Source of the DNA: Kiloniellaceae bacterium
GTDB lineage: Bacteria; Pseudomonadota; Alphaproteobacteria; Kiloniellales; J153
Assembly (NCBI GenBank): GCA_021776095.1
Contig: JAJFGO010000038.1
Span: 1-64,000 of the forward strand
Reading direction: 5' to 3'
Length of the DNA stretch: 64,000 nucleotides
Part shown: piece after piece, positions 1-64,000 of the stretch
Position numbering within the stretch: position 1 is the stretch's first letter
Layout of the letters: every line of letters begins with the position of its first letter
Program-made: the position numbers and the translations under genes
The notes under the pieces: model-generated
The model's input: the letters and a program-made list of their open reading frames with translations, nothing else
The model's database searches: none
Told to the model about the DNA's origin: nothing

Positions 1-55
1 CCGGACATTCCCTATAAGCGCTCGGCGCCTCCGCGATAGCCTGCGGGGTGCCCGT

Positions 56-131
56 GCCCAGGTAGCTCAGTTGGTAGAGCACGTGACTGAAAATCACGGT
101 GTCGGTGGTTCGATTCCGCCCCTGGGCACCA
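56..131 (+). tRNA. tRNA-Phe (anticodon GAA), host of the island
   Basis: The 76-nt sequence folds as a cloverleaf. The acceptor stem GCCCAGG pairs with CCTGGGC, followed by A and an encoded CCA. The anticodon stem CGTGA/TCACG holds loop CTGAAAA with anticodon GAA. The T arm contains GGTTCGATTCC. The 3' part (from 85) is duplicated at 17511-17559, so the intact gene is a hybrid: a chromosomal 5' part joined to a 3' part supplied or restored by the integrated element. The hairpin that follows the other copy at 17565-17594 is missing here. Confidence 0.97.
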
Positions 132-133
132 TT
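85..133 (+). repeat. attL core: 3' part of tRNA-Phe
   Basis: This is a 49-bp stretch from the anticodon stem to just past CCA, identical to 17511-17559. Beyond the exact core, both sides continue with a near-match (TTTCAAAGGGTTAGAC) after a small indel (AA here, C at the right copy). The homology therefore extends about 17 bp past the tRNA. Confidence 0.93.
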
Positions 134-177
134 AATTTCAAAGGGTTAGACTCCTCTCAAACCATTCACATCGGTTC

Positions 178-198
178 CAGGTACCACATAGGTACCAA
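178..198 (+). promoter_or_regulatory. Island end repeat, left copy (GGTACC pair)
   Basis: GGTACCACATAGGTACCAA lies here, 45 bp inside attL. A copy with one mismatch lies at 17362-17382, inside attR and just upstream of the integrase gene. Each contains two GGTACC hexamers 11 bp apart. Direct copies flanking both att sites suggest arm-type recombinase or excisionase sites; that role is inferred. Confidence 0.5.
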
Positions 199-463
199 GT
201 GAATTGGATTGGCGGTGCGCAAAATCGCACATGGGGGTAACCCGTGCCGTCGCCACAACTGGGCCTGAGACACGGCGCTGCGCCGCACCTCAAATTTCCA
301 ATAGCTCGTGAGCGCCCATCAGTCTCTCAATTAACGTGGCTTGGCGCGCGCCCCGCCCCCCCCCTTTGGCCCTTCCGTTGTCTTTCAAATCCGATCTGAG
401 AAAAAACCTGAAATTCGATGCCCTAGTGGATGGGCATTCCAGCTGGGCGGCCGGCCAAACATC

Positions 464-480
464 GTGCCAAATTTTGGCAC
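464..480. promoter_or_regulatory. Palindromic operator upstream of the R-M operon
   Basis: GTGCCAAATTTTGGCAC is a perfect 8+1+8 dyad, 189 bp before the first methyltransferase ATG. The 15-bp core TGCCAAATTTTGGCA recurs at 9587-9601, about 190 bp before the AlpA-like gene of the replication operon. A shared dyad in two island control regions suggests one island-encoded repressor or activator. The protein that binds it is unknown. Confidence 0.55.
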
Positions 481-668
481 AACATGATGATCGGTTCGGC
501 TTTCCTATTCCCAATAGGTTGACCCGACTCCGCAACTGCGATGTATTTTGACCTCCCCCGAGTTACTAACCACGGAGGCACATTTGTTCATCAGGTCGAG
601 TGCACCAAGTCGCCGATTCATGTTCCACCTTGAGATTGTTGGGGTAACGCACGAAAATTGTTGGTTGT

Positions 669-2066
669 ATGCAATACGAAATTGCTGAGGATAGTAAATC
701 GCGCTGGTGGCGCGCGAGCCGTATAGATCTGTCGGATAAATTACGGTCAGCTGAAAACCTCGAAATCATTAGACACCTCGAACAAGGACTAGAAGTTCAA
801 GACTCCCCTGAACTCGGAAACCTGGTTCGTCCTTCCGATATGTCAGCTCCTATTCAAAGGTGGTTTAAGTATCGCGAGGGGTACACCCTCGAATTGTGCA
901 AACGCCTTCTTGCGGGACATGACGTTACAAGATCACTGGTGCTAGATCCCTTTTGTGGATTTGGAACGACAACTTTAGCTGCCCGACAGCTAGGGCATCA
1001 GTCGGTTGGATTAGATGTAAATCCACTAGCTGCGTTCGTTGCTCGTGTCAAAACACGGACTTACTCGCAACACCGGCGTCAGTGTCTCCGAAAACGGCTC
1101 CGTGATTTTCAGGGTCTTACAAAGCGACATAAACAAGCCCTGCCGCCGTCAATCAGGATACTTCCGAAGCTCTTTCACAAACCTGTCTTGGAAGCCCTTC
1201 TGATTATTCGGCATGAGATAGAAAGGACGGAAAAGGACACCGAACGCGAATTTTTTCTCCTTGCTTGGGTCTCCATTCTCGAGCAAATGTCGAATGTTTA
1301 TAAGGAAGGAAATGGGCTTAAATATCGAAATAGACAAAGACGTGGGAATGTGTATTCCGTGACTCCGCACGATGAATGGGCTAAGAAAAGATTTCCCAAA
1401 GATGCCTTTCAGTTTGCACTGAATACTTTTCTATCCAAGGCAAACGAAATGCTGTCCGACAGTCGATATCTTTTGTCTGGGTATGAGCCAACTATCGTAC
1501 AAGGAGACGCGCAGAAACTATCAAATATTATACCCGATCAGCCATCTTATGCACTTTTCTCGCCGCCTTATTGTAACTGCTTCAACTATATAAAGGCGTA
1601 CAAATTAGAGCTTTGGATGTCCGGTCTTATTTCAGAATATTCTGATATTGGGGTGCTCACAAAAGCAGGGATCCGATCTCGACTGGAATCGCTTACAGAG
1701 CACGTTAAAGATCCCTATCCACAGCGCATTGACGATTTGATTGCGCTTATGCCACAGCAACGTCTATGGGCCACCAAAATTCCGGAATTGCTTAAAGGCT
1801 ACTTTGCAGACATGGGCGCGTTCCTAACTGAACTGTATGGCACCTTACAGCCTGGTGGTCAGTGTACGATTGTAGTGGGTACAAGCGCTTATGCAGGAGT
1901 GTTAGTACCGACGGACCTGATACTAGCCCGCCTAGCTCAGGATATCGGCTATGACGTCGAGTGTTTACAAGTCGCCAGACCCATACCGACGAGTTCCCAG
2001 CAGCGCCGTTTTTTGGATGGTGTGAGCGATTACTCGAGGGAGAGTTTAGTATTTTTAAGACGCTAG
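669..2066 (+). CDS. DNA amino-methyltransferase, probable m4C type (first of pair)
   Basis: This 465-residue protein has the AdoMet-binding motif DPFCGFGT at residues 93-100 and the catalytic motif SPPY at 298-301. SPPY is typical of N4-cytosine methyltransferases, whereas m6A enzymes usually carry DPPY or NPPY. About 195 residues separate the two motifs and probably include target recognition. It is the first gene of a four-gene operon, 18 bp before a second SPPY methyltransferase and upstream of McrB- and McrC-like genes. The likely role is self-protection for that restriction system, one enzyme per strand of an asymmetric site. The ATG at 669 lacks a clear Shine-Dalgarno, so the exact start is uncertain. 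The gene is AT-rich. The base specificity is inferred from the motif alone. Confidence 0.85.
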   Translation: MQYEIAEDSKSRWWRASRIDLSDKLRSAENLEIIRHLEQGLEVQDSPELGNLVRPSDMSAPIQRWFKYREGYTLELCKRLLAGHDVTRSLVLDPFCGFGTTTLAARQLGHQSVGLDVNPLAAFVARVKTRTYSQHRRQCLRKRLRDFQGLTKRHKQALPPSIRILPKLFHKPVLEALLIIRHEIERTEKDTEREFFLLAWVSILEQMSNVYKEGNGLKYRNRQRRGNVYSVTPHDEWAKKRFPKDAFQFALNTFLSKANEMLSDSRYLLSGYEPTIVQGDAQKLSNIIPDQPSYALFSPPYCNCFNYIKAYKLELWMSGLISEYSDIGVLTKAGIRSRLESLTEHVKDPYPQRIDDLIALMPQQRLWATKIPELLKGYFADMGAFLTELYGTLQPGGQCTIVVGTSAYAGVLVPTDLILARLAQDIGYDVECLQVARPIPTSSQQRRFLDGVSDYSRESLVFLRR

Positions 2067-2084
2067 CCGATTAGGTCCAAATCT

Positions 2085-3428
2085 GTGCTGAACCAAATGT
2101 CGCTATTTAGTACTGAATTGGAAAGATCTGCCGAAAGTTCGTTAGGCCAACCAGTGGTCGTCGACGATCTGCCTCATATTGGCAATATTTCTGACGGTGA
2201 GCTATTTATTATTCGCAATAATGAGTCTCGATATTTAACGCACCATTTCCATAAATATGCTGGAAAATTTATACCGCATATTCCTCGATGGGCTATGCGT
2301 CGTTTTTGTAGCGAAGCGCCGAAAGTCGTGCTGGACCCTTTTGTGGGTTCAGGAACAACTTTGGTCGAGGCAATGCTCCAAGGACACCAAAGCTACGGTA
2401 TGGATGTCGATCCATTGGCTCGGCTGATTAGCAAAGTCAAAACTACACCTATATCCGTAGGCCGTCTTGGTGCAATCAAGAGGGACGTTAAGAAATTTGA
2501 TAGCGATCCGACCGCTTACGGATCCTATGTACCGACGATTCCCACGCTCAACCACTGGTTCACACCGGGAGCAATATCTGAACTGTCGGCGTGTCTTGCG
2601 TTTGTCGAACGCTATCGCGATGACGAAGATATATATGACTTTCTAATCATTTGCTTCTCTTCGATTGTCCGACGAGCTTCCAATGCGGACAATCAAACCA
2701 TGAAGACCTATGTGTCGCACACGCATCCAAAAACGCCAGAGCACGCGAAGCGGATTTTTACATCTACAGTATTTAATTATGCAGATAGATTGGCAGCATT
2801 TGGTGCCCTTATCAAGGACGCCAGATTGTCGATAATCCCGCAAACCATAGATGCGAAGAATATTGATAAGTTCTGGTCGGAAATGGGGCTACCTAAGGTA
2901 GATCTTTGTGTCACGTCGCCGCCATATATCAAAAGTGTCGATTACCTATACAATCAAATGGCCGAATTATTTTGGATTGGTAATCGTTGGGACCTCGAAA
3001 CACAGCCTAAACAGAACGAATATAAGCGCCTATATATCGGAAACGATCGTCCAGATACCATTGGTCTCGAAGGCGATCTCGTTACCGGCATCTCGCCCAT
3101 CGACGCATACATTGACCGGATTTTTAGCTCGGACAAACGACTGGGAATAGTAGTTTCCCGTTATTTTCGGGACATGGAACAACACTTTCTTGCAGTTCGC
3201 AAGGTTATGAAGAGTGGTGCGCGTTATATACTTGTCAGCGGGAATTCGACATTAGCCGGTGTCCCCGTACCAACCTCTGATCTCCTCACGATTACAGCAG
3301 AGCGGGCCGGGTTTATGTCCCGCAACTATTTTGGTTATGAAATTAGAAATAAACACATGCGGTTTCCGCGAGGTGGAAGGGGTGGAGTGGTTAAGCACGA
3401 TTGGATTATTGAGTTAGAAGCAATCTAA
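2085..3428 (+). CDS. DNA amino-methyltransferase, probable m4C type (second of pair)
   Basis: This 447-residue protein has AdoMet motif DPFVGSGTT at residues 84-92 and catalytic SPPY at 278-281. Before these is an N-terminal HHFHKYAGKFIPHIPRW segment, typical of this class of site-specific methyltransferase. It starts with GTG at 2085; an in-frame ATG at 2097 is an alternative. It shares the motif I to motif IV order with its upstream neighbour but has little obvious similarity outside the motifs, so the two probably methylate different strands or sequences. It is followed 28 bp later by the McrB-like gene. It is part of the AT-rich restriction-modification operon. Confidence 0.87.
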   Translation: MLNQMSLFSTELERSAESSLGQPVVVDDLPHIGNISDGELFIIRNNESRYLTHHFHKYAGKFIPHIPRWAMRRFCSEAPKVVLDPFVGSGTTLVEAMLQGHQSYGMDVDPLARLISKVKTTPISVGRLGAIKRDVKKFDSDPTAYGSYVPTIPTLNHWFTPGAISELSACLAFVERYRDDEDIYDFLIICFSSIVRRASNADNQTMKTYVSHTHPKTPEHAKRIFTSTVFNYADRLAAFGALIKDARLSIIPQTIDAKNIDKFWSEMGLPKVDLCVTSPPYIKSVDYLYNQMAELFWIGNRWDLETQPKQNEYKRLYIGNDRPDTIGLEGDLVTGISPIDAYIDRIFSSDKRLGIVVSRYFRDMEQHFLAVRKVMKSGARYILVSGNSTLAGVPVPTSDLLTITAERAGFMSRNYFGYEIRNKHMRFPRGGRGGVVKHDWIIELEAI

Positions 3429-3456
3429 CTGAAATTGATGAAAGAGGGGCGAAACC

Positions 3457-5202
3457 GTGGCCCAAGCTGAAACTGGTACATCAAAAGACGCGGCCGCTGA
3501 AGTCGATCAATATTATTGGAAACAAACTCGTGAAAATCTTCTGACGGAATCGGGTGTTCGCATGTTTCAAATCGCTCTCAAGCATATGGGTGAACCCTAC
3601 AACACCGCTCGAGAGGAGATTGATGCAGAATATGGGCGTCTCTCTCCGAGGCTATTAGCGCGAGGTGGCAGCAAGCGACACGGAGGAATTTTTAATAATT
3701 ATATTTCTCTTTTTGAAGAATTAGGGTTGATGTATCGGAAACGTGAAGAAGAAACGGAAATCCTTCATTTAACGCCAGCAGGAGAACAGGCGGCGCTTCT
3801 ATTAAAGAACATGCCAAACTACTTACGGGTCATACCGTATTTCCTAATAGAACTACTCAGCAGGTATCGATTTAAGAATCCACAAAACAAAAATGAGAAA
3901 AATGCGAATTTAGCCAAGGAGATCGAGGAAGGTGACATTTTCCCATACTGGTCCCTCTATCGGATAATGCGGTCGTTGGGCGACAGTATTTCAAAGGACG
4001 AACTTGCCCGCTTTGTATTTCGGATAAAACGTATGTCTGAAATCGACGACGTCATAAGGGTAATACGGCGATACCGAGAAAGGCAAAAGGCAGGCGTTTC
4101 TTCTGACGAACTCGATAGAGAGTTCGGTGAGCGATTGCATGGAGCTATTGCCCAGCCGAAATATATCATGGGTCGTGCAGGGTATCAGGCGGGTGTTATT
4201 GCGCTGGAAAACGGTATTTATACGTTAAAACGCGAATTTATTCCATTTATAGACACCCTATTGGAGAATGAGCCTGTTTTTGAAGAGATCGATGAAGAAA
4301 CGTGGATGAGAGAGTATGGAAAACCTCTTCTGGCGTCTGAAGAGGTTTTGCTTCCACCGCTCTTTTCTGAAATTGAAAGTGCGACCGAAGTTTCTGTTTT
4401 GCCCGACGACAACCTGATACTAAAACAGGTAAATCTATTGATTCGAGAGGACCTTGTTTCAGGCATTCTTTTGATAGGGCCACCCGGAACAGGTAAGACT
4501 TGGTATGCAAGACAAATCGCTTTGAAATTGGTTGAGGCCGATTTGTCGCGAGTGCGAGAGGTTCAATTTCACCCGTCGTATCAATACGAAGATTTTGTTG
4601 AGGGTTATGTGCCTGATGGCAAAGGAGGGTTTAAGCTAGTAAATCGCCATTTGCTTGAGATGGCTACCAAATGTCTTCAGGATGACCGCATTCATGTGCT
4701 CGTAATCGACGAATTAAGTAGAACGGATCCCGCCCGAGTTATGGGCGAAGCGCTGACATATATGGACACATCCATGCGGGGAAGACGGTTTTTCCTGCCA
4801 TCAAATAGACCAGCAACCATCCCACCTAATCTTTTATTCATAGCCACGATGAATCCCGAAGATCGATCCGTTGACGAAATAGATAACGCGATGGATCGGC
4901 GATGGGGCAAAGTATCTCTAGATCCAGATCCAGCGATTGTGGCCCAATTTTTGAATAAAAATGGCTTTCAACGCAGTGGGATCGAAAGAGTAATAAGATT
5001 CTTCAATTCGGTTCAACAGGAATGCTCCTTAGGGCATGCATATTTTCGGGGCATCAAGAATATTGATAGCCTTCGAAGGCTTTGGGATTCGCAGCTGCAG
5101 TATTTATTCAAAAAGGCCTTTCGTTATGACCCCGAAAAAATTGTTGAACTTCAAGCGCGGTGGTCTGAAATGTTATCTGATATCGAAAATGAAAATGCCT
5201 GA
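3457..5202 (+). CDS. McrB-like AAA+ NTPase, restriction translocase subunit
   Basis: This 581-residue protein has a C-terminal AAA+ motor with McrB hallmarks: Walker A GPPGTGKT (341-348), Walker B LVIDELSR (415-422), the McrB signature MNPEDRS (465-471; McrB itself has MNTADRS) and the arginine pair RRW near 481. McrB family members hydrolyse GTP and drive DNA translocation for the McrC nuclease. The roughly 300-residue N-terminus (winged-helix-like, charged) is not the usual McrB methyl-binding domain and probably reads the recognition site. GTG start at 3457 follows an AGAGGGG ribosome site. Together with two methyltransferases upstream and McrC downstream this resembles the LlaJI/BsuM-type GTP-dependent restriction systems. 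Nucleotide preference is inferred. Confidence 0.9.
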   Translation: MAQAETGTSKDAAAEVDQYYWKQTRENLLTESGVRMFQIALKHMGEPYNTAREEIDAEYGRLSPRLLARGGSKRHGGIFNNYISLFEELGLMYRKREEETEILHLTPAGEQAALLLKNMPNYLRVIPYFLIELLSRYRFKNPQNKNEKNANLAKEIEEGDIFPYWSLYRIMRSLGDSISKDELARFVFRIKRMSEIDDVIRVIRRYRERQKAGVSSDELDREFGERLHGAIAQPKYIMGRAGYQAGVIALENGIYTLKREFIPFIDTLLENEPVFEEIDEETWMREYGKPLLASEEVLLPPLFSEIESATEVSVLPDDNLILKQVNLLIREDLVSGILLIGPPGTGKTWYARQIALKLVEADLSRVREVQFHPSYQYEDFVEGYVPDGKGGFKLVNRHLLEMATKCLQDDRIHVLVIDELSRTDPARVMGEALTYMDTSMRGRRFFLPSNRPATIPPNLLFIATMNPEDRSVDEIDNAMDRRWGKVSLDPDPAIVAQFLNKNGFQRSGIERVIRFFNSVQQECSLGHAYFRGIKNIDSLRRLWDSQLQYLFKKAFRYDPEKIVELQARWSEMLSDIENENA

Positions 5203-5332
5203 TGTTTGCGATAGGCTCCAGATCTTGTAATATTTTATTTATATTTGTGCATCGTTTGTTTAATTTCGAATAAATATCAGTAATTTAGATAATAAAAACC
5301 TGAATGTGCGAGCAGTCCAGGTAAATTATTTA

Positions 5333-6619
5333 ATGAAGCAAGTTATAACACTAAACATGCGAGCCACGGTTGACGTTCCACAAGAGGATGTCATCGGAGA
5401 AAATGGTCTGGATATTTATCCTTGGGTGGAGAAGAGGGGCTTCTTCTCATTTCAGTTACGAGGGGGCGTATTAAAATTATCGGCCGGAGCGTATGTAGGT
5501 CTCATTCCTCTTAATGATAAAATTACGATCGACGTTAGACCTAGGATTAGTCCATCGAATTATGGTCGGGTTTTAGACGTCTCTCAACAACGCTTAACAC
5601 AGATCGAACGCTATAACCGGCAGTTTGACAGCGGTGCAGAGGGAGAAAGTAGTTTTGATTTTTTAGTTAGAAACTTCCTAAGCTCACTTCATGAGCTTAG
5701 TCTCCATGGGCGTTATAAGACCTATCGTACAACTCACAAGACCACAGATTCGCCCCGTGGAAGAATCGACATTCAGAGGACGCTCACTCAATGCTATTCA
5801 AAGGGTATGCAGCATCGCGTATGCGTTGAATGGTTTGAGCATACGGAGAACAATCCGTTTAACCGTGTTCTAAAAGCGGCTCTCACAGCAATTTATGAGC
5901 GATATCGACGAAATTATTTGGGTTCGTCGGTTTTGCGTACTGAGCTTTCCCGGTATTTGTTGGAATGGGAGTCTATTCCAACGTCGGATATTGTAAGAGA
6001 CGCTCGAATGGTTGCCGAGATGCTCCGACGAGGTGCTCTGCCTGCATCAAGGCTATATTATACAAGATCTCTGGCTATATCGCTATTTATACTAAATAGA
6101 AATGCATTGTCACTAGAAGAAGTGGGTTCAGATATTGAGCTTTCTGGATTCATTATTGATTTCGAATCTGTATTCGAAGCTTATGTTTTGCAACTTCTGA
6201 AAGCAAATATTGCAGGTTCAGATTTTCACGTTGGCGATGGAAATCGTGAGAGCGGTAAACCTCTTTTCGAAGATCAGGAAAGGCCACGAGCTAATCCCGA
6301 TATTGTTATTTCCAAGAAAGAGGGGGAAATTTCTTTGATTGTTGAAGTCAAATATAAACCCAAGTTCAATCGGGCCGACTTAAATCAAGTGATCACATAC
6401 GCGCTATCCTATAAGAGCAATGACGCCTTGATTGTCCACGGGAGTGAGAAGCCCGATAATGTTCGTTATGAAGGCCTTATAGGGGGGATACGGATCTGGT
6501 CATGTGGTATTGCACTAGGGCTGGATGATTTATTGCAGGAAGAACAAAGATTCATCGATCTAACAAGAGATCTAATTTTTCATCCTGAAAAAAATTCTTA
6601 TCTCATCGAGGCCGATTGA
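5333..6619 (+). CDS. McrC-like PD-(D/E)XK nuclease subunit
   Basis: This protein of about 428 residues has the McrC layout: a beta-rich N-terminal region that contacts the McrB ring, a helical middle, and a C-terminal PD-(D/E)XK nuclease core visible as NPDIVI followed by VEVKYK. The ATG at 5333 (MKQVITLN) has AGG about 10 nt upstream; a GTG at 5306 would add nine residues. The gene lies 130 bp after the McrB-like gene. McrC both stimulates McrB NTPase and cuts DNA, so this is the effector. It is AT-rich like the rest of the operon. Confidence 0.9.
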   Translation: MKQVITLNMRATVDVPQEDVIGENGLDIYPWVEKRGFFSFQLRGGVLKLSAGAYVGLIPLNDKITIDVRPRISPSNYGRVLDVSQQRLTQIERYNRQFDSGAEGESSFDFLVRNFLSSLHELSLHGRYKTYRTTHKTTDSPRGRIDIQRTLTQCYSKGMQHRVCVEWFEHTENNPFNRVLKAALTAIYERYRRNYLGSSVLRTELSRYLLEWESIPTSDIVRDARMVAEMLRRGALPASRLYYTRSLAISLFILNRNALSLEEVGSDIELSGFIIDFESVFEAYVLQLLKANIAGSDFHVGDGNRESGKPLFEDQERPRANPDIVISKKEGEISLIVEVKYKPKFNRADLNQVITYALSYKSNDALIVHGSEKPDNVRYEGLIGGIRIWSCGIALGLDDLLQEEQRFIDLTRDLIFHPEKNSYLIEAD

Positions 6620-6939
6620 AGGGAGTTTCAAAATTTGTAACATATTGGTTTGAGGTCACGTTTTTCTAGAAAACGATGGTTATGGGCCCTGGCGACCCGT
6701 ATACCGATACAAGTTTATTGCTATAACCCAGTGCCCAGTTTTGCCCTGATCGGCTCAGCAATTTTTCAAGGGGCTAGGTGGTTTGTCAACGGCGGTGTAA
6801 AAACCGACCAGGTGGCGGCGGCTATTCGGCATTATTGGAGCATGGCCTCGTAAATGTATTTGGTCAGATCTGAGTGACATCTGATGGTGTGTCGAAAATT
6901 CTTTTGTTGAACAAGAAAAAAATGGAAAAAAAACGGAAT
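6620..6939. other. Gene-free gap after the R-M operon
   Basis: This 320-bp stretch lies between the converging McrC-like gene and the small minus-strand genes. Short reading frames exist but have no ribosome site or recognisable family. I see no clear terminator hairpin or insertion-sequence end. Confidence 0.4.
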
Positions 6940-7269
6940 TTACCAGGATGCATTGCGCCTTTGTTTGCGCGGCCAAGTTGGAAGAGTCGAGGCTTCGCCT
7001 CGATCCATAGGAACTGGTCGAATTGATGAAATGGCATCATCAACCGGAGGCACTCTCGCATTGCGAATGATGCAGAGATCGGCATCGACCAATCGGAAGG
7101 AGAGGCAGTCGTAGGCGCAGCAGAATTCCTTTCGACGTAGGCTTTCCCTTAACCGATAAAGCTGTGCGCGAACTCGGCCAGAGATTTCCCAATCTTTGAA
7201 GGGCAGGCGCAAGCCATGTTCAGCTACGAGGGCTTGGTCGAGGATTGATCTGTAATCGTCCCGCGTCAT
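6940..7269 (-). CDS. Small island protein of unknown function
   Basis: This predicted 109-residue protein starts MTRDDYRSILDQAL and has an arginine- and leucine-rich helical first half. The start is fixed by a 4-bp ATGA overlap with the stop of the upstream 74-residue gene, which implies translational coupling. A longer reading frame exists upstream of this ATG but would overlap the neighbour extensively. It is the last gene of the minus-strand set with the SF3 helicase and AlpA-like protein. I recognise no domain; position suggests a replication or mobilisation accessory. Confidence 0.6.
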   Translation of the reverse strand: MTRDDYRSILDQALVAEHGLRLPFKDWEISGRVRAQLYRLRESLRRKEFCCAYDCLSFRLVDADLCIIRNARVPPVDDAISSIRPVPMDRGEASTLPTWPRKQRRNASW

Positions 7270-7490
7270 GGTGATCTCCGCTCCGCCTCCATGCGTGAGA
7301 TGGCCTTCGCGATGACCTTCTGTGCCGCTGTTAGATCGCGCACAATGAAGGCCTCCCACTCTCGCGGTTGACCGGGGAGTTTTCTGCGTCTCTGGACAAA
7401 GAGCTGATCGCCACTCGGCAACTGACCAAACAGGACTCCTGGGCCAGATACTTTATCTTCGATCAGGCGGCAGAGACGTTCAATTGGCAT
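7266..7490 (-). CDS. Small island protein of unknown function (74 aa)
   Basis: The protein begins MPIERLCRLIEDKV and contains a basic central stretch (QRRRKLPGQPREWEAFIV) followed by an amphipathic C-terminal helix. It overlaps the next gene by ATGA. No ribosome site is obvious before its ATG. It lies downstream of the SF3 helicase gene, separated by the repeat-rich gap 7491-7800. No family recognised. Confidence 0.55.
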   Translation of the reverse strand: MPIERLCRLIEDKVSGPGVLFGQLPSGDQLFVQRRRKLPGQPREWEAFIVRDLTAAQKVIAKAISRMEAERRSP

Positions 7491-7800
7491 TGGGTGTGCC
7501 CCTGATAATCCGGTTGGGGATTTGGGTTGATGTCAATTTATCCGGGCATTGGGGGTGGGTTGGTTCCCATGGGCAATCCCCATGGGCATTTGCCCGGATG
7601 GCCACCTACGGCACCCACAGGCCGGTTATGGGGCATTATGGCAGGCGACCATGGGTTGGGCATATACCCGCCCGGATGATTTCCACCACCATCCCAATGG
7701 GAGGATTGGGAGCTATTTTCATACCTAATTGCCGGATATTTTTTTGAAATGTATTGGTTAATGGGGCAGCCCATCATAATCCTCCCAAACCTCCCGCCCA
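7491..7800. repeat. Repeat-rich noncoding gap, candidate replication origin
   Basis: There is no convincing gene here. The octamer GCCCGGAT occurs at 7592-7599 and 7670-7677 and in inverse orientation at 7540-7547, with an imperfect fourth copy near 7731. The palindromic 10-mer CCCATGGGCA is repeated at 7566-7575 and 7579-7588. Several more CCCAT/ATGGG units follow. An AT-rich patch (about 7715-7760) lies next to the helicase gene. Iteron-like repeats plus an AT-rich patch beside an SF3 helicase fit a P4-like origin. This is inference. Confidence 0.4.
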
Positions 7801-9147
7801 TCACGGTGGATTTTGAAACTGGACCCCAATCCAGTACATTGTGCTCGATTTCGCTATTGAGAAGCCAAGGACTTCTAGAGAAGACCGGAGTGCTCGCTCC
7901 GAAGATGGAATAGGTAAGTTTGAATTAGCGCAGAACTCACAACAGCGCGTGAACATATCAGCGGCTGAGATCCGGTCTTTTGGCTGTCCAGTTCGGACCA
8001 GGTGCGTTTCTGCAAAAACCTTTGCAGGATTGGATCTGTGTAACCAGGAACGCGTTGCATGGCGCACCGTGGCAGGGCGGGCGATGCTGCCTCGTTTCAG
8101 CACACGCTGGAAACCCTCAACGGCGCGGCGGAGCAGTCCTTGACCACCGCGTTCAAATACCTCTTCAGCCAGTTTTGGGTTTCTCTTTTCAGGCGGAACA
8201 GTGCGTGTGAATGGCACAACAAGCATACGGCGTCGGATCGCTTCGCCAGTCTCAGGTAGTGGCGGCAAATGGTTTGTTGAGAACACGTGCAAAGCGATGG
8301 GTTTGATCTTGAATCCGGTTTCGCCGACCCGCCGAACTGTTGTCGTGTCGCCTGCACAAATGCTCTTGAGCATCTCCATATGCCTCCCTTGGAGTGGTGG
8401 AAGCTCGCCGACAGAATTGAACCGCGATCCGGCCAAGTGAACACGATGGAAGTCATACAGCCATTCTGAAGGTGATACAGAGGACCGCATGTTTTCAGGA
8501 ATCAGCTGCTCAATGAGTTTGGTGGTGACCCCCTTGCCGTTTGCTCCTGTTCCATAGAAGATAATTAGAGTTTGGAAACGATCACCATATCCAAACAATG
8601 CCACCCCAGTGACCTCGTAAATTAAATCTACCAGTGACTGATCCGCGAAAGTTTCACGAAGAAAATTATCACAGTCGTTGGTATCGGAAGTTGGATCATA
8701 GTTGATATCCAAACGTGCCCTTTGTCTCTGATCGACCCTGTGTGGCTTCAAGGTCAACTGATCGCCTTCGATAGTGAGAAATCCGTTTGCAACCGATATC
8801 CCTTCTGGTGGCGAAAAAAAGTACCCAGGGTTACTCAGACGGCGCTTGATGGCTCGCAAAACAGAGTTCGCACGTGTTTCCGAAATCTTGAGTCGGCCAT
8901 TAGGCGTCCGTGTGCCATCTAGGTCGAAAATGAAATTAACAACCACCGCGTCATCCAGAAGTACGAATATTCCTTCATTGGGCTCATATTGCCAAAGCCT
9001 CTGTTCGTCGAACACGATCAGTCGGCCATGCTTCTCTAAGTGAGGGATGATCGCATCTGCCAACTCGACATCTGAGATACCTTGGCGTTGCTGCAACAGC
9101 TGCTTCAAACGTGTAGGAGCATTCTTCTTCGGCACATGGCGTGGCAT
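7801..9147 (-). CDS. D5/P4-type SF3 helicase (phage/plasmid primase C-terminal family)
   Basis: This 448-residue protein has a D5_N-like region (about 90-190) followed by a superfamily 3 helicase core. Walker A is GTGANGKG at 199-206, and the sensor-like FSTNHLPPLPETGEAIRRR with the arginine finger lies later. This family unwinds the origin of phage P4-like satellites and plasmids. No archaeo-eukaryotic primase domain is visible in the first 90 residues, so it may be helicase only, with priming by a host or other protein. It lies 42 bp after the AlpA-like gene and upstream of two small genes on the same strand. Confidence 0.88.
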   Translation of the reverse strand: MPRHVPKKNAPTRLKQLLQQRQGISDVELADAIIPHLEKHGRLIVFDEQRLWQYEPNEGIFVLLDDAVVVNFIFDLDGTRTPNGRLKISETRANSVLRAIKRRLSNPGYFFSPPEGISVANGFLTIEGDQLTLKPHRVDQRQRARLDINYDPTSDTNDCDNFLRETFADQSLVDLIYEVTGVALFGYGDRFQTLIIFYGTGANGKGVTTKLIEQLIPENMRSSVSPSEWLYDFHRVHLAGSRFNSVGELPPLQGRHMEMLKSICAGDTTTVRRVGETGFKIKPIALHVFSTNHLPPLPETGEAIRRRMLVVPFTRTVPPEKRNPKLAEEVFERGGQGLLRRAVEGFQRVLKRGSIARPATVRHATRSWLHRSNPAKVFAETHLVRTGQPKDRISAADMFTRCCEFCANSNLPIPSSERALRSSLEVLGFSIAKSSTMYWIGVQFQNPP

Positions 9148-9189
9148 TGCGATTAAGCGCCTTCCGGGTCAGAGGAGAGGCGATGGTGT

Positions 9190-9396
9190 TCAACTGTTTG
9201 GCACTGGTTCTGTCGTAGACTCACGAGCGGCATCTTCTACGTACTTTGCCAAGTCAGACTTTTTGTATCGAACTGCGCCTCCAATCTTTCGGTAGGTTGG
9301 CCCTTCTCCGGCCCAACGCCAACGAGAGAGGGTTTTCGGCTTCAATCGGAGAAATTCGGCGGCTTCTGACTCGGTCAGGAGTTGTGATTCAACCAT
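9190..9396 (-). CDS. AlpA/MerR-like helix-turn-helix regulator or excisionase
   Basis: This 68-residue protein starting MVESQLLTESEAAEFL has the DNA-binding winged helix of the AlpA/Xis class: a LTESEAAEFLRLKPKTLSRW helix pair, then GPTYRKIGGAVRYKKSDL. The ATG at 9396 has GGAG 8 nt upstream; a longer frame from 9468 lacks such support. In P4-like elements AlpA-type proteins activate or act as excisionase for the integrase. It heads the helicase operon. A pair of CCAATGG repeats (9442-9448, 9458-9464) lies 46-68 bp upstream. Confidence 0.85.
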   Translation of the reverse strand: MVESQLLTESEAAEFLRLKPKTLSRWRWAGEGPTYRKIGGAVRYKKSDLAKYVEDAARESTTEPVPNS

Positions 9397-9666
9397 GAGA
9401 AATACTCCGCGTTTTGGATCAATCAATTTGAACAAATAACGCCAATGGCCCAAATTACCAATGGACATAAATTGGAATTATTTTGACTATTTTTTGTCCA
9501 CCGAAAGTTACGCATGGGTGCGCACAGTTATTTAGTTTGCGGATTTACTTGTTGGCGGAGTTCGTGTTCGAAAACGCGGAAGATCATGCCAAATTTTGGC
9601 ACCACTAGAACGCTTCAAGCATCTTGGAAAAAACTGGCTACTTAGGCTGCGCGCACTAGTTTCGGA
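9397..9666. promoter_or_regulatory. Control region of the replication operon with shared operator
   Basis: This 270-bp gap holds the dyad TGCCAAATTTTGGCA (9587-9601), identical to the one at 465-479 upstream of the restriction-modification operon. It also has two direct CCAATGG repeats 16 bp apart nearer the AlpA-like start. It presumably contains the promoter firing leftward into AlpA and the helicase. Exact -35/-10 boxes are not clear. Confidence 0.5.
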
Positions 9667-10380
9667 TTATCCACCTGCTGTAGGCAATGTCTCCAAAGCA
9701 CGCTGCACCCTCTTTCCAAGAGCGTTCTTGGACTGAATGTGCATGAGTGGTTGTGCACAGAGCTCAACAAATTCAAGAAATTGACCGCTGTAGGTCTGGG
9801 CTGTCGCGCTGTACGAAACAGTGGCCCTTTGGCCAGCCTTTGCCTCATAGAGGCGTGCAAGCATCCACACGAAAGCGGTAAACGCGATCACTTGAGGACG
9901 TCCTCGCGCCGGTTTAGGGAGTTGGTCGAGTGTCGTTGAGATGACATCGATTAGATTGTGAAGATGCTGAACCGCGAAATCGATCTCCGAATCGCCCTTG
10001 GAAAAGGTATTGGCAGCTTGACCAAACTTGGCTTCCGTTGGTGTCAGGATACTCCCCGACGCGCATAGGGCCAGCCGAATGGCCGTTTCATCATCGAGAT
10101 CCTCCAACCGATCTAAAAGCTTCTCGCCCGCTTCCAATATTTCTATCAGTGCCGCCTTTTGCTCCGCAGGTTTCGGTGCTTGATCAAATGAATGCTTCAT
10201 TCCAAGATAGCGCGCTGCTATGTCTTCAATTTCTGCTTTTATGGCGGTGATATGGGCTTCGCCTCGCGCGACCAAGATATCAACAATCCGCTCCATCGCC
10301 TCAGCTGGATAGGGCGGCACATCGATCTCGGAAAGCTCTGTTATGCGCCACCTTCGGCGCGGCTGTCTTTGACGCGGCAT
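9667..10380 (-). CDS. Conserved-looking island protein of unknown function
   Basis: This 237-residue protein has a basic N-terminus (MPRQRQPRRRW). A helical acidic middle follows, then a C-terminal block with VIAFTAFVWMLARLYEAKAG and a YSGQFLEFVELC segment. I do not recognise a domain. Its position, upstream of the AlpA-helicase operon on the same strand, suggests a mobile-element core function rather than cargo. Composition is closer to the chromosomal style than the restriction-modification operon. The promoter must lie in 10381-10682. Confidence 0.7.
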   Translation of the reverse strand: MPRQRQPRRRWRITELSEIDVPPYPAEAMERIVDILVARGEAHITAIKAEIEDIAARYLGMKHSFDQAPKPAEQKAALIEILEAGEKLLDRLEDLDDETAIRLALCASGSILTPTEAKFGQAANTFSKGDSEIDFAVQHLHNLIDVISTTLDQLPKPARGRPQVIAFTAFVWMLARLYEAKAGQRATVSYSATAQTYSGQFLEFVELCAQPLMHIQSKNALGKRVQRALETLPTAGG

Positions 10381-10682
10381 TTGCAGGTCACCTTATGTAG
10401 CGACACCGAATCCTGACGACGGCGAAATCAAAGCGTCTTGGCCTCATTCGATTGGTCCAGAAATTTCCGCTTTCTGGTTAACCGCCCTTTTCGCTGTGAA
10501 TTGTACAGCATCTGGTTGCCAACCCAATCTGGACATTAGGGTTGTCGCCTTCCGCTTTCATCCTGAAATCTGGCGGTGAATGTCGGTGCCAGATAAGTCT
10601 GCCCAGACCCTGGGCCGATATTGGCCTCGCCAGAAGTTATAATGTATAAGTCACTGACAGCGCTGTCAGTTCATCTGGCCAA
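10381..10682. promoter_or_regulatory. Divergent promoter region with two inverted repeats
   Basis: This 302-bp gap separates the unknown minus-strand gene and the PD-(D/E)XK gene. It contains CCAGAAA-N7-TTTCTGG (10457-10477), a TATAAT box at 10638-10643, and directly after it the perfect 18-bp palindrome ACTGACAGCGCTGTCAGT (10653-10670). The palindrome overlaps the expected transcription start of the nuclease gene. Confidence 0.55.
10653..10670 (+). promoter_or_regulatory. Palindromic operator of the PD-(D/E)XK gene
   Basis: ACTGACAGCGCTGTCAGT is an exact dyad, 10 bp after a TATAAT -10 box and 12 bp before the ATG at 10683. A protein bound here would cover the start of transcription and the 5' end of the message, so tight repression is expected. 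The binding protein is unknown. Confidence 0.6.
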
Positions 10683-11975
10683 ATGATTGATACGCCAATG
10701 CGAAATGTATTTGATCAGTATTCTCAGCCTGAAAACCAAGTGACGCACGCGTTGATTACTTGCTTGGGCGAGGACCAAGGGCTGTTGCGGCGCTTCATAA
10801 GAGAGATCGCGGAGGTCAATCCACCCAAAGGACAGGCAATTGTCGTCCAAGAACAAGCCTTGCCTGGTGATCCAGATCTAACCGAGGAGGAAACGGAGGA
10901 ACGCGGGCTTCCTGATGCCGTCCTACATGACGGAGAGTCATGGTGCTTGGTCATCGAAAGCAAAGTAACCGCGCGCTCAAGCCTCGGCCAACTCCGGCGC
11001 CATCGTGCCACGATTGAGCGTCGTGGATTTTCTTCGATCCATCTTCTCCTGATCACAGCGACGCAAGCGACCGAGAAGGTTCGGGCCGAATGCCACACCA
11101 TTGGTTGGAGCGACATTTACGCTTGGCTGCGCGCTCAGCCACGGAATTCAAAGTGGGCGCATCGAGCGGCAGAGTATCTTGAGATTAAGGAAAGGCGGAT
11201 GATCGAGACCGAGAAACTGAAGGAGGGGGCGTTGACAAAATTTGCCGGCTTCGACTTTGGGGTTGATCGACCGTACAGCTATCTCGAAGCAAAGCGGACG
11301 CTGCGCCTCGCTATGGAGGAACTCCGGACCGTTACCAAGCTACAGACTCAACTTGAAGCGGATATTGGGGGAGAGGGACGCAAGGCAATTACCGGTCGCG
11401 AGGGGAGCAGCATATGGGACTTCATTCCACTTCAGGGATCGGATGGTGATCAGTTCACGCGTTATCCCCACCTCACGCTCTCAGTTGGATCGGAGCGCGT
11501 CTTCGCGCACATTACTATCCCGAATAGCATCAACACCCAGTTCCACAACAATCTTCTGGCCCTTGGAATCGAGCAGTTTTTTGAACTCCTTCACAGCGTC
11601 AACCAACGCCTACGCCCGGTGCTTCGAAAGGCGCCGGACGCAGCTCCTTGGTTCGTGGCGGTGCAACGCCGCTACCCATCGCAGCGCTCAATACCGATTA
11701 TAGATGCTTTACTCGAATTCGATCTGCGCACAGCAGTACGAGATGAGGCAAAAACCAAGCGTGGCGCGGCGAAGTCAATGCCAGAGTGGATGGAGGCCGC
11801 TTACTTGGCATGGGCCTCCAAGCGGACCACAGGTGCAAACTACCAGCTTGCAGTGGGAGCAATCTTTCCCTTCAGTCGTTGCCCGGCTATCCGCCAGCCA
11901 CAAGCGATCCAGTTGATTGCTGACACGTGGCTCGCTTGCAACCCCTTGCTATCCGCGATTTGCGGGAAAAGCTGA
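10683..11975 (+). CDS. Predicted PD-(D/E)XK nuclease, probable stand-alone defence protein
   Basis: This 430-residue protein has an N-terminal nuclease core: acidic D78 in LPDAVL, then E92 and K94 in the strand LVIESKV, the PD-(D/E)XK pattern. A basic helix (LGQLRRHRATIERRG) follows. The remaining roughly 280 residues are mixed alpha/beta with no domain I recognise. The closest style is the PDDEXK_4-like proteins of defence and mobile islands. No partner gene is adjacent. The ATG at 10683 lacks a good ribosome site, and M6 (10698) is possible. Expression appears controlled by the palindrome at 10653-10670, as expected for a toxic nuclease. Confidence 0.72.
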   Translation: MIDTPMRNVFDQYSQPENQVTHALITCLGEDQGLLRRFIREIAEVNPPKGQAIVVQEQALPGDPDLTEEETEERGLPDAVLHDGESWCLVIESKVTARSSLGQLRRHRATIERRGFSSIHLLLITATQATEKVRAECHTIGWSDIYAWLRAQPRNSKWAHRAAEYLEIKERRMIETEKLKEGALTKFAGFDFGVDRPYSYLEAKRTLRLAMEELRTVTKLQTQLEADIGGEGRKAITGREGSSIWDFIPLQGSDGDQFTRYPHLTLSVGSERVFAHITIPNSINTQFHNNLLALGIEQFFELLHSVNQRLRPVLRKAPDAAPWFVAVQRRYPSQRSIPIIDALLEFDLRTAVRDEAKTKRGAAKSMPEWMEAAYLAWASKRTTGANYQLAVGAIFPFSRCPAIRQPQAIQLIADTWLACNPLLSAICGKS

Positions 11976-12177
11976 CACAGGAGGCATCAATACTTCTCTA
12001 GCTGCGCACGTTGGGCCGGCTTTCGACCGGTCTACCTCAAAGATCGGACATGCCTGGGATTGACCCCTGAGGGCAAAGAATGATCCAATCCGGACGTTTT
12101 AGCATTGATGAAATCGGTCAGTAGATGTTTGTAAGCGGTTGCCTTCATGGTGATTGATTTTTCTGGGGCTCGAAATC

Positions 12178-13080
12178 ATGCATGTCAACTGGCCTGGAAC
12201 GAGGTGTGTGCTCTGTTTGAGTGAGGCCCCCCTGTCGAAGGAGCATCTGATTCCTGAAGCTCTCGGAGGCATTCTTACCTGCTCGTTTCTTTGCAGGACC
12301 TGCAATTCAACTCTAGGTGCCTCCTTTGAAGCCGAGGCGAGGGCTGATCCCTCTATTCGCATCGCTGCGCATAACCTTCAGTTGCAGATGCCTGAGTTGG
12401 CCCAAAGGCTTATTGAAGATCAGCGTTTTATCTCGGAAGGTCCGGGAGGAAACGAGCGAGGGATAGTTCGCGAGGGGAAATTTCGGGTTAAGTCACGAAC
12501 GGCGGAAGATGGTTCTCTTATTCAACCTACGGATCTTGCCCGGAAGTCGGTTGGAAAAATTCTGCGAATAGCTGGCGCCGGTGATACCCCAATTGCCGAA
12601 GCGCTGAAAAGATTGGAGGAGACTGGGGAGAACCTAAGGATGACATTGGCTCCGGGATTGGAAGCGGTGAAATGGAGCGTTAAAAAGCTGCAACTAGACC
12701 TCAGCCGCAGCAAGCTGATGAGTCCTCTTGTTCCACTGAAGATTGGTTATGAATTCCTCGCATGCCACTTGGGGTGCGCGATCTATGACGACGCCCCGCA
12801 AATGCGGGAGTTGCGGGCAGCTTTGCGAGGCACGCTAGAAGACGATTCGTATTTTTGGGTGGAACGGCTTAACGCCTCAGAATGTGAACCATTCCATGGC
12901 ATTTATTTTGAAGGGAACAGCCCATACGCGCGCGTACTCATCCGCCTCTTTGGGTGGCTTGCTTTTCGCGTGCATTTTCGACGGTTATCAGTTGCCGGTC
13001 CCAGATTCATTTACACGCACTATCTGGACACCAGCTGTGAGGATATCCGGATTCTGGAGTCGCAGTCCGGCGCGCTGTAA
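12178..13080 (+). CDS. HNH endonuclease-domain protein
   Basis: This predicted 300-residue protein has a compact HNH/zinc motif at its N-terminus: CVLC, then EHLIPEALGG (catalytic His), then CRTCNSTLG, i.e. two CxxC pairs around the histidine. The rest (about 250 residues) has no domain I recognise and may sense or bind a partner. ATG 12178 is preferred; a TTG at 12154 is in frame. It lies between the PD-(D/E)XK gene and the GmrSD-like gene with about 200-bp gaps on each side, so it is probably transcribed alone. The defence role is inferred from neighbours. Confidence 0.78.
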   Translation: MHVNWPGTRCVLCLSEAPLSKEHLIPEALGGILTCSFLCRTCNSTLGASFEAEARADPSIRIAAHNLQLQMPELAQRLIEDQRFISEGPGGNERGIVREGKFRVKSRTAEDGSLIQPTDLARKSVGKILRIAGAGDTPIAEALKRLEETGENLRMTLAPGLEAVKWSVKKLQLDLSRSKLMSPLVPLKIGYEFLACHLGCAIYDDAPQMRELRAALRGTLEDDSYFWVERLNASECEPFHGIYFEGNSPYARVLIRLFGWLAFRVHFRRLSVAGPRFIYTHYLDTSCEDIRILESQSGAL

Positions 13081-13291
13081 AAAAGCAAATGAGCCCATTC
13101 TACCTCGGAGAACTGACGCCGTTGGGTGAGGCCAGCTAATACCGAATTTGACCCGGAGCAGCCATTTGATGAATTTCTGGAGGCTCTGACCGTGAGCAAT
13201 TCCCTCGAATTACCAGTCGAAAGCAAAGCAACTAGGTTTGAATTCGAGATCTGGTGCGATTAATCGCGCTCATCGATACAAGGGTGACACA

Positions 13292-14995
13292 ATGGAATAC
13301 ATCCCGGTACGAGTTAGCGACATCATCCGACAGGTGAATCGTGACCTGTATCTTCCCGCGATACAGCGAGAATTGGTGTGGAAAACTGACAAAATTGAAC
13401 GTCTCTTCGACTCGATCATGGGCGATTTTCCCATCGGCTCATTCTTGTTCTGGAAGCTAGAGGAGAAGAACAAGGACGAGTGGCCGATTTATGAGTACAT
13501 TCGTGACTTTGATGAAGCATCGCCCCACAATCCGCTAGCAAACATGGCAGGAATCAACAGAGACATAAGGCTTGTCCTTGATGGCCAGCAGCGCATTACC
13601 GCACTTTTCATTGGATTACGTGGGTCTTACACCTACTTCTATTACCGATGGCTGAAAACTAAACTATATCTCAATCTCCTAAAGATTCCTGTGCTAGATG
13701 ATGAGAACCCCGAGGAACTGACTTATGAATTTGCGTTTCGTGAAAGTGACCAGCCATCTGGTGCTCTTCAAAAACTTTGGTATCCGGTCGGTCATATCCT
13801 AGATTTTCAAGACGCAGAAGACGCCAAGAGCGATATGAAGAAGCAACTGACATTGTTGTCGGAAGATCAGCAAGATAATGCCAACAGGCTTGTCGGACGC
13901 CTACACAGCCGCATTCATACCAACCTAGTTGGCAACTATTACGAAGAAAGGTCACAGGATTACGATAAGGTATTGCAGATTTTTGTGAGGGCAAACGCCG
14001 GGGGACAACCACTCGAATACTCTGACTTGCTCCTGGCTACGGCAACAGCCAAATGGGAAACGCTCGATGCGCGTAGTGAGATTCACGATTTTACAGATGC
14101 ACTCAACGAAACCGGTACGGGTTTCAAATTTGGCAAAGATTTTGTTCTAAAGGCGTGCCTGTATCTGTGCGAATCTCTCCCCATTCAATATAAGGTCAAA
14201 AACTTTTCTAGAAAGAATCTTCTAACTATAGAAGCGAATTGGGGTGCCATCAAAGAAGCGCTTGCAACCACTGTGCGTCTAATTTCACGCTTTGGGTTTC
14301 ATTCCAAGAATGTCGTGGCACCATTGGCACTGCTTCCAGTTGCCTTCTATTTGCTAAGGCGCGGCAATCGAAATTTTGACACATCGTCAAAAGCCGAAGA
14401 TGCCGAGGCACAGGTTGCTATTCGCAAATGGTTCGTATTTTCGACTCTCAAGAACGCTTTTGGTGGATCATCAGATACGACCCTGACTCGCCTCCGAGAG
14501 CTGCTAAAAGGTTGTGGTCCAGCGACCCCGTTTCCAGCGGATGAATTGTATAAGTCCCTTGAGATTGAGTCATCGCTAAATGATGACGAAATTGAACACA
14601 TCTTAGAATTTAAGTACCAAGGACGTTACACGAATTTGGTGCTGTCGCTCCTGTATCCTGACAGAGATTGGAAAGATGCGGTTTTCCATGAGGATCACAT
14701 TTTCCCGAAATCAGAGTTCAAGATTCGCTCTCTGAAAAGGCGGGGCTATGATGACACAAGAATCAAAAACTATATGTCTCATTTTGACACACTGCAGAAT
14801 CTCCAGCTGCTTACCGATTCTGAGAATATTTCCAAGAGCGCCACACCTTTCGACGACTGGATTCAATCGAGAGATCCTGAGTTTCGAGCCCGCCACCGAA
14901 TTCCTGACATGCAGGACTACGGATTTGATCACTTCGAAGAATTCTCGGTGGCCCGAAAAGACCAAATAATAGAAGTACTGAAATCACTTTCCTGA
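13292..14995 (+). CDS. GmrSD-like DUF262/DUF1524 restriction protein
   Basis: This 567-residue protein starts at the ATG after AAGGGTG. It has a DUF262 (ParB/Srx-fold) NTPase domain with signature DGQQRIT at 97-103. The C-terminal DUF1524 HNH nuclease has HEDHIFPKSEF from residue 466 and downstream asparagines in LQNLQLL. This is the single-chain GmrSD architecture. Characterised GmrSD enzymes use NTP to cut glucosylated hydroxymethylcytosine phage DNA, and related proteins include BrxU and SspE. Target specificity here is unknown. It is cargo of the island and apparently independent of the McrBC-type operon. Confidence 0.88.
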   Translation: MEYIPVRVSDIIRQVNRDLYLPAIQRELVWKTDKIERLFDSIMGDFPIGSFLFWKLEEKNKDEWPIYEYIRDFDEASPHNPLANMAGINRDIRLVLDGQQRITALFIGLRGSYTYFYYRWLKTKLYLNLLKIPVLDDENPEELTYEFAFRESDQPSGALQKLWYPVGHILDFQDAEDAKSDMKKQLTLLSEDQQDNANRLVGRLHSRIHTNLVGNYYEERSQDYDKVLQIFVRANAGGQPLEYSDLLLATATAKWETLDARSEIHDFTDALNETGTGFKFGKDFVLKACLYLCESLPIQYKVKNFSRKNLLTIEANWGAIKEALATTVRLISRFGFHSKNVVAPLALLPVAFYLLRRGNRNFDTSSKAEDAEAQVAIRKWFVFSTLKNAFGGSSDTTLTRLRELLKGCGPATPFPADELYKSLEIESSLNDDEIEHILEFKYQGRYTNLVLSLLYPDRDWKDAVFHEDHIFPKSEFKIRSLKRRGYDDTRIKNYMSHFDTLQNLQLLTDSENISKSATPFDDWIQSRDPEFRARHRIPDMQDYGFDHFEEFSVARKDQIIEVLKSLS

Positions 14996-15200
14996 CCAGG
15001 CAGAGTGTAGCCCGATTTTGACTATACGCCGACTAAGCAAACCGATCTGGAAAATACCCGGAAAGCGACGATCAGCTGAAACTCTGACGCCTGTTGTCAG
15101 AGCCGATTTGAGAGCTGCGGTATAAGCGCAGGCGCGATGTTGTCGAGCAAGTTATGTCAAAGGCGTATACGCAACCTATGGTCTCTTAACCGCCTCATCA

Positions 15201-15416
15201 TTACTTTGGAATGGGTTCTAAGAGGCGTGCTGGAGCCACACAAAGTGCGTTTGCCAACCGCTCAAGCACCAAGACCGTGGGGTTCCGCGCGCCCCTCTCA
15301 ATTCCACTGATGTAGGTCCGGTGCAGGCCCGACTCGAAGGCAAGTTCTTCCTGCGACCAGTCGCGTTCCCGCCTGATCCTCTGCACATTGAAACCCAGTT
15401 GCCTCCGGATATCCAT
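15201..15416 (-). CDS. Xre-family helix-turn-helix regulator
   Basis: This 71-residue protein, MDIRRQLGFNVQRIRRERDW onwards, is a single Xre/Cro HTH domain (WSQEELAFESGLHRTYISGIERG) with nothing else, the size of restriction-modification controller proteins and prophage repressors. ATG at 15416 is preferred over a TTG at 15428. It is divergent from the unknown gene at 15555. The dyad TGTAGAC-N5-GTCTACA lies 19 bp before its start and suggests autoregulation. It is a candidate regulator for other palindromes in the island, although their sequences differ from its own dyad. Confidence 0.88.
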   Translation of the reverse strand: MDIRRQLGFNVQRIRRERDWSQEELAFESGLHRTYISGIERGARNPTVLVLERLANALCVAPARLLEPIPK

Positions 15417-15435
15417 ATCTGGAAGCAAGCCGGGG

Positions 15436-15454
15436 TGTAGACGATCGGTCTACA
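15436..15454. promoter_or_regulatory. Inverted repeat, likely Xre operator
   Basis: TGTAGACGATCGGTCTACA has perfect 7-bp arms around a 5-bp centre. It lies in the 138-bp divergent region between the Xre gene and the unknown gene at 15555, placed to control both promoters. Confidence 0.55.
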
Positions 15455-15554
15455 GACGATGAGTAACAATTAGCTCTGAGGGTTGGCGGCGTTCTGATAT
15501 CCTTTCCTCTGACAAATGCATTGCACTGGCCGGACAGGAAAACAGGAGGGTTTG

Positions 15555-16091
15555 ATGGGGGCCAAACCGCAGAGCACGGCACCCCGCACTGTAAATCCGG
15601 CGTTTTTCCACGTAACCGTGTCAGAGGCGGTGTTTACAGGCGGTCTTGCTGCTGAAAATGGAGAAGGTGAGGAAAAACCATTTCATACCAAATCGTTGAG
15701 ACTAATCGGTAGAACAAATGATCGTATCGATCATCCTCAAATTCGTGATTTGTCGTGCGAAGTGGATTTCGTAATAGATAATATAAAGAGGTATCAAATA
15801 CAAAGCCCGCCAAGTTGCCCCATCATTGGGCAAGCACTTTATTCCAAATTCGCAGAAGGCGAAGGGTTTGCGGTATCAATACTTTGTACGTCTGAATATT
15901 TCGAACGGGTTAAAGACATTACCACGCTAATGGTATCTTCTATGGCGGGTGAGGCAGATCTCTCTATTGGGGTTTTGGATTTCCCACGGGACTGGAGGCC
16001 GGCAGATTCAAAACTAGGAAATTCGACCTTTTGGGTTACCTCGGTGGACTTGCAATGGAGAGCTGGGGTTGGTCAGCGCTACGCATCTTAA
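15555..16091 (+). CDS. Unknown island cargo protein
   Basis: This 178-residue protein, MGAKPQSTAPRTV onwards, has a mixed beta-rich composition, no membrane segment and no motif I recognise. Its start is well supported by AGGAGG 5 nt before the ATG at 15555; the longer frame from 15516 is not needed. It is divergent from the Xre gene across a dyad operator and ends 53 bp before the integrase stop, tail to tail. A defence or regulatory role would be guesswork. Content is moderately AT-rich. Confidence 0.72.
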   Translation: MGAKPQSTAPRTVNPAFFHVTVSEAVFTGGLAAENGEGEEKPFHTKSLRLIGRTNDRIDHPQIRDLSCEVDFVIDNIKRYQIQSPPSCPIIGQALYSKFAEGEGFAVSILCTSEYFERVKDITTLMVSSMAGEADLSIGVLDFPRDWRPADSKLGNSTFWVTSVDLQWRAGVGQRYAS

Positions 16092-16144
16092 AGTCACGCT
16101 CGAATTCGATAGCGGGCAGAGAAGGATTAAAACGTGGCTTTTTT

Positions 16145-17338
16145 TTACTGCCCTATACGGGAGAGTTTGCCCTGTGCCGGTTCCATTGCTGCCGCAATCC
16201 TCTTGCCCACAAGATCGTTCGCCTGTCTGAGCGGGTCTGCCGCAAGGTGGGCATAACGGGCTGTGGTTTGAGGTTGGGTGTGGCCAAGCAAGGCACCGAT
16301 AAGGGGCAGGCTCAACCCTCCCGCTGCTGCGACACTGGCGAATGAATGTCGGAGGTCGTGCAGGCGGACCCCATTCAAGCCTGCTTGTTCCCGAATGCGC
16401 ATCCAGGGTTTCGTGAGATTTACGAGATGTGTCGTGGGTTTTGCCCCCACTATAACATAAGGGTTGTCGTCAATACGTTCGAGATTTGCCAGAACATTGA
16501 GAGCGGGTGCAGAGAGGTGGATAGTTTTTGAACCTGTTTTGCTCTCCAGGAGCTGTAGGCAGCCCCGCTCAAAATCGACGCTGTCCCAACGAAGGGTTAG
16601 GATCTCAGATCTTCGACACCCGGTAAAAAGCAAAAGGCGGATAGCCGCAATTACGCTTGGCAATTCGATTCGCTCCGTTTCAGCTTCGGCTAAGGTTTTT
16701 CCAAGATTTGCAAGTTCTTCGTTCGATAGGAACCGCTCCCTACGGTTCTCCCGAAAGCGTTCAATGTGTCGGGCTGGGTTTGTGCCATCGGGGCGCAGAT
16801 CCCACTTCTCGGCCAAATTGAACATCTTTGATAGCAGGGCCAAACACCGGTTGGCGGAAATCGGCTTTTGGCGCATTGAGTGATGGAGATGGGCCACGTC
16901 GGCCCGCGTTACTGAGGCGACTTTCTTCCGGCCCAATGCAGGCAGGACATAAAGACGCAGTTGCCGTTCGTCTGCTTCGATGCTGGCAGGCCGTTTCTTG
17001 GCCCTGGCATGTTCCTCTATATATCTTTGAGCGAGTTGCCCGACAGTTGGCGCTCGTCGCGTCTCCAAAGCGGAGCCTGCAGGGTCACCGCCGTGCTTGG
17101 CCTCTGACAGCCATTTTAAAGCCCTGGTTCGCGCCTTTACGGTTGTTAAGGGCCCATGTTGGCCGATTGTGGCCTTACGTTGATGGCCGTCGCTTGTCCG
17201 GTACTTGAGAATGTAGACCCGTTTTCCGGAAGGCCAGACGCGAAGACCGAATCCGGGTAATTCTGTGTCCCACAGGATCAATTCGCGATCCGAGTTGGGC
17301 TGCGCGGCCTCAACGATCCGTTTGGTGAGTTTAGGCAT
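16145..17338 (-). CDS. Tyrosine recombinase integrase (P4-type, DUF4102 N-terminus)
   Basis: This 397-residue protein has an N-terminal DUF4102-type arm-binding domain (about 1-90), a core-binding domain (about 95-185) and the catalytic domain. The catalytic residues are visible: R242 (TGCRRSE), H327 and R330 (HDLRH), H353 (LGHTQ) and nucleophile Y362 (ARYAH). This class inserts islands into tRNA 3' ends, fitting the tRNA-Phe att repeats. The gene is read inward from attR. A GGTACC end repeat lies 24-44 bp upstream, where the promoter must be, so binding there could also control integrase expression. Confidence 0.95.
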   Translation of the reverse strand: MPKLTKRIVEAAQPNSDRELILWDTELPGFGLRVWPSGKRVYILKYRTSDGHQRKATIGQHGPLTTVKARTRALKWLSEAKHGGDPAGSALETRRAPTVGQLAQRYIEEHARAKKRPASIEADERQLRLYVLPALGRKKVASVTRADVAHLHHSMRQKPISANRCLALLSKMFNLAEKWDLRPDGTNPARHIERFRENRRERFLSNEELANLGKTLAEAETERIELPSVIAAIRLLLFTGCRRSEILTLRWDSVDFERGCLQLLESKTGSKTIHLSAPALNVLANLERIDDNPYVIVGAKPTTHLVNLTKPWMRIREQAGLNGVRLHDLRHSFASVAAAGGLSLPLIGALLGHTQPQTTARYAHLAADPLRQANDLVGKRIAAAMEPAQGKLSRIGQ

Positions 17339-17361
17339 TGCCTTCAGGACCTAATCGATTG

Positions 17362-17382
17362 CAGGTACCATATAGGTACCAA
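17362..17382. promoter_or_regulatory. Island end repeat, right copy (GGTACC pair)
   Basis: GGTACCATATAGGTACCAA differs by one base from the copy at 180-198. It sits between the integrase start and attR. See the left copy for the inferred role. Confidence 0.5.
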
Positions 17383-17510
17383 CATCCCGCAAATTTCAGC
17401 GATCTTCATCGCTACAGAGCGCAAAGTCGTATCTGGATAACTATCTATAAAATATACGATAATCTAGAAACTTCAAGAAGGCGAGATCTTTATCGTTCAA
17501 TCGAAGGCGA

Positions 17511-17559
17511 GACTGAAAATCACGGTGTCGGTGGTTCGATTCCGCCCCTGGGCACCATT
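17511..17559 (+). repeat. attR core: displaced 3' part of tRNA-Phe
   Basis: This is a 49-bp exact copy of 85-133. It lacks the acceptor 5' strand and D arm, so it is not a tRNA gene. The matching sequence continues imperfectly past the core (TTTCAAAGGGTTAGAC), here running into the hairpin at 17565-17594. Confidence 0.93.
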
Positions 17560-17564
17560 CTTTC

Positions 17565-17594
17565 AAAGGGTTAGACCAGATGGTCTGGCCCTTT
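17565..17594 (+). terminator. Hairpin, probable original tRNA-Phe terminator
   Basis: AAAGGGTTAGACCA pairs with TGGTCTGGCCCTTT over 14 bp (two G-T pairs) around a two-base centre. It sits 6 bp after the displaced tRNA 3' end. There is no strong T-run after it. The intact tRNA at 56-131 has only the left arm beginning, so the gene appears separated from its terminator by the island. Confidence 0.6.
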
Positions 17595-17658
17595 CACATT
17601 TCTGACGCAGCGGAATTCACCCGGTGACTTACACGGCTTCTCCGACCTGACTCATAGG

Positions 17659-17666
17659 GGCCAACC
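17659..17666. repeat. Target-site duplication, left (GGCCAACC)
   Basis: This 8-bp direct repeat directly abuts the left inverted end of the IS1595-family element. The identical copy is at 19657-19664. Confidence 0.88.
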
Positions 17667-17725
17667 GGCGATTATCCCTTCTAGACAAGTAACCGAGTCG
17701 GGCGGGGAAAATTGGACCCTGCCTC

Positions 17726-18766
17726 ATGTTGGACCAACCCTTAGACAGTGCGTCGTATCGCGGATACGATCTCAAGCCTCGTGGGGAACACGTCTGGCAG
17801 GCTTGGGACGCGAATTTGCGTGTAAGTGAAAAGATACTCTCGTGTGTTGTGTTCATCGGGATTGATGAGCACGGCCCGTTCGTGCCGCTCGGAACGGGAT
17901 TTTTGGGATATGTCACGACCGATGGCTTTTTGTTCCAACAAATCGTTACTGCGCGACATGTTATTGAGCCTATAGAGGCGAAACGGATATGCATTCGTAT
18001 CAACACGCGAGATGGACGTGTGGAACACACGTACACGCTTAAGAGCGATTGGGAATTTCATCCAGACGAAAAAGTGGATATCGCAGTGTGCCCGTCACAC
18101 ACGCCGCCCGAGAGATATGACGTTGCCCATATCCATCTTGAGCGTGAATTAGTAACGCCGGAACTAATCACCGAGGAAACGATTGGTGTCGGCGATGATA
18201 TATTCATGGCGGGTATGTTCACGCGGCACCTAGGAGAACAGCGCAATCGGCCAATTGTCCGAACCGGAACAATAGCGGCGATGGCCGACGAAAAGGTTTC
18301 TACATCACGAGGAATGGTGGATGCATATCTGGTGGAAGCACGCTCAATCGCCGGATTGAGCGGTTCACCGGTCTTTGTTCATATGGCACCGTTAAGGGTT
18401 TTACCGGGCGGGCAGGTAAGCGCTAGTAAGGGCAGAATCCACTATTTTCTCGGAGTAATGCAGGGACATTATGTTACGAAAGACCCTACGGACGTTGCGT
18501 CGCCGGACGTTGAAGTTCCGGGCGACATGAGCACCGGGATAGGGGTAGTAGTCCCCGGCGAAAAGGTTTTGGAGGTCGTGAACTTGGACAAGTTTAAGAG
18601 CCAGCGCGAGGCGATTGTGGCGAAGAAAAAGGCTGAGACTGGATTTGTGGATGATTCCGCAAAACAGGAACCTCCCACCATGGACGAAAACCCACGGCAC
18701 AAAGAGGATTTCAATTCTCTGTTAGGCGCGGCAGTGCGAAAGCCTCGACAAGACGACCAAACATAG
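17726..18766 (+). CDS. Trypsin-like serine protease, IS passenger gene
   Basis: This 346-residue cytosolic protein (no signal peptide or membrane segment) has a chymotrypsin-fold catalytic triad: His78 in TARHVIEP, Asp118 in KVDIAVC and Ser212 in GLSGSPVF. The last roughly 60 residues are charged and probably disordered. The gene starts 59 bp inside the IS left end, and its 3' end overlaps the transposase 3' end by 56 bp on the opposite strand, so it belongs to the transposable unit. Stand-alone trypsin-like domains are common in defence and conflict systems, but no partner gene is adjacent. Function unknown. Confidence 0.82.
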   Translation: MLDQPLDSASYRGYDLKPRGEHVWQAWDANLRVSEKILSCVVFIGIDEHGPFVPLGTGFLGYVTTDGFLFQQIVTARHVIEPIEAKRICIRINTRDGRVEHTYTLKSDWEFHPDEKVDIAVCPSHTPPERYDVAHIHLERELVTPELITEETIGVGDDIFMAGMFTRHLGEQRNRPIVRTGTIAAMADEKVSTSRGMVDAYLVEARSIAGLSGSPVFVHMAPLRVLPGGQVSASKGRIHYFLGVMQGHYVTKDPTDVASPDVEVPGDMSTGIGVVVPGEKVLEVVNLDKFKSQREAIVAKKKAETGFVDDSAKQEPPTMDENPRHKEDFNSLLGAAVRKPRQDDQT

Positions 18767-19589
18767 CTCCCGGCTCTTTCCGCATGTTGTAGCGGAACGA
18801 AAATTCGCTGACGTACTTCCACAGATGATCGCTTGAGACGTGGACATGCGTGCCGCGAATGCTGTTCTTGAGACGCGACCAGTAGCCTTCAATCGTATTC
18901 GTGTGGATAGTCTCCCAAACGTATTCCTTAGCGCTGTGGTTGACCCGATAGTGTTGGTATGGGCCGTCTTTCTTGAGGCTGTCATAGCTTCGCAGTTCGT
19001 CGGTAATTAGGATGCTACCGCGCTGGACATTTTGCATGATGATAGGTTGCAAGGTTGACTTGCGGACGTTTGGAACGGGACCTGCGCGCACGATACCGTC
19101 ACGTTCGACCATGCCCATGACGACGGTTTTATTGTCGGGCTTGTGGGTACGCCGCCGTCCGCCGACGTAAGTTTCGTCGGCCTCGACCCAACCCGACAGC
19201 GGGCCATGATCGTCGGCTTGTGCCATTAGCTTCCTTAATTCGTGCGCCATACGCCATGCAGTTTTGTAAGTGCAGCCAATCTGGCGCTCCAGTTCCTTGG
19301 CGGCAACGCCGTGGCGCGTGCTGGTCATTAGGTACATGGCAAAGAACCAGACCGTTAATGGTGTGCGGGATTTCTCGAACGGAGTACCAACACACGGATA
19401 AACATGGTGGCCACAGTCCTGACAGGCATAGGCGCGCCGTTTCTTGATGCGATGGAATTTTGCTTCGGCTACGCCACAGCCGGGGCAAGAGAACGTGTGG
19501 CTGCCATAGCGGATTTCGAGGATGCGGTCCAAGCACGCATCGTTGTTAGGATATTCGGCTTGGAAGTCGCGAAACGTGTAGCGGGCCAT
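18711..19589 (-). CDS. IS1595-family (ISXO2-like) transposase
   Basis: This 292-residue protein has an N-terminal zinc ribbon (CPGC ... CQDC) and an ISXO2-type DDE domain: ADETYVGG (first Asp), ITDELRSYDSL (second Asp) and NTIEGYWSRLKNSIRG (the Glu/Asn region), followed by HLWKYVSEFSFRYN. It appears full length and intact. Its ATG at 19589 is 67 bp inside the right inverted end of the element. Confidence 0.95.
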   Translation of the reverse strand: MARYTFRDFQAEYPNNDACLDRILEIRYGSHTFSCPGCGVAEAKFHRIKKRRAYACQDCGHHVYPCVGTPFEKSRTPLTVWFFAMYLMTSTRHGVAAKELERQIGCTYKTAWRMAHELRKLMAQADDHGPLSGWVEADETYVGGRRRTHKPDNKTVVMGMVERDGIVRAGPVPNVRKSTLQPIIMQNVQRGSILITDELRSYDSLKKDGPYQHYRVNHSAKEYVWETIHTNTIEGYWSRLKNSIRGTHVHVSSDHLWKYVSEFSFRYNMRKEPGAMFGRLVEAFALPRLTEN

Positions 19590-19656
19590 TGGTTATATCC
19601 CCTCTGATACTTGTCATATGGGGAGTCCGCGTACTTGTTTCAAGGGGATAATCGCC

Positions 19657-19664
19657 GGCCAACC
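19657..19664. repeat. Target-site duplication, right (GGCCAACC)
   Basis: This is the identical partner of 17659-17666. An exact duplication implies a fairly recent single insertion of the whole 1,990-bp unit. Confidence 0.88.
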
Positions 19665-19775
19665 GGGTCAAGGCAGAAAAGTCGGAAAAATGGCTGCAAA
19701 CGCAACACGCCCCCAATCAGCAAAATAGCTTCCGATAAGGGGCGACAGGTGATAGCGCGATAGAACGATGTGCGT

Positions 19776-22439
19776 CTATCCGAATCGCCGGTGCGTGTCG
19801 CGTCGCAATGCGGCGACAGCCTGCTGAAGCCCATTTGCAATGCGGTCCGCCTTGTCCTCCCCTTCGCCCATGGCGTCCAACTGATCCAGGTCCATAGGTT
19901 CGCCGAAGCGGACCACGATCCGCCGCAGTCGAGGCAGCCATCGCCCGCGCGGCATAGCGTCGTATGCACCCTGTATGAGTGTTGGAATGGCGTAAACCTT
20001 GGTCTGCTGCATCAAGATGCCGATCCCGGGAAGGAATGGCCTGATTTCCCCTGTCGGTGATCTGCGCCCTTCGGGAAACCACACCAGGATTTGCTTGCGC
20101 TCAAGGATTGCCTTGCCCAAGGCCAAGCTGCCCGCCGGCCCACGATCCTGGTCCACAGGGAAAACCCCTGCGATACGGCTGAGCAGACGGCTGCTTGGCC
20201 CGGCAAACATCTTGCCGGTCCAACCGGCCCAATAGGTGTTTCGCAGGTATCGCCTCGGCAAGGCGGCGGCAATGGCGGAGGGATCCAGAAAGCTTGTGTG
20301 GTTTGGCGTCAAAATGAAGGGACCGTCGCGCGGAAGCTTCTCCGCGCCGTCCACACGGAGCCGAAAAAAGCCGCGCATGGCGAGCCGGTTCAGAGCCAAC
20401 ACCAGCATCCCGAAGACGGCAAGAAGCGGCCCTCTAGGCTGCAACCATCGCAATTCCTCGGGCGTTACGGTCTGAGCCTCTGTGACGAATTGGCGGTCTC
20501 GTTTCTCACCGGCCGTTGTCGTCGCTTCCAGCAAGAGGTCACGTATGGTGACAATTCGCGCGATCGCGTCGCCGGTTAGGCCAATGCCAAAATGCTCCTG
20601 GATTTCAAGGCTCAAGGTCACCCATTCGAGCGAGTCCATCTGTAGGTCCAGCTGTGGACTGGTATCGGGTGTAAGAGCCACCTCGGGAAAACGCTGAACC
20701 AGCCACGCCCAGATTTCCTTCGCGGGTTCCGACGCCAAGAGGTGACGGTCCTCATCGGAAAGTTGTGGCGCCACGGGAGCGGCGGCGGCCCGCTCCGCCC
20801 TATCGTAAATGTCGGGCAGAAGATGACGCCGAAGCTTGCCGAGATGCGTGCGAGGCAAGGTCTCACGTGTCAATTTGTACCTGGACAGGCGCTGGTAAGG
20901 CGGCGATCGAAGAGAGATATCCTCGACCTCCTCACGCAGAAGGCCTTGGGCTCGTGCCGCCCCCCGCACCCGTATCGCCTCATCGTCGGGTACAATAAGT
21001 CCGGCTAGGGTTCCGTGATGCTCCAGGATCGCCACTTCCCGGATTAGTGGGCTGGATCCATAGAGGTCTTCCACGTCCTCGGGGATAACGTTCTTCCCGT
21101 CCGGCAGGACGATGACCTCTTTCACTCGACCGATGATGTGAAGATAGCCGTCTTGGTCCAGGAACCCGAGGTCGCCGGTACGAAACCAACCATCGGGCGT
21201 GAAGGCGAGCTTTGTCGCTTCGGGGTTGTTTCGATACCCGGCAAATACGTTGGGGCCACGCACAAGGATATCTCCGGACGGCTGCCCGGCTTTCGCGTCA
21301 ATGCGGAGCTCAACGCCGGGCAAAGGCAGTCCGGCCGAGTCGATCCGGGCGCGGCCACGCGGGTTGAAAGTGACGATAGGGGCGGTCTCGGTGAGGCCGT
21401 AACCAGTCAGGACCTCCCAACCAAGAGCCTCGAGTTTCGAAGCGACTTCGGGATCGAGGCGGGCGCCGCCGCATCCCAGAATGCGGAGGTCGGGGCCCAA
21501 CTCACGGTGCAGCCTTCGAAAGAGAACCCTGCCAACGCGAACCCCAATTCTCTTGCGAATAAGCATTGATGTCTTGAGCAGGATCCGGAATGCGGACCGT
21601 GCCACCGAATTTAGCCGCTCGGCCTTGCCCTCGATCGCGGACAGCAGGGCCGTGTAGAGGCGCGGCACGCCGATGAGGATCGTCGCTCTCGATACCCTGA
21701 GCGCCTCGGTGATCTGAGGCCCGCTGATGCCGGCCGGTAGGACGAGGACACCGCCACTGGCGAACGTGCCAAGAAGGCCGATAGTGAAAGGGTAGGCGTG
21801 ATGGAGCGGTAATGGCAGAAGGCTGCGGTCCTCGGGCCCGGCCAACTTACCGGCCATGAGTGCGTCCACGTTGGTCAAGATGTTGCGGTGGGTTAGAGGC
21901 ACCGCTTTCGGCGTTCCGGTGGTGCCGGAGGTATACAGAAGAGACGCGAAGGCGTCGGGGGAAATCTCGGGGAGGCTGATCGGAGCTTCGGTAAGGAGAT
22001 TCAGCCAAGACTTTACGTTCGCCCCACCGTTGCTGCCATCGAGCAAGACAACGTCGACGTTTGCCAATCCGTCCAGCGCCCTCAGGCTGGACATGTGGGA
22101 TTCCGAGGTGAACGCGCGCTGGGCGCCGCTATCGGCAATGACGCGGGCCAAGTCCCGGTCGTTGGAAAGATCGTCTAGGGGAACCGCGAGCGCACCCGAA
22201 CGGACAATAGCGAAATAGGCAACAATCCACGCCGGCGAGTTTGGTGCGCACAGCAATACAGGCTCGCCAGGGCGCACCCCGAGTTCGACAAGCCCCCCGG
22301 CAAGCATCGCGATATGGCGCGCCAGATCGGCATAAGTCCAGGTTTCCAAATCATGGTCGCGGAGTGCCATGATGGCGGGTGCCGCACCCCGGTTGGACAA
22401 TCCCGCGGCCATATGGGCAAGGGTCTGGTAGCTATTCAA
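19776..22439 (-). CDS. Acyl-ACP/CoA synthetase - ACP - acylglycerophosphate acyltransferase fusion
   Basis: This 887-residue protein has three domains. An AMP-forming acyl ligase (about 1-540) shows YTSGTTGTPKAVPLTHRN, TGYGLTETAP and the RTGDLG hinge. A phosphopantetheine carrier domain (about 560-640) carries DSLEW, the Ser attachment site. A PlsC-type acyltransferase (about 660-887) has NHTSFLDP (HX4D) and FPEGRRSPTG. It probably activates free fatty acids and transfers them, via the built-in carrier, to lysophospholipid or glycerophosphate at the membrane. E. coli Aas has the two enzymatic domains in the opposite order and no carrier. An FNR-like dyad lies about 80 bp upstream. Confidence 0.88.
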   Translation of the reverse strand: MNSYQTLAHMAAGLSNRGAAPAIMALRDHDLETWTYADLARHIAMLAGGLVELGVRPGEPVLLCAPNSPAWIVAYFAIVRSGALAVPLDDLSNDRDLARVIADSGAQRAFTSESHMSSLRALDGLANVDVVLLDGSNGGANVKSWLNLLTEAPISLPEISPDAFASLLYTSGTTGTPKAVPLTHRNILTNVDALMAGKLAGPEDRSLLPLPLHHAYPFTIGLLGTFASGGVLVLPAGISGPQITEALRVSRATILIGVPRLYTALLSAIEGKAERLNSVARSAFRILLKTSMLIRKRIGVRVGRVLFRRLHRELGPDLRILGCGGARLDPEVASKLEALGWEVLTGYGLTETAPIVTFNPRGRARIDSAGLPLPGVELRIDAKAGQPSGDILVRGPNVFAGYRNNPEATKLAFTPDGWFRTGDLGFLDQDGYLHIIGRVKEVIVLPDGKNVIPEDVEDLYGSSPLIREVAILEHHGTLAGLIVPDDEAIRVRGAARAQGLLREEVEDISLRSPPYQRLSRYKLTRETLPRTHLGKLRRHLLPDIYDRAERAAAAPVAPQLSDEDRHLLASEPAKEIWAWLVQRFPEVALTPDTSPQLDLQMDSLEWVTLSLEIQEHFGIGLTGDAIARIVTIRDLLLEATTTAGEKRDRQFVTEAQTVTPEELRWLQPRGPLLAVFGMLVLALNRLAMRGFFRLRVDGAEKLPRDGPFILTPNHTSFLDPSAIAAALPRRYLRNTYWAGWTGKMFAGPSSRLLSRIAGVFPVDQDRGPAGSLALGKAILERKQILVWFPEGRRSPTGEIRPFLPGIGILMQQTKVYAIPTLIQGAYDAMPRGRWLPRLRRIVVRFGEPMDLDQLDAMGEGEDKADRIANGLQQAVAALRRDTHRRFG

Positions 22440-22518
22440 CCTGGCACGTCTCCAAGCAAGATAAGCCGGTCGCGGCCTTGGCGAATGGCTCAGGTATCAT
22501 AAAGACCGTGAGGGCTCG

Positions 22519-22532
22519 TTGATCGGGATCAG
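22519..22532. promoter_or_regulatory. FNR/Crp-type dyad upstream of the acyl ligase fusion
   Basis: TTGATCGGGATCAG matches TTGAY-N4-RTCAA at nine of the ten specified positions. It lies 80 bp upstream of the minus-strand start at 22439, so it could control the ligase-ACP-acyltransferase gene. It is one of five similar sites in the window. Confidence 0.4.
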
Positions 22533-22615
22533 TTGTCATGAATGGCAAGCGGACACGTCAGTCCCTATATCCCATGACAATTTTCTTCAGCGCCGCACCA
22601 TTAGGCCTGAGACGG

Positions 22616-23911
22616 TTACGGCTTGCTGGGCGGCTTGGCGCTTGGGTAGGCGACGGTTAGGAGCACCAAGAACCCCGCCAGGAAGAGACCTAGAATTGTC
22701 GCCATGCCCAGGCGTTGGCTCGCAAACTGTAAGGTCACCGTACTCACTAATAAGGGACCGAAAAACGCCGTGGCCTTTCCGGAGAAGGCAAACAGGCCGA
22801 ACATTTCGGTTTCCAAATCCTTCGGCGCCAGGCGTACCATGAATGAACGGCTCGCCGCCTGTATGGGGCCGACAAAGACTCCGATTGCGAGCCCAAGCGG
22901 CCAAAACAGAGATTTCGATTCCACGAGCATAAGGGCCGCGCCGAACGTGATCAGGCTTACCAGGGAAATCAGAATCGTTCTCTTGGATCCGATCCAGTCG
23001 TCGATCCAAGCGAACGCCGCTGCACCAAGGCCGGCGGTCACGTTCAGCGCGATACCGAAGCGAATGATTTCGGACATGGTCATGCCGAAGGTGCCCGCTG
23101 CATACACTCCGGCGAAGGAAAAGAGCGTGTTGAGACCGTCGGCATAGAGCATCCGCGCCGCCAAAAACTTCATAATGTTCCGGTGCTGCCGCACATTACG
23201 GAAGGTGTCGAGCAACTCGCGGACACCGAAACGGATCGCCATTCCTATTGGGTACCGGGTTCTTCCACGGTCGGGCGTGCAAAGGAACATAGGTATGGAA
23301 AAAATGCCGAACCAAACAGCGACCATGACCATCGCGGCACGCACCGGTTCGGCGCTGTCAGAATCCAGCCCAAACCACGGCACTTCGCTCTGGACAAATC
23401 CAAGAAGAGCAACCACGAGACAAGCCAATCCCCCTGCATAGCCCGCGGCCCAACCCCAACCGGATAACCGCCCGACCTTGTGGTGCGGCACCAATGTCGG
23501 CAGCAAGGCGTTGTAGAAAATGGCGGCGAAATCGAAGGCGATGACACCCAATCCGACGAGGACCAGGGCAAGAAGCGCGTGGCTCGGAGAGGGTTGGATG
23601 AACCACAGCATGGCCGTCGCAAGAACCGCACCGATCGTAAAGCCACCCAGCCAGGGTTTGCGCGACCCTGTCTTGTCGGCTATGGCCCCAAGCACGGGGC
23701 TAGAAAAGGCGACGATGAGGGCTGCCAAGCTCAGCGTGCGCCCCCAGAGGGCCGTCCCAATGATAGGATCGGCCGCCACAGTTTGTGTGAAATAGGCGGA
23801 AAACACGAAGGTGATGACGACGGCGGAGAAAGCCGAGTTGGCCCAATCATACAGGCACCAAGAAAATTGCGCGAGCCGAGACGACAGCGCTGGTTTTGAG
23901 TCTCGGCACAT
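22616..23911 (-). CDS. MFS transporter, UMF1/Atg22-like
   Basis: This 431-residue protein begins MCRDSKPALSSRLAQFSW and has about 12 hydrophobic segments. The WCLYDWANSAFSAVVITFVFSAY start and the ADKTGSRKPW loop between helices 2 and 3 are typical of the UMF1 (Atg22-like) major-facilitator family. Substrate unknown. The start at 23911 is chosen because the longer frame would run through the upstream M28 peptidase gene. The gene follows that peptidase by 38 bp on the same strand, suggesting an operon in which peptide hydrolysis products could be moved by this carrier (inference). Confidence 0.85.
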   Translation of the reverse strand: MCRDSKPALSSRLAQFSWCLYDWANSAFSAVVITFVFSAYFTQTVAADPIIGTALWGRTLSLAALIVAFSSPVLGAIADKTGSRKPWLGGFTIGAVLATAMLWFIQPSPSHALLALVLVGLGVIAFDFAAIFYNALLPTLVPHHKVGRLSGWGWAAGYAGGLACLVVALLGFVQSEVPWFGLDSDSAEPVRAAMVMVAVWFGIFSIPMFLCTPDRGRTRYPIGMAIRFGVRELLDTFRNVRQHRNIMKFLAARMLYADGLNTLFSFAGVYAAGTFGMTMSEIIRFGIALNVTAGLGAAAFAWIDDWIGSKRTILISLVSLITFGAALMLVESKSLFWPLGLAIGVFVGPIQAASRSFMVRLAPKDLETEMFGLFAFSGKATAFFGPLLVSTVTLQFASQRLGMATILGLFLAGFLVLLTVAYPSAKPPSKP

Positions 23912-23949
23912 TTCTTGGGCTATCGATCTCTTCCCCAAGTCTCCTCCGC

Positions 23950-24846
23950 TCAGATAAGGCGCCCTTGGCGCGCCAAGAGTTTGAAGGTCCGGTACAGCCC
24001 ATTCGTCACGCGCTCCAACTCCTGGTACGAGAGTTGGTCGGGTGTATCCCCAGGACAATGGTAATGACGGTATCTGTAGAACGCGGTGTCCGTGACCATG
24101 AAGGCGCGAAAGCCTTCTTTCCAGAATGATCGATGATCGCTCCAGGACACACCGGGAACCAAACTGCTCGTCGCCACGTGTTCGAGCGGAAAGTCCGATT
24201 CCGTCCGAAAGACAGCTGTGACGTGGCGCATGAGTCGACGCGAGCGGAGATTGGAGACGAAGGCCAGAAAGTTGCCGCAATTCGGATAGAATAGCCGGAA
24301 TAACGGCGGATAGATCTGGCTGCCCGGTTCGTCCGAATAGTACCCGATGGTCTCGAGCGACACCATCAGCCGGATCTCGTCGCCGCGACCTCGGGCGGCT
24401 TTCGCGTAGACTCGGCTGCCCTGATTTTCGGTCATGAAAAAGGGTGGCTCCTCGTTAACGAAGGCGACGAACTTCACCGTTATGGCGGGAACGGACAGTG
24501 CAAACAGCCTGGATAACTCCAGGAGGGTAGCCACTCCGCTGCCATTGTCGTTGGCGCCCGGACACCCCCGGACGGTGTCGTAGTGCGCACCAAGCAACAG
24601 GATTTGCTCCGGCCGACTGCCTCCGGGGCAAGTGATCTCCAGGTTCGCGCAGCGCACGCCATCAACTTGATACCATTGCCGGGTAACGGTGTAGCCCTGT
24701 GCGCGCCAAGTGGCCTCAATATAGTCGGCAGCAGCGGCGAGGGCGCCCGGCCGAAACACATTGCGTTCGCCGATGTCTCCGGCCAGCCGCGCCACATGTT
24801 CGCGCAGGGCCTCGGCCGTGGTGCTCCGGCTCTCCGCTTGATCCAT
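23950..24846 (-). CDS. M28-family zinc aminopeptidase-like hydrolase
   Basis: This 298-residue protein has co-catalytic zinc motifs: GAHYDTVRGCPGANDNGSG (His and bridging Asp), NEEPPFF (catalytic and ligand Glu), SLETIGY (second-zinc Asp position here Glu) and the late YHCPGDTPDQL His. No signal peptide is visible, so it is probably cytoplasmic. The start at 24846 has GGAGGTG directly upstream; a longer frame adds 13 residues without a ribosome site. It is followed by the MFS transporter after 38 bp. Substrate unknown; peptides are likely for the family. Confidence 0.85.
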   Translation of the reverse strand: MDQAESRSTTAEALREHVARLAGDIGERNVFRPGALAAAADYIEATWRAQGYTVTRQWYQVDGVRCANLEITCPGGSRPEQILLLGAHYDTVRGCPGANDNGSGVATLLELSRLFALSVPAITVKFVAFVNEEPPFFMTENQGSRVYAKAARGRGDEIRLMVSLETIGYYSDEPGSQIYPPLFRLFYPNCGNFLAFVSNLRSRRLMRHVTAVFRTESDFPLEHVATSSLVPGVSWSDHRSFWKEGFRAFMVTDTAFYRYRHYHCPGDTPDQLSYQELERVTNGLYRTFKLLARQGRLI

Positions 24847-24921
24847 GGGCACCTCCTCAGGTGTGGCGACTATGTGCCTAGCCAAGGCCCGTCTCGGGCT
24901 GTCCTCGAAGACATGGCGCGG

Positions 24922-25785
24922 CTACGCCTTTCCCCTAGCGACTGGCAGGGGTAGCGGCATTGCAACCGCGTCGCGGCCAAAGGCTTCAAAGCGAAGGTTC
25001 AAGTCTGGCTCCACGCTGAACACGGTGCCCTCCGGCACCTGGGACCAAGATTCCTGGGTAATCGGTTCCGAGGCGATCTCGACGGCCCGGTAGCTTTGTT
25101 TGGGATCGTGATGGACATGGGATTTGCCGCAGAATTCGCAGGTATGCAGGCCATCGCGCACCAGGTACCAAAGCGTGCGGCCTAGCCGGGAGCCGACCAT
25201 GCGTTCGCCGTCGGTCCAGAGCACGTTGAGTGAAACCTTCGCTTGGCTATCGATATCGCGGCACCAGGCGATCACCTGTTCCAGGCCATTACGCAAAGTT
25301 TCCAACAAGGGCCGCTCGGGGTTTTGCTGCCAAAGGCCCAAAAGATATCGGAATACGTGCTCGCTGTCGGTCGATCCGTGTATTTCGCTCCGGTGCAAAG
25401 GATCCATGGCATCGATCAGTTGGTCGCGCACCCGATCGAAGTTCGGCACGGTACCGTTGTGTGCGAAAAGCCATACACCGTGAATGAAGGGGTGGGTATT
25501 TTCCAGGCCGGGCGGTCCCACGGTGGCCCGGCGGACATGGGCGATCACCGACTTCGAATAAACCCGTGCGGCGGTTTTCTTGAATTGCTCACCGTGGTAG
25601 GCTGCCCAAGCCTGCTTCTCGACGAAAGGAACCCCGTCCGGATGCTCCGCCACGCCCCAGCCGTGGCCGTGGGTCAGGCCCTCCAAATCCATACGGCTCT
25701 GGGCCATGAGCGCGTTTTGAGCGTGCACCAGACTGCACTCGACCTTGGTCGGTTCGTTGGCTCGGAAACCGTATAGGCGGCACAT
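24922..25785 (-). CDS. Class II glutamine amidotransferase (YafJ/EgtC-like)
   Basis: This 287-residue Ntn-hydrolase begins MCRLYGF, so Cys2 becomes the N-terminal nucleophile after Met removal. GHGWGVA, VIAHVRRAT, THPFIHGVWLFAHNG and GSTDSEHVF are the family's glutamine-pocket motifs. It is a stand-alone glutaminase domain, like YafJ or EgtC. EgtC acts in ergothioneine synthesis, but no egt genes are nearby, so the substrate is open. It lies 75 bp upstream of the M28 peptidase gene on the same strand. Confidence 0.88.
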   Translation of the reverse strand: MCRLYGFRANEPTKVECSLVHAQNALMAQSRMDLEGLTHGHGWGVAEHPDGVPFVEKQAWAAYHGEQFKKTAARVYSKSVIAHVRRATVGPPGLENTHPFIHGVWLFAHNGTVPNFDRVRDQLIDAMDPLHRSEIHGSTDSEHVFRYLLGLWQQNPERPLLETLRNGLEQVIAWCRDIDSQAKVSLNVLWTDGERMVGSRLGRTLWYLVRDGLHTCEFCGKSHVHHDPKQSYRAVEIASEPITQESWSQVPEGTVFSVEPDLNLRFEAFGRDAVAMPLPLPVARGKA

Positions 25786-26114
25786 GGCGTTTTCGAACTG
25801 GCCCCCGCAAAACCTTGATACGACTTTCGAAATCAGTGTGAGAACAGATTACAAGAGCAGCTTAACCGGCGCCAAGGTGCTGGCCATGAGCTATGTCAAA
25901 GCGCTTGGCCCAAAGGGGTGGAGTTGCGACACTGCTGCCATCGGCATTGGGGGGGTGAGTCGGGGCATCGAAGCAAGCCAAGTCCTCACTGGAAACCGCG
26001 CCCTCAGCCACTATTTGTTTGTAATGAGCCGGTTTCCGGGTCGAGCAAAGCCCGCGTGACCTAAGTGTGCGAGTTTTGCTGGACAGTTGGCCGGTTCACT
26101 CGGTTGCGGCTTTC

Positions 26115-27095
26115 ATGCATGACATACGAGGTGACAGATTGGACGATCCCCGGGATCCGCAACATCGGCGGCGTGCCTGGCATATGCGCCGCGAACTCAT
26201 GGAGGCCGAGCCATCGGGCAAGCGATGGCGCGGGCAGGTACGCAGCCAACTCTATGATACGGCCTGGCGCATGCATCATGTATTGCGCCCGACCCGGCCG
26301 TTCAAGCACGGTGCCAAGCGAGCACTTCGACTGGACCTGAGCGAGTTGACGCTGTCGTTCGCAGACCTTCCGGCGGCATTCGACAGGTACCGTATTCTTC
26401 ACCTAACCGACCTTCACCTCGACAACATCGACGATACGGCGGCGGAAACGGCGGCCCGTATCAGCGGACTCAAAAGCGATCTTTGCGTCATCACGGGCGA
26501 CATTCGGGACAACATCCATGCGCCTTTGCATCCCTTGATCGAGCGCCTGGAGCGCGTTGTATCCTCGGTGCATGCACCCGATGGGGTCTTGAGCGTACTG
26601 GGCAATCATGATGGCGCGGCCATGGTCGCGCCGATGGAAAAAATAGGCATACATGTCCTGCTGAACGAAACCCTGACCCTAACTCGCGATACGGATGATC
26701 TGCATATTACCGGCCTGGACGACGTGCACCGTTTTCACACCGAAGAGGCCTACGCGGCGCTTGACGCGGCGCCCGAAGGCTTTTGCATCGCCCTGGTCCA
26801 CTCGCCGGAGGTCGCCGGGCGGGCCGCCGAGAAGCACCGGCTGTACCTGACCGGCCACACCCACGGCGGACAGATCTGTTTGCCCGGGCAACGGTCGTTC
26901 ACGTCTGGGCTCAAACGCCATCGAGATTTAGGCAAGGGCATTTGGCGCCATGGACGCATGGTCGGGTACACGAGCCGCGGTATCGGCGCCTGCATTGTCC
27001 CATTCCGGTCGTTTTGCCCTGGTGAGGTCACCATGGTGACACTTCGGCGCGGCGCCGATCACGTCTCGGTCGATGGCCAACCGGCGGACATCTGA
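26115..27095 (+). CDS. Calcineurin-like metallophosphoesterase (YkuE/YaeI-like)
   Basis: This roughly 326-residue protein has all dimetal motifs in order: LTDLHLDN (DxH), TGDIRD (GDxxD-like), LGNHD (GNHD), LVHSPE and TGHTHGGQ (GHTH). YkuE/YaeI-like members act on UDP-diacylglucosamine or other membrane phosphates, and a helical N-terminal segment of about 80 residues precedes the catalytic domain. ATG 26115 (MHDIRGD) is used; GTG at 26067 would add 16 residues. No strong ribosome site distinguishes them. Confidence 0.88.
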   Translation: MHDIRGDRLDDPRDPQHRRRAWHMRRELMEAEPSGKRWRGQVRSQLYDTAWRMHHVLRPTRPFKHGAKRALRLDLSELTLSFADLPAAFDRYRILHLTDLHLDNIDDTAAETAARISGLKSDLCVITGDIRDNIHAPLHPLIERLERVVSSVHAPDGVLSVLGNHDGAAMVAPMEKIGIHVLLNETLTLTRDTDDLHITGLDDVHRFHTEEAYAALDAAPEGFCIALVHSPEVAGRAAEKHRLYLTGHTHGGQICLPGQRSFTSGLKRHRDLGKGIWRHGRMVGYTSRGIGACIVPFRSFCPGEVTMVTLRRGADHVSVDGQPADI

Positions 27096-27225
27096 TAAAG
27101 CCCGAGCCCGCGGCTCGTATTTGAAGTAGTTTCCGGCGAAGGTCGATGGTAGGCGGTTCGACGACTTGATTTCGGACCGGTCTCGATCCGGTCTCCAATA
27201 TGCTGCCGCGTGCCCTGGTGTAGTC

Positions 27226-28764
27226 ATGACGGACCTACCCATCGTCGCACATTATGACGTTATCCTCGATGCGAAGGAGCGAGAGCGCCTGGGGTATCTT
27301 GCACGTAACCTGCGCGCAGATGAGCCGGCGCTGTCGGCCTCTGCGGCATTCCGCCCATCGGTGTCGCCCGGTCTCGGCCCCTGGCCAAGCCTGGTGATCG
27401 AGGATCACAGTTGGATTACTCTGTTCGAGAAAACTGGCGATTTTGCCTACACCTATCGGGCCTTGCTCCTGGCGGGAGACGGTGACCTCGTCGTCATCGC
27501 GCAGCCGCGTTGCCTCGGGTTTGAGGACTATTGCCGGCGCGTTCTAGGGCTTGGCGAAGTAGAGATATTGACCCCGGCGGCCTCCGCCAAGCCGCTGGCG
27601 CTCGCGCAGTCTTGTGCCGGCGATCCAGCCCTCGTCCGCCGCGCCGCGGACTTGGCTCGGCGAAGCGGAGGCCTCAATGTCGTGCCCTATATGGGCACTG
27701 GAGGCGCATGGGCACTGGCGCGAGGTATTGCGGAAATCGCCCAGGTTCCGCTTCGCGTCGTCGCCCCGCTTCCACGCCTGACGCGCCGGGTCAATGACAA
27801 GATTTGGTTTGCCGCGCGCGTGGGAGAGGTGCTGGGCGCGCAGGGCGCGCCCTTTTCGAAGGTGGTCCATAACCTGGCGGCGCTGGCCGGCCATGCCGCT
27901 GTTCTAGGGCGGCAATATCGCAGTATTGCCATTAAGATACCCGACAGTGCGAGCTCCGCCGGCAATATCATCCTGCGGTCCCAAGATCTGCGGCGTATGA
28001 CATTGCGGCATCTACGCAACGAGGCGGAGTCGTCCTTGCGCAGGGTCGGTTGGCGGGGCGGGTTTCCCTTGATGGTTACGGCTTGGGAAGAGCCGGTCTT
28101 GGCTAGCCCATCGGCGCAGGTCTGGGTTCCGGATCAGGAGGACGGCTTGCCGATCGTCGAGGGGCTGTTCGACCAGATGGTGATCGGGCCGGCTCAAGAG
28201 TTCGGCGGTGCGGCGCCCAGTGCCCTGCCCGAGCCCTGGTGTAACCGGCTGGCGCGCGAAGCGGTTCGCTTGGCATACCTTTTCCAGAAGTTGGGATACT
28301 TCGGTCGATGTAGCTTCGACGCGATCGTGGTCGGCGAGGATATCGCGACGGCGAATCTGCATTGGGTCGAATGTAACGGTCGCTGGGGCGGCGTATCGAT
28401 TCCGATGACTTTGGCAAACCGACTGACTGGAGATTGGACATCGCGACCGCCGGTCGTCATCGACCGAGCCAACATGTCCGGGGCACCAAGGAGCTTCGAC
28501 GAAATTCTGGTCGAGCTCGATGCCGATTTGTTCAAGCCGGACTTACGCGACACGGGTGCAGTGATCCTTTCGCCCAGCCGGCTGGAGGCCGGCAGCGGCT
28601 ATGAGATCATGGTCCTGGGCGAGAGCGTTACGGCGGCCAATGTCCATGCGGAAGAATTGGGGGCCCGCTTGCTACCGAAACAGGGCCGGCGGTCTGAGCT
28701 TGATCCACGTCATGGCGAGGCCAGCCCCGGATCAGGCAACAAGATATCTCATGGGCAACGATAA
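27226..28764 (+). CDS. ATP-grasp-like protein, possible peptide ligase
   Basis: This 512-residue protein starting MTDLPIVAHYDV resembles the pre-ATP-grasp/ATP-grasp class (PGM1-like). The middle has a KIPDSASSAGNIILRS segment that fits an ATP-grasp nucleotide lysine and glycine loop, and the C-terminal FDAIVVGEDIATANLHWVECNGRWGG supplies the acidic Mg-ligand strand (E, N). The family makes amide bonds with ATP. The substrate is not deducible. Its 3' end overlaps the malic enzyme start by 14 bp, so they are co-transcribed. I am moderately sure of the fold only. Confidence 0.6.
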   Translation: MTDLPIVAHYDVILDAKERERLGYLARNLRADEPALSASAAFRPSVSPGLGPWPSLVIEDHSWITLFEKTGDFAYTYRALLLAGDGDLVVIAQPRCLGFEDYCRRVLGLGEVEILTPAASAKPLALAQSCAGDPALVRRAADLARRSGGLNVVPYMGTGGAWALARGIAEIAQVPLRVVAPLPRLTRRVNDKIWFAARVGEVLGAQGAPFSKVVHNLAALAGHAAVLGRQYRSIAIKIPDSASSAGNIILRSQDLRRMTLRHLRNEAESSLRRVGWRGGFPLMVTAWEEPVLASPSAQVWVPDQEDGLPIVEGLFDQMVIGPAQEFGGAAPSALPEPWCNRLAREAVRLAYLFQKLGYFGRCSFDAIVVGEDIATANLHWVECNGRWGGVSIPMTLANRLTGDWTSRPPVVIDRANMSGAPRSFDEILVELDADLFKPDLRDTGAVILSPSRLEAGSGYEIMVLGESVTAANVHAEELGARLLPKQGRRSELDPRHGEASPGSGNKISHGQR

Positions 28765-30079
28765 AGACTCCTCACAGGGCCAATCAGAAGACTCGCTACG
28801 CCTGCATGCCCTATACCGGGGCAAGGTCCAGAGCCTGCCGAAATGTCCGATCCGCGGGCTAGAGGATTTCGCTCTGTGGTATACGCCGGGAGTCGCGGCG
28901 CCGTGCCTGGCGATTCGTGACGATCCCGCGCGTGTCTACGACTACACCAACAAGGGCAACAGCGTTGCGATTATCTCCAACGGCACCCGGGTTCTGGGTC
29001 TAGGTGACATCGGCCCGGAAGCGGGCCTGCCGGTCATGGAGGGCAAGGCTCTTCTGTTCAAGTACCTGGGCGGCGTCGATGCCGTACCGCTTTGTCTCCA
29101 AACGCGCGATCCGGCGGCCCTGATCGAGACGGTCGCCGCCCTGGAGCCATCCTTCGGCGGCATCAATTTGGAGGACATCGCACAGCCCGGATGCTTCTCG
29201 ATCTTGGATCGGCTGCGTCCGAAACTGGGTATTCCGGTTTGGCACGACGATCAACAGGGCTCCGCCACAGTGGCCCTCGCTGGCCTTCTCAATGCACTCG
29301 ATGTGGTCGGCAAACGCCTGACGGATATCAAACTCGCCATGATCGGGATGGGCGCGGCCAACGTCGCGACCTATCGGCTGTTGAAGGCGAGCGGTATCGC
29401 AACGGAAGCCGTCGTCGCATGCGACAGCAAGGGAACGCTCCATATCGGGCGCTCGGATATCAAGGCGGCGCGGGACTTGTACGCGGAAAAGTGGCGGGTC
29501 TGTCGGGAAACGAACCGGGAGAGGATCGTCGGCGGCATCGCCGAGGCCTTGCGTGGTGCCGACGCGTGCATTGCTTTTTCCCGGCCCGGCCCCGAAACCA
29601 TAAAGGCCGAATGGGTTCAGGCCATGGCGCCGGACGCCATCGTCTTCGCCTGTGCAAACCCCGTGCCGGAGATCTGGCCGCAGGATGCCAAGGCCGCCGG
29701 CGCGCGGATTGCCGCCACGGGCAGAAGCGATTTCCCCAATCAGGTCAACAATTCTCTTGGTTTTCCGGGCATATTTCGCGGCGCCCTGGACGTCCGGGCC
29801 AGGGCAATTAGCGACGAAATGGCCCTCGCGGCAGCGCGGGAACTGGCGGCCGCCGCGCGGACTAATTTGGGCGCAGAGTCAATTTTGCCTCGCATGACCG
29901 ATTGGCAGGTGCCGGCGCAGATCGCCGCCGCCGTAGGGATGCAAGCACAAGAGCAGGGCTTGGCGCAGATAAGGCTGGACCGCGGGGCCCTCCACGATAC
30001 CGCGCTGGACAAGATCAAGACGGCGCGCGATGCGACCCATGCATTGATGCGGGACGGCTTGATTGCGCCTGCCCCTTAG
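28751..30079 (+). CDS. NAD(P)-dependent malic enzyme
   Basis: This 442-residue short bacterial malic enzyme decarboxylates malate to pyruvate. Motifs: WYTPGVAAPC near the start, GLGDIGPEAGLPVMEGKA, GGINLEDIAQP (metal ligands E and D), VWHDDQQGSATV, then the Rossmann dinucleotide fold with IGMGAANVA and FACANPVPEI. There is no phosphotransacetylase-like C-terminal extension as found in the long MaeB type. It starts at ATG 28751, inside the end of the ATP-grasp-like gene, showing coupling. It converges with the DUF2238 gene. Confidence 0.93.
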   Translation: MGNDKDSSQGQSEDSLRLHALYRGKVQSLPKCPIRGLEDFALWYTPGVAAPCLAIRDDPARVYDYTNKGNSVAIISNGTRVLGLGDIGPEAGLPVMEGKALLFKYLGGVDAVPLCLQTRDPAALIETVAALEPSFGGINLEDIAQPGCFSILDRLRPKLGIPVWHDDQQGSATVALAGLLNALDVVGKRLTDIKLAMIGMGAANVATYRLLKASGIATEAVVACDSKGTLHIGRSDIKAARDLYAEKWRVCRETNRERIVGGIAEALRGADACIAFSRPGPETIKAEWVQAMAPDAIVFACANPVPEIWPQDAKAAGARIAATGRSDFPNQVNNSLGFPGIFRGALDVRARAISDEMALAAARELAAAARTNLGAESILPRMTDWQVPAQIAAAVGMQAQEQGLAQIRLDRGALHDTALDKIKTARDATHALMRDGLIAPAP

Positions 30080-30088
30080 GTGACCGCA

Positions 30089-30784
30089 TCAGTGGGCCCG
30101 CAGGCGGGTCTTTCTGCTTAGGGCTGTGAGGGACAGACCCAGGATGGCGCCGGCCAAGGCGAGCACGGCGTCTTTTTGCGCGTCGAACACATCGCCTTGT
30201 GTTCCGAGGAACGCCAAGGCGGCCTCCGGATCGATGATCTCGGCCGCGGCCCATTCGACAATCTCATAGAAATTGCTGCAGGCCAGGACCAGCGCAAAAC
30301 TTGCCAGGTAAGACCACCGCTCTGAAATGCGGCCCGCGCGCCTGGCGAGTTCGTGGAGCGGGTCGCTGAACAGCAGCCCGAAGAAAAAATGTATAACCCG
30401 ATCGTAGTGGTTGCGTTCCATGTCGAGAGCCGACTGAAGCCAGAAGCCGATAGGTGAATGCGAGTAGTTGTAGTGCGCGCCCACCGCGTGCAAGCACAAG
30501 AAGAGCGCCATTAGCCCATAGGACAGGTTTGAGAAAGTGAAGGTGCGGTAGGTTGCTATGAGCAGGCCGACGAAGGCAAAAACAAGCAGATTTTCGAGCA
30601 GCCAGTCGAAGCGGTTCGTCGGCGAGATGGCCGCGATCAGCCAGACGATCGCATAGATTGCTGCGATCCCTTGCAGGACGCGATTATTCTTGAAATTCTT
30701 GGGCTGTCCTGTCGCCACGGGTGGCGCCCGGTTCGGCCTATCCAAGGACTCGTCTCCGGTTAGTGAGGTCGGCAAGTCCGGCAA
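30089..30784 (-). CDS. DUF2238/YjdF-family inner membrane protein
   Basis: This 231-residue integral membrane protein has about six hydrophobic helices, preceded by a polar N-terminus of about 30 residues. NHYDRVIHFFFGLL, EIVEWAAAEI and GTQGDVFDAQKDAVLA are characteristic of DUF2238 (YjdF). The function of the family is unknown. It converges with the malic enzyme (9-bp gap) and follows RtcB's strand direction but begins 40 bp after the RtcB stop, so it could be the last gene of that long operon. Confidence 0.85.
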   Translation of the reverse strand: MPDLPTSLTGDESLDRPNRAPPVATGQPKNFKNNRVLQGIAAIYAIVWLIAAISPTNRFDWLLENLLVFAFVGLLIATYRTFTFSNLSYGLMALFLCLHAVGAHYNYSHSPIGFWLQSALDMERNHYDRVIHFFFGLLFSDPLHELARRAGRISERWSYLASFALVLACSNFYEIVEWAAAEIIDPEAALAFLGTQGDVFDAQKDAVLALAGAILGLSLTALSRKTRLRAH

Positions 30785-30823
30785 GGCAAGCAGGCCCGAC
30801 CAAATCGCACCACTGCCTGCCGC

Positions 30824-32254
30824 CTACCCCTTGATGCAAATGAGCGGCTCCAGGCGTGCGACCTTGCGGGCCAGTCCGGCCTTGTCGGAAGCGTCGACCA
30901 CTGCGCCGACATCCTTATAGGCGCCCGGCGCCTCCTCAGCGACGCCGCGTGAGGAGCGGCTGCGAATCATGATTCCGCGCGCGGCTAGGTCGTCCACCAC
31001 CCGGCGCCCTTTCCAGCGCTTGAGCGCCGCATGCCGGCTCATGCGGCGGCCCGCGCCATGGCACGCGGAGCTGAAGGCGAGCGACTCGCTCGCCGCGGTA
31101 CCGGCCAGCACATAGGAGGCGGTACCCATGCTGCCTCCGATGAGGACGGGTTGTCCGGTGGCGCGCAGAGACTCTGGGAGTTCGGAATGACCGGGGCCGA
31201 AAGCACGGGTGGCGCCTTTTCGGTGAATGAAGACGGCCCGGCGTTTGCCGTCGATGACGTGTTCTTCCACCTTGCAGGTGTTGTGCGAGACGTCGAACAG
31301 CAAGTCCAGACGAACACCGGGAACGAGGTCGGTAAAGACTTGCCGCGTTATATGACCGACGATTTCCCGGTTCGCCAAGGCGCAATTGATGGCCGCCCGC
31401 ATGGCGCCGAGATAGCGTTGGCCGATCGGCGAGGCGATTGGTGCGCAGGCGAGCTCACGATCCGGTAATACGATCCCACTTTCGGCCGCAGCAACCGCCA
31501 TATCGCGCAGAAACTCGGTGCCGATCTGGTGGCCGAGGCCACGCGAGCCGCAGTGAATGCTGACCACCACCTCACCGATCTTCAGACCGAAGGCGCGCGC
31601 GGCCTCGGGGGCAAGAATCTCGGTTACTTCCTGGACCTCGAGGTAATGGTTTCCGGAGCCCAGCGTGCCCATCTCTTTGCGTTGCCGTTTCCGGGCACGG
31701 GGGGAGACCTCCTCCGGCTTGGCACCGGCCATCCGGCCGCCTTCCTCGATCCGGTCCAGATTAGCGGCGTCCCCATATCCTTGGGCGACCGCCCAAGCGG
31801 CGCCACCGCTCAACATGGCGTCCATCTCCGGCTCCGAGAGCACAATTCGTCCGGTGCTACCCACACCGGCGGGAACCCGCGCGAAGAGCTCATCGGCAAG
31901 CGCCGCTTTCAAAGGCTCGATGTCGTGCGCGCTTAGGCCGGTCAGCATGGTCCGGACGCCGCAGGATATGTCGAAACCGACCCCGCCTGCCGAGACCACG
32001 CCGCCCTCGTTGGGATCGAAAGCGGCGACTCCCCCGATCGGGAAACCATAGCCCCAGTGGGCGTCCGGCATGGCGTAGGCAGCCTCAACGATGCCGGGCA
32101 GGGTCGCGACATTGGTGATCTGCTCGAAGACCTTGTCGTCCATGTCTTCGATTAGCGGCGCGTCGGCAAAGATCACCGCGGGCACCCGCATGGTGCCGCG
32201 CGCGGGGATACGCCAGGCGAAGGCTGAAATGCTTTCCAGGCGAGTCAGATCCAT
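30824..32254 (-). CDS. rtcB: RtcB-type RNA ligase
   Basis: This 476-residue 3'-phosphate/5'-OH RNA ligase has the family's metal and GMP sites: PDAHWGYGFPIGG, GVGFDISCGVR (metal Cys), GSGNHYLEVQ, HCGSRGLGHQIG, SHNTCKVEEH, GSMGTASYV and CHGAGRRMSR with the guanylylated His. It repairs or splices RNA with GTP and Mn. The archease gene lies 33 bp upstream. Both are the distal part of a minus-strand operon for branched-chain amino-acid catabolism rather than next to rtcA/rtcR, an unusual setting. Confidence 0.95.
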   Translation of the reverse strand: MDLTRLESISAFAWRIPARGTMRVPAVIFADAPLIEDMDDKVFEQITNVATLPGIVEAAYAMPDAHWGYGFPIGGVAAFDPNEGGVVSAGGVGFDISCGVRTMLTGLSAHDIEPLKAALADELFARVPAGVGSTGRIVLSEPEMDAMLSGGAAWAVAQGYGDAANLDRIEEGGRMAGAKPEEVSPRARKRQRKEMGTLGSGNHYLEVQEVTEILAPEAARAFGLKIGEVVVSIHCGSRGLGHQIGTEFLRDMAVAAAESGIVLPDRELACAPIASPIGQRYLGAMRAAINCALANREIVGHITRQVFTDLVPGVRLDLLFDVSHNTCKVEEHVIDGKRRAVFIHRKGATRAFGPGHSELPESLRATGQPVLIGGSMGTASYVLAGTAASESLAFSSACHGAGRRMSRHAALKRWKGRRVVDDLAARGIMIRSRSSRGVAEEAPGAYKDVGAVVDASDKAGLARKVARLEPLICIKG

Positions 32255-32287
32255 GGTCTTCTCAAATCCTCGCGGGCGGTCGCCGCG

Positions 32288-32728
32288 TCAAACGTCGACA
32301 ACGCATTGCGCGATCCATTTTCCCGGCCGTTCTTCGATCACTTTCAGCGCCGTCATGGTTGCGCCCTTGACCTCGACAGCGGGCTCGTGGCGCCCGGCAT
32401 CGACCGTCTCGCCCCAGGCGCGGCCCCGTAACCGCGACCCATCAATCTGAACTCGGAAGCGGCCGAACACCATGTTCCGGATTGCCATCTCGTACACCAG
32501 GGCGTTCAGCCAGTCGGTCAGCAGGATCTCAGGGTCCGGTGCCTCGCAATCCACGTCGACGGCGGTCTGGCTCTCAACAGCGCTGGGATCGGTCAAGACC
32601 GCGGTCAGGGCCAGGGCGGCTTGCTCGAAGGCGGTTTCCAGCGACGGGCCCATGCCACGCACTCCCATGTCCGCGCCGTGGGGAAACAGCTCCCACCGAG
32701 CCGTTTCGCCACGTGTTTTCCGGGTCAT
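32288..32728 (-). CDS. Archease, RtcB cofactor
   Basis: This 146-residue archease accelerates RtcB guanylylation and turnover. Family motifs: FPHGADMGVRG near the N-terminus (ligand Asp), TDWLNALVYEM in the middle and the C-terminal EVKGATMTALKVIEE. Its ATG overlaps the stop of the upstream dehydrogenase gene by 4 bp, so translation is coupled, and RtcB follows after 33 bp. The pairing with RtcB makes the assignment firm. Confidence 0.93.
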   Translation of the reverse strand: MTRKTRGETARWELFPHGADMGVRGMGPSLETAFEQAALALTAVLTDPSAVESQTAVDVDCEAPDPEILLTDWLNALVYEMAIRNMVFGRFRVQIDGSRLRGRAWGETVDAGRHEPAVEVKGATMTALKVIEERPGKWIAQCVVDV

Positions 32729-33849
32729 GACCAGCGGCGATAGGTCATGGCACGCTCGACCCGGCGGCGGGCCAGGTCCTCGGCCGCCGCGCGGGGCAGG
32801 ACCGCTTGGTCACGGCTCGCCTCGAGCACGGCTTGCGTATTGCGCTGGATCTTTTCTTTGATTGTCTCGAAAGCTTGACGTTGGGTGCCGCCAGCATACT
32901 CCACGGCCCCACAAATGACGCCGCCGGCGTTGGCAATAAAGTCAGGGATCGACAGGATGTTGCGCTTATACAGGGCCGCCTCTGCCGCGGCCGTCACCGG
33001 AATATTCGCACCTTGGGCGACGATCTTGGTCTTGAGATCCGCGACATTATCCTCCCGGATCACGTCGGGCCGTGCGGCTGGGATCCAGATATCGCAGTCG
33101 ACGCCGATAACGGCATCGCGGTCCAGCTTTTCTCCGGTGTCGTGCTCCGCGAGGCTCTTTCCGTTGCGCTTGAGATCGATAAGCGCGTCGATGTCCAGGC
33201 CGCCCGGATCGGCAAGCGTCGCCCGCGAGTCGCCGGCGGCGACCAGGACCGCGCCCTTTTCGGCCAAGAAGCGAGCGGCATGCTGTCCGACCGAGCCGAA
33301 GCCCTGCATCACAACGCGCGCGCCCTTGAGTTCGAGATCGCAAAAGCGGCGCGCCACGTCGACCGCGACGCTGAGTCCGAAACCGGTCGCGCCGATTTGA
33401 TCGAGCGGAATACCGCCGATCTCGGGCGGCAGACCGACGCTGCGACCAATCTCGTCGTGAATCCACGCCATGCAGGTCTCGTCGGTGCCCATGTCCGGCC
33501 CGGCGATATAGTCTTTTATGTCCCCAATGGCGCAGGCGAAGGCACGCACAAGACGTTCCTTCTCTGCGGCCGGCATTCGATGGTCGGCGAAGATCACGGA
33601 TTTGCCACCGCCATGGCGCAGGCCCGCGGCCGCGTTCTTCAAGGTCATGGCCCGCGCCAGACGGAAGCATTCTTCGGTGCTGACATCCGGCGCCATCCGC
33701 ACGCCCCCGATCGAGGGGCCGCAGGCCACGCTGTCGACGACCAGAATCGCCTTCAGGCCGGTGCGAGGCTCGTAGATGTGGATGACCTTGGCCGGGCCCA
33801 AGTCATCGGCGAAGCGGAAGGCGTCTTCCATGGCATCCTTTCTGGTCAC
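32725..33849 (-). CDS. Leu/Glu/Phe/Val dehydrogenase, probable leucine dehydrogenase
   Basis: This 374-residue oxidative deaminase has the substrate-binding GGGKSVI (catalytic Lys), the PDMGTDETCMAWI region and a Rossmann motif GFGSVGQHAARFL. Length fits leucine dehydrogenase better than the roughly 410-450-residue glutamate enzymes. Context supports branched-chain substrates: it overlaps by 4 bp the E2 gene of a 2-oxoacid dehydrogenase, which would use the keto acid it makes. Downstream it overlaps archease by 4 bp. Exact amino-acid specificity is inferred. Confidence 0.88.
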   Translation of the reverse strand: MTRKDAMEDAFRFADDLGPAKVIHIYEPRTGLKAILVVDSVACGPSIGGVRMAPDVSTEECFRLARAMTLKNAAAGLRHGGGKSVIFADHRMPAAEKERLVRAFACAIGDIKDYIAGPDMGTDETCMAWIHDEIGRSVGLPPEIGGIPLDQIGATGFGLSVAVDVARRFCDLELKGARVVMQGFGSVGQHAARFLAEKGAVLVAAGDSRATLADPGGLDIDALIDLKRNGKSLAEHDTGEKLDRDAVIGVDCDIWIPAARPDVIREDNVADLKTKIVAQGANIPVTAAAEAALYKRNILSIPDFIANAGGVICGAVEYAGGTQRQAFETIKEKIQRNTQAVLEASRDQAVLPRAAAEDLARRRVERAMTYRRWS

Positions 33850-34958
33850 ATTGTGCCTGGTTCGGATCGTTCGAGGTCGGCCACAACGGCGGCTAGAAAC
33901 CGCGAGGCTTCGCCACCCATGACCCCGCGATGATCGAAGGTGAGCGAAAGCGGCAGAACCCGGCGCACGACGGTTTTGCCCTCATGTGCGACGGCGCGCT
34001 CGGCGATCCGGCCGGCGCCGAGGATCGCGACCTGCGGAGGCAAGACTACCAGGGCGGCATGACGGCCGCCGAACATGCCGAAGTTGGATAACGTGATCGT
34101 CTGTCCGCGCAGCTCCTCGGCAGGAATGCGGCGCGCGCGGACGTCGGTCTTCATCCGCTCCAGGCCCTGGCGCAGATCGCCTGCGTCGCGCCCGCCAACG
34201 TCCCGCAGGACCGGCACGAAGAGGCCCTCTTCGGTATCCGTGGCGATGCCAAGATCGATCTTAGTGTGCAGGCGGCGGCCCTTATCGCGACCCAAGTACC
34301 AGCCGTTGAGGGCGGGTTCCGCCTTGCATCCGGCAGCGATGGCCCGGATCAGGCGCAGGGTCACATCGCTTCCCGCAGGCCAATCCTGGATGTCGGCCTC
34401 CTCGGTCACGGTGGCGGGGACGACCTCGGCGCGCGCGCGCTCCATGTTGATCGCCATGGCGCGGCGGACCCCACGCAATGGCTCCAGCGGTCCGGCCGCG
34501 GCGATGGCGGCCGCGGCGCGTTCGACGTCGGCCACTAGGATCGCCCCGTCCGGTCCGCTGGCCGCGACGTGCGAGAGATCGACGCTCAAGCGTTTGGCCA
34601 GCGCCCGGACGGCGGGTGTGGCCTTGATGCCGGCCTTCGCCGCCGGAGCGGCTTTGGTGGCGGCCGGTTTCGGTTTCTCCGCCGTCGCGATGGCGCCGAC
34701 GACGGTGCCCGCATCGGCCTGAACACCCGCCTCAAACTCGACCAAGGGACTACCGATCGTCACGATATCGCCCGTTTCTCCAAAGCAGCGCGCGATCCGG
34801 CCGGCTTGCGGCGATGGGATCTCGACCACGGCCTTGTCCGTCTCGACGGAGACCAAGGGCTGGTCCGCCACGACGTGATCGCCCGCGCCGACGTGCCAGG
34901 TCACGATCTCCGCGTCCTGCAGGCCTTCGCCGAGGTCGGGCAAGTTGAAGGTGTTCAT
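33846..34958 (-). CDS. 2-oxoacid dehydrogenase E2 (branched-chain type), lipoyl acyltransferase
   Basis: This 370-residue protein has one N-terminal lipoyl domain (ETDKAVVEIPSP, lipoylated Lys about 43), an Ala/Pro linker, a peripheral-subunit-binding domain (TPAVRALAKRLSVDL, about 113-150) and a catalytic acyltransferase domain ending in LTFDHRGVMGGEAS (the DHR-x3-G active-site His). It transfers acyl groups from E1 to CoA. Genes for E1beta and E1alpha precede it with 4-bp overlaps. No E3 (dihydrolipoamide dehydrogenase) gene is present in the operon, so E3 must be shared. Confidence 0.93.
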   Translation of the reverse strand: MNTFNLPDLGEGLQDAEIVTWHVGAGDHVVADQPLVSVETDKAVVEIPSPQAGRIARCFGETGDIVTIGSPLVEFEAGVQADAGTVVGAIATAEKPKPAATKAAPAAKAGIKATPAVRALAKRLSVDLSHVAASGPDGAILVADVERAAAAIAAAGPLEPLRGVRRAMAINMERARAEVVPATVTEEADIQDWPAGSDVTLRLIRAIAAGCKAEPALNGWYLGRDKGRRLHTKIDLGIATDTEEGLFVPVLRDVGGRDAGDLRQGLERMKTDVRARRIPAEELRGQTITLSNFGMFGGRHAALVVLPPQVAILGAGRIAERAVAHEGKTVVRRVLPLSLTFDHRGVMGGEASRFLAAVVADLERSEPGTM

Positions 34959-35935
34959 GCGTAAGCCAGAACTTCGCGCATCGTGCGCAGGATCCGCTCC
35001 TCTGTAGGCATGTAGCTGGACTCTAGGCGGGACAGAGGCATCACCGTGTCATAGCCGGCCACACGCCGGATCGGGGCGAGCAGGTTGACCAAGCCACGGT
35101 CGGCCAGGCCGGCGGCGATTTCCGCACCCACGCCGCCGCTCAGGGGGGCCTCGTGTACGATCACGCAGCGCCCGGTCCGCCCCACCGAGGACAGGATCGT
35201 TTCCATGTCCAAGGGCTTCAGGGTGGCCACGTCGATCACCTCGGCCTCGACGCCTTCGGCGGCAAGGGTCTCGGCCGCTGCCAGGGCCTCGACAATCATC
35301 GCCCCCCAGGTGACCAGGGTCACGTCGCGCCCCTCGCGCAACATGAAGCAATGGTCGAGAGGCGCCGAGACACCGTCATCGGCGATTTCTTCCTTTGGCG
35401 CCCGATAAATCCGTTTCGGCTCCAGGAACACGACCGGGTCGGGATCGCGAATCGCGGCCAGCAGCAGGCCATAGGCGCGCGCCGGGGAAGAGGGGATGAT
35501 GACCCGGATACCGGGGATGTGGGCGAAAAGGGCCTCCATGCTCTCCGAATGGTGCTCCGGGGCACGGATGCCGCCGCCATAGGGTGCGCGGATCACCATG
35601 GGACAGCTCAGGCGGCCGCGCGTTCGGTTTCTCAGGCGGCCGGCGTGGTTCACGATCTGGTCGATCGCGGGATAGATGAAGCCCATGAACTGGTACTCGA
35701 CCACGGGCCGGAAACCTTGCGCCCCGAGGCCGACCGCCAGACCGGTGAAAAGTGATTCGGAGAGCGGCGTATCCATCACTCGATCCGCGCCGAACCGCTT
35801 AATCAATCCGTCTGTCGCCCGGAATACGCCGCCATCGACGCCGATATCCTCGCCGAGCAGCAGGACGGTATCGTCTTCTTCCATGGCCCGGGCGAGGGCG
35901 AGGCGCACCGCCTCGACGAGCGTGATCTCGCTCAT
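34955..35935 (-). CDS. 2-oxoacid dehydrogenase E1 beta subunit
   Basis: This 326-residue transketolase-like subunit is thiamine-dependent. Motifs: LLGEDIGVDGGVFRATDGL, PLSESLFTGLAVGLGAQGFRPVVEYQFMGF and HSESMEALFAHIPGIRVIIPSSP. It forms the alpha2beta2 E1 with the next-upstream gene. ATG overlaps the E1alpha stop by 4 bp and its own stop overlaps E2. The length and companion dehydrogenase fit a branched-chain complex better than pyruvate dehydrogenase. Confidence 0.93.
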   Translation of the reverse strand: MSEITLVEAVRLALARAMEEDDTVLLLGEDIGVDGGVFRATDGLIKRFGADRVMDTPLSESLFTGLAVGLGAQGFRPVVEYQFMGFIYPAIDQIVNHAGRLRNRTRGRLSCPMVIRAPYGGGIRAPEHHSESMEALFAHIPGIRVIIPSSPARAYGLLLAAIRDPDPVVFLEPKRIYRAPKEEIADDGVSAPLDHCFMLREGRDVTLVTWGAMIVEALAAAETLAAEGVEAEVIDVATLKPLDMETILSSVGRTGRCVIVHEAPLSGGVGAEIAAGLADRGLVNLLAPIRRVAGYDTVMPLSRLESSYMPTEERILRTMREVLAYA

Positions 35936-37002
35936 GGGTTCGTCGCCTTCTCAAGCTCCACACGCTGTTCGGTAAGTGCGGAGGGAAGGGCGGCGTAGAG
36001 GTGATCGAACATCGCCGTGGGTGGCAGCGCCGGCGCGGCAAGGTATTCAGACGCCGCGGCGTCAACCTGCGACGCGCAGTCGCCGATCAGGGCCTCCTCG
36101 TCCGCTTTGCCCCACTGGCCGGTATCGCTCAGATACTGGCGCAGGCGTGCGATCGGTTCCTCCTGCCAACGCGCGCTGACCTCGGCGTCATCGCGGTAGC
36201 GGCTGGCGTCGTCAGCGGTCGTGTGATCACTCAGGCGGTAAGTCAAGGCTTCCACCAGCGCCGGCCCCTTGCCGACGCGGGCCTGCTCTATGGCCACGCC
36301 GACCACGTGACGCACGGCGATCGCGTCGTTGCCGTCGACCTGGGTTCCGGGAATACCGGCTGCGATGGCCTTTTGCGCCAGGGTTTCGGCTGCCGTCTGG
36401 CGGGCGCGCGGCACCGAGATCGCCCAGTGATTGTTATTGACGACAAAAACCACGGGCAGACGATGCACACCGGCAAAGTTCATGGCTTCGTATACATCGC
36501 CGCGCGAGGTCGCGCCGTCGCCGAAGACGCAAACCGCGACCCGCGCCTCGCGGCGCAACTGGAAGGCCCGCGCGACGCCGACGGCGTGCGGCGCATGGGT
36601 ACCGACCGGCACGCAGATCGGGAAATCTTCGCGCGGGCCAATGAAATCGCTGCCCCGCTCATTGCCGCCCCAGTAAAGCAGAATTTCCACCATGCGCACG
36701 CCGCGCAGCAATTGCCCCCCTTGTTCGCGGAAGGAGGGCAGGAAAACGTCCTCCGCCCGCATGGCGGCGGCGACCCCGACCGGTACGGCCTCCTGCCCTA
36801 GGGACGAGGCATAGGTGCCCAAACGCCCGGTGCGCTGCAACGAGACCGCCTTTGCGTCGAACGTACGGGTCAGGACCATGGCCCTGTAGAGATCGATCAG
36901 GGTGTCTCGGTCCTCCGCGAAGGCTGGTAGAGGCTGTGTCGGCCGTCCCTGCGCGTTCAGATATTGTGTGCGTTCGATGGTAAAAGACGCTGCTTGGGTC
37001 AT
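35932..37002 (-). CDS. 2-oxoacid dehydrogenase E1 alpha subunit
   Basis: This 356-residue subunit carries the thiamine diphosphate/Mg motif GDGATSRGDVYEAMNFAG ... NNNHWAI and the phosphorylation-loop-like YRLSDHTTADDASRYR. The N-terminal MVLTRTFDAKAVSLQRTGRLGTY is typical of branched-chain E1alpha. It begins 3 bp after the acyl-CoA synthetase stop and overlaps E1beta by 4 bp. The complex oxidatively decarboxylates the keto acids of Leu, Ile and Val to acyl-CoAs. Confidence 0.93.
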   Translation of the reverse strand: MTQAASFTIERTQYLNAQGRPTQPLPAFAEDRDTLIDLYRAMVLTRTFDAKAVSLQRTGRLGTYASSLGQEAVPVGVAAAMRAEDVFLPSFREQGGQLLRGVRMVEILLYWGGNERGSDFIGPREDFPICVPVGTHAPHAVGVARAFQLRREARVAVCVFGDGATSRGDVYEAMNFAGVHRLPVVFVVNNNHWAISVPRARQTAAETLAQKAIAAGIPGTQVDGNDAIAVRHVVGVAIEQARVGKGPALVEALTYRLSDHTTADDASRYRDDAEVSARWQEEPIARLRQYLSDTGQWGKADEEALIGDCASQVDAAASEYLAAPALPPTAMFDHLYAALPSALTEQRVELEKATNP

Positions 37003-37005
37003 GGC

Positions 37006-38700
37006 TCAGGCTGTCTTCGCCTGGGTGACCCCGAGTTCCTCTGCCATGCGCTTCCGCATGACGTACTTCTGGACCTTGCCCGTGACCGTCATCGGAAATT
37101 CCTCAACGAACTTGACATAGTGGGGGATCTTGAAGTGGGCGATCTTGCCCTTGCAGAAATTCCGAATTTCAGTCTCGGTCGCGGTTTCACCTGGACGCAA
37201 CTTGATCCAGGCGCAGACCTCCTCGCCGTATTTCGGGTCAGGGACGCCGATCACCTGCACGTCCTCGATCTTGGGGTTGGTGAAGAGAAACTCCTCGATC
37301 TCACGAGGAAAGATGTTCTCGCCACCGCGTATCAGCATGTCCTTGATACGGCCGACAATATCGCAATAGCCCTCCGCGTCGAGCGTTGCGATATCGCCCG
37401 AGCGGATCCAGTGGGCCTTGTCGATTGCCTCCGCGGTTTTCTTAAGGTCGTTCCAGTATCCCGGCATGACGCAGTAGCTGCGGGTCAAAAGTTCGCCGGG
37501 CGTTTCGGTTGGCACGATCCGTCCTTCCGGATCGACGATCTTGACCTCGGTATGCGGCAGGACGCGTCCGACAGTCGTGACTCGGCGCTCAAGCGGGTCG
37601 TGCACCGAGGTCTCAAAACTGACCGGCCCTGTTTCTGTCATGCCGTAGGCGATTGTGATCTCGCCTAGGTGCATCTCGCCGATCAGGCGCTTCATCAACT
37701 CTATGGCGCAAGGCGCCCCGGCGATGATCCCGGTTCGCAAGGAGGACAAATCGAAGCGCTTGAATTCCGGGTGGTCGATCTCGGCGATGAACATGGTTGG
37801 TACGCCGTGCAGGGCCGTGCAACGCTCGGCCTCAACCGTGCGCAGAACCTCAAGGGGGTCGAACCCCTCGGAGGGGAATACCATGGTCGCACCGTGGGCC
37901 ACGCAAGCCAGCGTTCCCAGCACCATTCCGAAGCAATGGTACATCGGCACCGGAATGCACAGGCGGTCTTGCGCGCTCAACTCCATGGTTTCGCCTACGA
38001 AGTACGCGTTGTTGACGATGTTGTGGTGGGTCAGCGTCGCCGCCTTTGGCGCGCCCGTCGTACCGCTCGTGAACTGGATATTAATCGGGTCGTCGAACTG
38101 TAGTTCGCCGGCAAGCTCATTCATGCGCTGGAATTCCGCCTCGCCCCCGCGTTCGGGCACCTCGGCGAAGTTCAACATGGCGGGATCGCTCTTTTCGTCC
38201 AAACGGATGACGAGACGCAAATCCGGGAGCCGCGGGGCCATAAGATCGCCCGGTGCGGCATTCGTCAGTTCCGGCGCGATCTCGTGGAGCATCGCGACAT
38301 AGTCGCTGGTCTTGAATCGCGTAGCGGTAATGAGCGCCTTGCAGCCGACCTTGTTGAGGGCGTACTCCAGCTCGGCCAGGCGATAGGCCGGATTGACGTT
38401 GACCAGTATCAGACCGGCCTTGGCGGAGGCGAATTGCGTGACAACCCATTCGGCGTTGTTCGGGGACCAGATACCCAGTCGTTCTCCCGGCCGAAGCCCA
38501 AGGCCGATGAGCCCGGCCGCCAGGGCATCCACTTTCTGTTTGAGTTCGCGCCAGGTCCAGCGGATGTTCTGGTGGCGCACGACCAGAGCCTCGCCATCGG
38601 GGAATCGGGCCACGGTCCGGTCGAATAGCTGCCCGACGGTTTGGCCCAGAAGTGGCGTGAGACTGACGCCGTGAACGTAGCTTTGGGTGAGGTCGGACAT
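37006..38700 (-). CDS. Fatty-acyl-CoA synthetase (AMP-forming)
   Basis: This 564-residue ANL-superfamily ligase begins [11 protein letters not shown]. Motifs: [18 protein letters not shown] (P-loop), [54 protein letters not shown] and the C-terminal MTVTGKVQK lysine. It activates short to medium or branched acids to CoA esters. Start 38700 has GAGAGG upstream; the longer frame would extend into the upstream stress-protein gene. It is the first gene of the branched-chain catabolic operon (3 bp before E1alpha), so branched fatty acids or keto-acid-derived acids are plausible substrates. Confidence 0.9.
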
Positions 38701-38746
38701 CGTCGATACCTCTCGAGCGAACCGGCCCCTCACCATCGGCGATCGC

Positions 38747-39199
38747 CTATTTGACGGTGAGGCAGCTGCAGTCGGATGCTTGCGCAACCTTGTGCGAGAC
38801 GCTGCCGAGGAAAACGCCAGCGAAGTCGCCAAGCCCGCGCCGGCCCATAACGATCAAATCGACACCGTTCCTCTCTATGTAATCCGCAATACAGGTGGCC
38901 GGATCACCGGTCATCAACACAGCCTTGCAAGTTTTCGCGCCAATTCCGCGGGCCAGAGTCTCGGCGGCCTTGAGAATCTCGTTTCCCGCGCTCCGAATGA
39001 GATCGTGTTCGGTGAGTCGCATGTGCTCGAGCTTGGTGTAAGCCTCGAGCTCCTCGGGGATGGCACGACTGCCCGATTGGGTGAGAACGTGTATCAACGT
39101 TAGGGCGGCGCCATAGCGTTCAGCCAGATCGGCCGCCGCTTGGACCGCGTGTTTGGCAGAGTCGGAGCCGTCGACCGGAACGAGGAGATGCGTGTACAT
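38747..39199 (-). CDS. Universal stress protein (UspA family)
   Basis: This 150-residue single Usp domain begins [18 protein letters not shown] and ends [34 protein letters not shown], which includes the ATP-binding GxxG-x9-GS pattern. Start 39199 has GGAG 8 nt upstream; ATGs at 39205 and 39220 are alternatives. An FNR-like dyad sits 64 bp upstream (39263-39276), fitting oxygen- or energy-dependent expression. It lies 46 bp upstream of the acyl-CoA synthetase gene on the same strand. Confidence 0.9.
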
Positions 39200-39262
39200 G
39201 ACCATGGCTCCACTTTCCATAATGCCTACATCTACCTCTATGCTCCCTGCTGCGGGATTTCA

Positions 39263-39276
39263 TTGACCCAGGTCAA
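39263..39276. promoter_or_regulatory. FNR/Crp-type dyad upstream of the stress-protein gene
   Basis: TTGACCCAGGTCAA is a perfect 6-bp-arm dyad matching TTGAY-N4-RTCAA. It is 64 bp upstream of the minus-strand universal stress protein start and about 106 bp upstream of the plus-strand protease start, so it could serve either. Confidence 0.55.
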
Positions 39277-39381
39277 ACCGCCTTCGGGTGACGAAAGCGG
39301 CCATTCCAGTACTTTATGAACTCCGCAGCGGTGCCGCCGGTGATCAGTGCACCCGACGAATCCATGTCGTATGATCGCACC

Positions 39382-40677
39382 ATGACACACCGCATCCTGG
39401 TCCTCGCAGCGGCCACCGTGAGCCTATTGGCGGCACCGCCAGCGGCCGCCATCGAGCCGACGACGGTGGCGAGATTGGTCGAGCCGAGTATGGTCCGCAT
39501 CCTCGTCGAAGGGCCGGTCAGGTCCGCATCCGCCAGTGGGTTCATTATCAGCACACAGGGCCACATCGTGACCGCCTACCATGTTGTCCAGCCTCATATC
39601 GAGGGAGACTGGCGCCTCTTCGTGGTGGAAAGCGGCGCCATACCCGAGGCACGCCGAGCGGCGACGGTGGTCCAGGCCTACCCTGACGAGGACCTGGCGG
39701 TGTTGAAAGTGGAGAATCTGGACCGGCCGGCGGTGCCTCTCAGCGAATCCGAGACCGGCACCCTGACCAAGGGAATGGCGGTTTTCGCCATCGGATTTCC
39801 GGGTGCGGGAGAACGACTTGGCGGCGACAGTGGAACAAGCTTCACGGCCGGTATGGCTAACCGAATTTTCATGGGCGCCTGGACACGGGACGGTGCCCGG
39901 ATCCAAATAATCCAGCATTCCGCCGCCACCAATCCTGGCAACAGCGGCGGGCCGATCGTGAATCCCTGTGGCCAAGTCGTGGGCGTGAATACCGAACGGG
40001 AAATGGCGATGTTGATCACGCCGAGCGGCCTGCCGATCGTTTACGATGTGATCCAGGGCGTTTTCTTCGCCTCACATGTCTCGGTGCTGGTGGAGAAGCT
40101 CAAGGCCCTGGGCATTCCCTACAAGGGTACGCAAAAGGTGTGCCGGGTCATTCTCGGCGTGCCTTCGACGAATTTTTATTGGTATGCCTTGGCTGCGGTC
40201 GTCGTGGTCACCGTCCTTATGCTGCTCCTGATCAGACATTGGCCGCGGCGGGCGATTCACATCGTCGTTCATGGCGGCACGGCCACACGCAACGGTGCCC
40301 GCGCTCTTGGGCACCTGTTTCTGCAACCGCCGTGGCGCCACAAGAAACATGAGACCGCTTGGCGGCTGCGCTGCGAGGATGCGGAGGGCGGGCCGATAGA
40401 TATCGTGATCACGCAAGAAGATCTGCGCCGGGCGTCCAAGGGCCTAGTGATCGGCCGCGATCCTGCCTGCGATCGCTGCTTGGCCGCCGATGGGATCGCC
40501 GCGCGACACGCGCAGTTTGTTCCATTGGGCGATGGCCTAGGGGTGGCCGATCTGCATTCAGGGACCGGCACGGCGGTAAACGAACGCCCGGTGGACCCGA
40601 ACGATGGCCCGGCACCGCTTACCCCCGGTGCGCAGCTTCGGCTTGGCAAGGTCTTATTCCGAGTCGAGCGGCGCTAA
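39382..40677 (+). CDS. Membrane-anchored HtrA-like serine protease with FHA domain
   Basis: This predicted 431-residue protein begins MTHRILVLAAATVSLLAAPPAAA, a signal peptide. A trypsin-like domain follows with His in TAYHVV, Asp in DEDLAVLKV and Ser in NPGNSGGP. A transmembrane helix (YALAAVVVVTVLMLLLIRHW) lies at about 267-285. The C-terminal FHA domain has LVIGRDPACDR, ARHAQF and GTAVNE. The topology is a periplasmic protease with a cytoplasmic phosphothreonine reader, suggesting control by a Ser/Thr kinase not seen in this window. It is followed after 56 bp by a site-2 protease gene. Confidence 0.88.
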   Translation: MTHRILVLAAATVSLLAAPPAAAIEPTTVARLVEPSMVRILVEGPVRSASASGFIISTQGHIVTAYHVVQPHIEGDWRLFVVESGAIPEARRAATVVQAYPDEDLAVLKVENLDRPAVPLSESETGTLTKGMAVFAIGFPGAGERLGGDSGTSFTAGMANRIFMGAWTRDGARIQIIQHSAATNPGNSGGPIVNPCGQVVGVNTEREMAMLITPSGLPIVYDVIQGVFFASHVSVLVEKLKALGIPYKGTQKVCRVILGVPSTNFYWYALAAVVVVTVLMLLLIRHWPRRAIHIVVHGGTATRNGARALGHLFLQPPWRHKKHETAWRLRCEDAEGGPIDIVITQEDLRRASKGLVIGRDPACDRCLAADGIAARHAQFVPLGDGLGVADLHSGTGTAVNERPVDPNDGPAPLTPGAQLRLGKVLFRVERR

Positions 40678-40733
40678 GGAATGCCGCGTTCCCGCCAGGC
40701 TGGTAAGAGGTAGGGTGCAGAGATAAGCGAACC

Positions 40734-41867
40734 ATGCTGGGCAAACGTTTCGTTCTGTTCGAGCTGTTCGGCTTCAAGGTCCAGGTTGACGCGAGCTGGC
40801 TGTTCCTTGCCATGCTCGTCACCTGGTCCTTGGCCACAGGGGCCTTTCCGATCTGGTATGAGGATCTGAGCGCCGCGACCTATTGGTGGATGGCGCTTGT
40901 CGGCATGTTCGGGCTGTTTGCCTCGTTGATCTTCCACGAGATGTCGCATTCGCTCGTGGCCCGCCATTTCGGTTTGCGGATCCGGGGCATCACCCTGTTC
41001 ATCTTCGGCGGCGTGGCCGAGATGGAGGAGGAGCCGGCGAGCCCGAAGGCCGAGTTTCTCATGGCCGCCGCCGGGCCGCTGGCGAGCGCCGTTCTCGCCC
41101 TGGGTTTCTTTCTGCTCACGCATGCCGCGGTGGCCGCTGGCCTGCCGACACCGGTCGCGGGCGTTCTGGACTATCTTGCTTTTATCAATGGCCTGATAGC
41201 CGTTTTCAATTTGCTGCCGGGGTTTCCGCTGGACGGCGGACGCATGCTGCGGGCCGCGCTTTGGCATTTCAAGGGCAACCTGAGCGAGGCGACACGGATC
41301 GCAAGCCGTTCGGGCGAGATTTTCGCGATGGTCCTGATGACGCTCGGGGCGGTGAACGTGATCGCCGGGAATTTCGTCGGCGGGATGTGGTGGTTTCTGA
41401 TCGGCCTATTCCTGTACGGCGCCGCGCACGCATCCTTTTCTCAACTTCTGACGCGGCGGGCCTTCGAAGGCGAGACGGTGCGCCGCTTCATGACGCCGGA
41501 CCCCATCACGGTCGCGCCGGACCTGACACTGGACGGCTTCGTCGAAGCCTACCTCTATCGCTCCCATCACGGCCTGTATCCGGTGGTCCATAGGGGCCGT
41601 CTGATCGGCGGCATGGGCGCCCGTCAACTCAAGGGCGTGCCGCGAGAAGACTGGGGCATCATGCAGGTCGGTGAGGTTTTCGTGCCTCTTACGCGCGAGA
41701 ACACCATTTCCGCCGATACCGACGCGGTGAAGGCCATGGCCCGAATGCGCCGCAACGCCGCGAGCCGCTTGATGGTTGTGGACGGCGAGCATCTGCTTGG
41801 CATCGTCACGCTCAAGGACATGCTGGACCTCCTCGCGCTCAAGATGGACCTGGAAGGGCCACATTGA
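40734..41867 (+). CDS. Site-2 protease (M50) with C-terminal CBS domains
   Basis: This 377-residue membrane metalloprotease has a zinc motif FHEMSHS (HExxH) in the second membrane segment and the second ligand in LLPGFPLDGGRM (NxxPxxxLDG; here PGFPLDGG). A CBS pair follows in the last roughly 130 residues (VRRFMTPDPITV, VTLKDMLDLL). The CBS part usually senses adenylates. It lies 56 bp downstream of the HtrA/FHA protease gene; two proteases acting in sequence on a membrane substrate is a tempting but unproven idea. RpoH follows. Confidence 0.92.
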   Translation: MLGKRFVLFELFGFKVQVDASWLFLAMLVTWSLATGAFPIWYEDLSAATYWWMALVGMFGLFASLIFHEMSHSLVARHFGLRIRGITLFIFGGVAEMEEEPASPKAEFLMAAAGPLASAVLALGFFLLTHAAVAAGLPTPVAGVLDYLAFINGLIAVFNLLPGFPLDGGRMLRAALWHFKGNLSEATRIASRSGEIFAMVLMTLGAVNVIAGNFVGGMWWFLIGLFLYGAAHASFSQLLTRRAFEGETVRRFMTPDPITVAPDLTLDGFVEAYLYRSHHGLYPVVHRGRLIGGMGARQLKGVPREDWGIMQVGEVFVPLTRENTISADTDAVKAMARMRRNAASRLMVVDGEHLLGIVTLKDMLDLLALKMDLEGPH

Positions 41868-42155
41868 GCCGATCCCCTAAGGTTCACGTCGATCCTAGAC
41901 ATCAGCCGGCTTTGGCCTTGTGGGGCGGATCTGGGAGCGGTCTCGACCCTTGAATTGTTCGCGCTTCGTTCCCATATCTACCGCAGTCCCGAAATCAGAA
42001 GCAATCCATACGCGCCGGCAAAGACTGACCGCGAGCGATATGACTGTGCCCTGCTCAACGGCAGCGCGCCCGGACCAAAATCTCTCGGGATATCCGGTGG
42101 AACAGCGAAATCGAGGCAGAAAAATTGCGACACATTAGAGGAGGCAAGAACAAGC

Positions 42156-43118
42156 GTGACTGAATTGACCTTTGCCCCGGCGGAGGGGCTGACACGATAT
42201 CTACAGAAGATCCACAAGTTCCCGTTGTTAAGCGAAGCGGAGGAGCGCGACTTGGCACGGCATTGGCGGGACGCGGGCGACCGCGACGCACTGGGAAAAC
42301 TCGTAAATAGCCATTTGCGTCTCGTGGCCCGCATGGCCATGGACAACCGTGGCTATGGCCTGCCGGTGACGGAACTGATTTCAGAGGGGCATGTCGGTCT
42401 GATGCAGGCGGTCATGAAATTCGACCCGGAACGCGGATTTCGCTTGTCGACCTATGCGCGCTGGTGGATTCGTGCCGCGATACAGGATTATGTCCTGCGC
42501 TCGTGGTCGCTGGTAAAAATGGGTACGAATGCCGCCCAGAAGAAGCTCTTCTTCAACCTGCGCAAGGCAAAGAGCCAGCTAAAGGCGCTGGACGAGGGCG
42601 ACCTTAGTCCCGAGGCGACCGCCGCGATCGCCGAACAGCTTGGTGTGGCGGAGACCGAGGTGATCGACATGAACCGGCGACTCTCCGGTCCCGATCATTC
42701 GCTCAACGCCACTGTCGGTGAGGGCAATTCCGAATGGCAAGACCTTCTGGTCCATGAAGGGGAAAACCAAGAGGCCCGCCTGGGCGCGCGAGAAGAGTTG
42801 CGGCTGCGTCGCGACCTCCTCGGCACCGCCATGGAACGGCTCGATCCGCGAGAGCGTCGCATCCTGACCCAGCGCCGCCTGCGAGACAATCCGATAACCC
42901 TGGAGGGCCTGAGCCAGGAATACCACGTCAGCCGTGAACGGATCCGGCAGATCGAGGTTCGTGCTTTCGAGAAGGTCCAAAAGGCTATGCAGAGAGATGC
43001 TTCAAGACGTCCCAAGGGTCGCTCGGCCGGATCAAATCGGCCAGAGCCTTTCTTTGTTGCGGCTTTGAACCATCCGGCATCTGCAACCGCGCAACCGTGC
43101 CGGGCCGGATGTGTCTGA
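42156..43118 (+). CDS. rpoH: RpoH heat-shock sigma factor (sigma-32)
   Basis: This 320-residue group 3-type sigma-70 member has region 2 (LVARMAMDNRGYGLPVTELISEGHVGLMQAVMKFDPERGFRLSTYARWWIRAAIQ), the RpoH box QKKLFFNLR, and region 4 (LSQEYHVSRERIRQIEVRAFEKVQ). GTG start at 42156 has GAGGAGG about 11 nt upstream; the long upstream frame from 41955 is not part of the protein. The last 30 residues (after MQRDASRRPKG) are unlike other RpoH tails. It directs chaperone and protease transcription. Confidence 0.93.
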   Translation: MTELTFAPAEGLTRYLQKIHKFPLLSEAEERDLARHWRDAGDRDALGKLVNSHLRLVARMAMDNRGYGLPVTELISEGHVGLMQAVMKFDPERGFRLSTYARWWIRAAIQDYVLRSWSLVKMGTNAAQKKLFFNLRKAKSQLKALDEGDLSPEATAAIAEQLGVAETEVIDMNRRLSGPDHSLNATVGEGNSEWQDLLVHEGENQEARLGAREELRLRRDLLGTAMERLDPRERRILTQRRLRDNPITLEGLSQEYHVSRERIRQIEVRAFEKVQKAMQRDASRRPKGRSAGSNRPEPFFVAALNHPASATAQPCRAGCV

Positions 43119-43414
43119 ACCCCGAGGTTTCTGGATGTCCGCACGCAAGGGGAGCATCCAGGAAGATTGGCATCAACTATCAGTCGCTTTGCTTTAACCG
43201 AACCTCCTGAACAAGTTGGCGTATGGCGGGGTCGCAGATATTCACTACTAGTTGTGCGGATACTATTGCTTGCCAACGCGATTCCTGCGGACACGATTTT
43301 TCTTTTCCGATCCATGCGGTTGGAAAACCGAGGCATTTGGCAGGCCGTCATCGATCATGGCAGCGGAATTATAATGCCCCGCACCAGGCGTTTCGTGGTT
43401 TCGGACGGCCGCGG
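43119..43414. other. Gene-free gap between rpoH and the OmpA lipoprotein gene
   Basis: This 296-bp gap lies between convergent genes. I see no convincing gene, RNA or strong terminator. Confidence 0.4.
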
Positions 43415-44278
43415 TTACCGGATCAGCTGGACCTCGACCCGGCGGTTTTTCGCTTCGGCCGCGCCCGGCTTGGTTTCGACCGCGGGCTGCGCCGCGCCGT
43501 AGTGTTTGGCCTCGATCCGCTCCGCCTTGACGCCGGCCGATATGAGCAGGTCCGTGACCGCCTTGGCCCGGGCCTCGGACAGCGCGTCGTTTTTCGCCGG
43601 GTTGCCGACGCCGTCGGTGTGCCCGCTGACTCGGACCTTGAGCGACGACCCCTTGGCCAGGGCCGCGGCCTTCATCAGTTTCTCCAACTGCGCCTTGCCG
43701 AAATCGGCGCTGCCGGTCTTGAAGTAGACCACATGCGCGCCGCTGGGCTGCCCCATTGCCGTCTTAACCTGGCCGAGGGCGATTTGGAAGCGCTCGCGGC
43801 AGGCGGCGATATCGCGCGGCTGTCGGTTCTCTTCCTGCTCCTGTATCCAGCAGTCGAAGCTGACCTGGGCCTCGGCGGCACTGGCCGGCGCCTTGTCGCC
43901 GGCGCCCGCTTTCAGCACGTCGATCAGGTCGCTTCGGGCGGCCGAGAGTTCGTCGCGCGTTTCCGCCGGCAGGTCCCGGTCAAAGAGCGAGTCCGGGCCC
44001 ACGTCCTGATCGTCGGCCGCGGCCAGGGCCTTCTTGGAAAAGGCTCCTGAATCGGCCCAGTCATACTCCTCGCGTTCTGTGGCGGCGAGGGCGAGATACC
44101 CTTCATAGAGCTGGCGGTTGAACTCGGGACCCTTTGGTTCCGCCGCTGCGGCCGCCGCATAGGGCTCCTGATAAATATTCTGCTTGATCCAAGCGTCCGT
44201 CATTTGCCCCTGCTCGGCGCAAGAGATCAAAAACGGCGCGCTTATTCCCAAGACTGCGAACCAGATTTTCTTAGACAT
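43415..44278 (-). CDS. OmpA-family lipoprotein
   Basis: This 287-residue lipoprotein has a signal peptide with lipobox LISC (Cys about 20). The middle region of about 130 residues is unrecognised and charged. The C-terminal OmpA peptidoglycan-binding domain has VRVSGHTDGVGNPAKNDALSEARAKAV and the final RRVEVQLIR. It probably sits in the outer membrane and binds peptidoglycan. The promoter lies in the 239-bp gap upstream, with the inverted repeat TTTCAAT-N5-ATTGAAA at 44338-44356. Confidence 0.9.
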   Translation of the reverse strand: MSKKIWFAVLGISAPFLISCAEQGQMTDAWIKQNIYQEPYAAAAAAEPKGPEFNRQLYEGYLALAATEREEYDWADSGAFSKKALAAADDQDVGPDSLFDRDLPAETRDELSAARSDLIDVLKAGAGDKAPASAAEAQVSFDCWIQEQEENRQPRDIAACRERFQIALGQVKTAMGQPSGAHVVYFKTGSADFGKAQLEKLMKAAALAKGSSLKVRVSGHTDGVGNPAKNDALSEARAKAVTDLLISAGVKAERIEAKHYGAAQPAVETKPGAAEAKNRRVEVQLIR

Positions 44279-44337
44279 CCGAACCTCCCAAAGTTTCGTG
44301 CGGCCAAGCTATGGAGCTTGTTGGTGCGATAACGATA

Positions 44338-44356
44338 TTTCAATTCAAGATTGAAA
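44338..44356. promoter_or_regulatory. Inverted repeat in the OmpA/oxidoreductase divergent region
   Basis: TTTCAAT-TCAAG-ATTGAAA has perfect 7-bp arms. It is 60 bp upstream of the lipoprotein start and about 160 bp upstream of the oxidoreductase start. It is a plausible regulator site; the protein is unknown. Confidence 0.35.
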
Positions 44357-44517
44357 AGGGAGGTTATGTCAACCGTGGCCCGGCCGCCGGAGTTTCCCGC
44401 GCCGCCGCGCCTGAGCGGCCTGTCCGCTCAAGCGCCTTGCCATGACCGGGCCGTGACGTATCGTGGCCGCCGGGGAGAGGGGGCCGGCGCCGCGGCACGA
44501 AAGGCAAGTGGAAACGG

Positions 44518-45486
44518 ATGGGAACGAAGATGCAGGACATTCACGTTGGGGTTATCGGCCTGGGTACGATCGGGCGGCAATTCATGGCCGAGATGTTGGC
44601 CCATGACCGGTTCCAAGTGGCCGCCGTATGGGACCCGAGCGAGGCCGCGTGTGCCACGGCGGCGGCAGAACACCCCGGTTTGACCATCGCCGAGAGCGCG
44701 GCGCGGATATTCGCCGACCCCGTCGTCAATCTGGTCTATATCGCCAGTCCGCCGCAGAGCCATTGCGACTACATCCTGGCCGGGCTTGAGGCCGGCAAGG
44801 CGATCTATTGCGAGAAACCCCTAGGGGTCGACCTTGCCAAAAGCCGGGAGGTCGCCAAGCGATGTGCGGAATCGGGCCTGCCCAACATCGTGAACTTCAA
44901 CCACGGCCGGGCGCGCTCCAGCTGCTTCGTCGAAGACCAGATCAAAGCCGGCAAGGTGGGCAAGATCAGCGGAATCGATACCTTGATCCATCTCTCGCGT
45001 TGGCCGCGCGAGTTTCAAAAAGGGGCGGCCTGGCTCGCCGGCCGCGAGCAGGGCGGCTTTACCCGCGAGATGCTGTCGCATTGGATCTACTTGACCCGCC
45101 GCCTGCTGGGTCCGGGCAAGCTGACCTATAAGAACGTCCAATATCCGGCCGACGCGGTTTCCGCCGAAACCCGCTTAATCGCCGAGCTCGATTTTGGCGG
45201 TGTGCCGTTATTCATTAAGGCCGCCTGTGGTGGCGCGGGTCCGGTCGGAACCGAGTGTCGAATCTGGGGCGAAAAGCAATCGTTCCGGCTCCATCCCGGC
45301 GGGCTGAGTACCGCTATCGATGGAAGCTGGCGGGAAGAATTTTCGGAGATCGCCAATTTGGGCCAAGAGGATCGAAGGCGAAGCCTCGACGGCGTCGCCG
45401 CCAAGCTGGACGGTGAGCTGATCGAGATGCCGAGCGTCGCCGATGCCTTGGCCGTGCAGGAACTGATCGAAGAGATCCTCCGCTAG
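44518..45486 (+). CDS. Gfo/Idh/MocA-family oxidoreductase
   Basis: This 322-residue NAD(P)-dependent dehydrogenase has an N-terminal Rossmann fold with GVIGLGTIGRQF, the YIASPPQSHCDY motif and the family's EKP signature (IYCEKPLGVDL, catalytic Lys). The C-terminal domain gives substrate specificity, which is unknown. ATG at 44518 or 44530. Its stop codon TAG is the first three bases of a 140-bp MITE-like repeat. It is divergent from the OmpA lipoprotein gene. Confidence 0.9.
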   Translation: MGTKMQDIHVGVIGLGTIGRQFMAEMLAHDRFQVAAVWDPSEAACATAAAEHPGLTIAESAARIFADPVVNLVYIASPPQSHCDYILAGLEAGKAIYCEKPLGVDLAKSREVAKRCAESGLPNIVNFNHGRARSSCFVEDQIKAGKVGKISGIDTLIHLSRWPREFQKGAAWLAGREQGGFTREMLSHWIYLTRRLLGPGKLTYKNVQYPADAVSAETRLIAELDFGGVPLFIKAACGGAGPVGTECRIWGEKQSFRLHPGGLSTAIDGSWREEFSEIANLGQEDRRRSLDGVAAKLDGELIEMPSVADALAVQELIEEILR

Positions 45487-45623
45487 AGCAATATCTGAAC
45501 GAATAGAACCGATACGGTTCGGTTCGTTCAGATGAAATTGCTCTACTCTTCAATGAAGTAGAGCAGCTTTATCCGCTCCCTTGGATCGCTGAAAGCGATT
45601 CCAATGGATCGGATGCTGCTCTA
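45484..45623. repeat. 140-bp MITE-like palindromic repeat, copy 1
   Basis: The unit starts TAGAGCAATATCTGAACGA and ends GGATGCTGCTCTA and folds into two hairpins (45484-45545 and 45559-45623). An inverted copy of the same length, about 96% identical, lies at 52210-52349. Both are bounded by TA, as expected for elements mobilised by IS630/mariner-type transposases. The first TA plus G forms the TAG stop of the oxidoreductase gene. No coding capacity. Confidence 0.85.
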
Positions 45624-45688
45624 GATTCGCTGGGCCCCGAGCGGCCACCCTAAACCGGTGATACCCACCGACGAATGAGGCGCTAACC

Positions 45689-46801
45689 ATGACCTATTAC
45701 CCAAACACTGACGAAAGCTGGCAAACCGTTCCCGCGGGTGACGCCGGATTCGACCCGGATCGTCTCGCCGCTGCGATCGCCTTTGCCGAAGCTCACGAAT
45801 CGCCTTGGCCCCGCGACCTCGAGAAGGCGGGCGACGTCCCGGGGCTGAGTCAATTCGAGAAGCCGCCATGGAATGAAGCGCTCGGCCCCTTCAAGCCGCG
45901 TGGCGGCACCAACGGCATCCTGCTGAAAGGCGGGTGCATTGTCGGGCGTTGGGGCGATCCGGAACGCGCCGACATGACCTTCAGCATCGCGAAAAGCTAT
46001 CTCGCGATTCTGGCCGGGATTGCCCTGGGCGACGGCCTGATTTCGGATGTCGACGCGCCGGTTGCCGAAACCGTGCCGGGTGACTATTTCGCTTCGGCGC
46101 ACAACCGCGCCATCACCTGGCGTCACCTGCTCAGCCAGACCAGCGAATGGGAAGGAACGCTGTGGGACAAGCCCGACCTGGTCGACCGCAACCGGCAGGT
46201 CGGTCCCGGTTCCGATAACAGCCGCAAGGGCGAGCACCGTGACCTGCAAGCGCCGGGCACTTTTTGGGAATACAACGATGTGCGTGTCAACCTATTGGCG
46301 CTGGCGCTGCTTCATGCTTTCCGCAGGCCGTTGCCGGAGGTCTTGAAAGCCCGCGTCATGGACCCGATCGGCGCGTCGCCAAACTGGAGCTGGCACGGCT
46401 ACCGAAATTCTTTCGTTGAAATCGACGGTCATCGAATGCAGTCGGTGCCCGGCGGTACCCATTGGGGCGGCGGCATGCAAATCGGCAGCTTCGACCATGC
46501 CCGCTTTGGCCTGCTGGTTCATCGCGGCGGGCTTTGGAACGGCGAGCGCTACCTGCCCGAGGGCTGGACCGACGCCTTACGCACGCCGGGCCCCGTCAAT
46601 TCCGGATACGGTTATCTTTGGTGGCTCAATACCGATAAGCGCGAATGGCCCGGGGCGTCCGAATCCAGTTATGCCGCGGTCGGCGCCGGCACCAGCATCT
46701 TATGGATCGACCCGGCGAACGATTTGATCTTGGTGGCACGTTGGATCGACCAGGAAAAGGTCGCCGCCCTGATCGGCCAAATGGTTGGCGCGCTCGCGTG
46801 A
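45689..46801 (+). CDS. Serine hydrolase of the beta-lactamase/PBP-like fold
   Basis: This 370-residue protein has SIAK (the SxxK nucleophile motif) near residue 100 and EYNDVRVN, fitting the YxN second motif. GTHWGGG is near the third-motif position. No signal peptide is visible, so it is probably cytoplasmic and an esterase, amidase or peptidase rather than a true class C beta-lactamase. It lies 65 bp after the MITE-like repeat, with GAGG a few bases before the ATG. It converges with the decarboxylase beta-subunit gene. Confidence 0.85.
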   Translation: MTYYPNTDESWQTVPAGDAGFDPDRLAAAIAFAEAHESPWPRDLEKAGDVPGLSQFEKPPWNEALGPFKPRGGTNGILLKGGCIVGRWGDPERADMTFSIAKSYLAILAGIALGDGLISDVDAPVAETVPGDYFASAHNRAITWRHLLSQTSEWEGTLWDKPDLVDRNRQVGPGSDNSRKGEHRDLQAPGTFWEYNDVRVNLLALALLHAFRRPLPEVLKARVMDPIGASPNWSWHGYRNSFVEIDGHRMQSVPGGTHWGGGMQIGSFDHARFGLLVHRGGLWNGERYLPEGWTDALRTPGPVNSGYGYLWWLNTDKREWPGASESSYAAVGAGTSILWIDPANDLILVARWIDQEKVAALIGQMVGALA

Positions 46802-46824
46802 CCAATCCAGCCGTTGGACCCTAG

Positions 46825-48030
46825 CTATTGCACGACGGCGATGAAGATTCCGGCCAGTACGGCGGAGGTGATCACGCCGCTGATGCTGGCGCCCAGGGCA
46901 TGGGGTAGGATCACCGCGTCGGGCGTGACCTCGGCGACGCATTTCTGGGCCACCTTGGCGGTGGTGGGCAGGCAACTGACGCCGGCGATCCCGATCACCG
47001 GATTGAATTTCCGGCCCGTGGCGAAGTACAGGACATAGCCGCCCAGGAGACCGCCCAGGCCCGATATGGTGAGCGCCAGTATGCCGAGCACGAGCAGGAT
47101 CAGGACATTCGGATCGAGGATCGTGTTGGCCTCGCAGAGGACGCCGAGCATCAACCCGAGGAAGAACGTCGCGCCATAGAGAAGCTGGCCACTGAACAAT
47201 TCGGTGTAGCGGGTCAAGCCGCTCTCGCGCACGATCACGCCGATGAACAGCGATAGGAACAGCGGCGCCGCCACCGGAAACAGCAAGGACAAAATCGTGC
47301 AGGCGACCACGCAGAAGACGATCTTCTGACCTGTCGTTATCTTGCGGACCGGCTCCGTTGGCATCTTCATGCCCCGTATGTGGCGCGGCACCAACAGCTT
47401 GATCATGTAGGGATAGCCGCCGTAGGTCAGCCCCAGATAAAGATAGGCAACCACGGTGATCGGCACGAAAAGGTCCTCGGAGAGTATTAGCGAGGTGAAG
47501 AGGATCATCGGTCCGTCGGCCCCGCCGATGGTCGCGACCGCTGCGGAATCCTGGATCGACAGGCCGAAGGCATAGGCCAGCGGGAACACCGCCACGGTGC
47601 CCAATTCGGCGCACAGCGCGATGAACATGCTTTGAAACGGCCGCGCCATCATGTAGCCAACGTCGAGCAAGGCGCCGATCCCCATGAACACCAGACAAGC
47701 GATCAGGCCGTTGGAAAAGGTCAGGGTGTAGACCGGCTGCAACCAGTTGATCTGCAGGGTGGACATCAATGCGTCGACATTGTCGACCAGGGGATCGACG
47801 AACAGGGTGCCTTGGCGGCCGTCGTCCAGGAACAACACGCCTGCGTTGACCGTCGCCATGCCCAGGCCCATGGGAATCATCAAGAGGCCTTCCAGGACGC
47901 CCTTGAGGCCCAAATAGATGAGCCCCATCCCCAGGGCGATCAGGAACAGCCGCATGAAGGCGATCCGGGGTTCGGAGTCCCATAGGGTCGCCAGGCCTTG
48001 AAAGACGTTGAGCAGGTCCAGGTTTTCCAA
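46825..48030 (-). CDS. Na+-translocating decarboxylase beta subunit
   Basis: This 401-residue, roughly 10-helix membrane protein has the OadB/MmdB hallmarks: IGGADGPMILFTS (with the Na+-coordinating Asp), NGLIACLVFMGIGALLDVG, the CEANTILDP segment, and GRKFNPVIGIAGVSCLP. It couples decarboxylation of the biotin-bound carboxyl group to Na+ export. It is the last gene of a four-gene minus-strand operon with biotin carrier, gamma/delta and carboxyltransferase genes upstream. Confidence 0.94.
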   Translation of the reverse strand: MENLDLLNVFQGLATLWDSEPRIAFMRLFLIALGMGLIYLGLKGVLEGLLMIPMGLGMATVNAGVLFLDDGRQGTLFVDPLVDNVDALMSTLQINWLQPVYTLTFSNGLIACLVFMGIGALLDVGYMMARPFQSMFIALCAELGTVAVFPLAYAFGLSIQDSAAVATIGGADGPMILFTSLILSEDLFVPITVVAYLYLGLTYGGYPYMIKLLVPRHIRGMKMPTEPVRKITTGQKIVFCVVACTILSLLFPVAAPLFLSLFIGVIVRESGLTRYTELFSGQLLYGATFFLGLMLGVLCEANTILDPNVLILLVLGILALTISGLGGLLGGYVLYFATGRKFNPVIGIAGVSCLPTTAKVAQKCVAEVTPDAVILPHALGASISGVITSAVLAGIFIAVVQ

Positions 48031-48077
48031 TGGCGTGCCTGACGTTAGGGGAAGGGGCGGGGCGCCGTGGCGTCTCG

Positions 48078-48485
48078 CTAGGCGATGGTCAAAAGGGTTT
48101 GCCCAGGCTCGACCGGGTCGCCCGCGGCCACGGCGACGTTGCTGATCGTGCCGTCCCGGCCGGCATTGACGAAGGTTTTGGTCTTCATCGCCTCCAGGGT
48201 CGCGACCCGCGTCGCCGCCTCGACCTTAGCGCCCAGGGCGACATCGATCGAGACCACGACCCCGGCGATCGGGCTGACCACGTCGTCCGGCCCGGCGGCG
48301 GGTTTCGGCGCCGCCTGCCGTAGAACGCCCTGCGCAGCGGGTGCTTGGACCGCCTCGCCAGCGGACGCCCGGGCGGTTTCCATGCTGCCCCGGTCGGGAT
48401 AGAGATTGCCCGGCCCGTCGGAGACCTCGGTGACCGCAACATCGTATTCATGTCCATCGACACTGATCTTGAAACGTCTTTGCAT
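48078..48485 (-). CDS. Biotin carboxyl carrier protein of the decarboxylase
   Basis: This 135-residue protein has an Ala/Pro linker (about 40-65) and a C-terminal biotinyl domain with EAMKTKT; the Lys of AMK is the biotin site. DVVSPIAGVVVSIDVALG and GDPVEPGQTLLTIA are typical of the fold. It shuttles the carboxyl group from the carboxyltransferase to the membrane beta subunit. It lies 41 bp after the gamma-like gene and 47 bp before the beta gene. Confidence 0.93.
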   Translation of the reverse strand: MQRRFKISVDGHEYDVAVTEVSDGPGNLYPDRGSMETARASAGEAVQAPAAQGVLRQAAPKPAAGPDDVVSPIAGVVVSIDVALGAKVEAATRVATLEAMKTKTFVNAGRDGTISNVAVAAGDPVEPGQTLLTIA

Positions 48486-48526
48486 GTCCGTTTTCCTTCA
48501 GCGGCCTTAGAATCTTGCTGGCCGGT

Positions 48527-48856
48527 CTAGCGTTTAGGGCCGCGTGAGACGCTGTGTGAGGTCTGGTGCAGCATCCGCCCCTCCGCGGACCAGACCGCGC
48601 CGCGGCCGCGATCTTCGATATGAACGATGTGCCTGTCGCCGAGCATGGCCCCGATCGCCGCGCTTATGGCCGCAACATGTTCGGGTGGAACGACCGTGGC
48701 AGCCGGCTGGAGCGGCGCCGCAACCGGAGCCGGCGCCTGCTGCCGGGTCAACAGAGGTAGGGCCAAGACAATGCCCTTGATGGTCGCGGCTATGACGAAA
48801 GAGATTGCGATCGCCAGGGCATAAATACCGATCGAGAGGCCAATCAAGTCGCTCAT
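48527..48856 (-). CDS. Decarboxylase gamma/delta subunit (OadG-like)
   Basis: This 109-residue protein has a single N-terminal membrane helix (GLSIGIYALAIAISFVIAATIKGIV), a Pro/Ala-rich linker and a short C-terminal domain (PPEHVAAISAAIGAML...HIVHIEDRG) as in OadG/MmdD proteins that hold the complex together and anchor the carboxyltransferase. Assignment rests on topology plus its place between the carboxyltransferase and biotin carrier genes. Confidence 0.85.
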   Translation of the reverse strand: MSDLIGLSIGIYALAIAISFVIAATIKGIVLALPLLTRQQAPAPVAAPLQPAATVVPPEHVAAISAAIGAMLGDRHIVHIEDRGRGAVWSAEGRMLHQTSHSVSRGPKR

Positions 48857-48896
48857 TCAAATGCGCTTTCCTTTGAGGTCGCGGTGTCGCGCGGCC

Positions 48897-50429
48897 TTAC
48901 ATGGGATTGTTGCCGTGCTTTTTCGGCGGGCGCAGTTCGCGTTTGGCCAGGACCTTGCGCAGCGCCAGGGCGACCATCCAGCGGGTTTCGGCTGGCTCGA
49001 TCACGTCGGTAATATAGCCATGGGCGGCGGACAGATACGGCGCGGCGAATTCCGCGCGATAGCGCGCGGCGAGCTCGGCCGACTTCGCGCTGGGATTCTC
49101 GGCCTGGGCGATCTCCTTGCGGTACAGGATCTTGACCGCGCCCTCCGCGCCCATGACTGCAATTTCGGCTGTCGGCCAGGCGTAGACGCAGTCCGCACCC
49201 ATCTCCAGGGCGCACATGGCCAGGTAGGAGCCGCCGTAGGCCTTGCGCATGATCACGGTCAGCTTAGGCACCGTCGCGGCGGCATAGGCGTAAAGCATCT
49301 TGGCGCCGTGGCGGATGATGCCGCCGCGCTCTTGCTCCACGCCGGGCAGGAACCCGGGCACGTCCACCAGAGTGACCAAGGGGATGTTGAAAATGTTGCA
49401 CAAGCGCACGAAGCGCGAGCCCTTGTCGGAGGCGTCGATATCCAGCGCTCCGGCGCGCACGGTCGGCTGATTGGCGACGATGCCGACCACAACGCCCTCG
49501 ATCCGGCCGAAGCCGACGATCAGGTTCTGCGCCCAGCCACCGTGGATCTCCAAAAAGTCACCCCGGTCGAGCAGCCGTTTGATCACCGGGCGCACGTCCA
49601 TGGCCTCGCCCGGGTCCGACGGGATCAGGGCGTTCATGCCGTCGTCCGGCTCCTGCGCCAGGTCGGCACTTGGCCGGTGCGGCGGGTCCTCGGTGTTGTT
49701 CGACGGCAGATAGCTCAGCAGCTCGCGCGCCAAATCGATCGCGTGGCGGTCGTCGCGCGCAACCAGATGGACGTTGCCGCTGACCGTGGAATGCATGGCC
49801 GCGCCGCCGATCTCGTCCATGGTGGTATCGCGGCCGGTGACGGCCTTGATGACCCCCGGACCGGTGATGAACATGTGGGCGTTCTTCTCGGTCATGATGA
49901 TGAAGTCCATCAAGGCCGGAGAGTAGGCGGCGCCGCCGGCGCAAGGGCCGGCGATGATCGCGATCTGCGGTACGACACCCGATAAGAGGACGTTGTTGTA
50001 AAACACCCGGCCATAACCCGATAGCGCATCGACGCCCTCTTGGATCCGCGCGCCGCCGGAATCCTTGAAGGCGATCAGCGGCACGCCGACCTTTTTGGCC
50101 TGGCGCATGACCTCGACGATTTTCATGGCGTGGGCCTTGCCCAGGGTTCCCGCGGCGACGGTGAAATCCTGACTGAGAATGGCGACCAGGCGGCCGTCGA
50201 CATATCCGGTGCCGACCACCACACCGTCGGCCGGAAGCGCCTTTTCGCCGGGACGGACGTGGGCGCCAGATTCCTGAAATGTATGCGGCTGGCACAGGGC
50301 CTCGACCCGCTCGCGCGCGCTCATCAATCCTTTCGCGCGGCGCGCGGCCAGCTTGTCCGCGCCACCGCCCTGCCGGATGGCCTCGCGCCGATGCCGCAGG
50401 TCCGCGACGAGCTTGGTATCGAGTGACAC
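48897..50429 (-). CDS. Carboxyltransferase alpha subunit, probable methylmalonyl-CoA decarboxylase
   Basis: This 510-residue acyl-CoA carboxyltransferase of the MmdA/PccB type has FKDSGGARIQEGVDALSGYG (first oxyanion hole), GPCAGGAAYSPALMDF, and the second half VDVPGFLPGVEQERGGIIRHGAK with MRKAYGGSYLAM. GTG start at 50429 has GGGGAGGTG upstream; a longer frame is unsupported. With beta, gamma and biotin genes this forms a Na+-pumping decarboxylase. This PccB-like alpha subunit points to methylmalonyl-CoA (or glutaconyl-CoA), not oxaloacetate, whose alpha subunit is pyruvate-carboxylase-like. A propionyl-CoA source fits the branched-chain operon nearby. Confidence 0.9.
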   Translation of the reverse strand: MSLDTKLVADLRHRREAIRQGGGADKLAARRAKGLMSARERVEALCQPHTFQESGAHVRPGEKALPADGVVVGTGYVDGRLVAILSQDFTVAAGTLGKAHAMKIVEVMRQAKKVGVPLIAFKDSGGARIQEGVDALSGYGRVFYNNVLLSGVVPQIAIIAGPCAGGAAYSPALMDFIIMTEKNAHMFITGPGVIKAVTGRDTTMDEIGGAAMHSTVSGNVHLVARDDRHAIDLARELLSYLPSNNTEDPPHRPSADLAQEPDDGMNALIPSDPGEAMDVRPVIKRLLDRGDFLEIHGGWAQNLIVGFGRIEGVVVGIVANQPTVRAGALDIDASDKGSRFVRLCNIFNIPLVTLVDVPGFLPGVEQERGGIIRHGAKMLYAYAAATVPKLTVIMRKAYGGSYLAMCALEMGADCVYAWPTAEIAVMGAEGAVKILYRKEIAQAENPSAKSAELAARYRAEFAAPYLSAAHGYITDVIEPAETRWMVALALRKVLAKRELRPPKKHGNNPM

Positions 50430-50525
50430 GGTCACCTCCCCGGTGCGGGACCGGCGGCGATTTTCTCGACCGGTAGTCCCGTTATTGATTGTTCCCAATT
50501 TACCAGGAAACCAGGTCGGCCCAAG

Positions 50526-50539
50526 TTGATCGAGGTCAA
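50526..50539. promoter_or_regulatory. FNR/Crp-type dyad between mmdA-like and CBS genes
   Basis: TTGATCGAGGTCAA matches TTGAY-N4-RTCAA exactly. It is 73 bp upstream of the CBS-domain gene ATG (50613) and about 97 bp from the decarboxylase operon start on the other strand. A class II activator position (-41.5) for the CBS gene would give a leader of about 39 nt. Confidence 0.55.
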
Positions 50540-50612
50540 TATGCCGTCGCGGGGAATGTGTAGGCTGTAGCGCGCGCGGCAGCCGGTAGGTTATTCGAGG
50601 AGGAGCCCGACC

Positions 50613-51050
50613 ATGTTGGATCGGACCATTGCAGGACTGATCGAGGGACAGGACCTATTGCGCCTGCCGGGCGACACCAAGGTGCGCGAGGCGGCACGGC
50701 AAATGTCGGCGCGTCATGTCGGTGCGATCCTGGTCCATGACGCCGATAAAGATTGTGGGGTCTTCACCGAACGCGACATGCTCGACCGGGTCGTCGCCGG
50801 CGGCTTGCCGCCCGACGAAACGGCCTTGCGGGAGGTTATGACTCCCGACCCCGCTTTCGTCGGCCCCGAGGATACCGTCCGCGCGGCGATCTTCGCCATG
50901 AAGCGGCAGCGCAGCCGGCACCTCATGGTCAAGGATCGCGGCAAGGTCTTCGCGATCGTTTCGGTCCGCGATCTCCTGCGCTCCGTGGTCGAGGAAAGCA
51001 CGGAGAACCAGCAGGTGTTGGACGATCTTTGGGAAGGTTTCCCCGTTTAG
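50613..51050 (+). CDS. CBS-domain pair protein
   Basis: This 145-residue protein consists of two CBS repeats (about 8-65 and 75-135; MTPDPAFVGPEDTVRAAIFAM marks the second). Such stand-alone pairs bind adenine nucleotides and regulate partners. SD GGAGGAG precedes the ATG. It heads a plus-strand run with a histidine phosphatase (33 bp later) and a hemerythrin protein. The FNR-like dyad 73 bp upstream suggests low-oxygen induction. Confidence 0.9.
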   Translation: MLDRTIAGLIEGQDLLRLPGDTKVREAARQMSARHVGAILVHDADKDCGVFTERDMLDRVVAGGLPPDETALREVMTPDPAFVGPEDTVRAAIFAMKRQRSRHLMVKDRGKVFAIVSVRDLLRSVVEESTENQQVLDDLWEGFPV

Positions 51051-51083
51051 CGGGCCACAAGCGGGCCGGAGGAGTATGGATGC

Positions 51084-51644
51084 GTGGCAGAGACCGGCTT
51101 TGAGTTTGGCGTCACGCCCTTCTATTTTCTGCGTCATGGCGAGACTTACGAAAGTGAGCAGGGAATCCTGCAGGGCCAGAGTGAGACCGATCTGACCGTC
51201 CGGGGGCGTCGTTCGGCCGAGCGGGCGGCGGAGCTAATGTCGAATGTGCCTTTGGGATCGATTTATTCCAGCCCGCTCAAACGCACCATGATGACGGCTT
51301 CGATTATCGGCATGTTCAATGGCGCGCCGGTTTTCCATCTCCCCGGCCTGATGGAGCGCCATTGGGGCCAGTTCGAAGGCCGGCCGAAGGACTTGCGGCC
51401 GCCGATTGTCAACCCGCGAAGCGCCGAATCGATCGAAGACTTCGAACACCGCGTCTTGGACGCCATGAGGTCGATTGCGGGCCCCTCGCCGGTTCTGGTG
51501 GTGGCCCATTCCGGTGTGTTTCGGATCATCTGCGGTTTCGCTGGGCTGCCAGCGGATAGCGCGGTATCTGTCGCCAGTGGCCAGGCCTTGTGGTTGAAGC
51601 CGCCGGAGGATGGGACGCGACCGTGGCATATCCGTGCGGTATGA
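51084..51644 (+). CDS. Histidine phosphatase family (phosphoglycerate mutase-like) protein
   Basis: This 186-residue protein has the catalytic FLRHGET motif near residue 15, SSPLKRTMMTA, and VVAHSGVFR with the second catalytic His. The small size fits cobC/SixA/GpmB-like phosphatases; the substrate is unknown. GTG 51084 is used, with GGAGGAG upstream. It lies 33 bp after the CBS gene and 28 bp before the hemerythrin gene, so it is likely co-transcribed. Confidence 0.88.
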   Translation: MAETGFEFGVTPFYFLRHGETYESEQGILQGQSETDLTVRGRRSAERAAELMSNVPLGSIYSSPLKRTMMTASIIGMFNGAPVFHLPGLMERHWGQFEGRPKDLRPPIVNPRSAESIEDFEHRVLDAMRSIAGPSPVLVVAHSGVFRIICGFAGLPADSAVSVASGQALWLKPPEDGTRPWHIRAV

Positions 51645-51672
51645 CCGGCCGGGCCAAAGAGGACGCGCAGCC

Positions 51673-52212
51673 ATGAGCCAGACCGCAGGTGCCGAAAAAT
51701 CCGGTGACATCTCACCTCTGCCCGATCCGATCGACTTCATTCTCCACGAACACGACCGGCAAGTCGAAATCTGCGATGCGCTGGAAACCCTGATCAGCGT
51801 CTTGGATCTGGAGCCGGTCAGGGCCCGGGCCGGCGCGCTCTTGCACTTTCTGACCGTTGACCTGCCCCTGCACATCGAGGACGAGGAACTTGACCTGTTT
51901 CCCCTGCTCCGGGCCCGCTGCGAACCGTCGGACGAGATGGCCGAGGTCTTGGATCAACTGACCTTGGAGCACGAGGAGGACCGGGAGTTGGCCTCTGTAA
52001 TCGTGGCCGATCTGACGGCGCTTCGCGACGGCCGCGAGCCCTCCCATATGGTCCGTTTCCACAGCAATGTGCGGGCCTTTTGCGAACTGCAGCGGCGTCA
52101 CCTGATTTGGGAGAACCGTTTGGTGCTTCCCCTGGCCCGCGGTCAGCTGAGCGTCGCGGACAAGGCGGATTTGGGCCAGCGCATGATCGCGCGGCGCGCG
52201 GTCGGCTCCTAG
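51673..52212 (+). CDS. Hemerythrin HHE-domain protein
   Basis: This 179-residue four-helix protein has iron-ligand patterns HEHDRQ, HIEDEELDLFP, LEHEEDRE and HLIWENRLVLP (H-E pairs in each helix), a hemerythrin-like cation-binding domain for O2/NO sensing or iron repair. Start ATG 51673 is chosen over the upstream frame that overlaps the phosphatase gene. Its TAG stop is formed by the first bases of the inverted MITE-like repeat. It probably belongs to the FNR-dyad-controlled CBS operon. Confidence 0.88.
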   Translation: MSQTAGAEKSGDISPLPDPIDFILHEHDRQVEICDALETLISVLDLEPVRARAGALLHFLTVDLPLHIEDEELDLFPLLRARCEPSDEMAEVLDQLTLEHEEDRELASVIVADLTALRDGREPSHMVRFHSNVRAFCELQRRHLIWENRLVLPLARGQLSVADKADLGQRMIARRAVGS

Positions 52213-52349
52213 AGCGGCATCCGATCCCTTGGACCCGCTTTCAGCGATCCAAGGGAGCGGATAAAGCTGCTCTACCTCATTGAAGAGTAGAGCAATTTCA
52301 TCTGAACGAACCGAACCGTATCGGTTCTATTCGTTCAGATATTGCTCTA
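52210..52349. repeat. 140-bp MITE-like palindromic repeat, copy 2 (inverted)
   Basis: Inverted relative to 45484-45623, same 140-bp length, about five differences by eye. It begins TAGAGCGGCATCCGATCC and ends CAGATATTGCTCTA. The leading TAG is the stop codon of the hemerythrin gene. It is flanked by TA at both ends like copy 1. Confidence 0.85.
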
Positions 52350-52372
52350 GAGCGTCATTGCCGGACGTGACC

Positions 52373-52395
52373 AAAAATTCGGAACATGATCCGAA
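52373..52395 (-). terminator. Rho-independent terminator of the 2-phosphoglycerate-kinase-like gene
   Basis: On the minus strand, TTCGGA-N6-TCCGAA is a 6-bp stem followed by TTTTT. It starts 6 bp after the gene's stop. Confidence 0.55.
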
Positions 52396-52401
52396 ACCGA
52401 A

Positions 52402-53586
52402 TTAAATAAAGACCTCGGTCGGTTTGGCCGTCAGGCGGTCCAAAAGCGCCCGCATAATTATGGCCATGATCTCGCGGACGACCTGTTGGCGGTTCTCGTT
52501 GACGATGATCGGGATCTGGCGGCGGTCGGCTTCCGACAGAAGGTGAGACTGCAGGCGCCAGATCGAATCGAAGTTATCCAAATAACGATCGGCGCGCCGG
52601 TAAACGGTTCGCTCGCCCCGGCCTCGAAATCTGGCTCGCAACTTCTCCGGGTTGAGTGCCGCCAGCATGATCGGAATCACGATAACATCTTGCCCGGTGG
52701 GAACTTTGTCTGCCATGCCCGGTTGCACATGGACGCCCTCCAAAATGAGCGACGCCGACTCACGCAACGAACGGCCGATGACGGCCTCGCAGGGGACCGA
52801 CAGTAACTCGGCTTGTGCTTGGTAGCCGGCTACAAGCCGCGTATCCGAAACCGGGTCCTCGTCGGTTTCGCCCGGCAGCGCGATCCAGGCGTCGTAGGAC
52901 GAGCGGTGCAGCACGGGCAACAGACGTTCGGGCAGCATCACGCGCATGACTTCGCGCAACAGGTCGGTCGATTGAATCCGCACGATCGCAAGCCGCTGAG
53001 CGATCTCGGTCGCGACCGCGCTTTTCCCGGTTCCAGGGGCACCGCCGATCAAAAGCACTATGGGACGCTGATCTTGAAAATAGTTCACCAGGGCCGAGTA
53101 GCGCTGGGCGGCCTCCGCGCCGAGGGAAAACCGGATATAGCGGTAGGTCAGGAAGCCAAGCTGTCGCGCCGGAACTTCTTCCAGCTCCTTTTCCATCAGA
53201 TGACGAAAGATGGATGTGGTTACGTTGTTCGACTCCTCGTCGGAAAGGCCGCTCGATTCGAGCACCCGACGATGCTGTTCCCGTGAGAAAAGGCTGGTGT
53301 GGTCGTAGGCGTCGCGGATTACGATGGTGCCGGGCGGGGCCGCGGGGTGCTGGTAGCGATGCACCACCGCTGTGCCGAATTGGGCGACACACTCCAGAAC
53401 CGCGCTGCGCAGCTGCGCTGTGGTCACCTCCGTTGTTTCCTCGAACAGTTTTCGAACTTCGGCCGACACCGCATAGGCATCTTCGAATGACAAGCCGGCG
53501 TCTTGCAACGACCGGGTCAGGATGCCCCGCATGAAGGGAAACCGTGTCGCACCGTCATCCTGTTCAACGACAAATAGCTTTGCCAT
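52402..53586 (-). CDS. 2-phosphoglycerate kinase-like protein with N-terminal ATP-cone
   Basis: This 394-residue protein begins MAKLFVVEQDDGA. An N-terminal ATP-cone domain (about 1-90) is followed by a C-terminal P-loop kinase with GGAPGTGKSAVATEIAQRL (about 187-205), then a STDLLREVMR base region and late arginines (RFRGRGERTVYRR). This layout is that of the 2-phosphoglycerate kinase family, known from methanogens in cyclic-2,3-diphosphoglycerate synthesis. No cDPG synthetase is seen here, so the bacterial substrate is uncertain. A terminator hairpin follows. It lies between a MITE repeat and a CBS gene. Confidence 0.82.
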   Translation of the reverse strand: MAKLFVVEQDDGATRFPFMRGILTRSLQDAGLSFEDAYAVSAEVRKLFEETTEVTTAQLRSAVLECVAQFGTAVVHRYQHPAAPPGTIVIRDAYDHTSLFSREQHRRVLESSGLSDEESNNVTTSIFRHLMEKELEEVPARQLGFLTYRYIRFSLGAEAAQRYSALVNYFQDQRPIVLLIGGAPGTGKSAVATEIAQRLAIVRIQSTDLLREVMRVMLPERLLPVLHRSSYDAWIALPGETDEDPVSDTRLVAGYQAQAELLSVPCEAVIGRSLRESASLILEGVHVQPGMADKVPTGQDVIVIPIMLAALNPEKLRARFRGRGERTVYRRADRYLDNFDSIWRLQSHLLSEADRRQIPIIVNENRQQVVREIMAIIMRALLDRLTAKPTEVFI

Positions 53587-53803
53587 GGGATCAGCTCCAG
53601 AGCCCAATTCGCCTCGACCACACCTTACATGGATTGGCTGGGTCGTCCGCAGAAAGAATGCAGAAACTGGCGGAGGGAAACGCTTGTCGAGGCGGCGCGC
53701 CCGCGCCGAAACGCCCGGATGACGAAATTGGCTGGAACAACCGCGGAGATGGGGCGAAACGGGGCTTGGATTGACGATTCAAAGGCGGCGGTCTCCTGCC
53801 CGC

Positions 53804-54259
53804 TTAGTCCTCGTCGGCCGACCGGGTGGCCGCGGCAACGACCTGCTCGCGAAGCACATCGGCGCGCAATCTTAGCTCCGACAACACGCTGTCTACGACA
53901 TCGCTGACGCTAACGATCCCCAACAACGCGCCGTCCTCGACGACCGGAAGGTGGCGAATACGACCGGCCGACATCTGCTCCATAAGATCCTCGGTGCTGC
54001 TCTGGCGCGTGCAAGTGACGACCGAACGGCTCATCAGATCGGATGCGGGCATGGCAAGCGCAGGCTCGCCGTGCTGGGCTATGGCGCCAACGATGTCGCG
54101 CTCCGAGATGATTCCGGCCAAGCCGCCGTCCTCGCCTTTCACCACGGCCGCGCCGATCCGTTCCTTCCGGAGCGTTTCGGCTACGTCGCGTACCGACGTT
54201 CCGGCCAGCACCGCGACCACACGATCACCTTTTCGCTCAATAATGCCGGAAACTTGCAT
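53804..54259 (-). CDS. CBS-domain pair protein
   Basis: This 151-residue protein has two CBS repeats (KGDRVVAVLAGTSVRDVAETL at the start; MSRSVVTCTRQSSTEDLMEQM at the second), ending in an Arg/Glu helix. It binds nucleotides by family analogy. It lies 60 bp downstream of the polyphosphate kinase stop on the same strand, so it may be co-expressed with it. Confidence 0.9.
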   Translation of the reverse strand: MQVSGIIERKGDRVVAVLAGTSVRDVAETLRKERIGAAVVKGEDGGLAGIISERDIVGAIAQHGEPALAMPASDLMSRSVVTCTRQSSTEDLMEQMSAGRIRHLPVVEDGALLGIVSVSDVVDSVLSELRLRADVLREQVVAAATRSADED

Positions 54260-54319
54260 CCCGTTTTCTCCCGAACCTTACTGCATTACCCGGCGCGCCG
54301 CCGCCCCGTGCGGCTGTGC

Positions 54320-56758
54320 TTAGCGGACGTTGCGTCGCGCGATCGCTCTCGGCTTTAGCCGGCGCAGGCGCGTGACCTTGGTCAACCGCTTCTCGGCGGC
54401 CTCCATCATCAGGGCCTGACAGCCTTTGCTCTCTCGATCGTCGCCGGTGGGTACGCGCCGAACGTAGCCGCCGTCCGGCTGCATCTCCCAAACATTGCGC
54501 TGATCGCCGATCTGTGCTTCGAAAAAATCGTTCATTTCTTCGCGCAAAGCGGGCGACTCGATCGGCGCAACCAGCTCCACGCGGCTTTCCAGATTGCGGC
54601 GCATGAGGTCGGCCGAGCCGATAAAGTACTCCTCCTCGCCGCCGTTGCGGAAGTAGTAGATCCGGCAGTGTTCGAGGAACCGTCCCAAGACGCTGATCAC
54701 CGTGATATTCTCGGAGAACCCAGGCAGCCCCGGCCGCACGCGGCAGGTGTCGCGCACGATCAACTCCACCTTTACGCCGGCTCGCGACGCCCGGTATAGG
54801 GCCTCGGTCACATCCGCGTCCTCCAAGGCATTGGTCTTCAGGCGGATCAACCCGGACGTGCCGGCGGTATGCAGCGCGATCTCTCGGTCGATTTTCTGCA
54901 GGAGGGCCTTTTTGAGGAACTTGGGCGCGGTCAGCAATTTCCTGTAGTTACGCGAGGGTTTGCACCCGCTGGTCAGGTAGTTGAACAGCTCCGTCAGGTC
55001 GTGGCCGATGTCATCATCGCTGGTTAGGAGGCCCATATCGGAGTAAATCCGCGCGGTACCGGCATGATAATTTCCGGTTCCGATGTGGGCGTAGCGCCGC
55101 AGCCCCGTATAATCCTGGCGCACGACTAGAATGGCCTTGGCGTGGGTCTTCAGGCCGACGACGCCGTAGGTAACGTGAATCCCGGCGTCCTCTAGGCGGC
55201 TGGCCCAGCGGATATTGGCGGCCTCGTCGAAGCGTGCCTTGAGTTCGACCGCCACGGCGACCTGTTTGCCGTTGCGGGCCGCCTCGATCAGGTATTCGAG
55301 GATCTCCGTGTCGGCCGAGGTGCGGTACAGCGTCATCTTGATCGCTCGCACCTTTGGGTCCCGGCTTGCCTCGCGAACGAAGCGTTCGACCGAAGAGGCA
55401 AAAGATTCATAGGGGAATTGCAGCAGAATTGACCCGGCATCGCGAATAACGTGGAATATGTTTCGCGAATCTTGAAGCTTCGCGTTCGTGATCGGGCGAT
55501 GGTCGGGATCATGCATGTCTGGTACATCCATGCCTACGAGTTCTATGAGATCGCGCATGCAGAGCAAGCCGTCCGACTCGAATACGTCTTCGTTTTCGTC
55601 CAAGCCGAGTTCTGCCGCCAGCATGCCCCGGTGGACCGGATTCATGCCCTCCTGAATTTCCAGCCGCACGATCGGGGCGAACTTGCGATAGCGCAATTCC
55701 GTCTCGATCATACTGAGCAGGTCCTCGGCTTGTTCCTCGTCGATTTCCGTGTTCGCGTTGCGCGTGACCCGGAAGACCTCGCAGCATTCGATCTTCATAT
55801 CTGGAAATAGAAGATCCAAATTATTGGCCATGACCGCTTCGAGCGGTACGAAGTCATTGCCGTCCCCGACACGCAGGAAACGCGGCACGCCAGATCCCAG
55901 GGGAACCTTAATGCGGTTCATCATCGGCTCTTCATCGTCGCGGTAGCGAAGAGTCACCAAGAGGCTGAGCGAAAGATTGGAGATGAAGGGGAATGGATGC
56001 GCCGGGTCCATCGCAAGCGGCGTGACCAAAGGCAAAATCTCTTTCAGGTACTTCTCTCGCAAATTCGCGCGTTGCCGTTCGCTCAGTCCGTCGTAACCGG
56101 TAAGGCTTATGCCTTTCTTTTTCAGGCTCTTTAGCAGCGTCAGAAAGATCTGACGCATTTCAAGTTGCTGTTCCCGGACCGCCTGGCCGCACTGGGTGGC
56201 CTGTTCCTGCGGCGTCCGCCCGTCCACGGTGAGTTCGTGAACGCCGGTGGCGACCTGCTGTTTTAGGCCGCCGATGCGTTTCATGAAAAACTCATCCATA
56301 TTGGAGCTGGCGATCGCTAGGAACTTGACCCGCTCAAGCAGGGGATTCCTGTCGTCCTGGGCTTCGTTGAGGACCCGGCGATTGAAGGCGAGCCAAGTGA
56401 GTTCCCGGTTGAGGTAGAGGGCCGGATCCTTCAGGTCGATATCCGGTTGGTCCGCATCGGCAGGAGGGGGTGCGACCTCAGCGCCGGGGATCGACTTTGT
56501 CAGGACCATGGTTTCGGTTTCGTTTCCGCTCGCCGGAGTTGCCGTGCCCCCCTTTGGAACGATCAGTTCCTCGCCGGGCGGTTGGGCTTTAGGGGCGACC
56601 CGCCGGGGCCGCTTGGTCATGACCGGCTTCGGCCGCGCCTTGCGCGCCGGCCGGCTCGGCGAATTGGCGGTTGGGCTCAAGGCATTGAGCGGTGGTTTTG
56701 GGTCCAAGTCGCTCCCGGTCTCTTTTGTCGCGGATTCAGTGTCGCCCTGAGATTTCAT
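54320..56758 (-). CDS. ppk1: Polyphosphate kinase 1
   Basis: This 812-residue kinase has the N domain (YLNRELTWLAFNRRVLNEAQ), the head domain, and two C-terminal catalytic domains with the autophosphorylated His in YAHIGTGNYHAGTARIYSD and HTKG-like Lys/Arg residues. It makes polyphosphate from ATP. An unusual N-terminal extension of about 105 residues is Pro/Lys/Arg-rich and probably disordered (RPARKARPKPVMTKRPRRV). A small gene precedes it, with an FNR-like dyad about 400 bp upstream of ppk1. A Na/Pi transporter gene is upstream on the same strand. Confidence 0.95.
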   Translation of the reverse strand: MKSQGDTESATKETGSDLDPKPPLNALSPTANSPSRPARKARPKPVMTKRPRRVAPKAQPPGEELIVPKGGTATPASGNETETMVLTKSIPGAEVAPPPADADQPDIDLKDPALYLNRELTWLAFNRRVLNEAQDDRNPLLERVKFLAIASSNMDEFFMKRIGGLKQQVATGVHELTVDGRTPQEQATQCGQAVREQQLEMRQIFLTLLKSLKKKGISLTGYDGLSERQRANLREKYLKEILPLVTPLAMDPAHPFPFISNLSLSLLVTLRYRDDEEPMMNRIKVPLGSGVPRFLRVGDGNDFVPLEAVMANNLDLLFPDMKIECCEVFRVTRNANTEIDEEQAEDLLSMIETELRYRKFAPIVRLEIQEGMNPVHRGMLAAELGLDENEDVFESDGLLCMRDLIELVGMDVPDMHDPDHRPITNAKLQDSRNIFHVIRDAGSILLQFPYESFASSVERFVREASRDPKVRAIKMTLYRTSADTEILEYLIEAARNGKQVAVAVELKARFDEAANIRWASRLEDAGIHVTYGVVGLKTHAKAILVVRQDYTGLRRYAHIGTGNYHAGTARIYSDMGLLTSDDDIGHDLTELFNYLTSGCKPSRNYRKLLTAPKFLKKALLQKIDREIALHTAGTSGLIRLKTNALEDADVTEALYRASRAGVKVELIVRDTCRVRPGLPGFSENITVISVLGRFLEHCRIYYFRNGGEEEYFIGSADLMRRNLESRVELVAPIESPALREEMNDFFEAQIGDQRNVWEMQPDGGYVRRVPTGDDRESKGCQALMMEAAEKRLTKVTRLRRLKPRAIARRNVR

Positions 56759-56770
56759 AGTCCTACCATC

Positions 56771-56971
56771 CTATGCACCCGTTTCCTGGCCTTGCCTGGC
56801 TTTCTCGAATTCTCTGAGTTTCGCAGCCTGTTCGACGACAGGCAACGGACGGCTCCGCTCCGCGCTCTCGGCGCCGACGCCGTACCAGAACGCGGACCTT
56901 TCGGACGGGTCCCAACCGCTGCGTAACGTGCGGACCGCCGAGTTTAACAGTTCCCGATAGACCAGTTTCAT
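56771..56971 (-). CDS. Possible small protein upstream of ppk1
   Basis: This 66-residue reading frame MKLVYRELLNSAVRTLRSG ends with a charged helix. GGGAG lies about 10 nt before the ATG. It ends 12 bp before ppk1 on the same strand. The acidic/aromatic WDPSERSAFWYGVGAE composition looks protein-like. No family recognised; it could be a chance frame. Confidence 0.5.
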   Translation of the reverse strand: MKLVYRELLNSAVRTLRSGWDPSERSAFWYGVGAESAERSRPLPVVEQAAKLREFEKARQGQETGA

Positions 56972-57156
56972 GGTGCCGATTCTCCCTAGCATCGCCTTGT
57001 AGTACGCTGCGGCCGGGCGACGCCTCTTCGCTTTTCAGGATTCGGCCGGGAGGAACCACTTCCGTTACGGCGCCCGATGCAATCGTCGCGCCGCCCCACC
57101 TTCCCTTTTGAGCCTCTCGCCCGATTGAAGCCTTTGCTATTTCGGGCACAAATTCA

Positions 57157-57170
57157 TTGACCTAGGTCAT
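57157..57170. promoter_or_regulatory. FNR/Crp-type dyad upstream of the ppk1 operon
   Basis: TTGACCTAGGTCAT fits TTGAY-N4-RTCAA except the last base. It lies 186 bp upstream of the small gene at 56971 and downstream of the Na/Pi gene stop, so ppk1 is the likely target. Confidence 0.45.
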
Positions 57171-57272
57171 AGACGCCAGGCGTACCGTCCGAAATTCTTG
57201 CATTCAGCCGGTGGGGCCGGTTCTTTAACCATGACTTCTCCGTCCGAGGCCCGAAAACCCCCTCAATGGCGC

Positions 57273-59084
57273 CTATTCGGCGGCCTCGGGAATCTCCGGG
57301 GCTTCGTCGTCCTGCCACTCCGTGCGGGCGATCTTGCGGCACAGCCGATAAATCCGGCTCAGGCTCTCGATGATCTCCATTTCACGGGTGAAGGTCTTAA
57401 GCCGATTGGGCTCGTCGATCACCAGCCGGCCGACCTGATAGCGCGCGGTTTCCTGGGCCAATTGAGCCATGGATTTTTTCATGTGCTTGACCGCCAGGGC
57501 GGAGGCCTGGTCACCCTCGCTCGCGGCCTTTACCGCGGCGTCGAGGGCGCGGGCGACTTCGGTATGGTAGCGGCTGATGACCTCCAGGGTGGGCTCGCTG
57601 ACGACCACCCCTTCGTCTATGCGCTGACGGCCGATCCGCACCAGGTTGGTTTCGATGATGTCGCCGATCTGCTCCAAATGGTTGGTCACCTGCAAGAGGT
57701 CCAGGACTTGCTTGGAGTCTTCGGCCGAGAGTTGCGACGTGCTGATCTTGCCCAGGTACTGCACCATGTGCCCATGCAGGATGTCGATATCGGTATCCAT
57801 CGACGCCAAGTTTGTCAGGTCTTCACCGGTGCCGGACACCACCGCGGGCAAGGCCGCATCCAGCATTTCCCGAGTCAGGCCGCCGACCCGCCCGATTTCG
57901 CGGCGGACCCCATCGATCGCCAAGGGAACGGTCGAAAGCAGCTCCGGGTCGAGATACTTGGGTTGAATGACCAGGGGCTTCACTTCCGGCTTGTCCGGGA
58001 CCACCCACTCGCAAAACCGGGCGAAGACCCCGGCGAAGGGCAGGAAAAGGAAGGCGATGCCGACGTTGAAGATAGTGTGCGCATTGGCGATCTGCCGCGG
58101 CGTCTCGGCCGCCAGCCGTTCGAACCCTGTCAGTTCGGGGTAGGACGGGGAGATCGAGCGAACCAACCCGGCCAAGTGCGGTATGAACCAAATGATCAAA
58201 AGCACGCCCACGATCTTAAAGGTAACGTGCGCGACGGCGACGCGTACCGCCTCGCGCGGCTTGCCGATCGACGCCAGACCGGCTGTGGCACAGGTGCCGA
58301 TGTTGGCGCCTAAGGCCAAGGCGATACCGCCTTCCAGGGTGACCAGGCCTTGCAGGGCCAAGGCGATGACCACGCCCATGGTCGCGGAGGATGATTGAAC
58401 CAAACCCGTGAACGCGGTCGCGATCAGGATCCCAATAATTGGGTTCGAGACGTCCTGCATAAGAGCTATAAAGGGCTCGTAGGTTCTGAGCGGCTTCATG
58501 CCGGCACTCATGATGCCCATGCCGAAGAAAATCATGCCCAGGCCCATGATCAGGGCGCCATAGGCCTTGGTCGCATCTTTCTTGCCCGTGAAAATTAGGA
58601 GAAATCCAACCGCGACCAGAAGCAGCGCGTACTTGGTGACCTTGAAGGCGACGATCTGCGCGGTAACGGTCGTGCCGATATCGGCGCCCAAAATGACTCC
58701 GATCGCTTGCGACAGCGACATCAGCCCCGCGGTGACGAAACCGACCAGCATAACGGTCGTGACCGAGGACGACTGGATGATTGCGGTGACGAAGGTGCCG
58801 GTGATCAGGCCCATGATCCGGCTGGTTGTCAGCTTACCCAAGATCATCTTCATGCGGTTGCCCGCAACCTTCTTGAGGGCTTCCGCCATCTGTTCCATGC
58901 CGAACAGGAAGACCGCCAGCCCGCCGAAGAGCTCCATCCCCATGCTGGCCCAGCTTATGCTATTGCCGCCGGCCGCGGCGGCCATGGCCGGCGTTGCCGC
59001 GACCCAAGCCAGGATAGCCAAAATTAGGAAGACGACGAGACGGGTGCGGTGCGTGCCGGGATTGGAAGGATGGATCGTTTTCAT
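57273..59084 (-). CDS. Na+/phosphate cotransporter, NptA/PhoU-fused type
   Basis: This 603-residue protein has two inverted repeats of the Na/Pi cotransporter core with the QSSS motifs (AIIQSSSVTTVMLVGF and GLVQSSSATMGVVIA). About eight membrane helices are followed by a C-terminal cytoplasmic helical domain of about 250 residues related to PhoU. The N-terminus has a cleavable-looking hydrophobic segment. It imports phosphate with Na+. It lies upstream of ppk1 on the same strand, a sensible phosphate uptake and storage pair, but with a separate FNR-like control region between them. Confidence 0.93.
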   Translation of the reverse strand: MKTIHPSNPGTHRTRLVVFLILAILAWVAATPAMAAAAGGNSISWASMGMELFGGLAVFLFGMEQMAEALKKVAGNRMKMILGKLTTSRIMGLITGTFVTAIIQSSSVTTVMLVGFVTAGLMSLSQAIGVILGADIGTTVTAQIVAFKVTKYALLLVAVGFLLIFTGKKDATKAYGALIMGLGMIFFGMGIMSAGMKPLRTYEPFIALMQDVSNPIIGILIATAFTGLVQSSSATMGVVIALALQGLVTLEGGIALALGANIGTCATAGLASIGKPREAVRVAVAHVTFKIVGVLLIIWFIPHLAGLVRSISPSYPELTGFERLAAETPRQIANAHTIFNVGIAFLFLPFAGVFARFCEWVVPDKPEVKPLVIQPKYLDPELLSTVPLAIDGVRREIGRVGGLTREMLDAALPAVVSGTGEDLTNLASMDTDIDILHGHMVQYLGKISTSQLSAEDSKQVLDLLQVTNHLEQIGDIIETNLVRIGRQRIDEGVVVSEPTLEVISRYHTEVARALDAAVKAASEGDQASALAVKHMKKSMAQLAQETARYQVGRLVIDEPNRLKTFTREMEIIESLSRIYRLCRKIARTEWQDDEAPEIPEAAE

Positions 59085-59288
59085 GCCTAAATTCCAATAA
59101 CGGGGGTCAAGTCAATGATGCCCTCTATGCGCGCGCCCATTGCGCGAGAATGGCCCGCCCATCGCCGGCGGCTTGCCGCGCGCGCATCGAACCGCGAATT
59201 GCAATAAGCCGGACGCCGCTCTTATTGGCTGGCGTCAAGCTCTCTGTCGCAGTGGACCGCGACAAACCTCCCACTCAATCGGACAATT

Positions 59289-59819
59289 TCAGTCACTGTT
59301 CTTTTTTGCTTTGACGATCGTCACCGGGATCGAGGCGAGCTGAACCACCCGCTCCGCCTTGGAGCCCAGCAACAAATGGGGCAGCCCGGTATGACCTCGG
59401 CTGCCCATGACGATAATGCGGGCCTTCTGCGCCTGCGCTTGTTCGAGTATGCGGGTCGCGGGTATGCCTTTTATCAGAATCGCTTCCGGGTCCTGCAGCG
59501 CGGCTAAGTCAGGACGTCTTGCACGGACGGTTTCCAGGAACTCGTCCATCATGCCGGCCGCGACATCCTGCATCGGGCGCAATAGGTCCGTGTCCTTCGC
59601 CCGGTACGATCCCGGCGCGTCGGCGGGGTCGTGTACAACGTGCAGCACGGTCACCTCCGCGCCGGCCAAGGCGGCGTACTCGCAAGCCCAAATCAGGGCC
59701 GCCTGCGAATCCGGGGTGAAATCGACCGCAACCAGAACCCGCCCCCCCAGGGCCGGATCGCCGGCCGGTTTTTTGTCTGCCGCTGAATCCGCCGCATCGC
59801 TCAAGGACTTTTCCTCCAT
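59289..59819 (-). CDS. Universal stress protein (UspA family)
   Basis: This 176-residue protein has an N-terminal Ser/Asp/Lys-rich tail of about 25 residues and one Usp domain: GRVLVAVDFTPDSQAALIWA and IIVMGSRGHTGLPHLLLGSKAERVVQLASIPVTIVK, which retains the ATP-binding G-x2-G-x9-G(S) pattern. An FNR-like dyad lies about 160 bp upstream. It is the second Usp gene in the window with such a site. Confidence 0.9.
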   Translation of the reverse strand: MEEKSLSDAADSAADKKPAGDPALGGRVLVAVDFTPDSQAALIWACEYAALAGAEVTVLHVVHDPADAPGSYRAKDTDLLRPMQDVAAGMMDEFLETVRARRPDLAALQDPEAILIKGIPATRILEQAQAQKARIIVMGSRGHTGLPHLLLGSKAERVVQLASIPVTIVKAKKNSD

Positions 59820-60253
59820 CTGCGGCGAGGCCGCGTCCTTTTCGGATGCCGGCCCCGCAAATTCAGTTACTGCTAATCCCCGCGCCCCAATTCGGTGGCG
59901 ACTCTTATTCGTATCTCAAGCGTTCGCCCACCGCCGATGTTCATAAAAGTGTCATAATCGGATTTGCTGGCCATTTCCTTGACCCAAATCAATTCTTTGA
60001 CCGTCCAGCGGCGCTAGGTTCCGACTCAATGCAGCGGCGCGCGGCCATGCGGCCGAAGCGCCTGTGGGAATCTATTCCGAATTGCCCGGTCTCGACCCAA
60101 CACGAAGGTCACAGGCGGAAACGGAACGGATCAATGGCTGGGTGGTGGCGCTTCTGAAAATATCGGTCGATGTTGCCCGAGGCGTCGTGACCTATCCACC
60201 GGACTTCGCCAAAAAAGAGGTGAGGGTGGCCAAGATGCGAGAGGCACAGGCAG
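59820..60253. other. Divergent gap with an FNR-like dyad
   Basis: This 434-bp stretch lies between the stress-protein gene (minus) and the first CNNM gene (plus). It contains TTGACCCAAATCAA at 59980-59993. No convincing gene; a 78-residue frame at 60064-60300 overlaps the CNNM start and has no family resemblance. Confidence 0.45.
59980..59993. promoter_or_regulatory. FNR/Crp-type dyad between stress-protein and CNNM genes
   Basis: TTGACCCAAATCAA matches TTGAY-N4-RTCAA exactly. It is 161 bp from the stress-protein ATG and 261 bp from the CNNM ATG, so the stress gene is the likelier target. Confidence 0.5.
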
Positions 60254-62041
60254 ATGGAATGGGCTGTCCAGCCGATCCTCGAGACATGGGGCGCGACTAA
60301 GGTCTTCTTCGCCTTCGATGTCGGCCGCCTGCTCGCGCCGGGCATAATCGCAGCCCTTTGCCTACAGGTTTTTCTTTTTGTCTGCTCAGCTTTTTTCTCG
60401 GGGTCCGAGACGGCGCTGTTCTCGTTGTCGCGACTCGATCTGCAAAAGTTGCGCCGGGACCGCCATCCGCGCTCCGAAATTCTACACACCCTTCTGGATC
60501 AGCCGCGCCGCTTGATCATCTCCATTCTGTGCGGCAACGAGCTTGTTAACATCGCGGCGACCGCGAACCTGGCCGGCATTCTGGTCCAACTTTACGGCGA
60601 GCAACGCGCGGGCTGGATCAATGTCCTGGTCATGTTCCCATTGTTGCTGTTGTTCGGAGAGGTCACACCCAAGACCATTGCAGTCACCAACCCGGTGCGC
60701 ATCAGCGCCGGTCTGGTCGCCGGGCCCCTGGCCGTCTGGGTCCGGCTAATCATGCCGCTGCGCCGGGTCGTGCGGATCGCCGCCGACCGAATCACGACCT
60801 GGATCGTCGGGGCGGAGCGCGCGCCGGAGAACATTCTTCGGGTCGATGAGTTTCGTACTCTGCTGGGCGACGTCGCGGACGAAGGCATCCTGGATGCGAC
60901 CGAGCGGGTCCTGATCGACAATCTGCTGGAATCCTGCGAAACCGAAATCGTCGAGATCATGACCCCGCGGACTCGGGTCAAGTTCCTCAAAGACGACATG
61001 GAGGTCCCTGAAATTGTCGCGGCGTTTCGCCGCATCCAACATCCCCGGGTACCGGTCTGCCACGAACATCACGACGCCTTGGTCGGGTTCGTGCACGCAG
61101 AGGACGTTCTCAGACTGGTCCTGGATGGCACCGATCTGACCCAAATTACCTTGCCGCAGCTCATGCACCCACCCGTCGTGGTGCCGCCCACCAAGTACGT
61201 GGACGAAATGTTCGATTTCTTTCAGTCCCACAACGCCCGGGCCGCGGCGGTGCTTAACGAGTTTGGCGGGGTCGAGGGCTTCATCACCATGCGCGATATC
61301 GTCCGCTTCATCTTCGGAGAGATATCGGAGGGCGTGACGGGCCAGGAGCTGTACCGGGAGCACGATCAGAACGTGTTCGAGGTGCCAGGCGACATGAAAC
61401 TGACCGACTTCGACGACCTGACCAATTTCGGCATAGAGGACCCGCGCATGACGACCATCGGTGGGGTCGTGTTCCGCTATCTGGACCGCCTGCCGGCGGT
61501 CGGCGATCAGGTCGCCCTGGACGATGGCATGGTTGCCACTGTCCTGGAGATGGACGGCCATCGCCTGGCGCGAGTGCGGGTCGCCAAGCGGGTCTTGGGC
61601 GAGGACTCCGAAACCGATGAAGAAGCGGCCCAAGCGGCAGCCGAAAAGGCGGCTCGAAAGGCGGCCAAGAAAGCGGCCAAGAAGGCGGCCCGCAAGGCGG
61701 CCGAGGACACCGCCCGCAAGGCCGCCGAGGATGCGGCAAAGGAATCCGCTGAGGCCGCCGCCGAGAATGCGGCCGAGGCGGCCGCCCGGGTGGCCGCGGA
61801 ACCGGTGGACCTCGAGGCCGGCGATATGACCGCGCCCCCAGCGGCGGCGCCAAGCGAGCCCGTGGCGGTGGCACTCCCTCCCCTGACCGATCCGGTCAAA
61901 AAGGCGGCGAAGAAGGCGAAGACGGTGAAACTAGGCGGGACCAAACCGTGCGGGGCGAAACCGGACAGCGCGCCAAAGGCAATCAAGGCGCCAAAGAAAG
62001 AAGGCCCGCATTCCGGGCCCCGCAACAAGGAAAGGGTCTAG
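60254..62041 (+). CDS. CNNM/CorC-type ion transporter with Ala-Lys-rich tail (first of three)
   Basis: This 595-residue protein has a DUF21/CNNM membrane domain (about 20-200; SAFFSGSETALFSLSRLDLQKL, the family signature), a CBS pair (about 210-340; MTPRTRVKFLKDD), and the CorC/HlyC C-terminal domain (about 355-445; RMTTIGGVVFRYLDRLP). A low-complexity tail of about 140 residues follows, built of KAAKKAARKAAEDxA-like repeats and then Pro/Lys. Family members move or regulate Mg2+ or Co2+. The tail is unusual and may form a long charged helix binding polyanions. The next paralog starts 3 bp later. Confidence 0.9.
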   Translation: MEWAVQPILETWGATKVFFAFDVGRLLAPGIIAALCLQVFLFVCSAFFSGSETALFSLSRLDLQKLRRDRHPRSEILHTLLDQPRRLIISILCGNELVNIAATANLAGILVQLYGEQRAGWINVLVMFPLLLLFGEVTPKTIAVTNPVRISAGLVAGPLAVWVRLIMPLRRVVRIAADRITTWIVGAERAPENILRVDEFRTLLGDVADEGILDATERVLIDNLLESCETEIVEIMTPRTRVKFLKDDMEVPEIVAAFRRIQHPRVPVCHEHHDALVGFVHAEDVLRLVLDGTDLTQITLPQLMHPPVVVPPTKYVDEMFDFFQSHNARAAAVLNEFGGVEGFITMRDIVRFIFGEISEGVTGQELYREHDQNVFEVPGDMKLTDFDDLTNFGIEDPRMTTIGGVVFRYLDRLPAVGDQVALDDGMVATVLEMDGHRLARVRVAKRVLGEDSETDEEAAQAAAEKAARKAAKKAAKKAARKAAEDTARKAAEDAAKESAEAAAENAAEAAARVAAEPVDLEAGDMTAPPAAAPSEPVAVALPPLTDPVKKAAKKAKTVKLGGTKPCGAKPDSAPKAIKAPKKEGPHSGPRNKERV

Positions 62042-62044
62042 GTC

Positions 62045-63337
62045 ATGGATCTTGTGACCGCGATCGTCGTGATGCTGATTTTCCTGGTGCTCAAGGGGTT
62101 TTTCTCCGGCTCTGAAATCGCCTTGGTCAGCTCCGACAAGATCAAGCTGCGGCACAAGGCGAAGCAAGGCAACCGGGGCGCCGACTTGGCCCTCAAGCTG
62201 TTCCAGACGCCCGACGTGCTGCTCAGCACGACCTTGGTCGGCACTAATATCTCGACCGTCGTACTGACCACGATCGGCACTCTGTTGATGATCACCTACC
62301 TGGGCGAAAACGGCGAGATCTATGCCTTTCTGGCGTTTTCGCCGCTTCTGCTCGTGCTCGGCGAGATCGTGCCCAAGAGCGTGTATCAGCAGAAATCCGA
62401 CGAGCTGACCCCGATCATCATCTATCCGCTGCGCTGGGCCTCGATCTTGTTCTATCCGGTGATCTTCGTATTTTCGCGCATCGCGCGCCTGGCAACCCGG
62501 CTGGTCGGGGTTGGCAAGGCCGAGCAACCCTTTTTCATCACCCGCGAGCAACTGCGCATGGTGCTGGACATGGCGGACCACGAGACGGCCTTGGGCGGCT
62601 TCGGGCAGGGCCGCATTCGTCGCGTCATCCGCTTCGCCGAGACGACGGTCGCCGAAGCCATGATCCCGATTGCCGAGGCGACCACGATCGACCGCAACGA
62701 AACCACCTCAGGGGCCATCGCGCGGGTCCGCCGCCACGGCTACAACCGCTTGCCGGTTCATGAAAAGAGCGCCAGCAATATCGTCGGAATCGTGACCCTG
62801 ACCACCTGGGATCTGATGGATGAAGAATTGGCGCAGCGACCCCTGAGCGCGCTCATCAAACCCGCGCTCTATGTTTCGCCCCTGCAAACCATCGATCAGT
62901 TGCTGCCCATGCTGCATAAGCGCCCGGATCACATGGCGGTCGTGGTGGACGAGTTCGGCACCGCGGTCGGCATGATCACCATGGAGGATATCGTCGAGGA
63001 AGTGGTCGGCGAGATCGATGTCGGTTACGACTTCGAGGAATACCAGCCGAAACGCAAACGGGTGTACGAGGAACTGGCCGACGAGGTGTACCTGATGGAT
63101 TCCCGGGTCTCCATATCGGAAGCCAACGAGATCCTGAATACCGCTTTGCCCACGACCGAGTTCCACACCGTTGGCGGGTTGGTCCTGGCGCGCCTACGCC
63201 ACATACCCCTGGAAGGTGAGTATATCGTTGAAGACGGTTACCGTTTCACCGTGAACGAGGCGAATGAGCGGGCGATCGTCAGGCTGCGTGTCGAGCCGGA
63301 GTACGCCGTCGGCCAAGCCGAAAAGCCGAAGACTTAA
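62045..63337 (+). CDS. CNNM/CorC-type ion transporter (second of three)
   Basis: This 430-residue protein has a CNNM membrane domain beginning VKGFFSGSEIALVSSDKIKLRHKA, a CBS pair (about 205-330) and a CorC_HlyC domain (LMDSRVSISEANEILNTALPTTEFHTVGGLVLARLRHIP). It starts 3 bp after the first paralog, so it is translated from the same message. It lacks the Ala-Lys tail. It likely assembles as a dimer for divalent-cation transport. Confidence 0.92.
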   Translation: MDLVTAIVVMLIFLVLKGFFSGSEIALVSSDKIKLRHKAKQGNRGADLALKLFQTPDVLLSTTLVGTNISTVVLTTIGTLLMITYLGENGEIYAFLAFSPLLLVLGEIVPKSVYQQKSDELTPIIIYPLRWASILFYPVIFVFSRIARLATRLVGVGKAEQPFFITREQLRMVLDMADHETALGGFGQGRIRRVIRFAETTVAEAMIPIAEATTIDRNETTSGAIARVRRHGYNRLPVHEKSASNIVGIVTLTTWDLMDEELAQRPLSALIKPALYVSPLQTIDQLLPMLHKRPDHMAVVVDEFGTAVGMITMEDIVEEVVGEIDVGYDFEEYQPKRKRVYEELADEVYLMDSRVSISEANEILNTALPTTEFHTVGGLVLARLRHIPLEGEYIVEDGYRFTVNEANERAIVRLRVEPEYAVGQAEKPKT

Positions 63338-63368
63338 GGCAGCGGCGCGCTAGGGGAGGCCGGCACCG

Positions 63369-64000
63369 GTGGATATTGCAATCGTTCTGGAACTTATCGC
63401 CTTTGTCGTCTTGCTGTGCTTGTCGGCATTCTTTTCCAGCTCCGAGACCGCGTTGTTCTCCCTGAACCGGATACACCTGGAGCAAATGCGCCGCTCCGCC
63501 GATCCGCGCAGCGATCTGATCGAACGGCTGCTATCGCAGCCTCGGCATCTGATCGTCACCATCCTGATCGGCAATGAGTTCGTCAATGTCGCCGCTTCGG
63601 TGATCTCCGCCGCGCTGGTTATCGAGGTATTCGGGAGCGGCAATAAGTGGATCAACCTCCTGATCATGGTGCCCGTGCTGCTGCTGTTTGGCGAGATCAC
63701 GCCCAAGACCCTGGCGATTCGCCATAACCTGGCTTTCGCCCTGGCGCAGTGCCGCGGCATCGATTTCTTCGCCCGGCTTATCTCGCCCCTGCGCTGGATC
63801 GTGCGCGAGGTCGCGGATTTTTTCATCACGCTGATCGTGGGCAAGGAACGCTCCCGCGCCAATATCCTCACCGAGGACATGGTGCGCTCGCTGGCCGAGG
63901 AAGCGGTCGGAAAGGGTGCCTTGGACCGGCGCGAGGCGGTTTACATCAACCGCATCTTCGATTTCGGCGACAAGGTGGTGAGCGACGTCATGACGCCGCG
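63369..64000 (+). CDS. CNNM/CorC-type ion transporter (third of three), cut by window end
   Basis: The reading frame opens at GTG 63369 after GGGGAGG and runs to the window edge (210 residues seen). It contains the CNNM domain LSAFFSSSETALFSLNRIHLEQM, LIVTILIGNEFVNVAAS and GEITPKTLAI, and the start of the CBS region at VSDVMTPR. It is 31 bp after the second paralog. Incomplete only because the window stops. Confidence 0.9.
   Translation, partial: MDIAIVLELIAFVVLLCLSAFFSSSETALFSLNRIHLEQMRRSADPRSDLIERLLSQPRHLIVTILIGNEFVNVAASVISAALVIEVFGSGNKWINLLIMVPVLLLFGEITPKTLAIRHNLAFALAQCRGIDFFARLISPLRWIVREVADFFITLIVGKERSRANILTEDMVRSLAEEAVGKGALDRREAVYINRIFDFGDKVVSDVMTP

What the first reader, a model, noticed from the sequence alone, without database searches (positions are those of the whole stretch)
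17659..19664. Intact IS1595-family element with a trypsin-like protease passenger
Seen: 12-bp perfect inverted ends, exact 8-bp target duplication GGCCAACC, intact ISXO2-type transposase, and an intact protease gene wholly inside the ends, overlapping the transposase tail by 56 bp. A protease as a moving passenger is unusual and could be a defence or conflict effector spread by the IS.
Basis: seen in the sequence. Interest (0 to 1): 0.65.

Follow-up and report, generated by a model that had tools for sequence, protein, structure and literature searches.

The report
Jumping gene carrying a swappable protease
A small bacterial jumping gene carries a gene for a trypsin-like protein-cutting enzyme; relatives show that such enzymes have been picked up more than once by this family of jumping genes and that its cargo can be exchanged, which suggests, without proof, that the enzyme is a mobile weapon or defence gene.

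Summary
The protease is a real passenger. In the window's transposase clade 9 of 11 rows carry one (6 of 8 without the three that seeded the search), 8 of the 9 with both ends and duplication. Two complete elements from IS1595 subgroups 35-37% identical carry the same protease family. His-Asp-Ser is kept in 16 of 16 aligned sequences. Cargo is exchangeable: the window's transposase is sister to L042's, but their proteases are not (AU p=1.5e-9). Cargo is usual here: 20 of 21 elements with defined ends have an extra frame. A shared C-terminal tail corresponds to a conserved small ORF in distant elements. A defence role is plausible (PDC-S45; AbiV neighbour) but unproven; my control shows no general enrichment. 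New variant of a known kind.

The parts
17659..17666 (.). left target-site duplication GGCCAACC
17667..19656 (.). complete IS1595-family element, 1,990 bp
17667..17691 (+). left terminal inverted repeat (12 bp perfect, 21 of 25 extended)
17726..18766 (+). passenger gene: trypsin-like serine protease, 346 aa, His78-Asp118-Ser212, PADLOC family PDC-S45
   Evidence: Pfam PF13365; PDC-S45 1.6e-24; triad kept in 16 of 16 aligned sequences, window included
18647..18766 (+). IS-linked C-terminal tail of the protease (about residues 308-346), also found on cargo of related elements and absent from the four non-IS homologues aligned
18711..18766 (.). 56-bp antisense overlap of protease and transposase genes
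18711..19589 (-). IS1595-family (ISXO2-like) transposase, 292 aa
19632..19656 (-). right terminal inverted repeat
19657..19664 (.). right target-site duplication GGCCAACC

Best explanation
A complete cargo-carrying IS1595-family insertion sequence. The transposase acts on the two inverted ends and moves the whole 1,990-bp unit, making an 8-bp duplication (structure shown; activity inferred from intact parts and clean ends). The passenger is a catalytically conserved trypsin-like protease of the PDC-S45 family, with no visible signal peptide and so probably cytoplasmic (by inspection, no predictor run). It is one of many interchangeable cargoes on a common chassis: the transposase and a C-terminal tail stay together while the cargo domain in front of the tail is replaced (indicated by conflicting trees and by other cargoes with the same tail). 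Most likely role of the protease: a single-gene conflict or defence effector that cleaves an unknown target on infection or other stress, whose benefit to the host helps the IS persist (inferred, about 45%). The tail probably keeps cargo transcription and translation running antisense into the transposase 3' end and so damps transposition (inferred, about 25%).
For: Ends and duplications. Same layout (protease convergent with and overlapping the transposase) in 9 of the 11 rows of the transposase clade supported 98/93; 8 of the 9 with TIR and 8/8 TSD (none found for L047). Two more complete elements, L088 (2,258 bp, TSD AACATATT) and L089 (2,212 bp, TSD GAAGAAGG), carry the protease with IS1595 transposases (NCBIfam 1.4e-54 and 8.6e-61) 35-37% identical to the window's and to each other. 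His/Asp/Ser kept in 16 of 16 aligned sequences at roughly 27-38% identity to the window's. Cargo exchange: transposases of WIN and L042 are sisters (97/92), but their proteases as sisters are rejected (AU p 1.5e-9); the chassis-1 proteases as one clade are rejected (p 2.9e-5; p 2.0e-6). Same tail beside other cargo: L011, L055/L074. Family: PDC-S45 matched at E<=1e-4 by 13 of the 14 homologues scanned. Defence hints: homologue L086 is followed after 1 nt by HEPN_AbiV (3.6e-22); a homologue on an Acetobacter plasmid follows a methyltransferase/helicase/GIY-YIG locus.
Against: No partner effector or sensor lies inside the IS. PADLOC control: among 20 flanking window proteins, 9 models matched at E<=1e-4, each by one protein; among non-protease cargo 3 of 7 and, judging by the kinds of model, probably 2 of 13. 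So there is no clear enrichment of defence models in cargo. The window's weak LmuA and RT-Protease_XI matches (4.7e-6, 0.0012) are not specific: control proteins matched the same models better (5.1e-7, 1.6e-14). The Acetobacter homologue L081 itself does not reach PDC-S45 at 1e-4, and L088 matches LmuA slightly better than PDC-S45. No match in 50,697 phage records and one in 72,556 plasmid records. Three closer non-IS homologues have no telling neighbours (L084 at a contig end, L085, L087), nor have the distant L090-L092. Transposition, protease activity and the antisense control are untested. Long branches in the protease tree weaken its fine detail, and the pair WIN+L042 was named for the AU test after a first tree had been seen. 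The transposase search was seeded with three protease-linked elements (A1: window, L008, L010), which favours close kin of these.
Confidence: 0.6

Rival explanations
1. The protease is a neutral or generally useful (stress or quality-control) gene caught by chance when an IS end formed beyond it; it has no role in conflict.
For: Cargo kinds are very diverse across the group; no clear PADLOC enrichment against the control; the fold search ranks HtrA/DegS-type proteases first, on a weak model (pLDDT 61).
Against: The same protease family is carried by three IS1595 subgroups, and two protease lineages occur within one of them, with the triad kept in 16 of 16: more than one chance capture. No signal peptide seen by inspection and no PDZ domain in Pfam, unlike HtrA/DegS.
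Confidence: 0.3
2. The protease serves the IS itself, for example by trimming the transposase or host factors to control transposition.
For: Gene overlap and tail conservation tie cargo to the transposase.
Against: Among the 21 elements with defined ends only 8 carry the protease, and L035 (1,195 bp, complete ends) has no cargo but keeps the small ORF.
Confidence: 0.07
3. The protease disarms host or rival defences (anti-defence), helping phages or plasmids that carry the IS.
For: Related elements lie in contigs with phage genes: head-tail adaptor (L074), terminases (L011), virion protein (L072), integrase (L053); of these L053 carries the protease and L072 part of one at a contig end.
Against: Of 12 IS-type protease loci seen, 9 are in bacterial contigs and 3 in viral contigs (L053, L054, L072); L011 and L074 carry other cargo.
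Confidence: 0.15

Closest known systems
IS1595 family (ISXO2-like); IS with passenger genes ('tIS'), Siguier, Gagnevin and Chandler 2009 (seen only as a citation; the term tIS read in passages of PMC7986276)
   Same: Zn-ribbon + DDE_Tnp_IS1595 transposase, terminal inverted repeats, 8-bp duplication, a passenger gene inside the ends.
   Different: Passenger is a trypsin-like protease, exchanged between lineages, with a tail related to a conserved small ORF; I saw no description of either in the listings (30 of 180 listed; none found; 20 of 46 listed).
PADLOC phage-defence candidate PDC-S45
   Same: Window protease matches at 1.6e-24 over residues 31-287; 12 of 13 other homologues scanned also match at E<=1e-4. 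A Sinorhizobium prophage carries a member (PMC12429752, passages read).
   Different: The family is a candidate only; here it has a tail and sits in an IS.
Trypsin-like protease + MBL nuclease modules of Hachiman, AVAST and Lamassu (PMC12799240; abstract, outline and passages read)
   Same: Trypsin-like proteases repeatedly acquired by unrelated systems; distant similarity to LmuA (4.7e-6; not specific).
   Different: No nuclease partner, no fusion to a sensor; carried by transposons rather than within defence operons.
HtrA/DegS serine proteases
   Same: Best solved structures for the model: 1y8t and DegS.
   Different: No PDZ domain and no signal peptide seen; 14-18% identity in those structural matches.

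Membership tests
IS1595 family | IS1595 DDE transposase with zinc ribbon | tested here: met
IS1595 family | terminal inverted repeats and 8-bp target duplication (family value recalled) | tested here: met
IS1595 family | placement in a named ISfinder subgroup | not testable with these tools
   no ISfinder sequences held; three transposase groups 35-37% identical were seen
IS carrying a passenger gene (tIS) | non-transposition gene wholly inside one pair of ends | tested here: met
   protease 17726-18766 inside 17667-19656
trypsin-like serine protease (Trypsin_2, PF13365) | domain above curated cut-off and His-Asp-Ser triad | tested here: met
   34.8 bits against 27.6; triad alignment
trypsin-like serine protease (Trypsin_2, PF13365) | proteolytic activity | not testable with these tools
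   needs purified protein
PDC-S45 | match to the PADLOC model | tested here: met
   1.6e-24, 84.4 bits; the tool gives no curated cut-off
anti-phage defence system | demonstrated protection | not testable with these tools
trypsin-MBL module | adjacent MBL-fold nuclease and fusion to a defence enzyme | tested here: not met
   Pfam finds only Trypsin_2 in the protease and the IS holds only it and the transposase; the nearest long genes outside are an integrase and an acyl-CoA-ligase-like gene

The most novel reading that the evidence does not exclude
A large clade of IS1595 elements is a cargo platform on the scale of one gene: a fixed chassis (ends, transposase, and a conserved small ORF antisense to the transposase 3' end) onto which single conflict genes are swapped, either translationally coupled to the small ORF or fused to it, so that cargo expression and transposase control are tied together and single-gene defences hop between chromosomes, plasmids and phages.
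Probability: 0.3. Interest if true: 0.8.

Novelty: new variant of a known kind. Interest (0 to 1): 0.52.

Why it matters
Insertion sequences are usually read as carrying nothing but their transposase. Here a whole group carries exchangeable single genes, and one protease family has been taken up by at least three IS1595 subgroups, with two distinct protease lineages within one of them. If those proteases defend against phages, this is a direct route by which single-gene defences spread, testable with a two-kilobase element. The conserved small ORF is missing from the gene tables of the two plasmid records examined and gives a handle for finding such elements.

Tried and rejected
Considered and rejected: chance repeats (exact TSD plus long TIR); pseudogene (triad kept, no stops). 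That the protease always travels with this transposase is contradicted by the tree conflict and by L055 and L011. 'Defence enrichment of all cargo' was tested with a control and not supported. A relative in annotated phages: none. Plasmid relatives: 1 record for the window protease, none for the L088 and L089 proteases at E<=1e-6. The solved-structure sequence search gave only marginal hits. The viral fold search gave RNA-virus serine proteases at low TM-scores and was not used. Empty site: the three congeners hold the downstream gene, but the sequence next to the insertion does not align, so it was not shown. Promoter scan: one weak match, inside the protease gene, no more than shuffles give. 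My label of L046 as degenerate was wrong: its protease frame is open with a GTG start; the tree is unaffected.

Rows dropped and biases. The transposase tree leaves out duplicates and fragments: L011, L037 and L048-L052 are fragments or partial matches; L011 carries other cargo, and the cargo of L049 could not be read. L057 is identical to L056. The seed alignment A1 was made of three protease-linked transposases. The profile searches used IS-borne proteases as seed; the single-sequence search is the less biased count. The class and phylum samples overlap. The partial protease L072 and the distant homologues L067-L069 and L090-L092 are not in the 16-row triad count. Many loci are metagenome bins, so host names (for example the Marinimicrobia bin of L044) may be wrong. 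Start codons of the small ORFs were chosen by eye; L024, L025, L015, L016 and L038 were not tabulated. For the profile comparison 18 of the 23 stand-alone small ORFs were used (L019, L021, L034, L035 and L041 left out). The pN/pS pairs were chosen by hand; pS is near saturation, and L058/L059 gave no codons. The control used 20 of the 26 long frames beyond position 20,000 listed. The E<=1e-30 cut in the text was chosen after seeing the hits. L015/L016 methylase labels rest on weak Pfam hits without found ends; L030's cargo assignment is unsure.

Full report
What is there. The element runs from 17667 to 19656 (1,990 bp) between two copies of GGCCAACC; its ends match perfectly for 12 bp and at 21 of 25 positions. 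On the minus strand lies a 292-aa transposase with the IS1595 zinc ribbon and DDE domain. On the plus strand, starting 59 bp inside the left end, lies a 346-aa trypsin-like protease (Trypsin_2; PDC-S45) whose last 56 bp overlap the transposase gene.

Is the protease a real passenger? In the transposase tree of 38 rows the window sits in a clade of 11 rows (98/93). Nine of these carry such a protease in the same convergent, overlapping place (window, L042, L043, L044, L045, L046, L047, L053, L054); one (L055) carries a SocA/Panacea-type gene and one (L056) no cargo that I recognised. This count is not free of selection: the window was the starting point, and L008 (=L042) and L010 (=L045) were first found with the protease and then seeded the transposase search A1. 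Without these three it is 6 of 8. Eight of the nine have both ends and an 8/8 target duplication; for L047 none was found. The loci come from bins named Alphaproteobacteria, Rhodospirillales, Rhodoferax, Proteobacteria and Marinimicrobia, and two from viral contigs.

Other IS1595 subgroups. Searching genomes with the protease profile gave 10 of 385 class genomes at E<=1e-8 and 6 of 378 phylum genomes at E<=1e-15. Two of the latter, L088 and L089, proved to be complete IS1595 elements (2,258 and 2,212 bp; TSDs AACATATT and GAAGAAGG). Their transposases match NCBIfam IS1595 at 1.4e-54 and 8.6e-61 and are 35-37% identical to the window's and to each other; their proteases are 28-31% identical to the window's. 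Of the nine genomes with a match at E<=1e-30, five are IS1595-borne with complete ends (four of eight without the window's own). With the single window protein as query, 7 of 385 genomes matched, 3 of them IS1595-borne, the window's own included. In 61 genomes of the order only the window's own matched.

Is it functional? The catalytic His, Asp and Ser are kept in 16 of 16 aligned sequences, IS-borne or not, at about 27-38% identity to the window's. That points to selection on activity. A predicted structure (pLDDT 61, pTM 0.62) resembles HtrA/DegS-type proteases; the model is too weak for more.

Cargo exchange. The window's transposase is sister to that of L042 (97/92; 73% identical), yet their proteases fall in two lineages split at 98/100, 96/100 and 100/100. 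Holding the two together is rejected (AU p 1.5e-9; the pair was chosen), as is one clade of the chassis-1 proteases (p 1.7e-4 with 8; 2.9e-5 with 9; 2.0e-6 with 9). L047 shows the same elsewhere in the tree: its transposase goes with L045/L054 (99/93), its protease with the window's lineage. Branches in the protease tree are long, so only the deep split is safe.

The tail. Eight IS-borne proteases aligned share a C-terminal segment with invariant H, E, F, L and A, and L046 has it too; the four non-IS homologues lack it. L011 and L055 have the same tail on a small ORF next to unrelated cargo. Its N-terminal part (x-N-P-x-H-x-E-D-F) lies upstream of the transposase stop, so the transposase sequence does not force it. 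In more distant elements the same place holds a small ORF, also antisense to the transposase 3' end; 24 small ORFs of 53-79 aa, L055 included, were tabulated. In 16 of the 21 with a known cargo stop, the start lies within -14 to +8 nt of that stop, which suggests coupled translation. Codons outside the overlap, summed over eight informative pairs of nine tried, show pN 0.33 against pS 0.74, so it is probably a real protein. Profile comparison joins the two small-ORF groups at 97% over 48 columns, and the fused tail to one of them at 92% over only 21 columns and to the other at 77%. Two small ORFs given to Pfam matched nothing. In two plasmid records (L082, L083) the ORF is present but absent from the distributed gene table; that table is known to be incomplete.

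Other cargo. Of 43 distinct loci searched for ends (46 rows; L008, L010 and L057 are duplicates), 21 gave an 8/8 duplication with matching ends; 20 of the 21 hold a further open frame and one (L035) none (for L030 the assignment is unsure). Pfam recognised Peptidase_M78 (two), DUF7946/7947 (two) and SocA_Panacea among the 19 cargo proteins scanned; L015, without found ends, has Methylase_S and weak N6_Mtase matches. Most of the cargo scanned has no family.

Defence or not? For: PDC-S45 is matched by 13 of 14 protease homologues scanned. L086 is followed after 1 nt by an AbiV HEPN gene (3.6e-22), and an Acetobacter plasmid homologue (which itself does not reach PDC-S45 at 1e-4) follows a methyltransferase, helicase and GIY-YIG nuclease. 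Trypsin-like proteases work in Hachiman and AVAST (PMC12799240; abstract, outline and passages read). Against: the control of 20 flanking proteins matched 9 PADLOC models at E<=1e-4, one protein each, against 3 of 7 and probably 2 of 13 non-protease cargoes, so cargo as a whole is not clearly enriched; L084, L085, L087 and the distant L090-L092 have uninformative neighbours; and there is no partner gene in the IS. I hold defence or conflict at about 45%, anti-defence at about 15%, neutral or housekeeping at about 30%.

Novelty. IS elements with passengers, and IS1595 as the family at the border of IS and transposon, are known (title of Siguier et al. 2009 seen as a citation; 'tIS' read in passages of PMC7986276). 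The listings of searches (33 and 92 capped) and passages of PMC7371123, PMC3281130, PMC12561309 and PMC11092175 showed no trypsin-like protease passenger and no such small ORF; the original IS1595 paper and one main IS review are not held, so this is weak negative evidence.

Noticed in passing
window 105-17557: A 17.4-kb island lies between tRNA-Phe (56-131) and an exact copy of its 3' end (17531-17557), with a tyrosine integrase (16145-17338), McrBC-like genes (3457-6619), a DNA methylase-like gene (669-2066) and a GmrSD/HEC-05-like gene (13238-14995). The IS sits about 100 bp outside it.
   Followed up: partly
G000 contig C94, L039 632-2420: A second IS1595 element in the same genome, 50% identical transposase with an in-frame TAG, TSD AACTCTTT, different cargo (235 aa) and a small ORF.
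   Followed up: partly
L074, L011, L072, L053: Related cargo-bearing or broken elements sit in contigs with phage genes: head-tail adaptor, terminases, virion protein, integrase.
   Followed up: partly
L086 4351-5830: A non-IS protease homologue followed after 1 nt by a HEPN_AbiV gene: possible two-gene defence operon.
   Followed up: partly
L087 4026-7249: A protease homologue without tail about 1 kb from a convergent transposase of another kind (best NCBIfam model IS5-type, 2.9e-32, below its cut-off); no clean ends found.
   Followed up: partly
L022 and L038: One genome (G435) holds two copies of an IS1595 element, with a 268-aa cargo, at different places.
   Followed up: no
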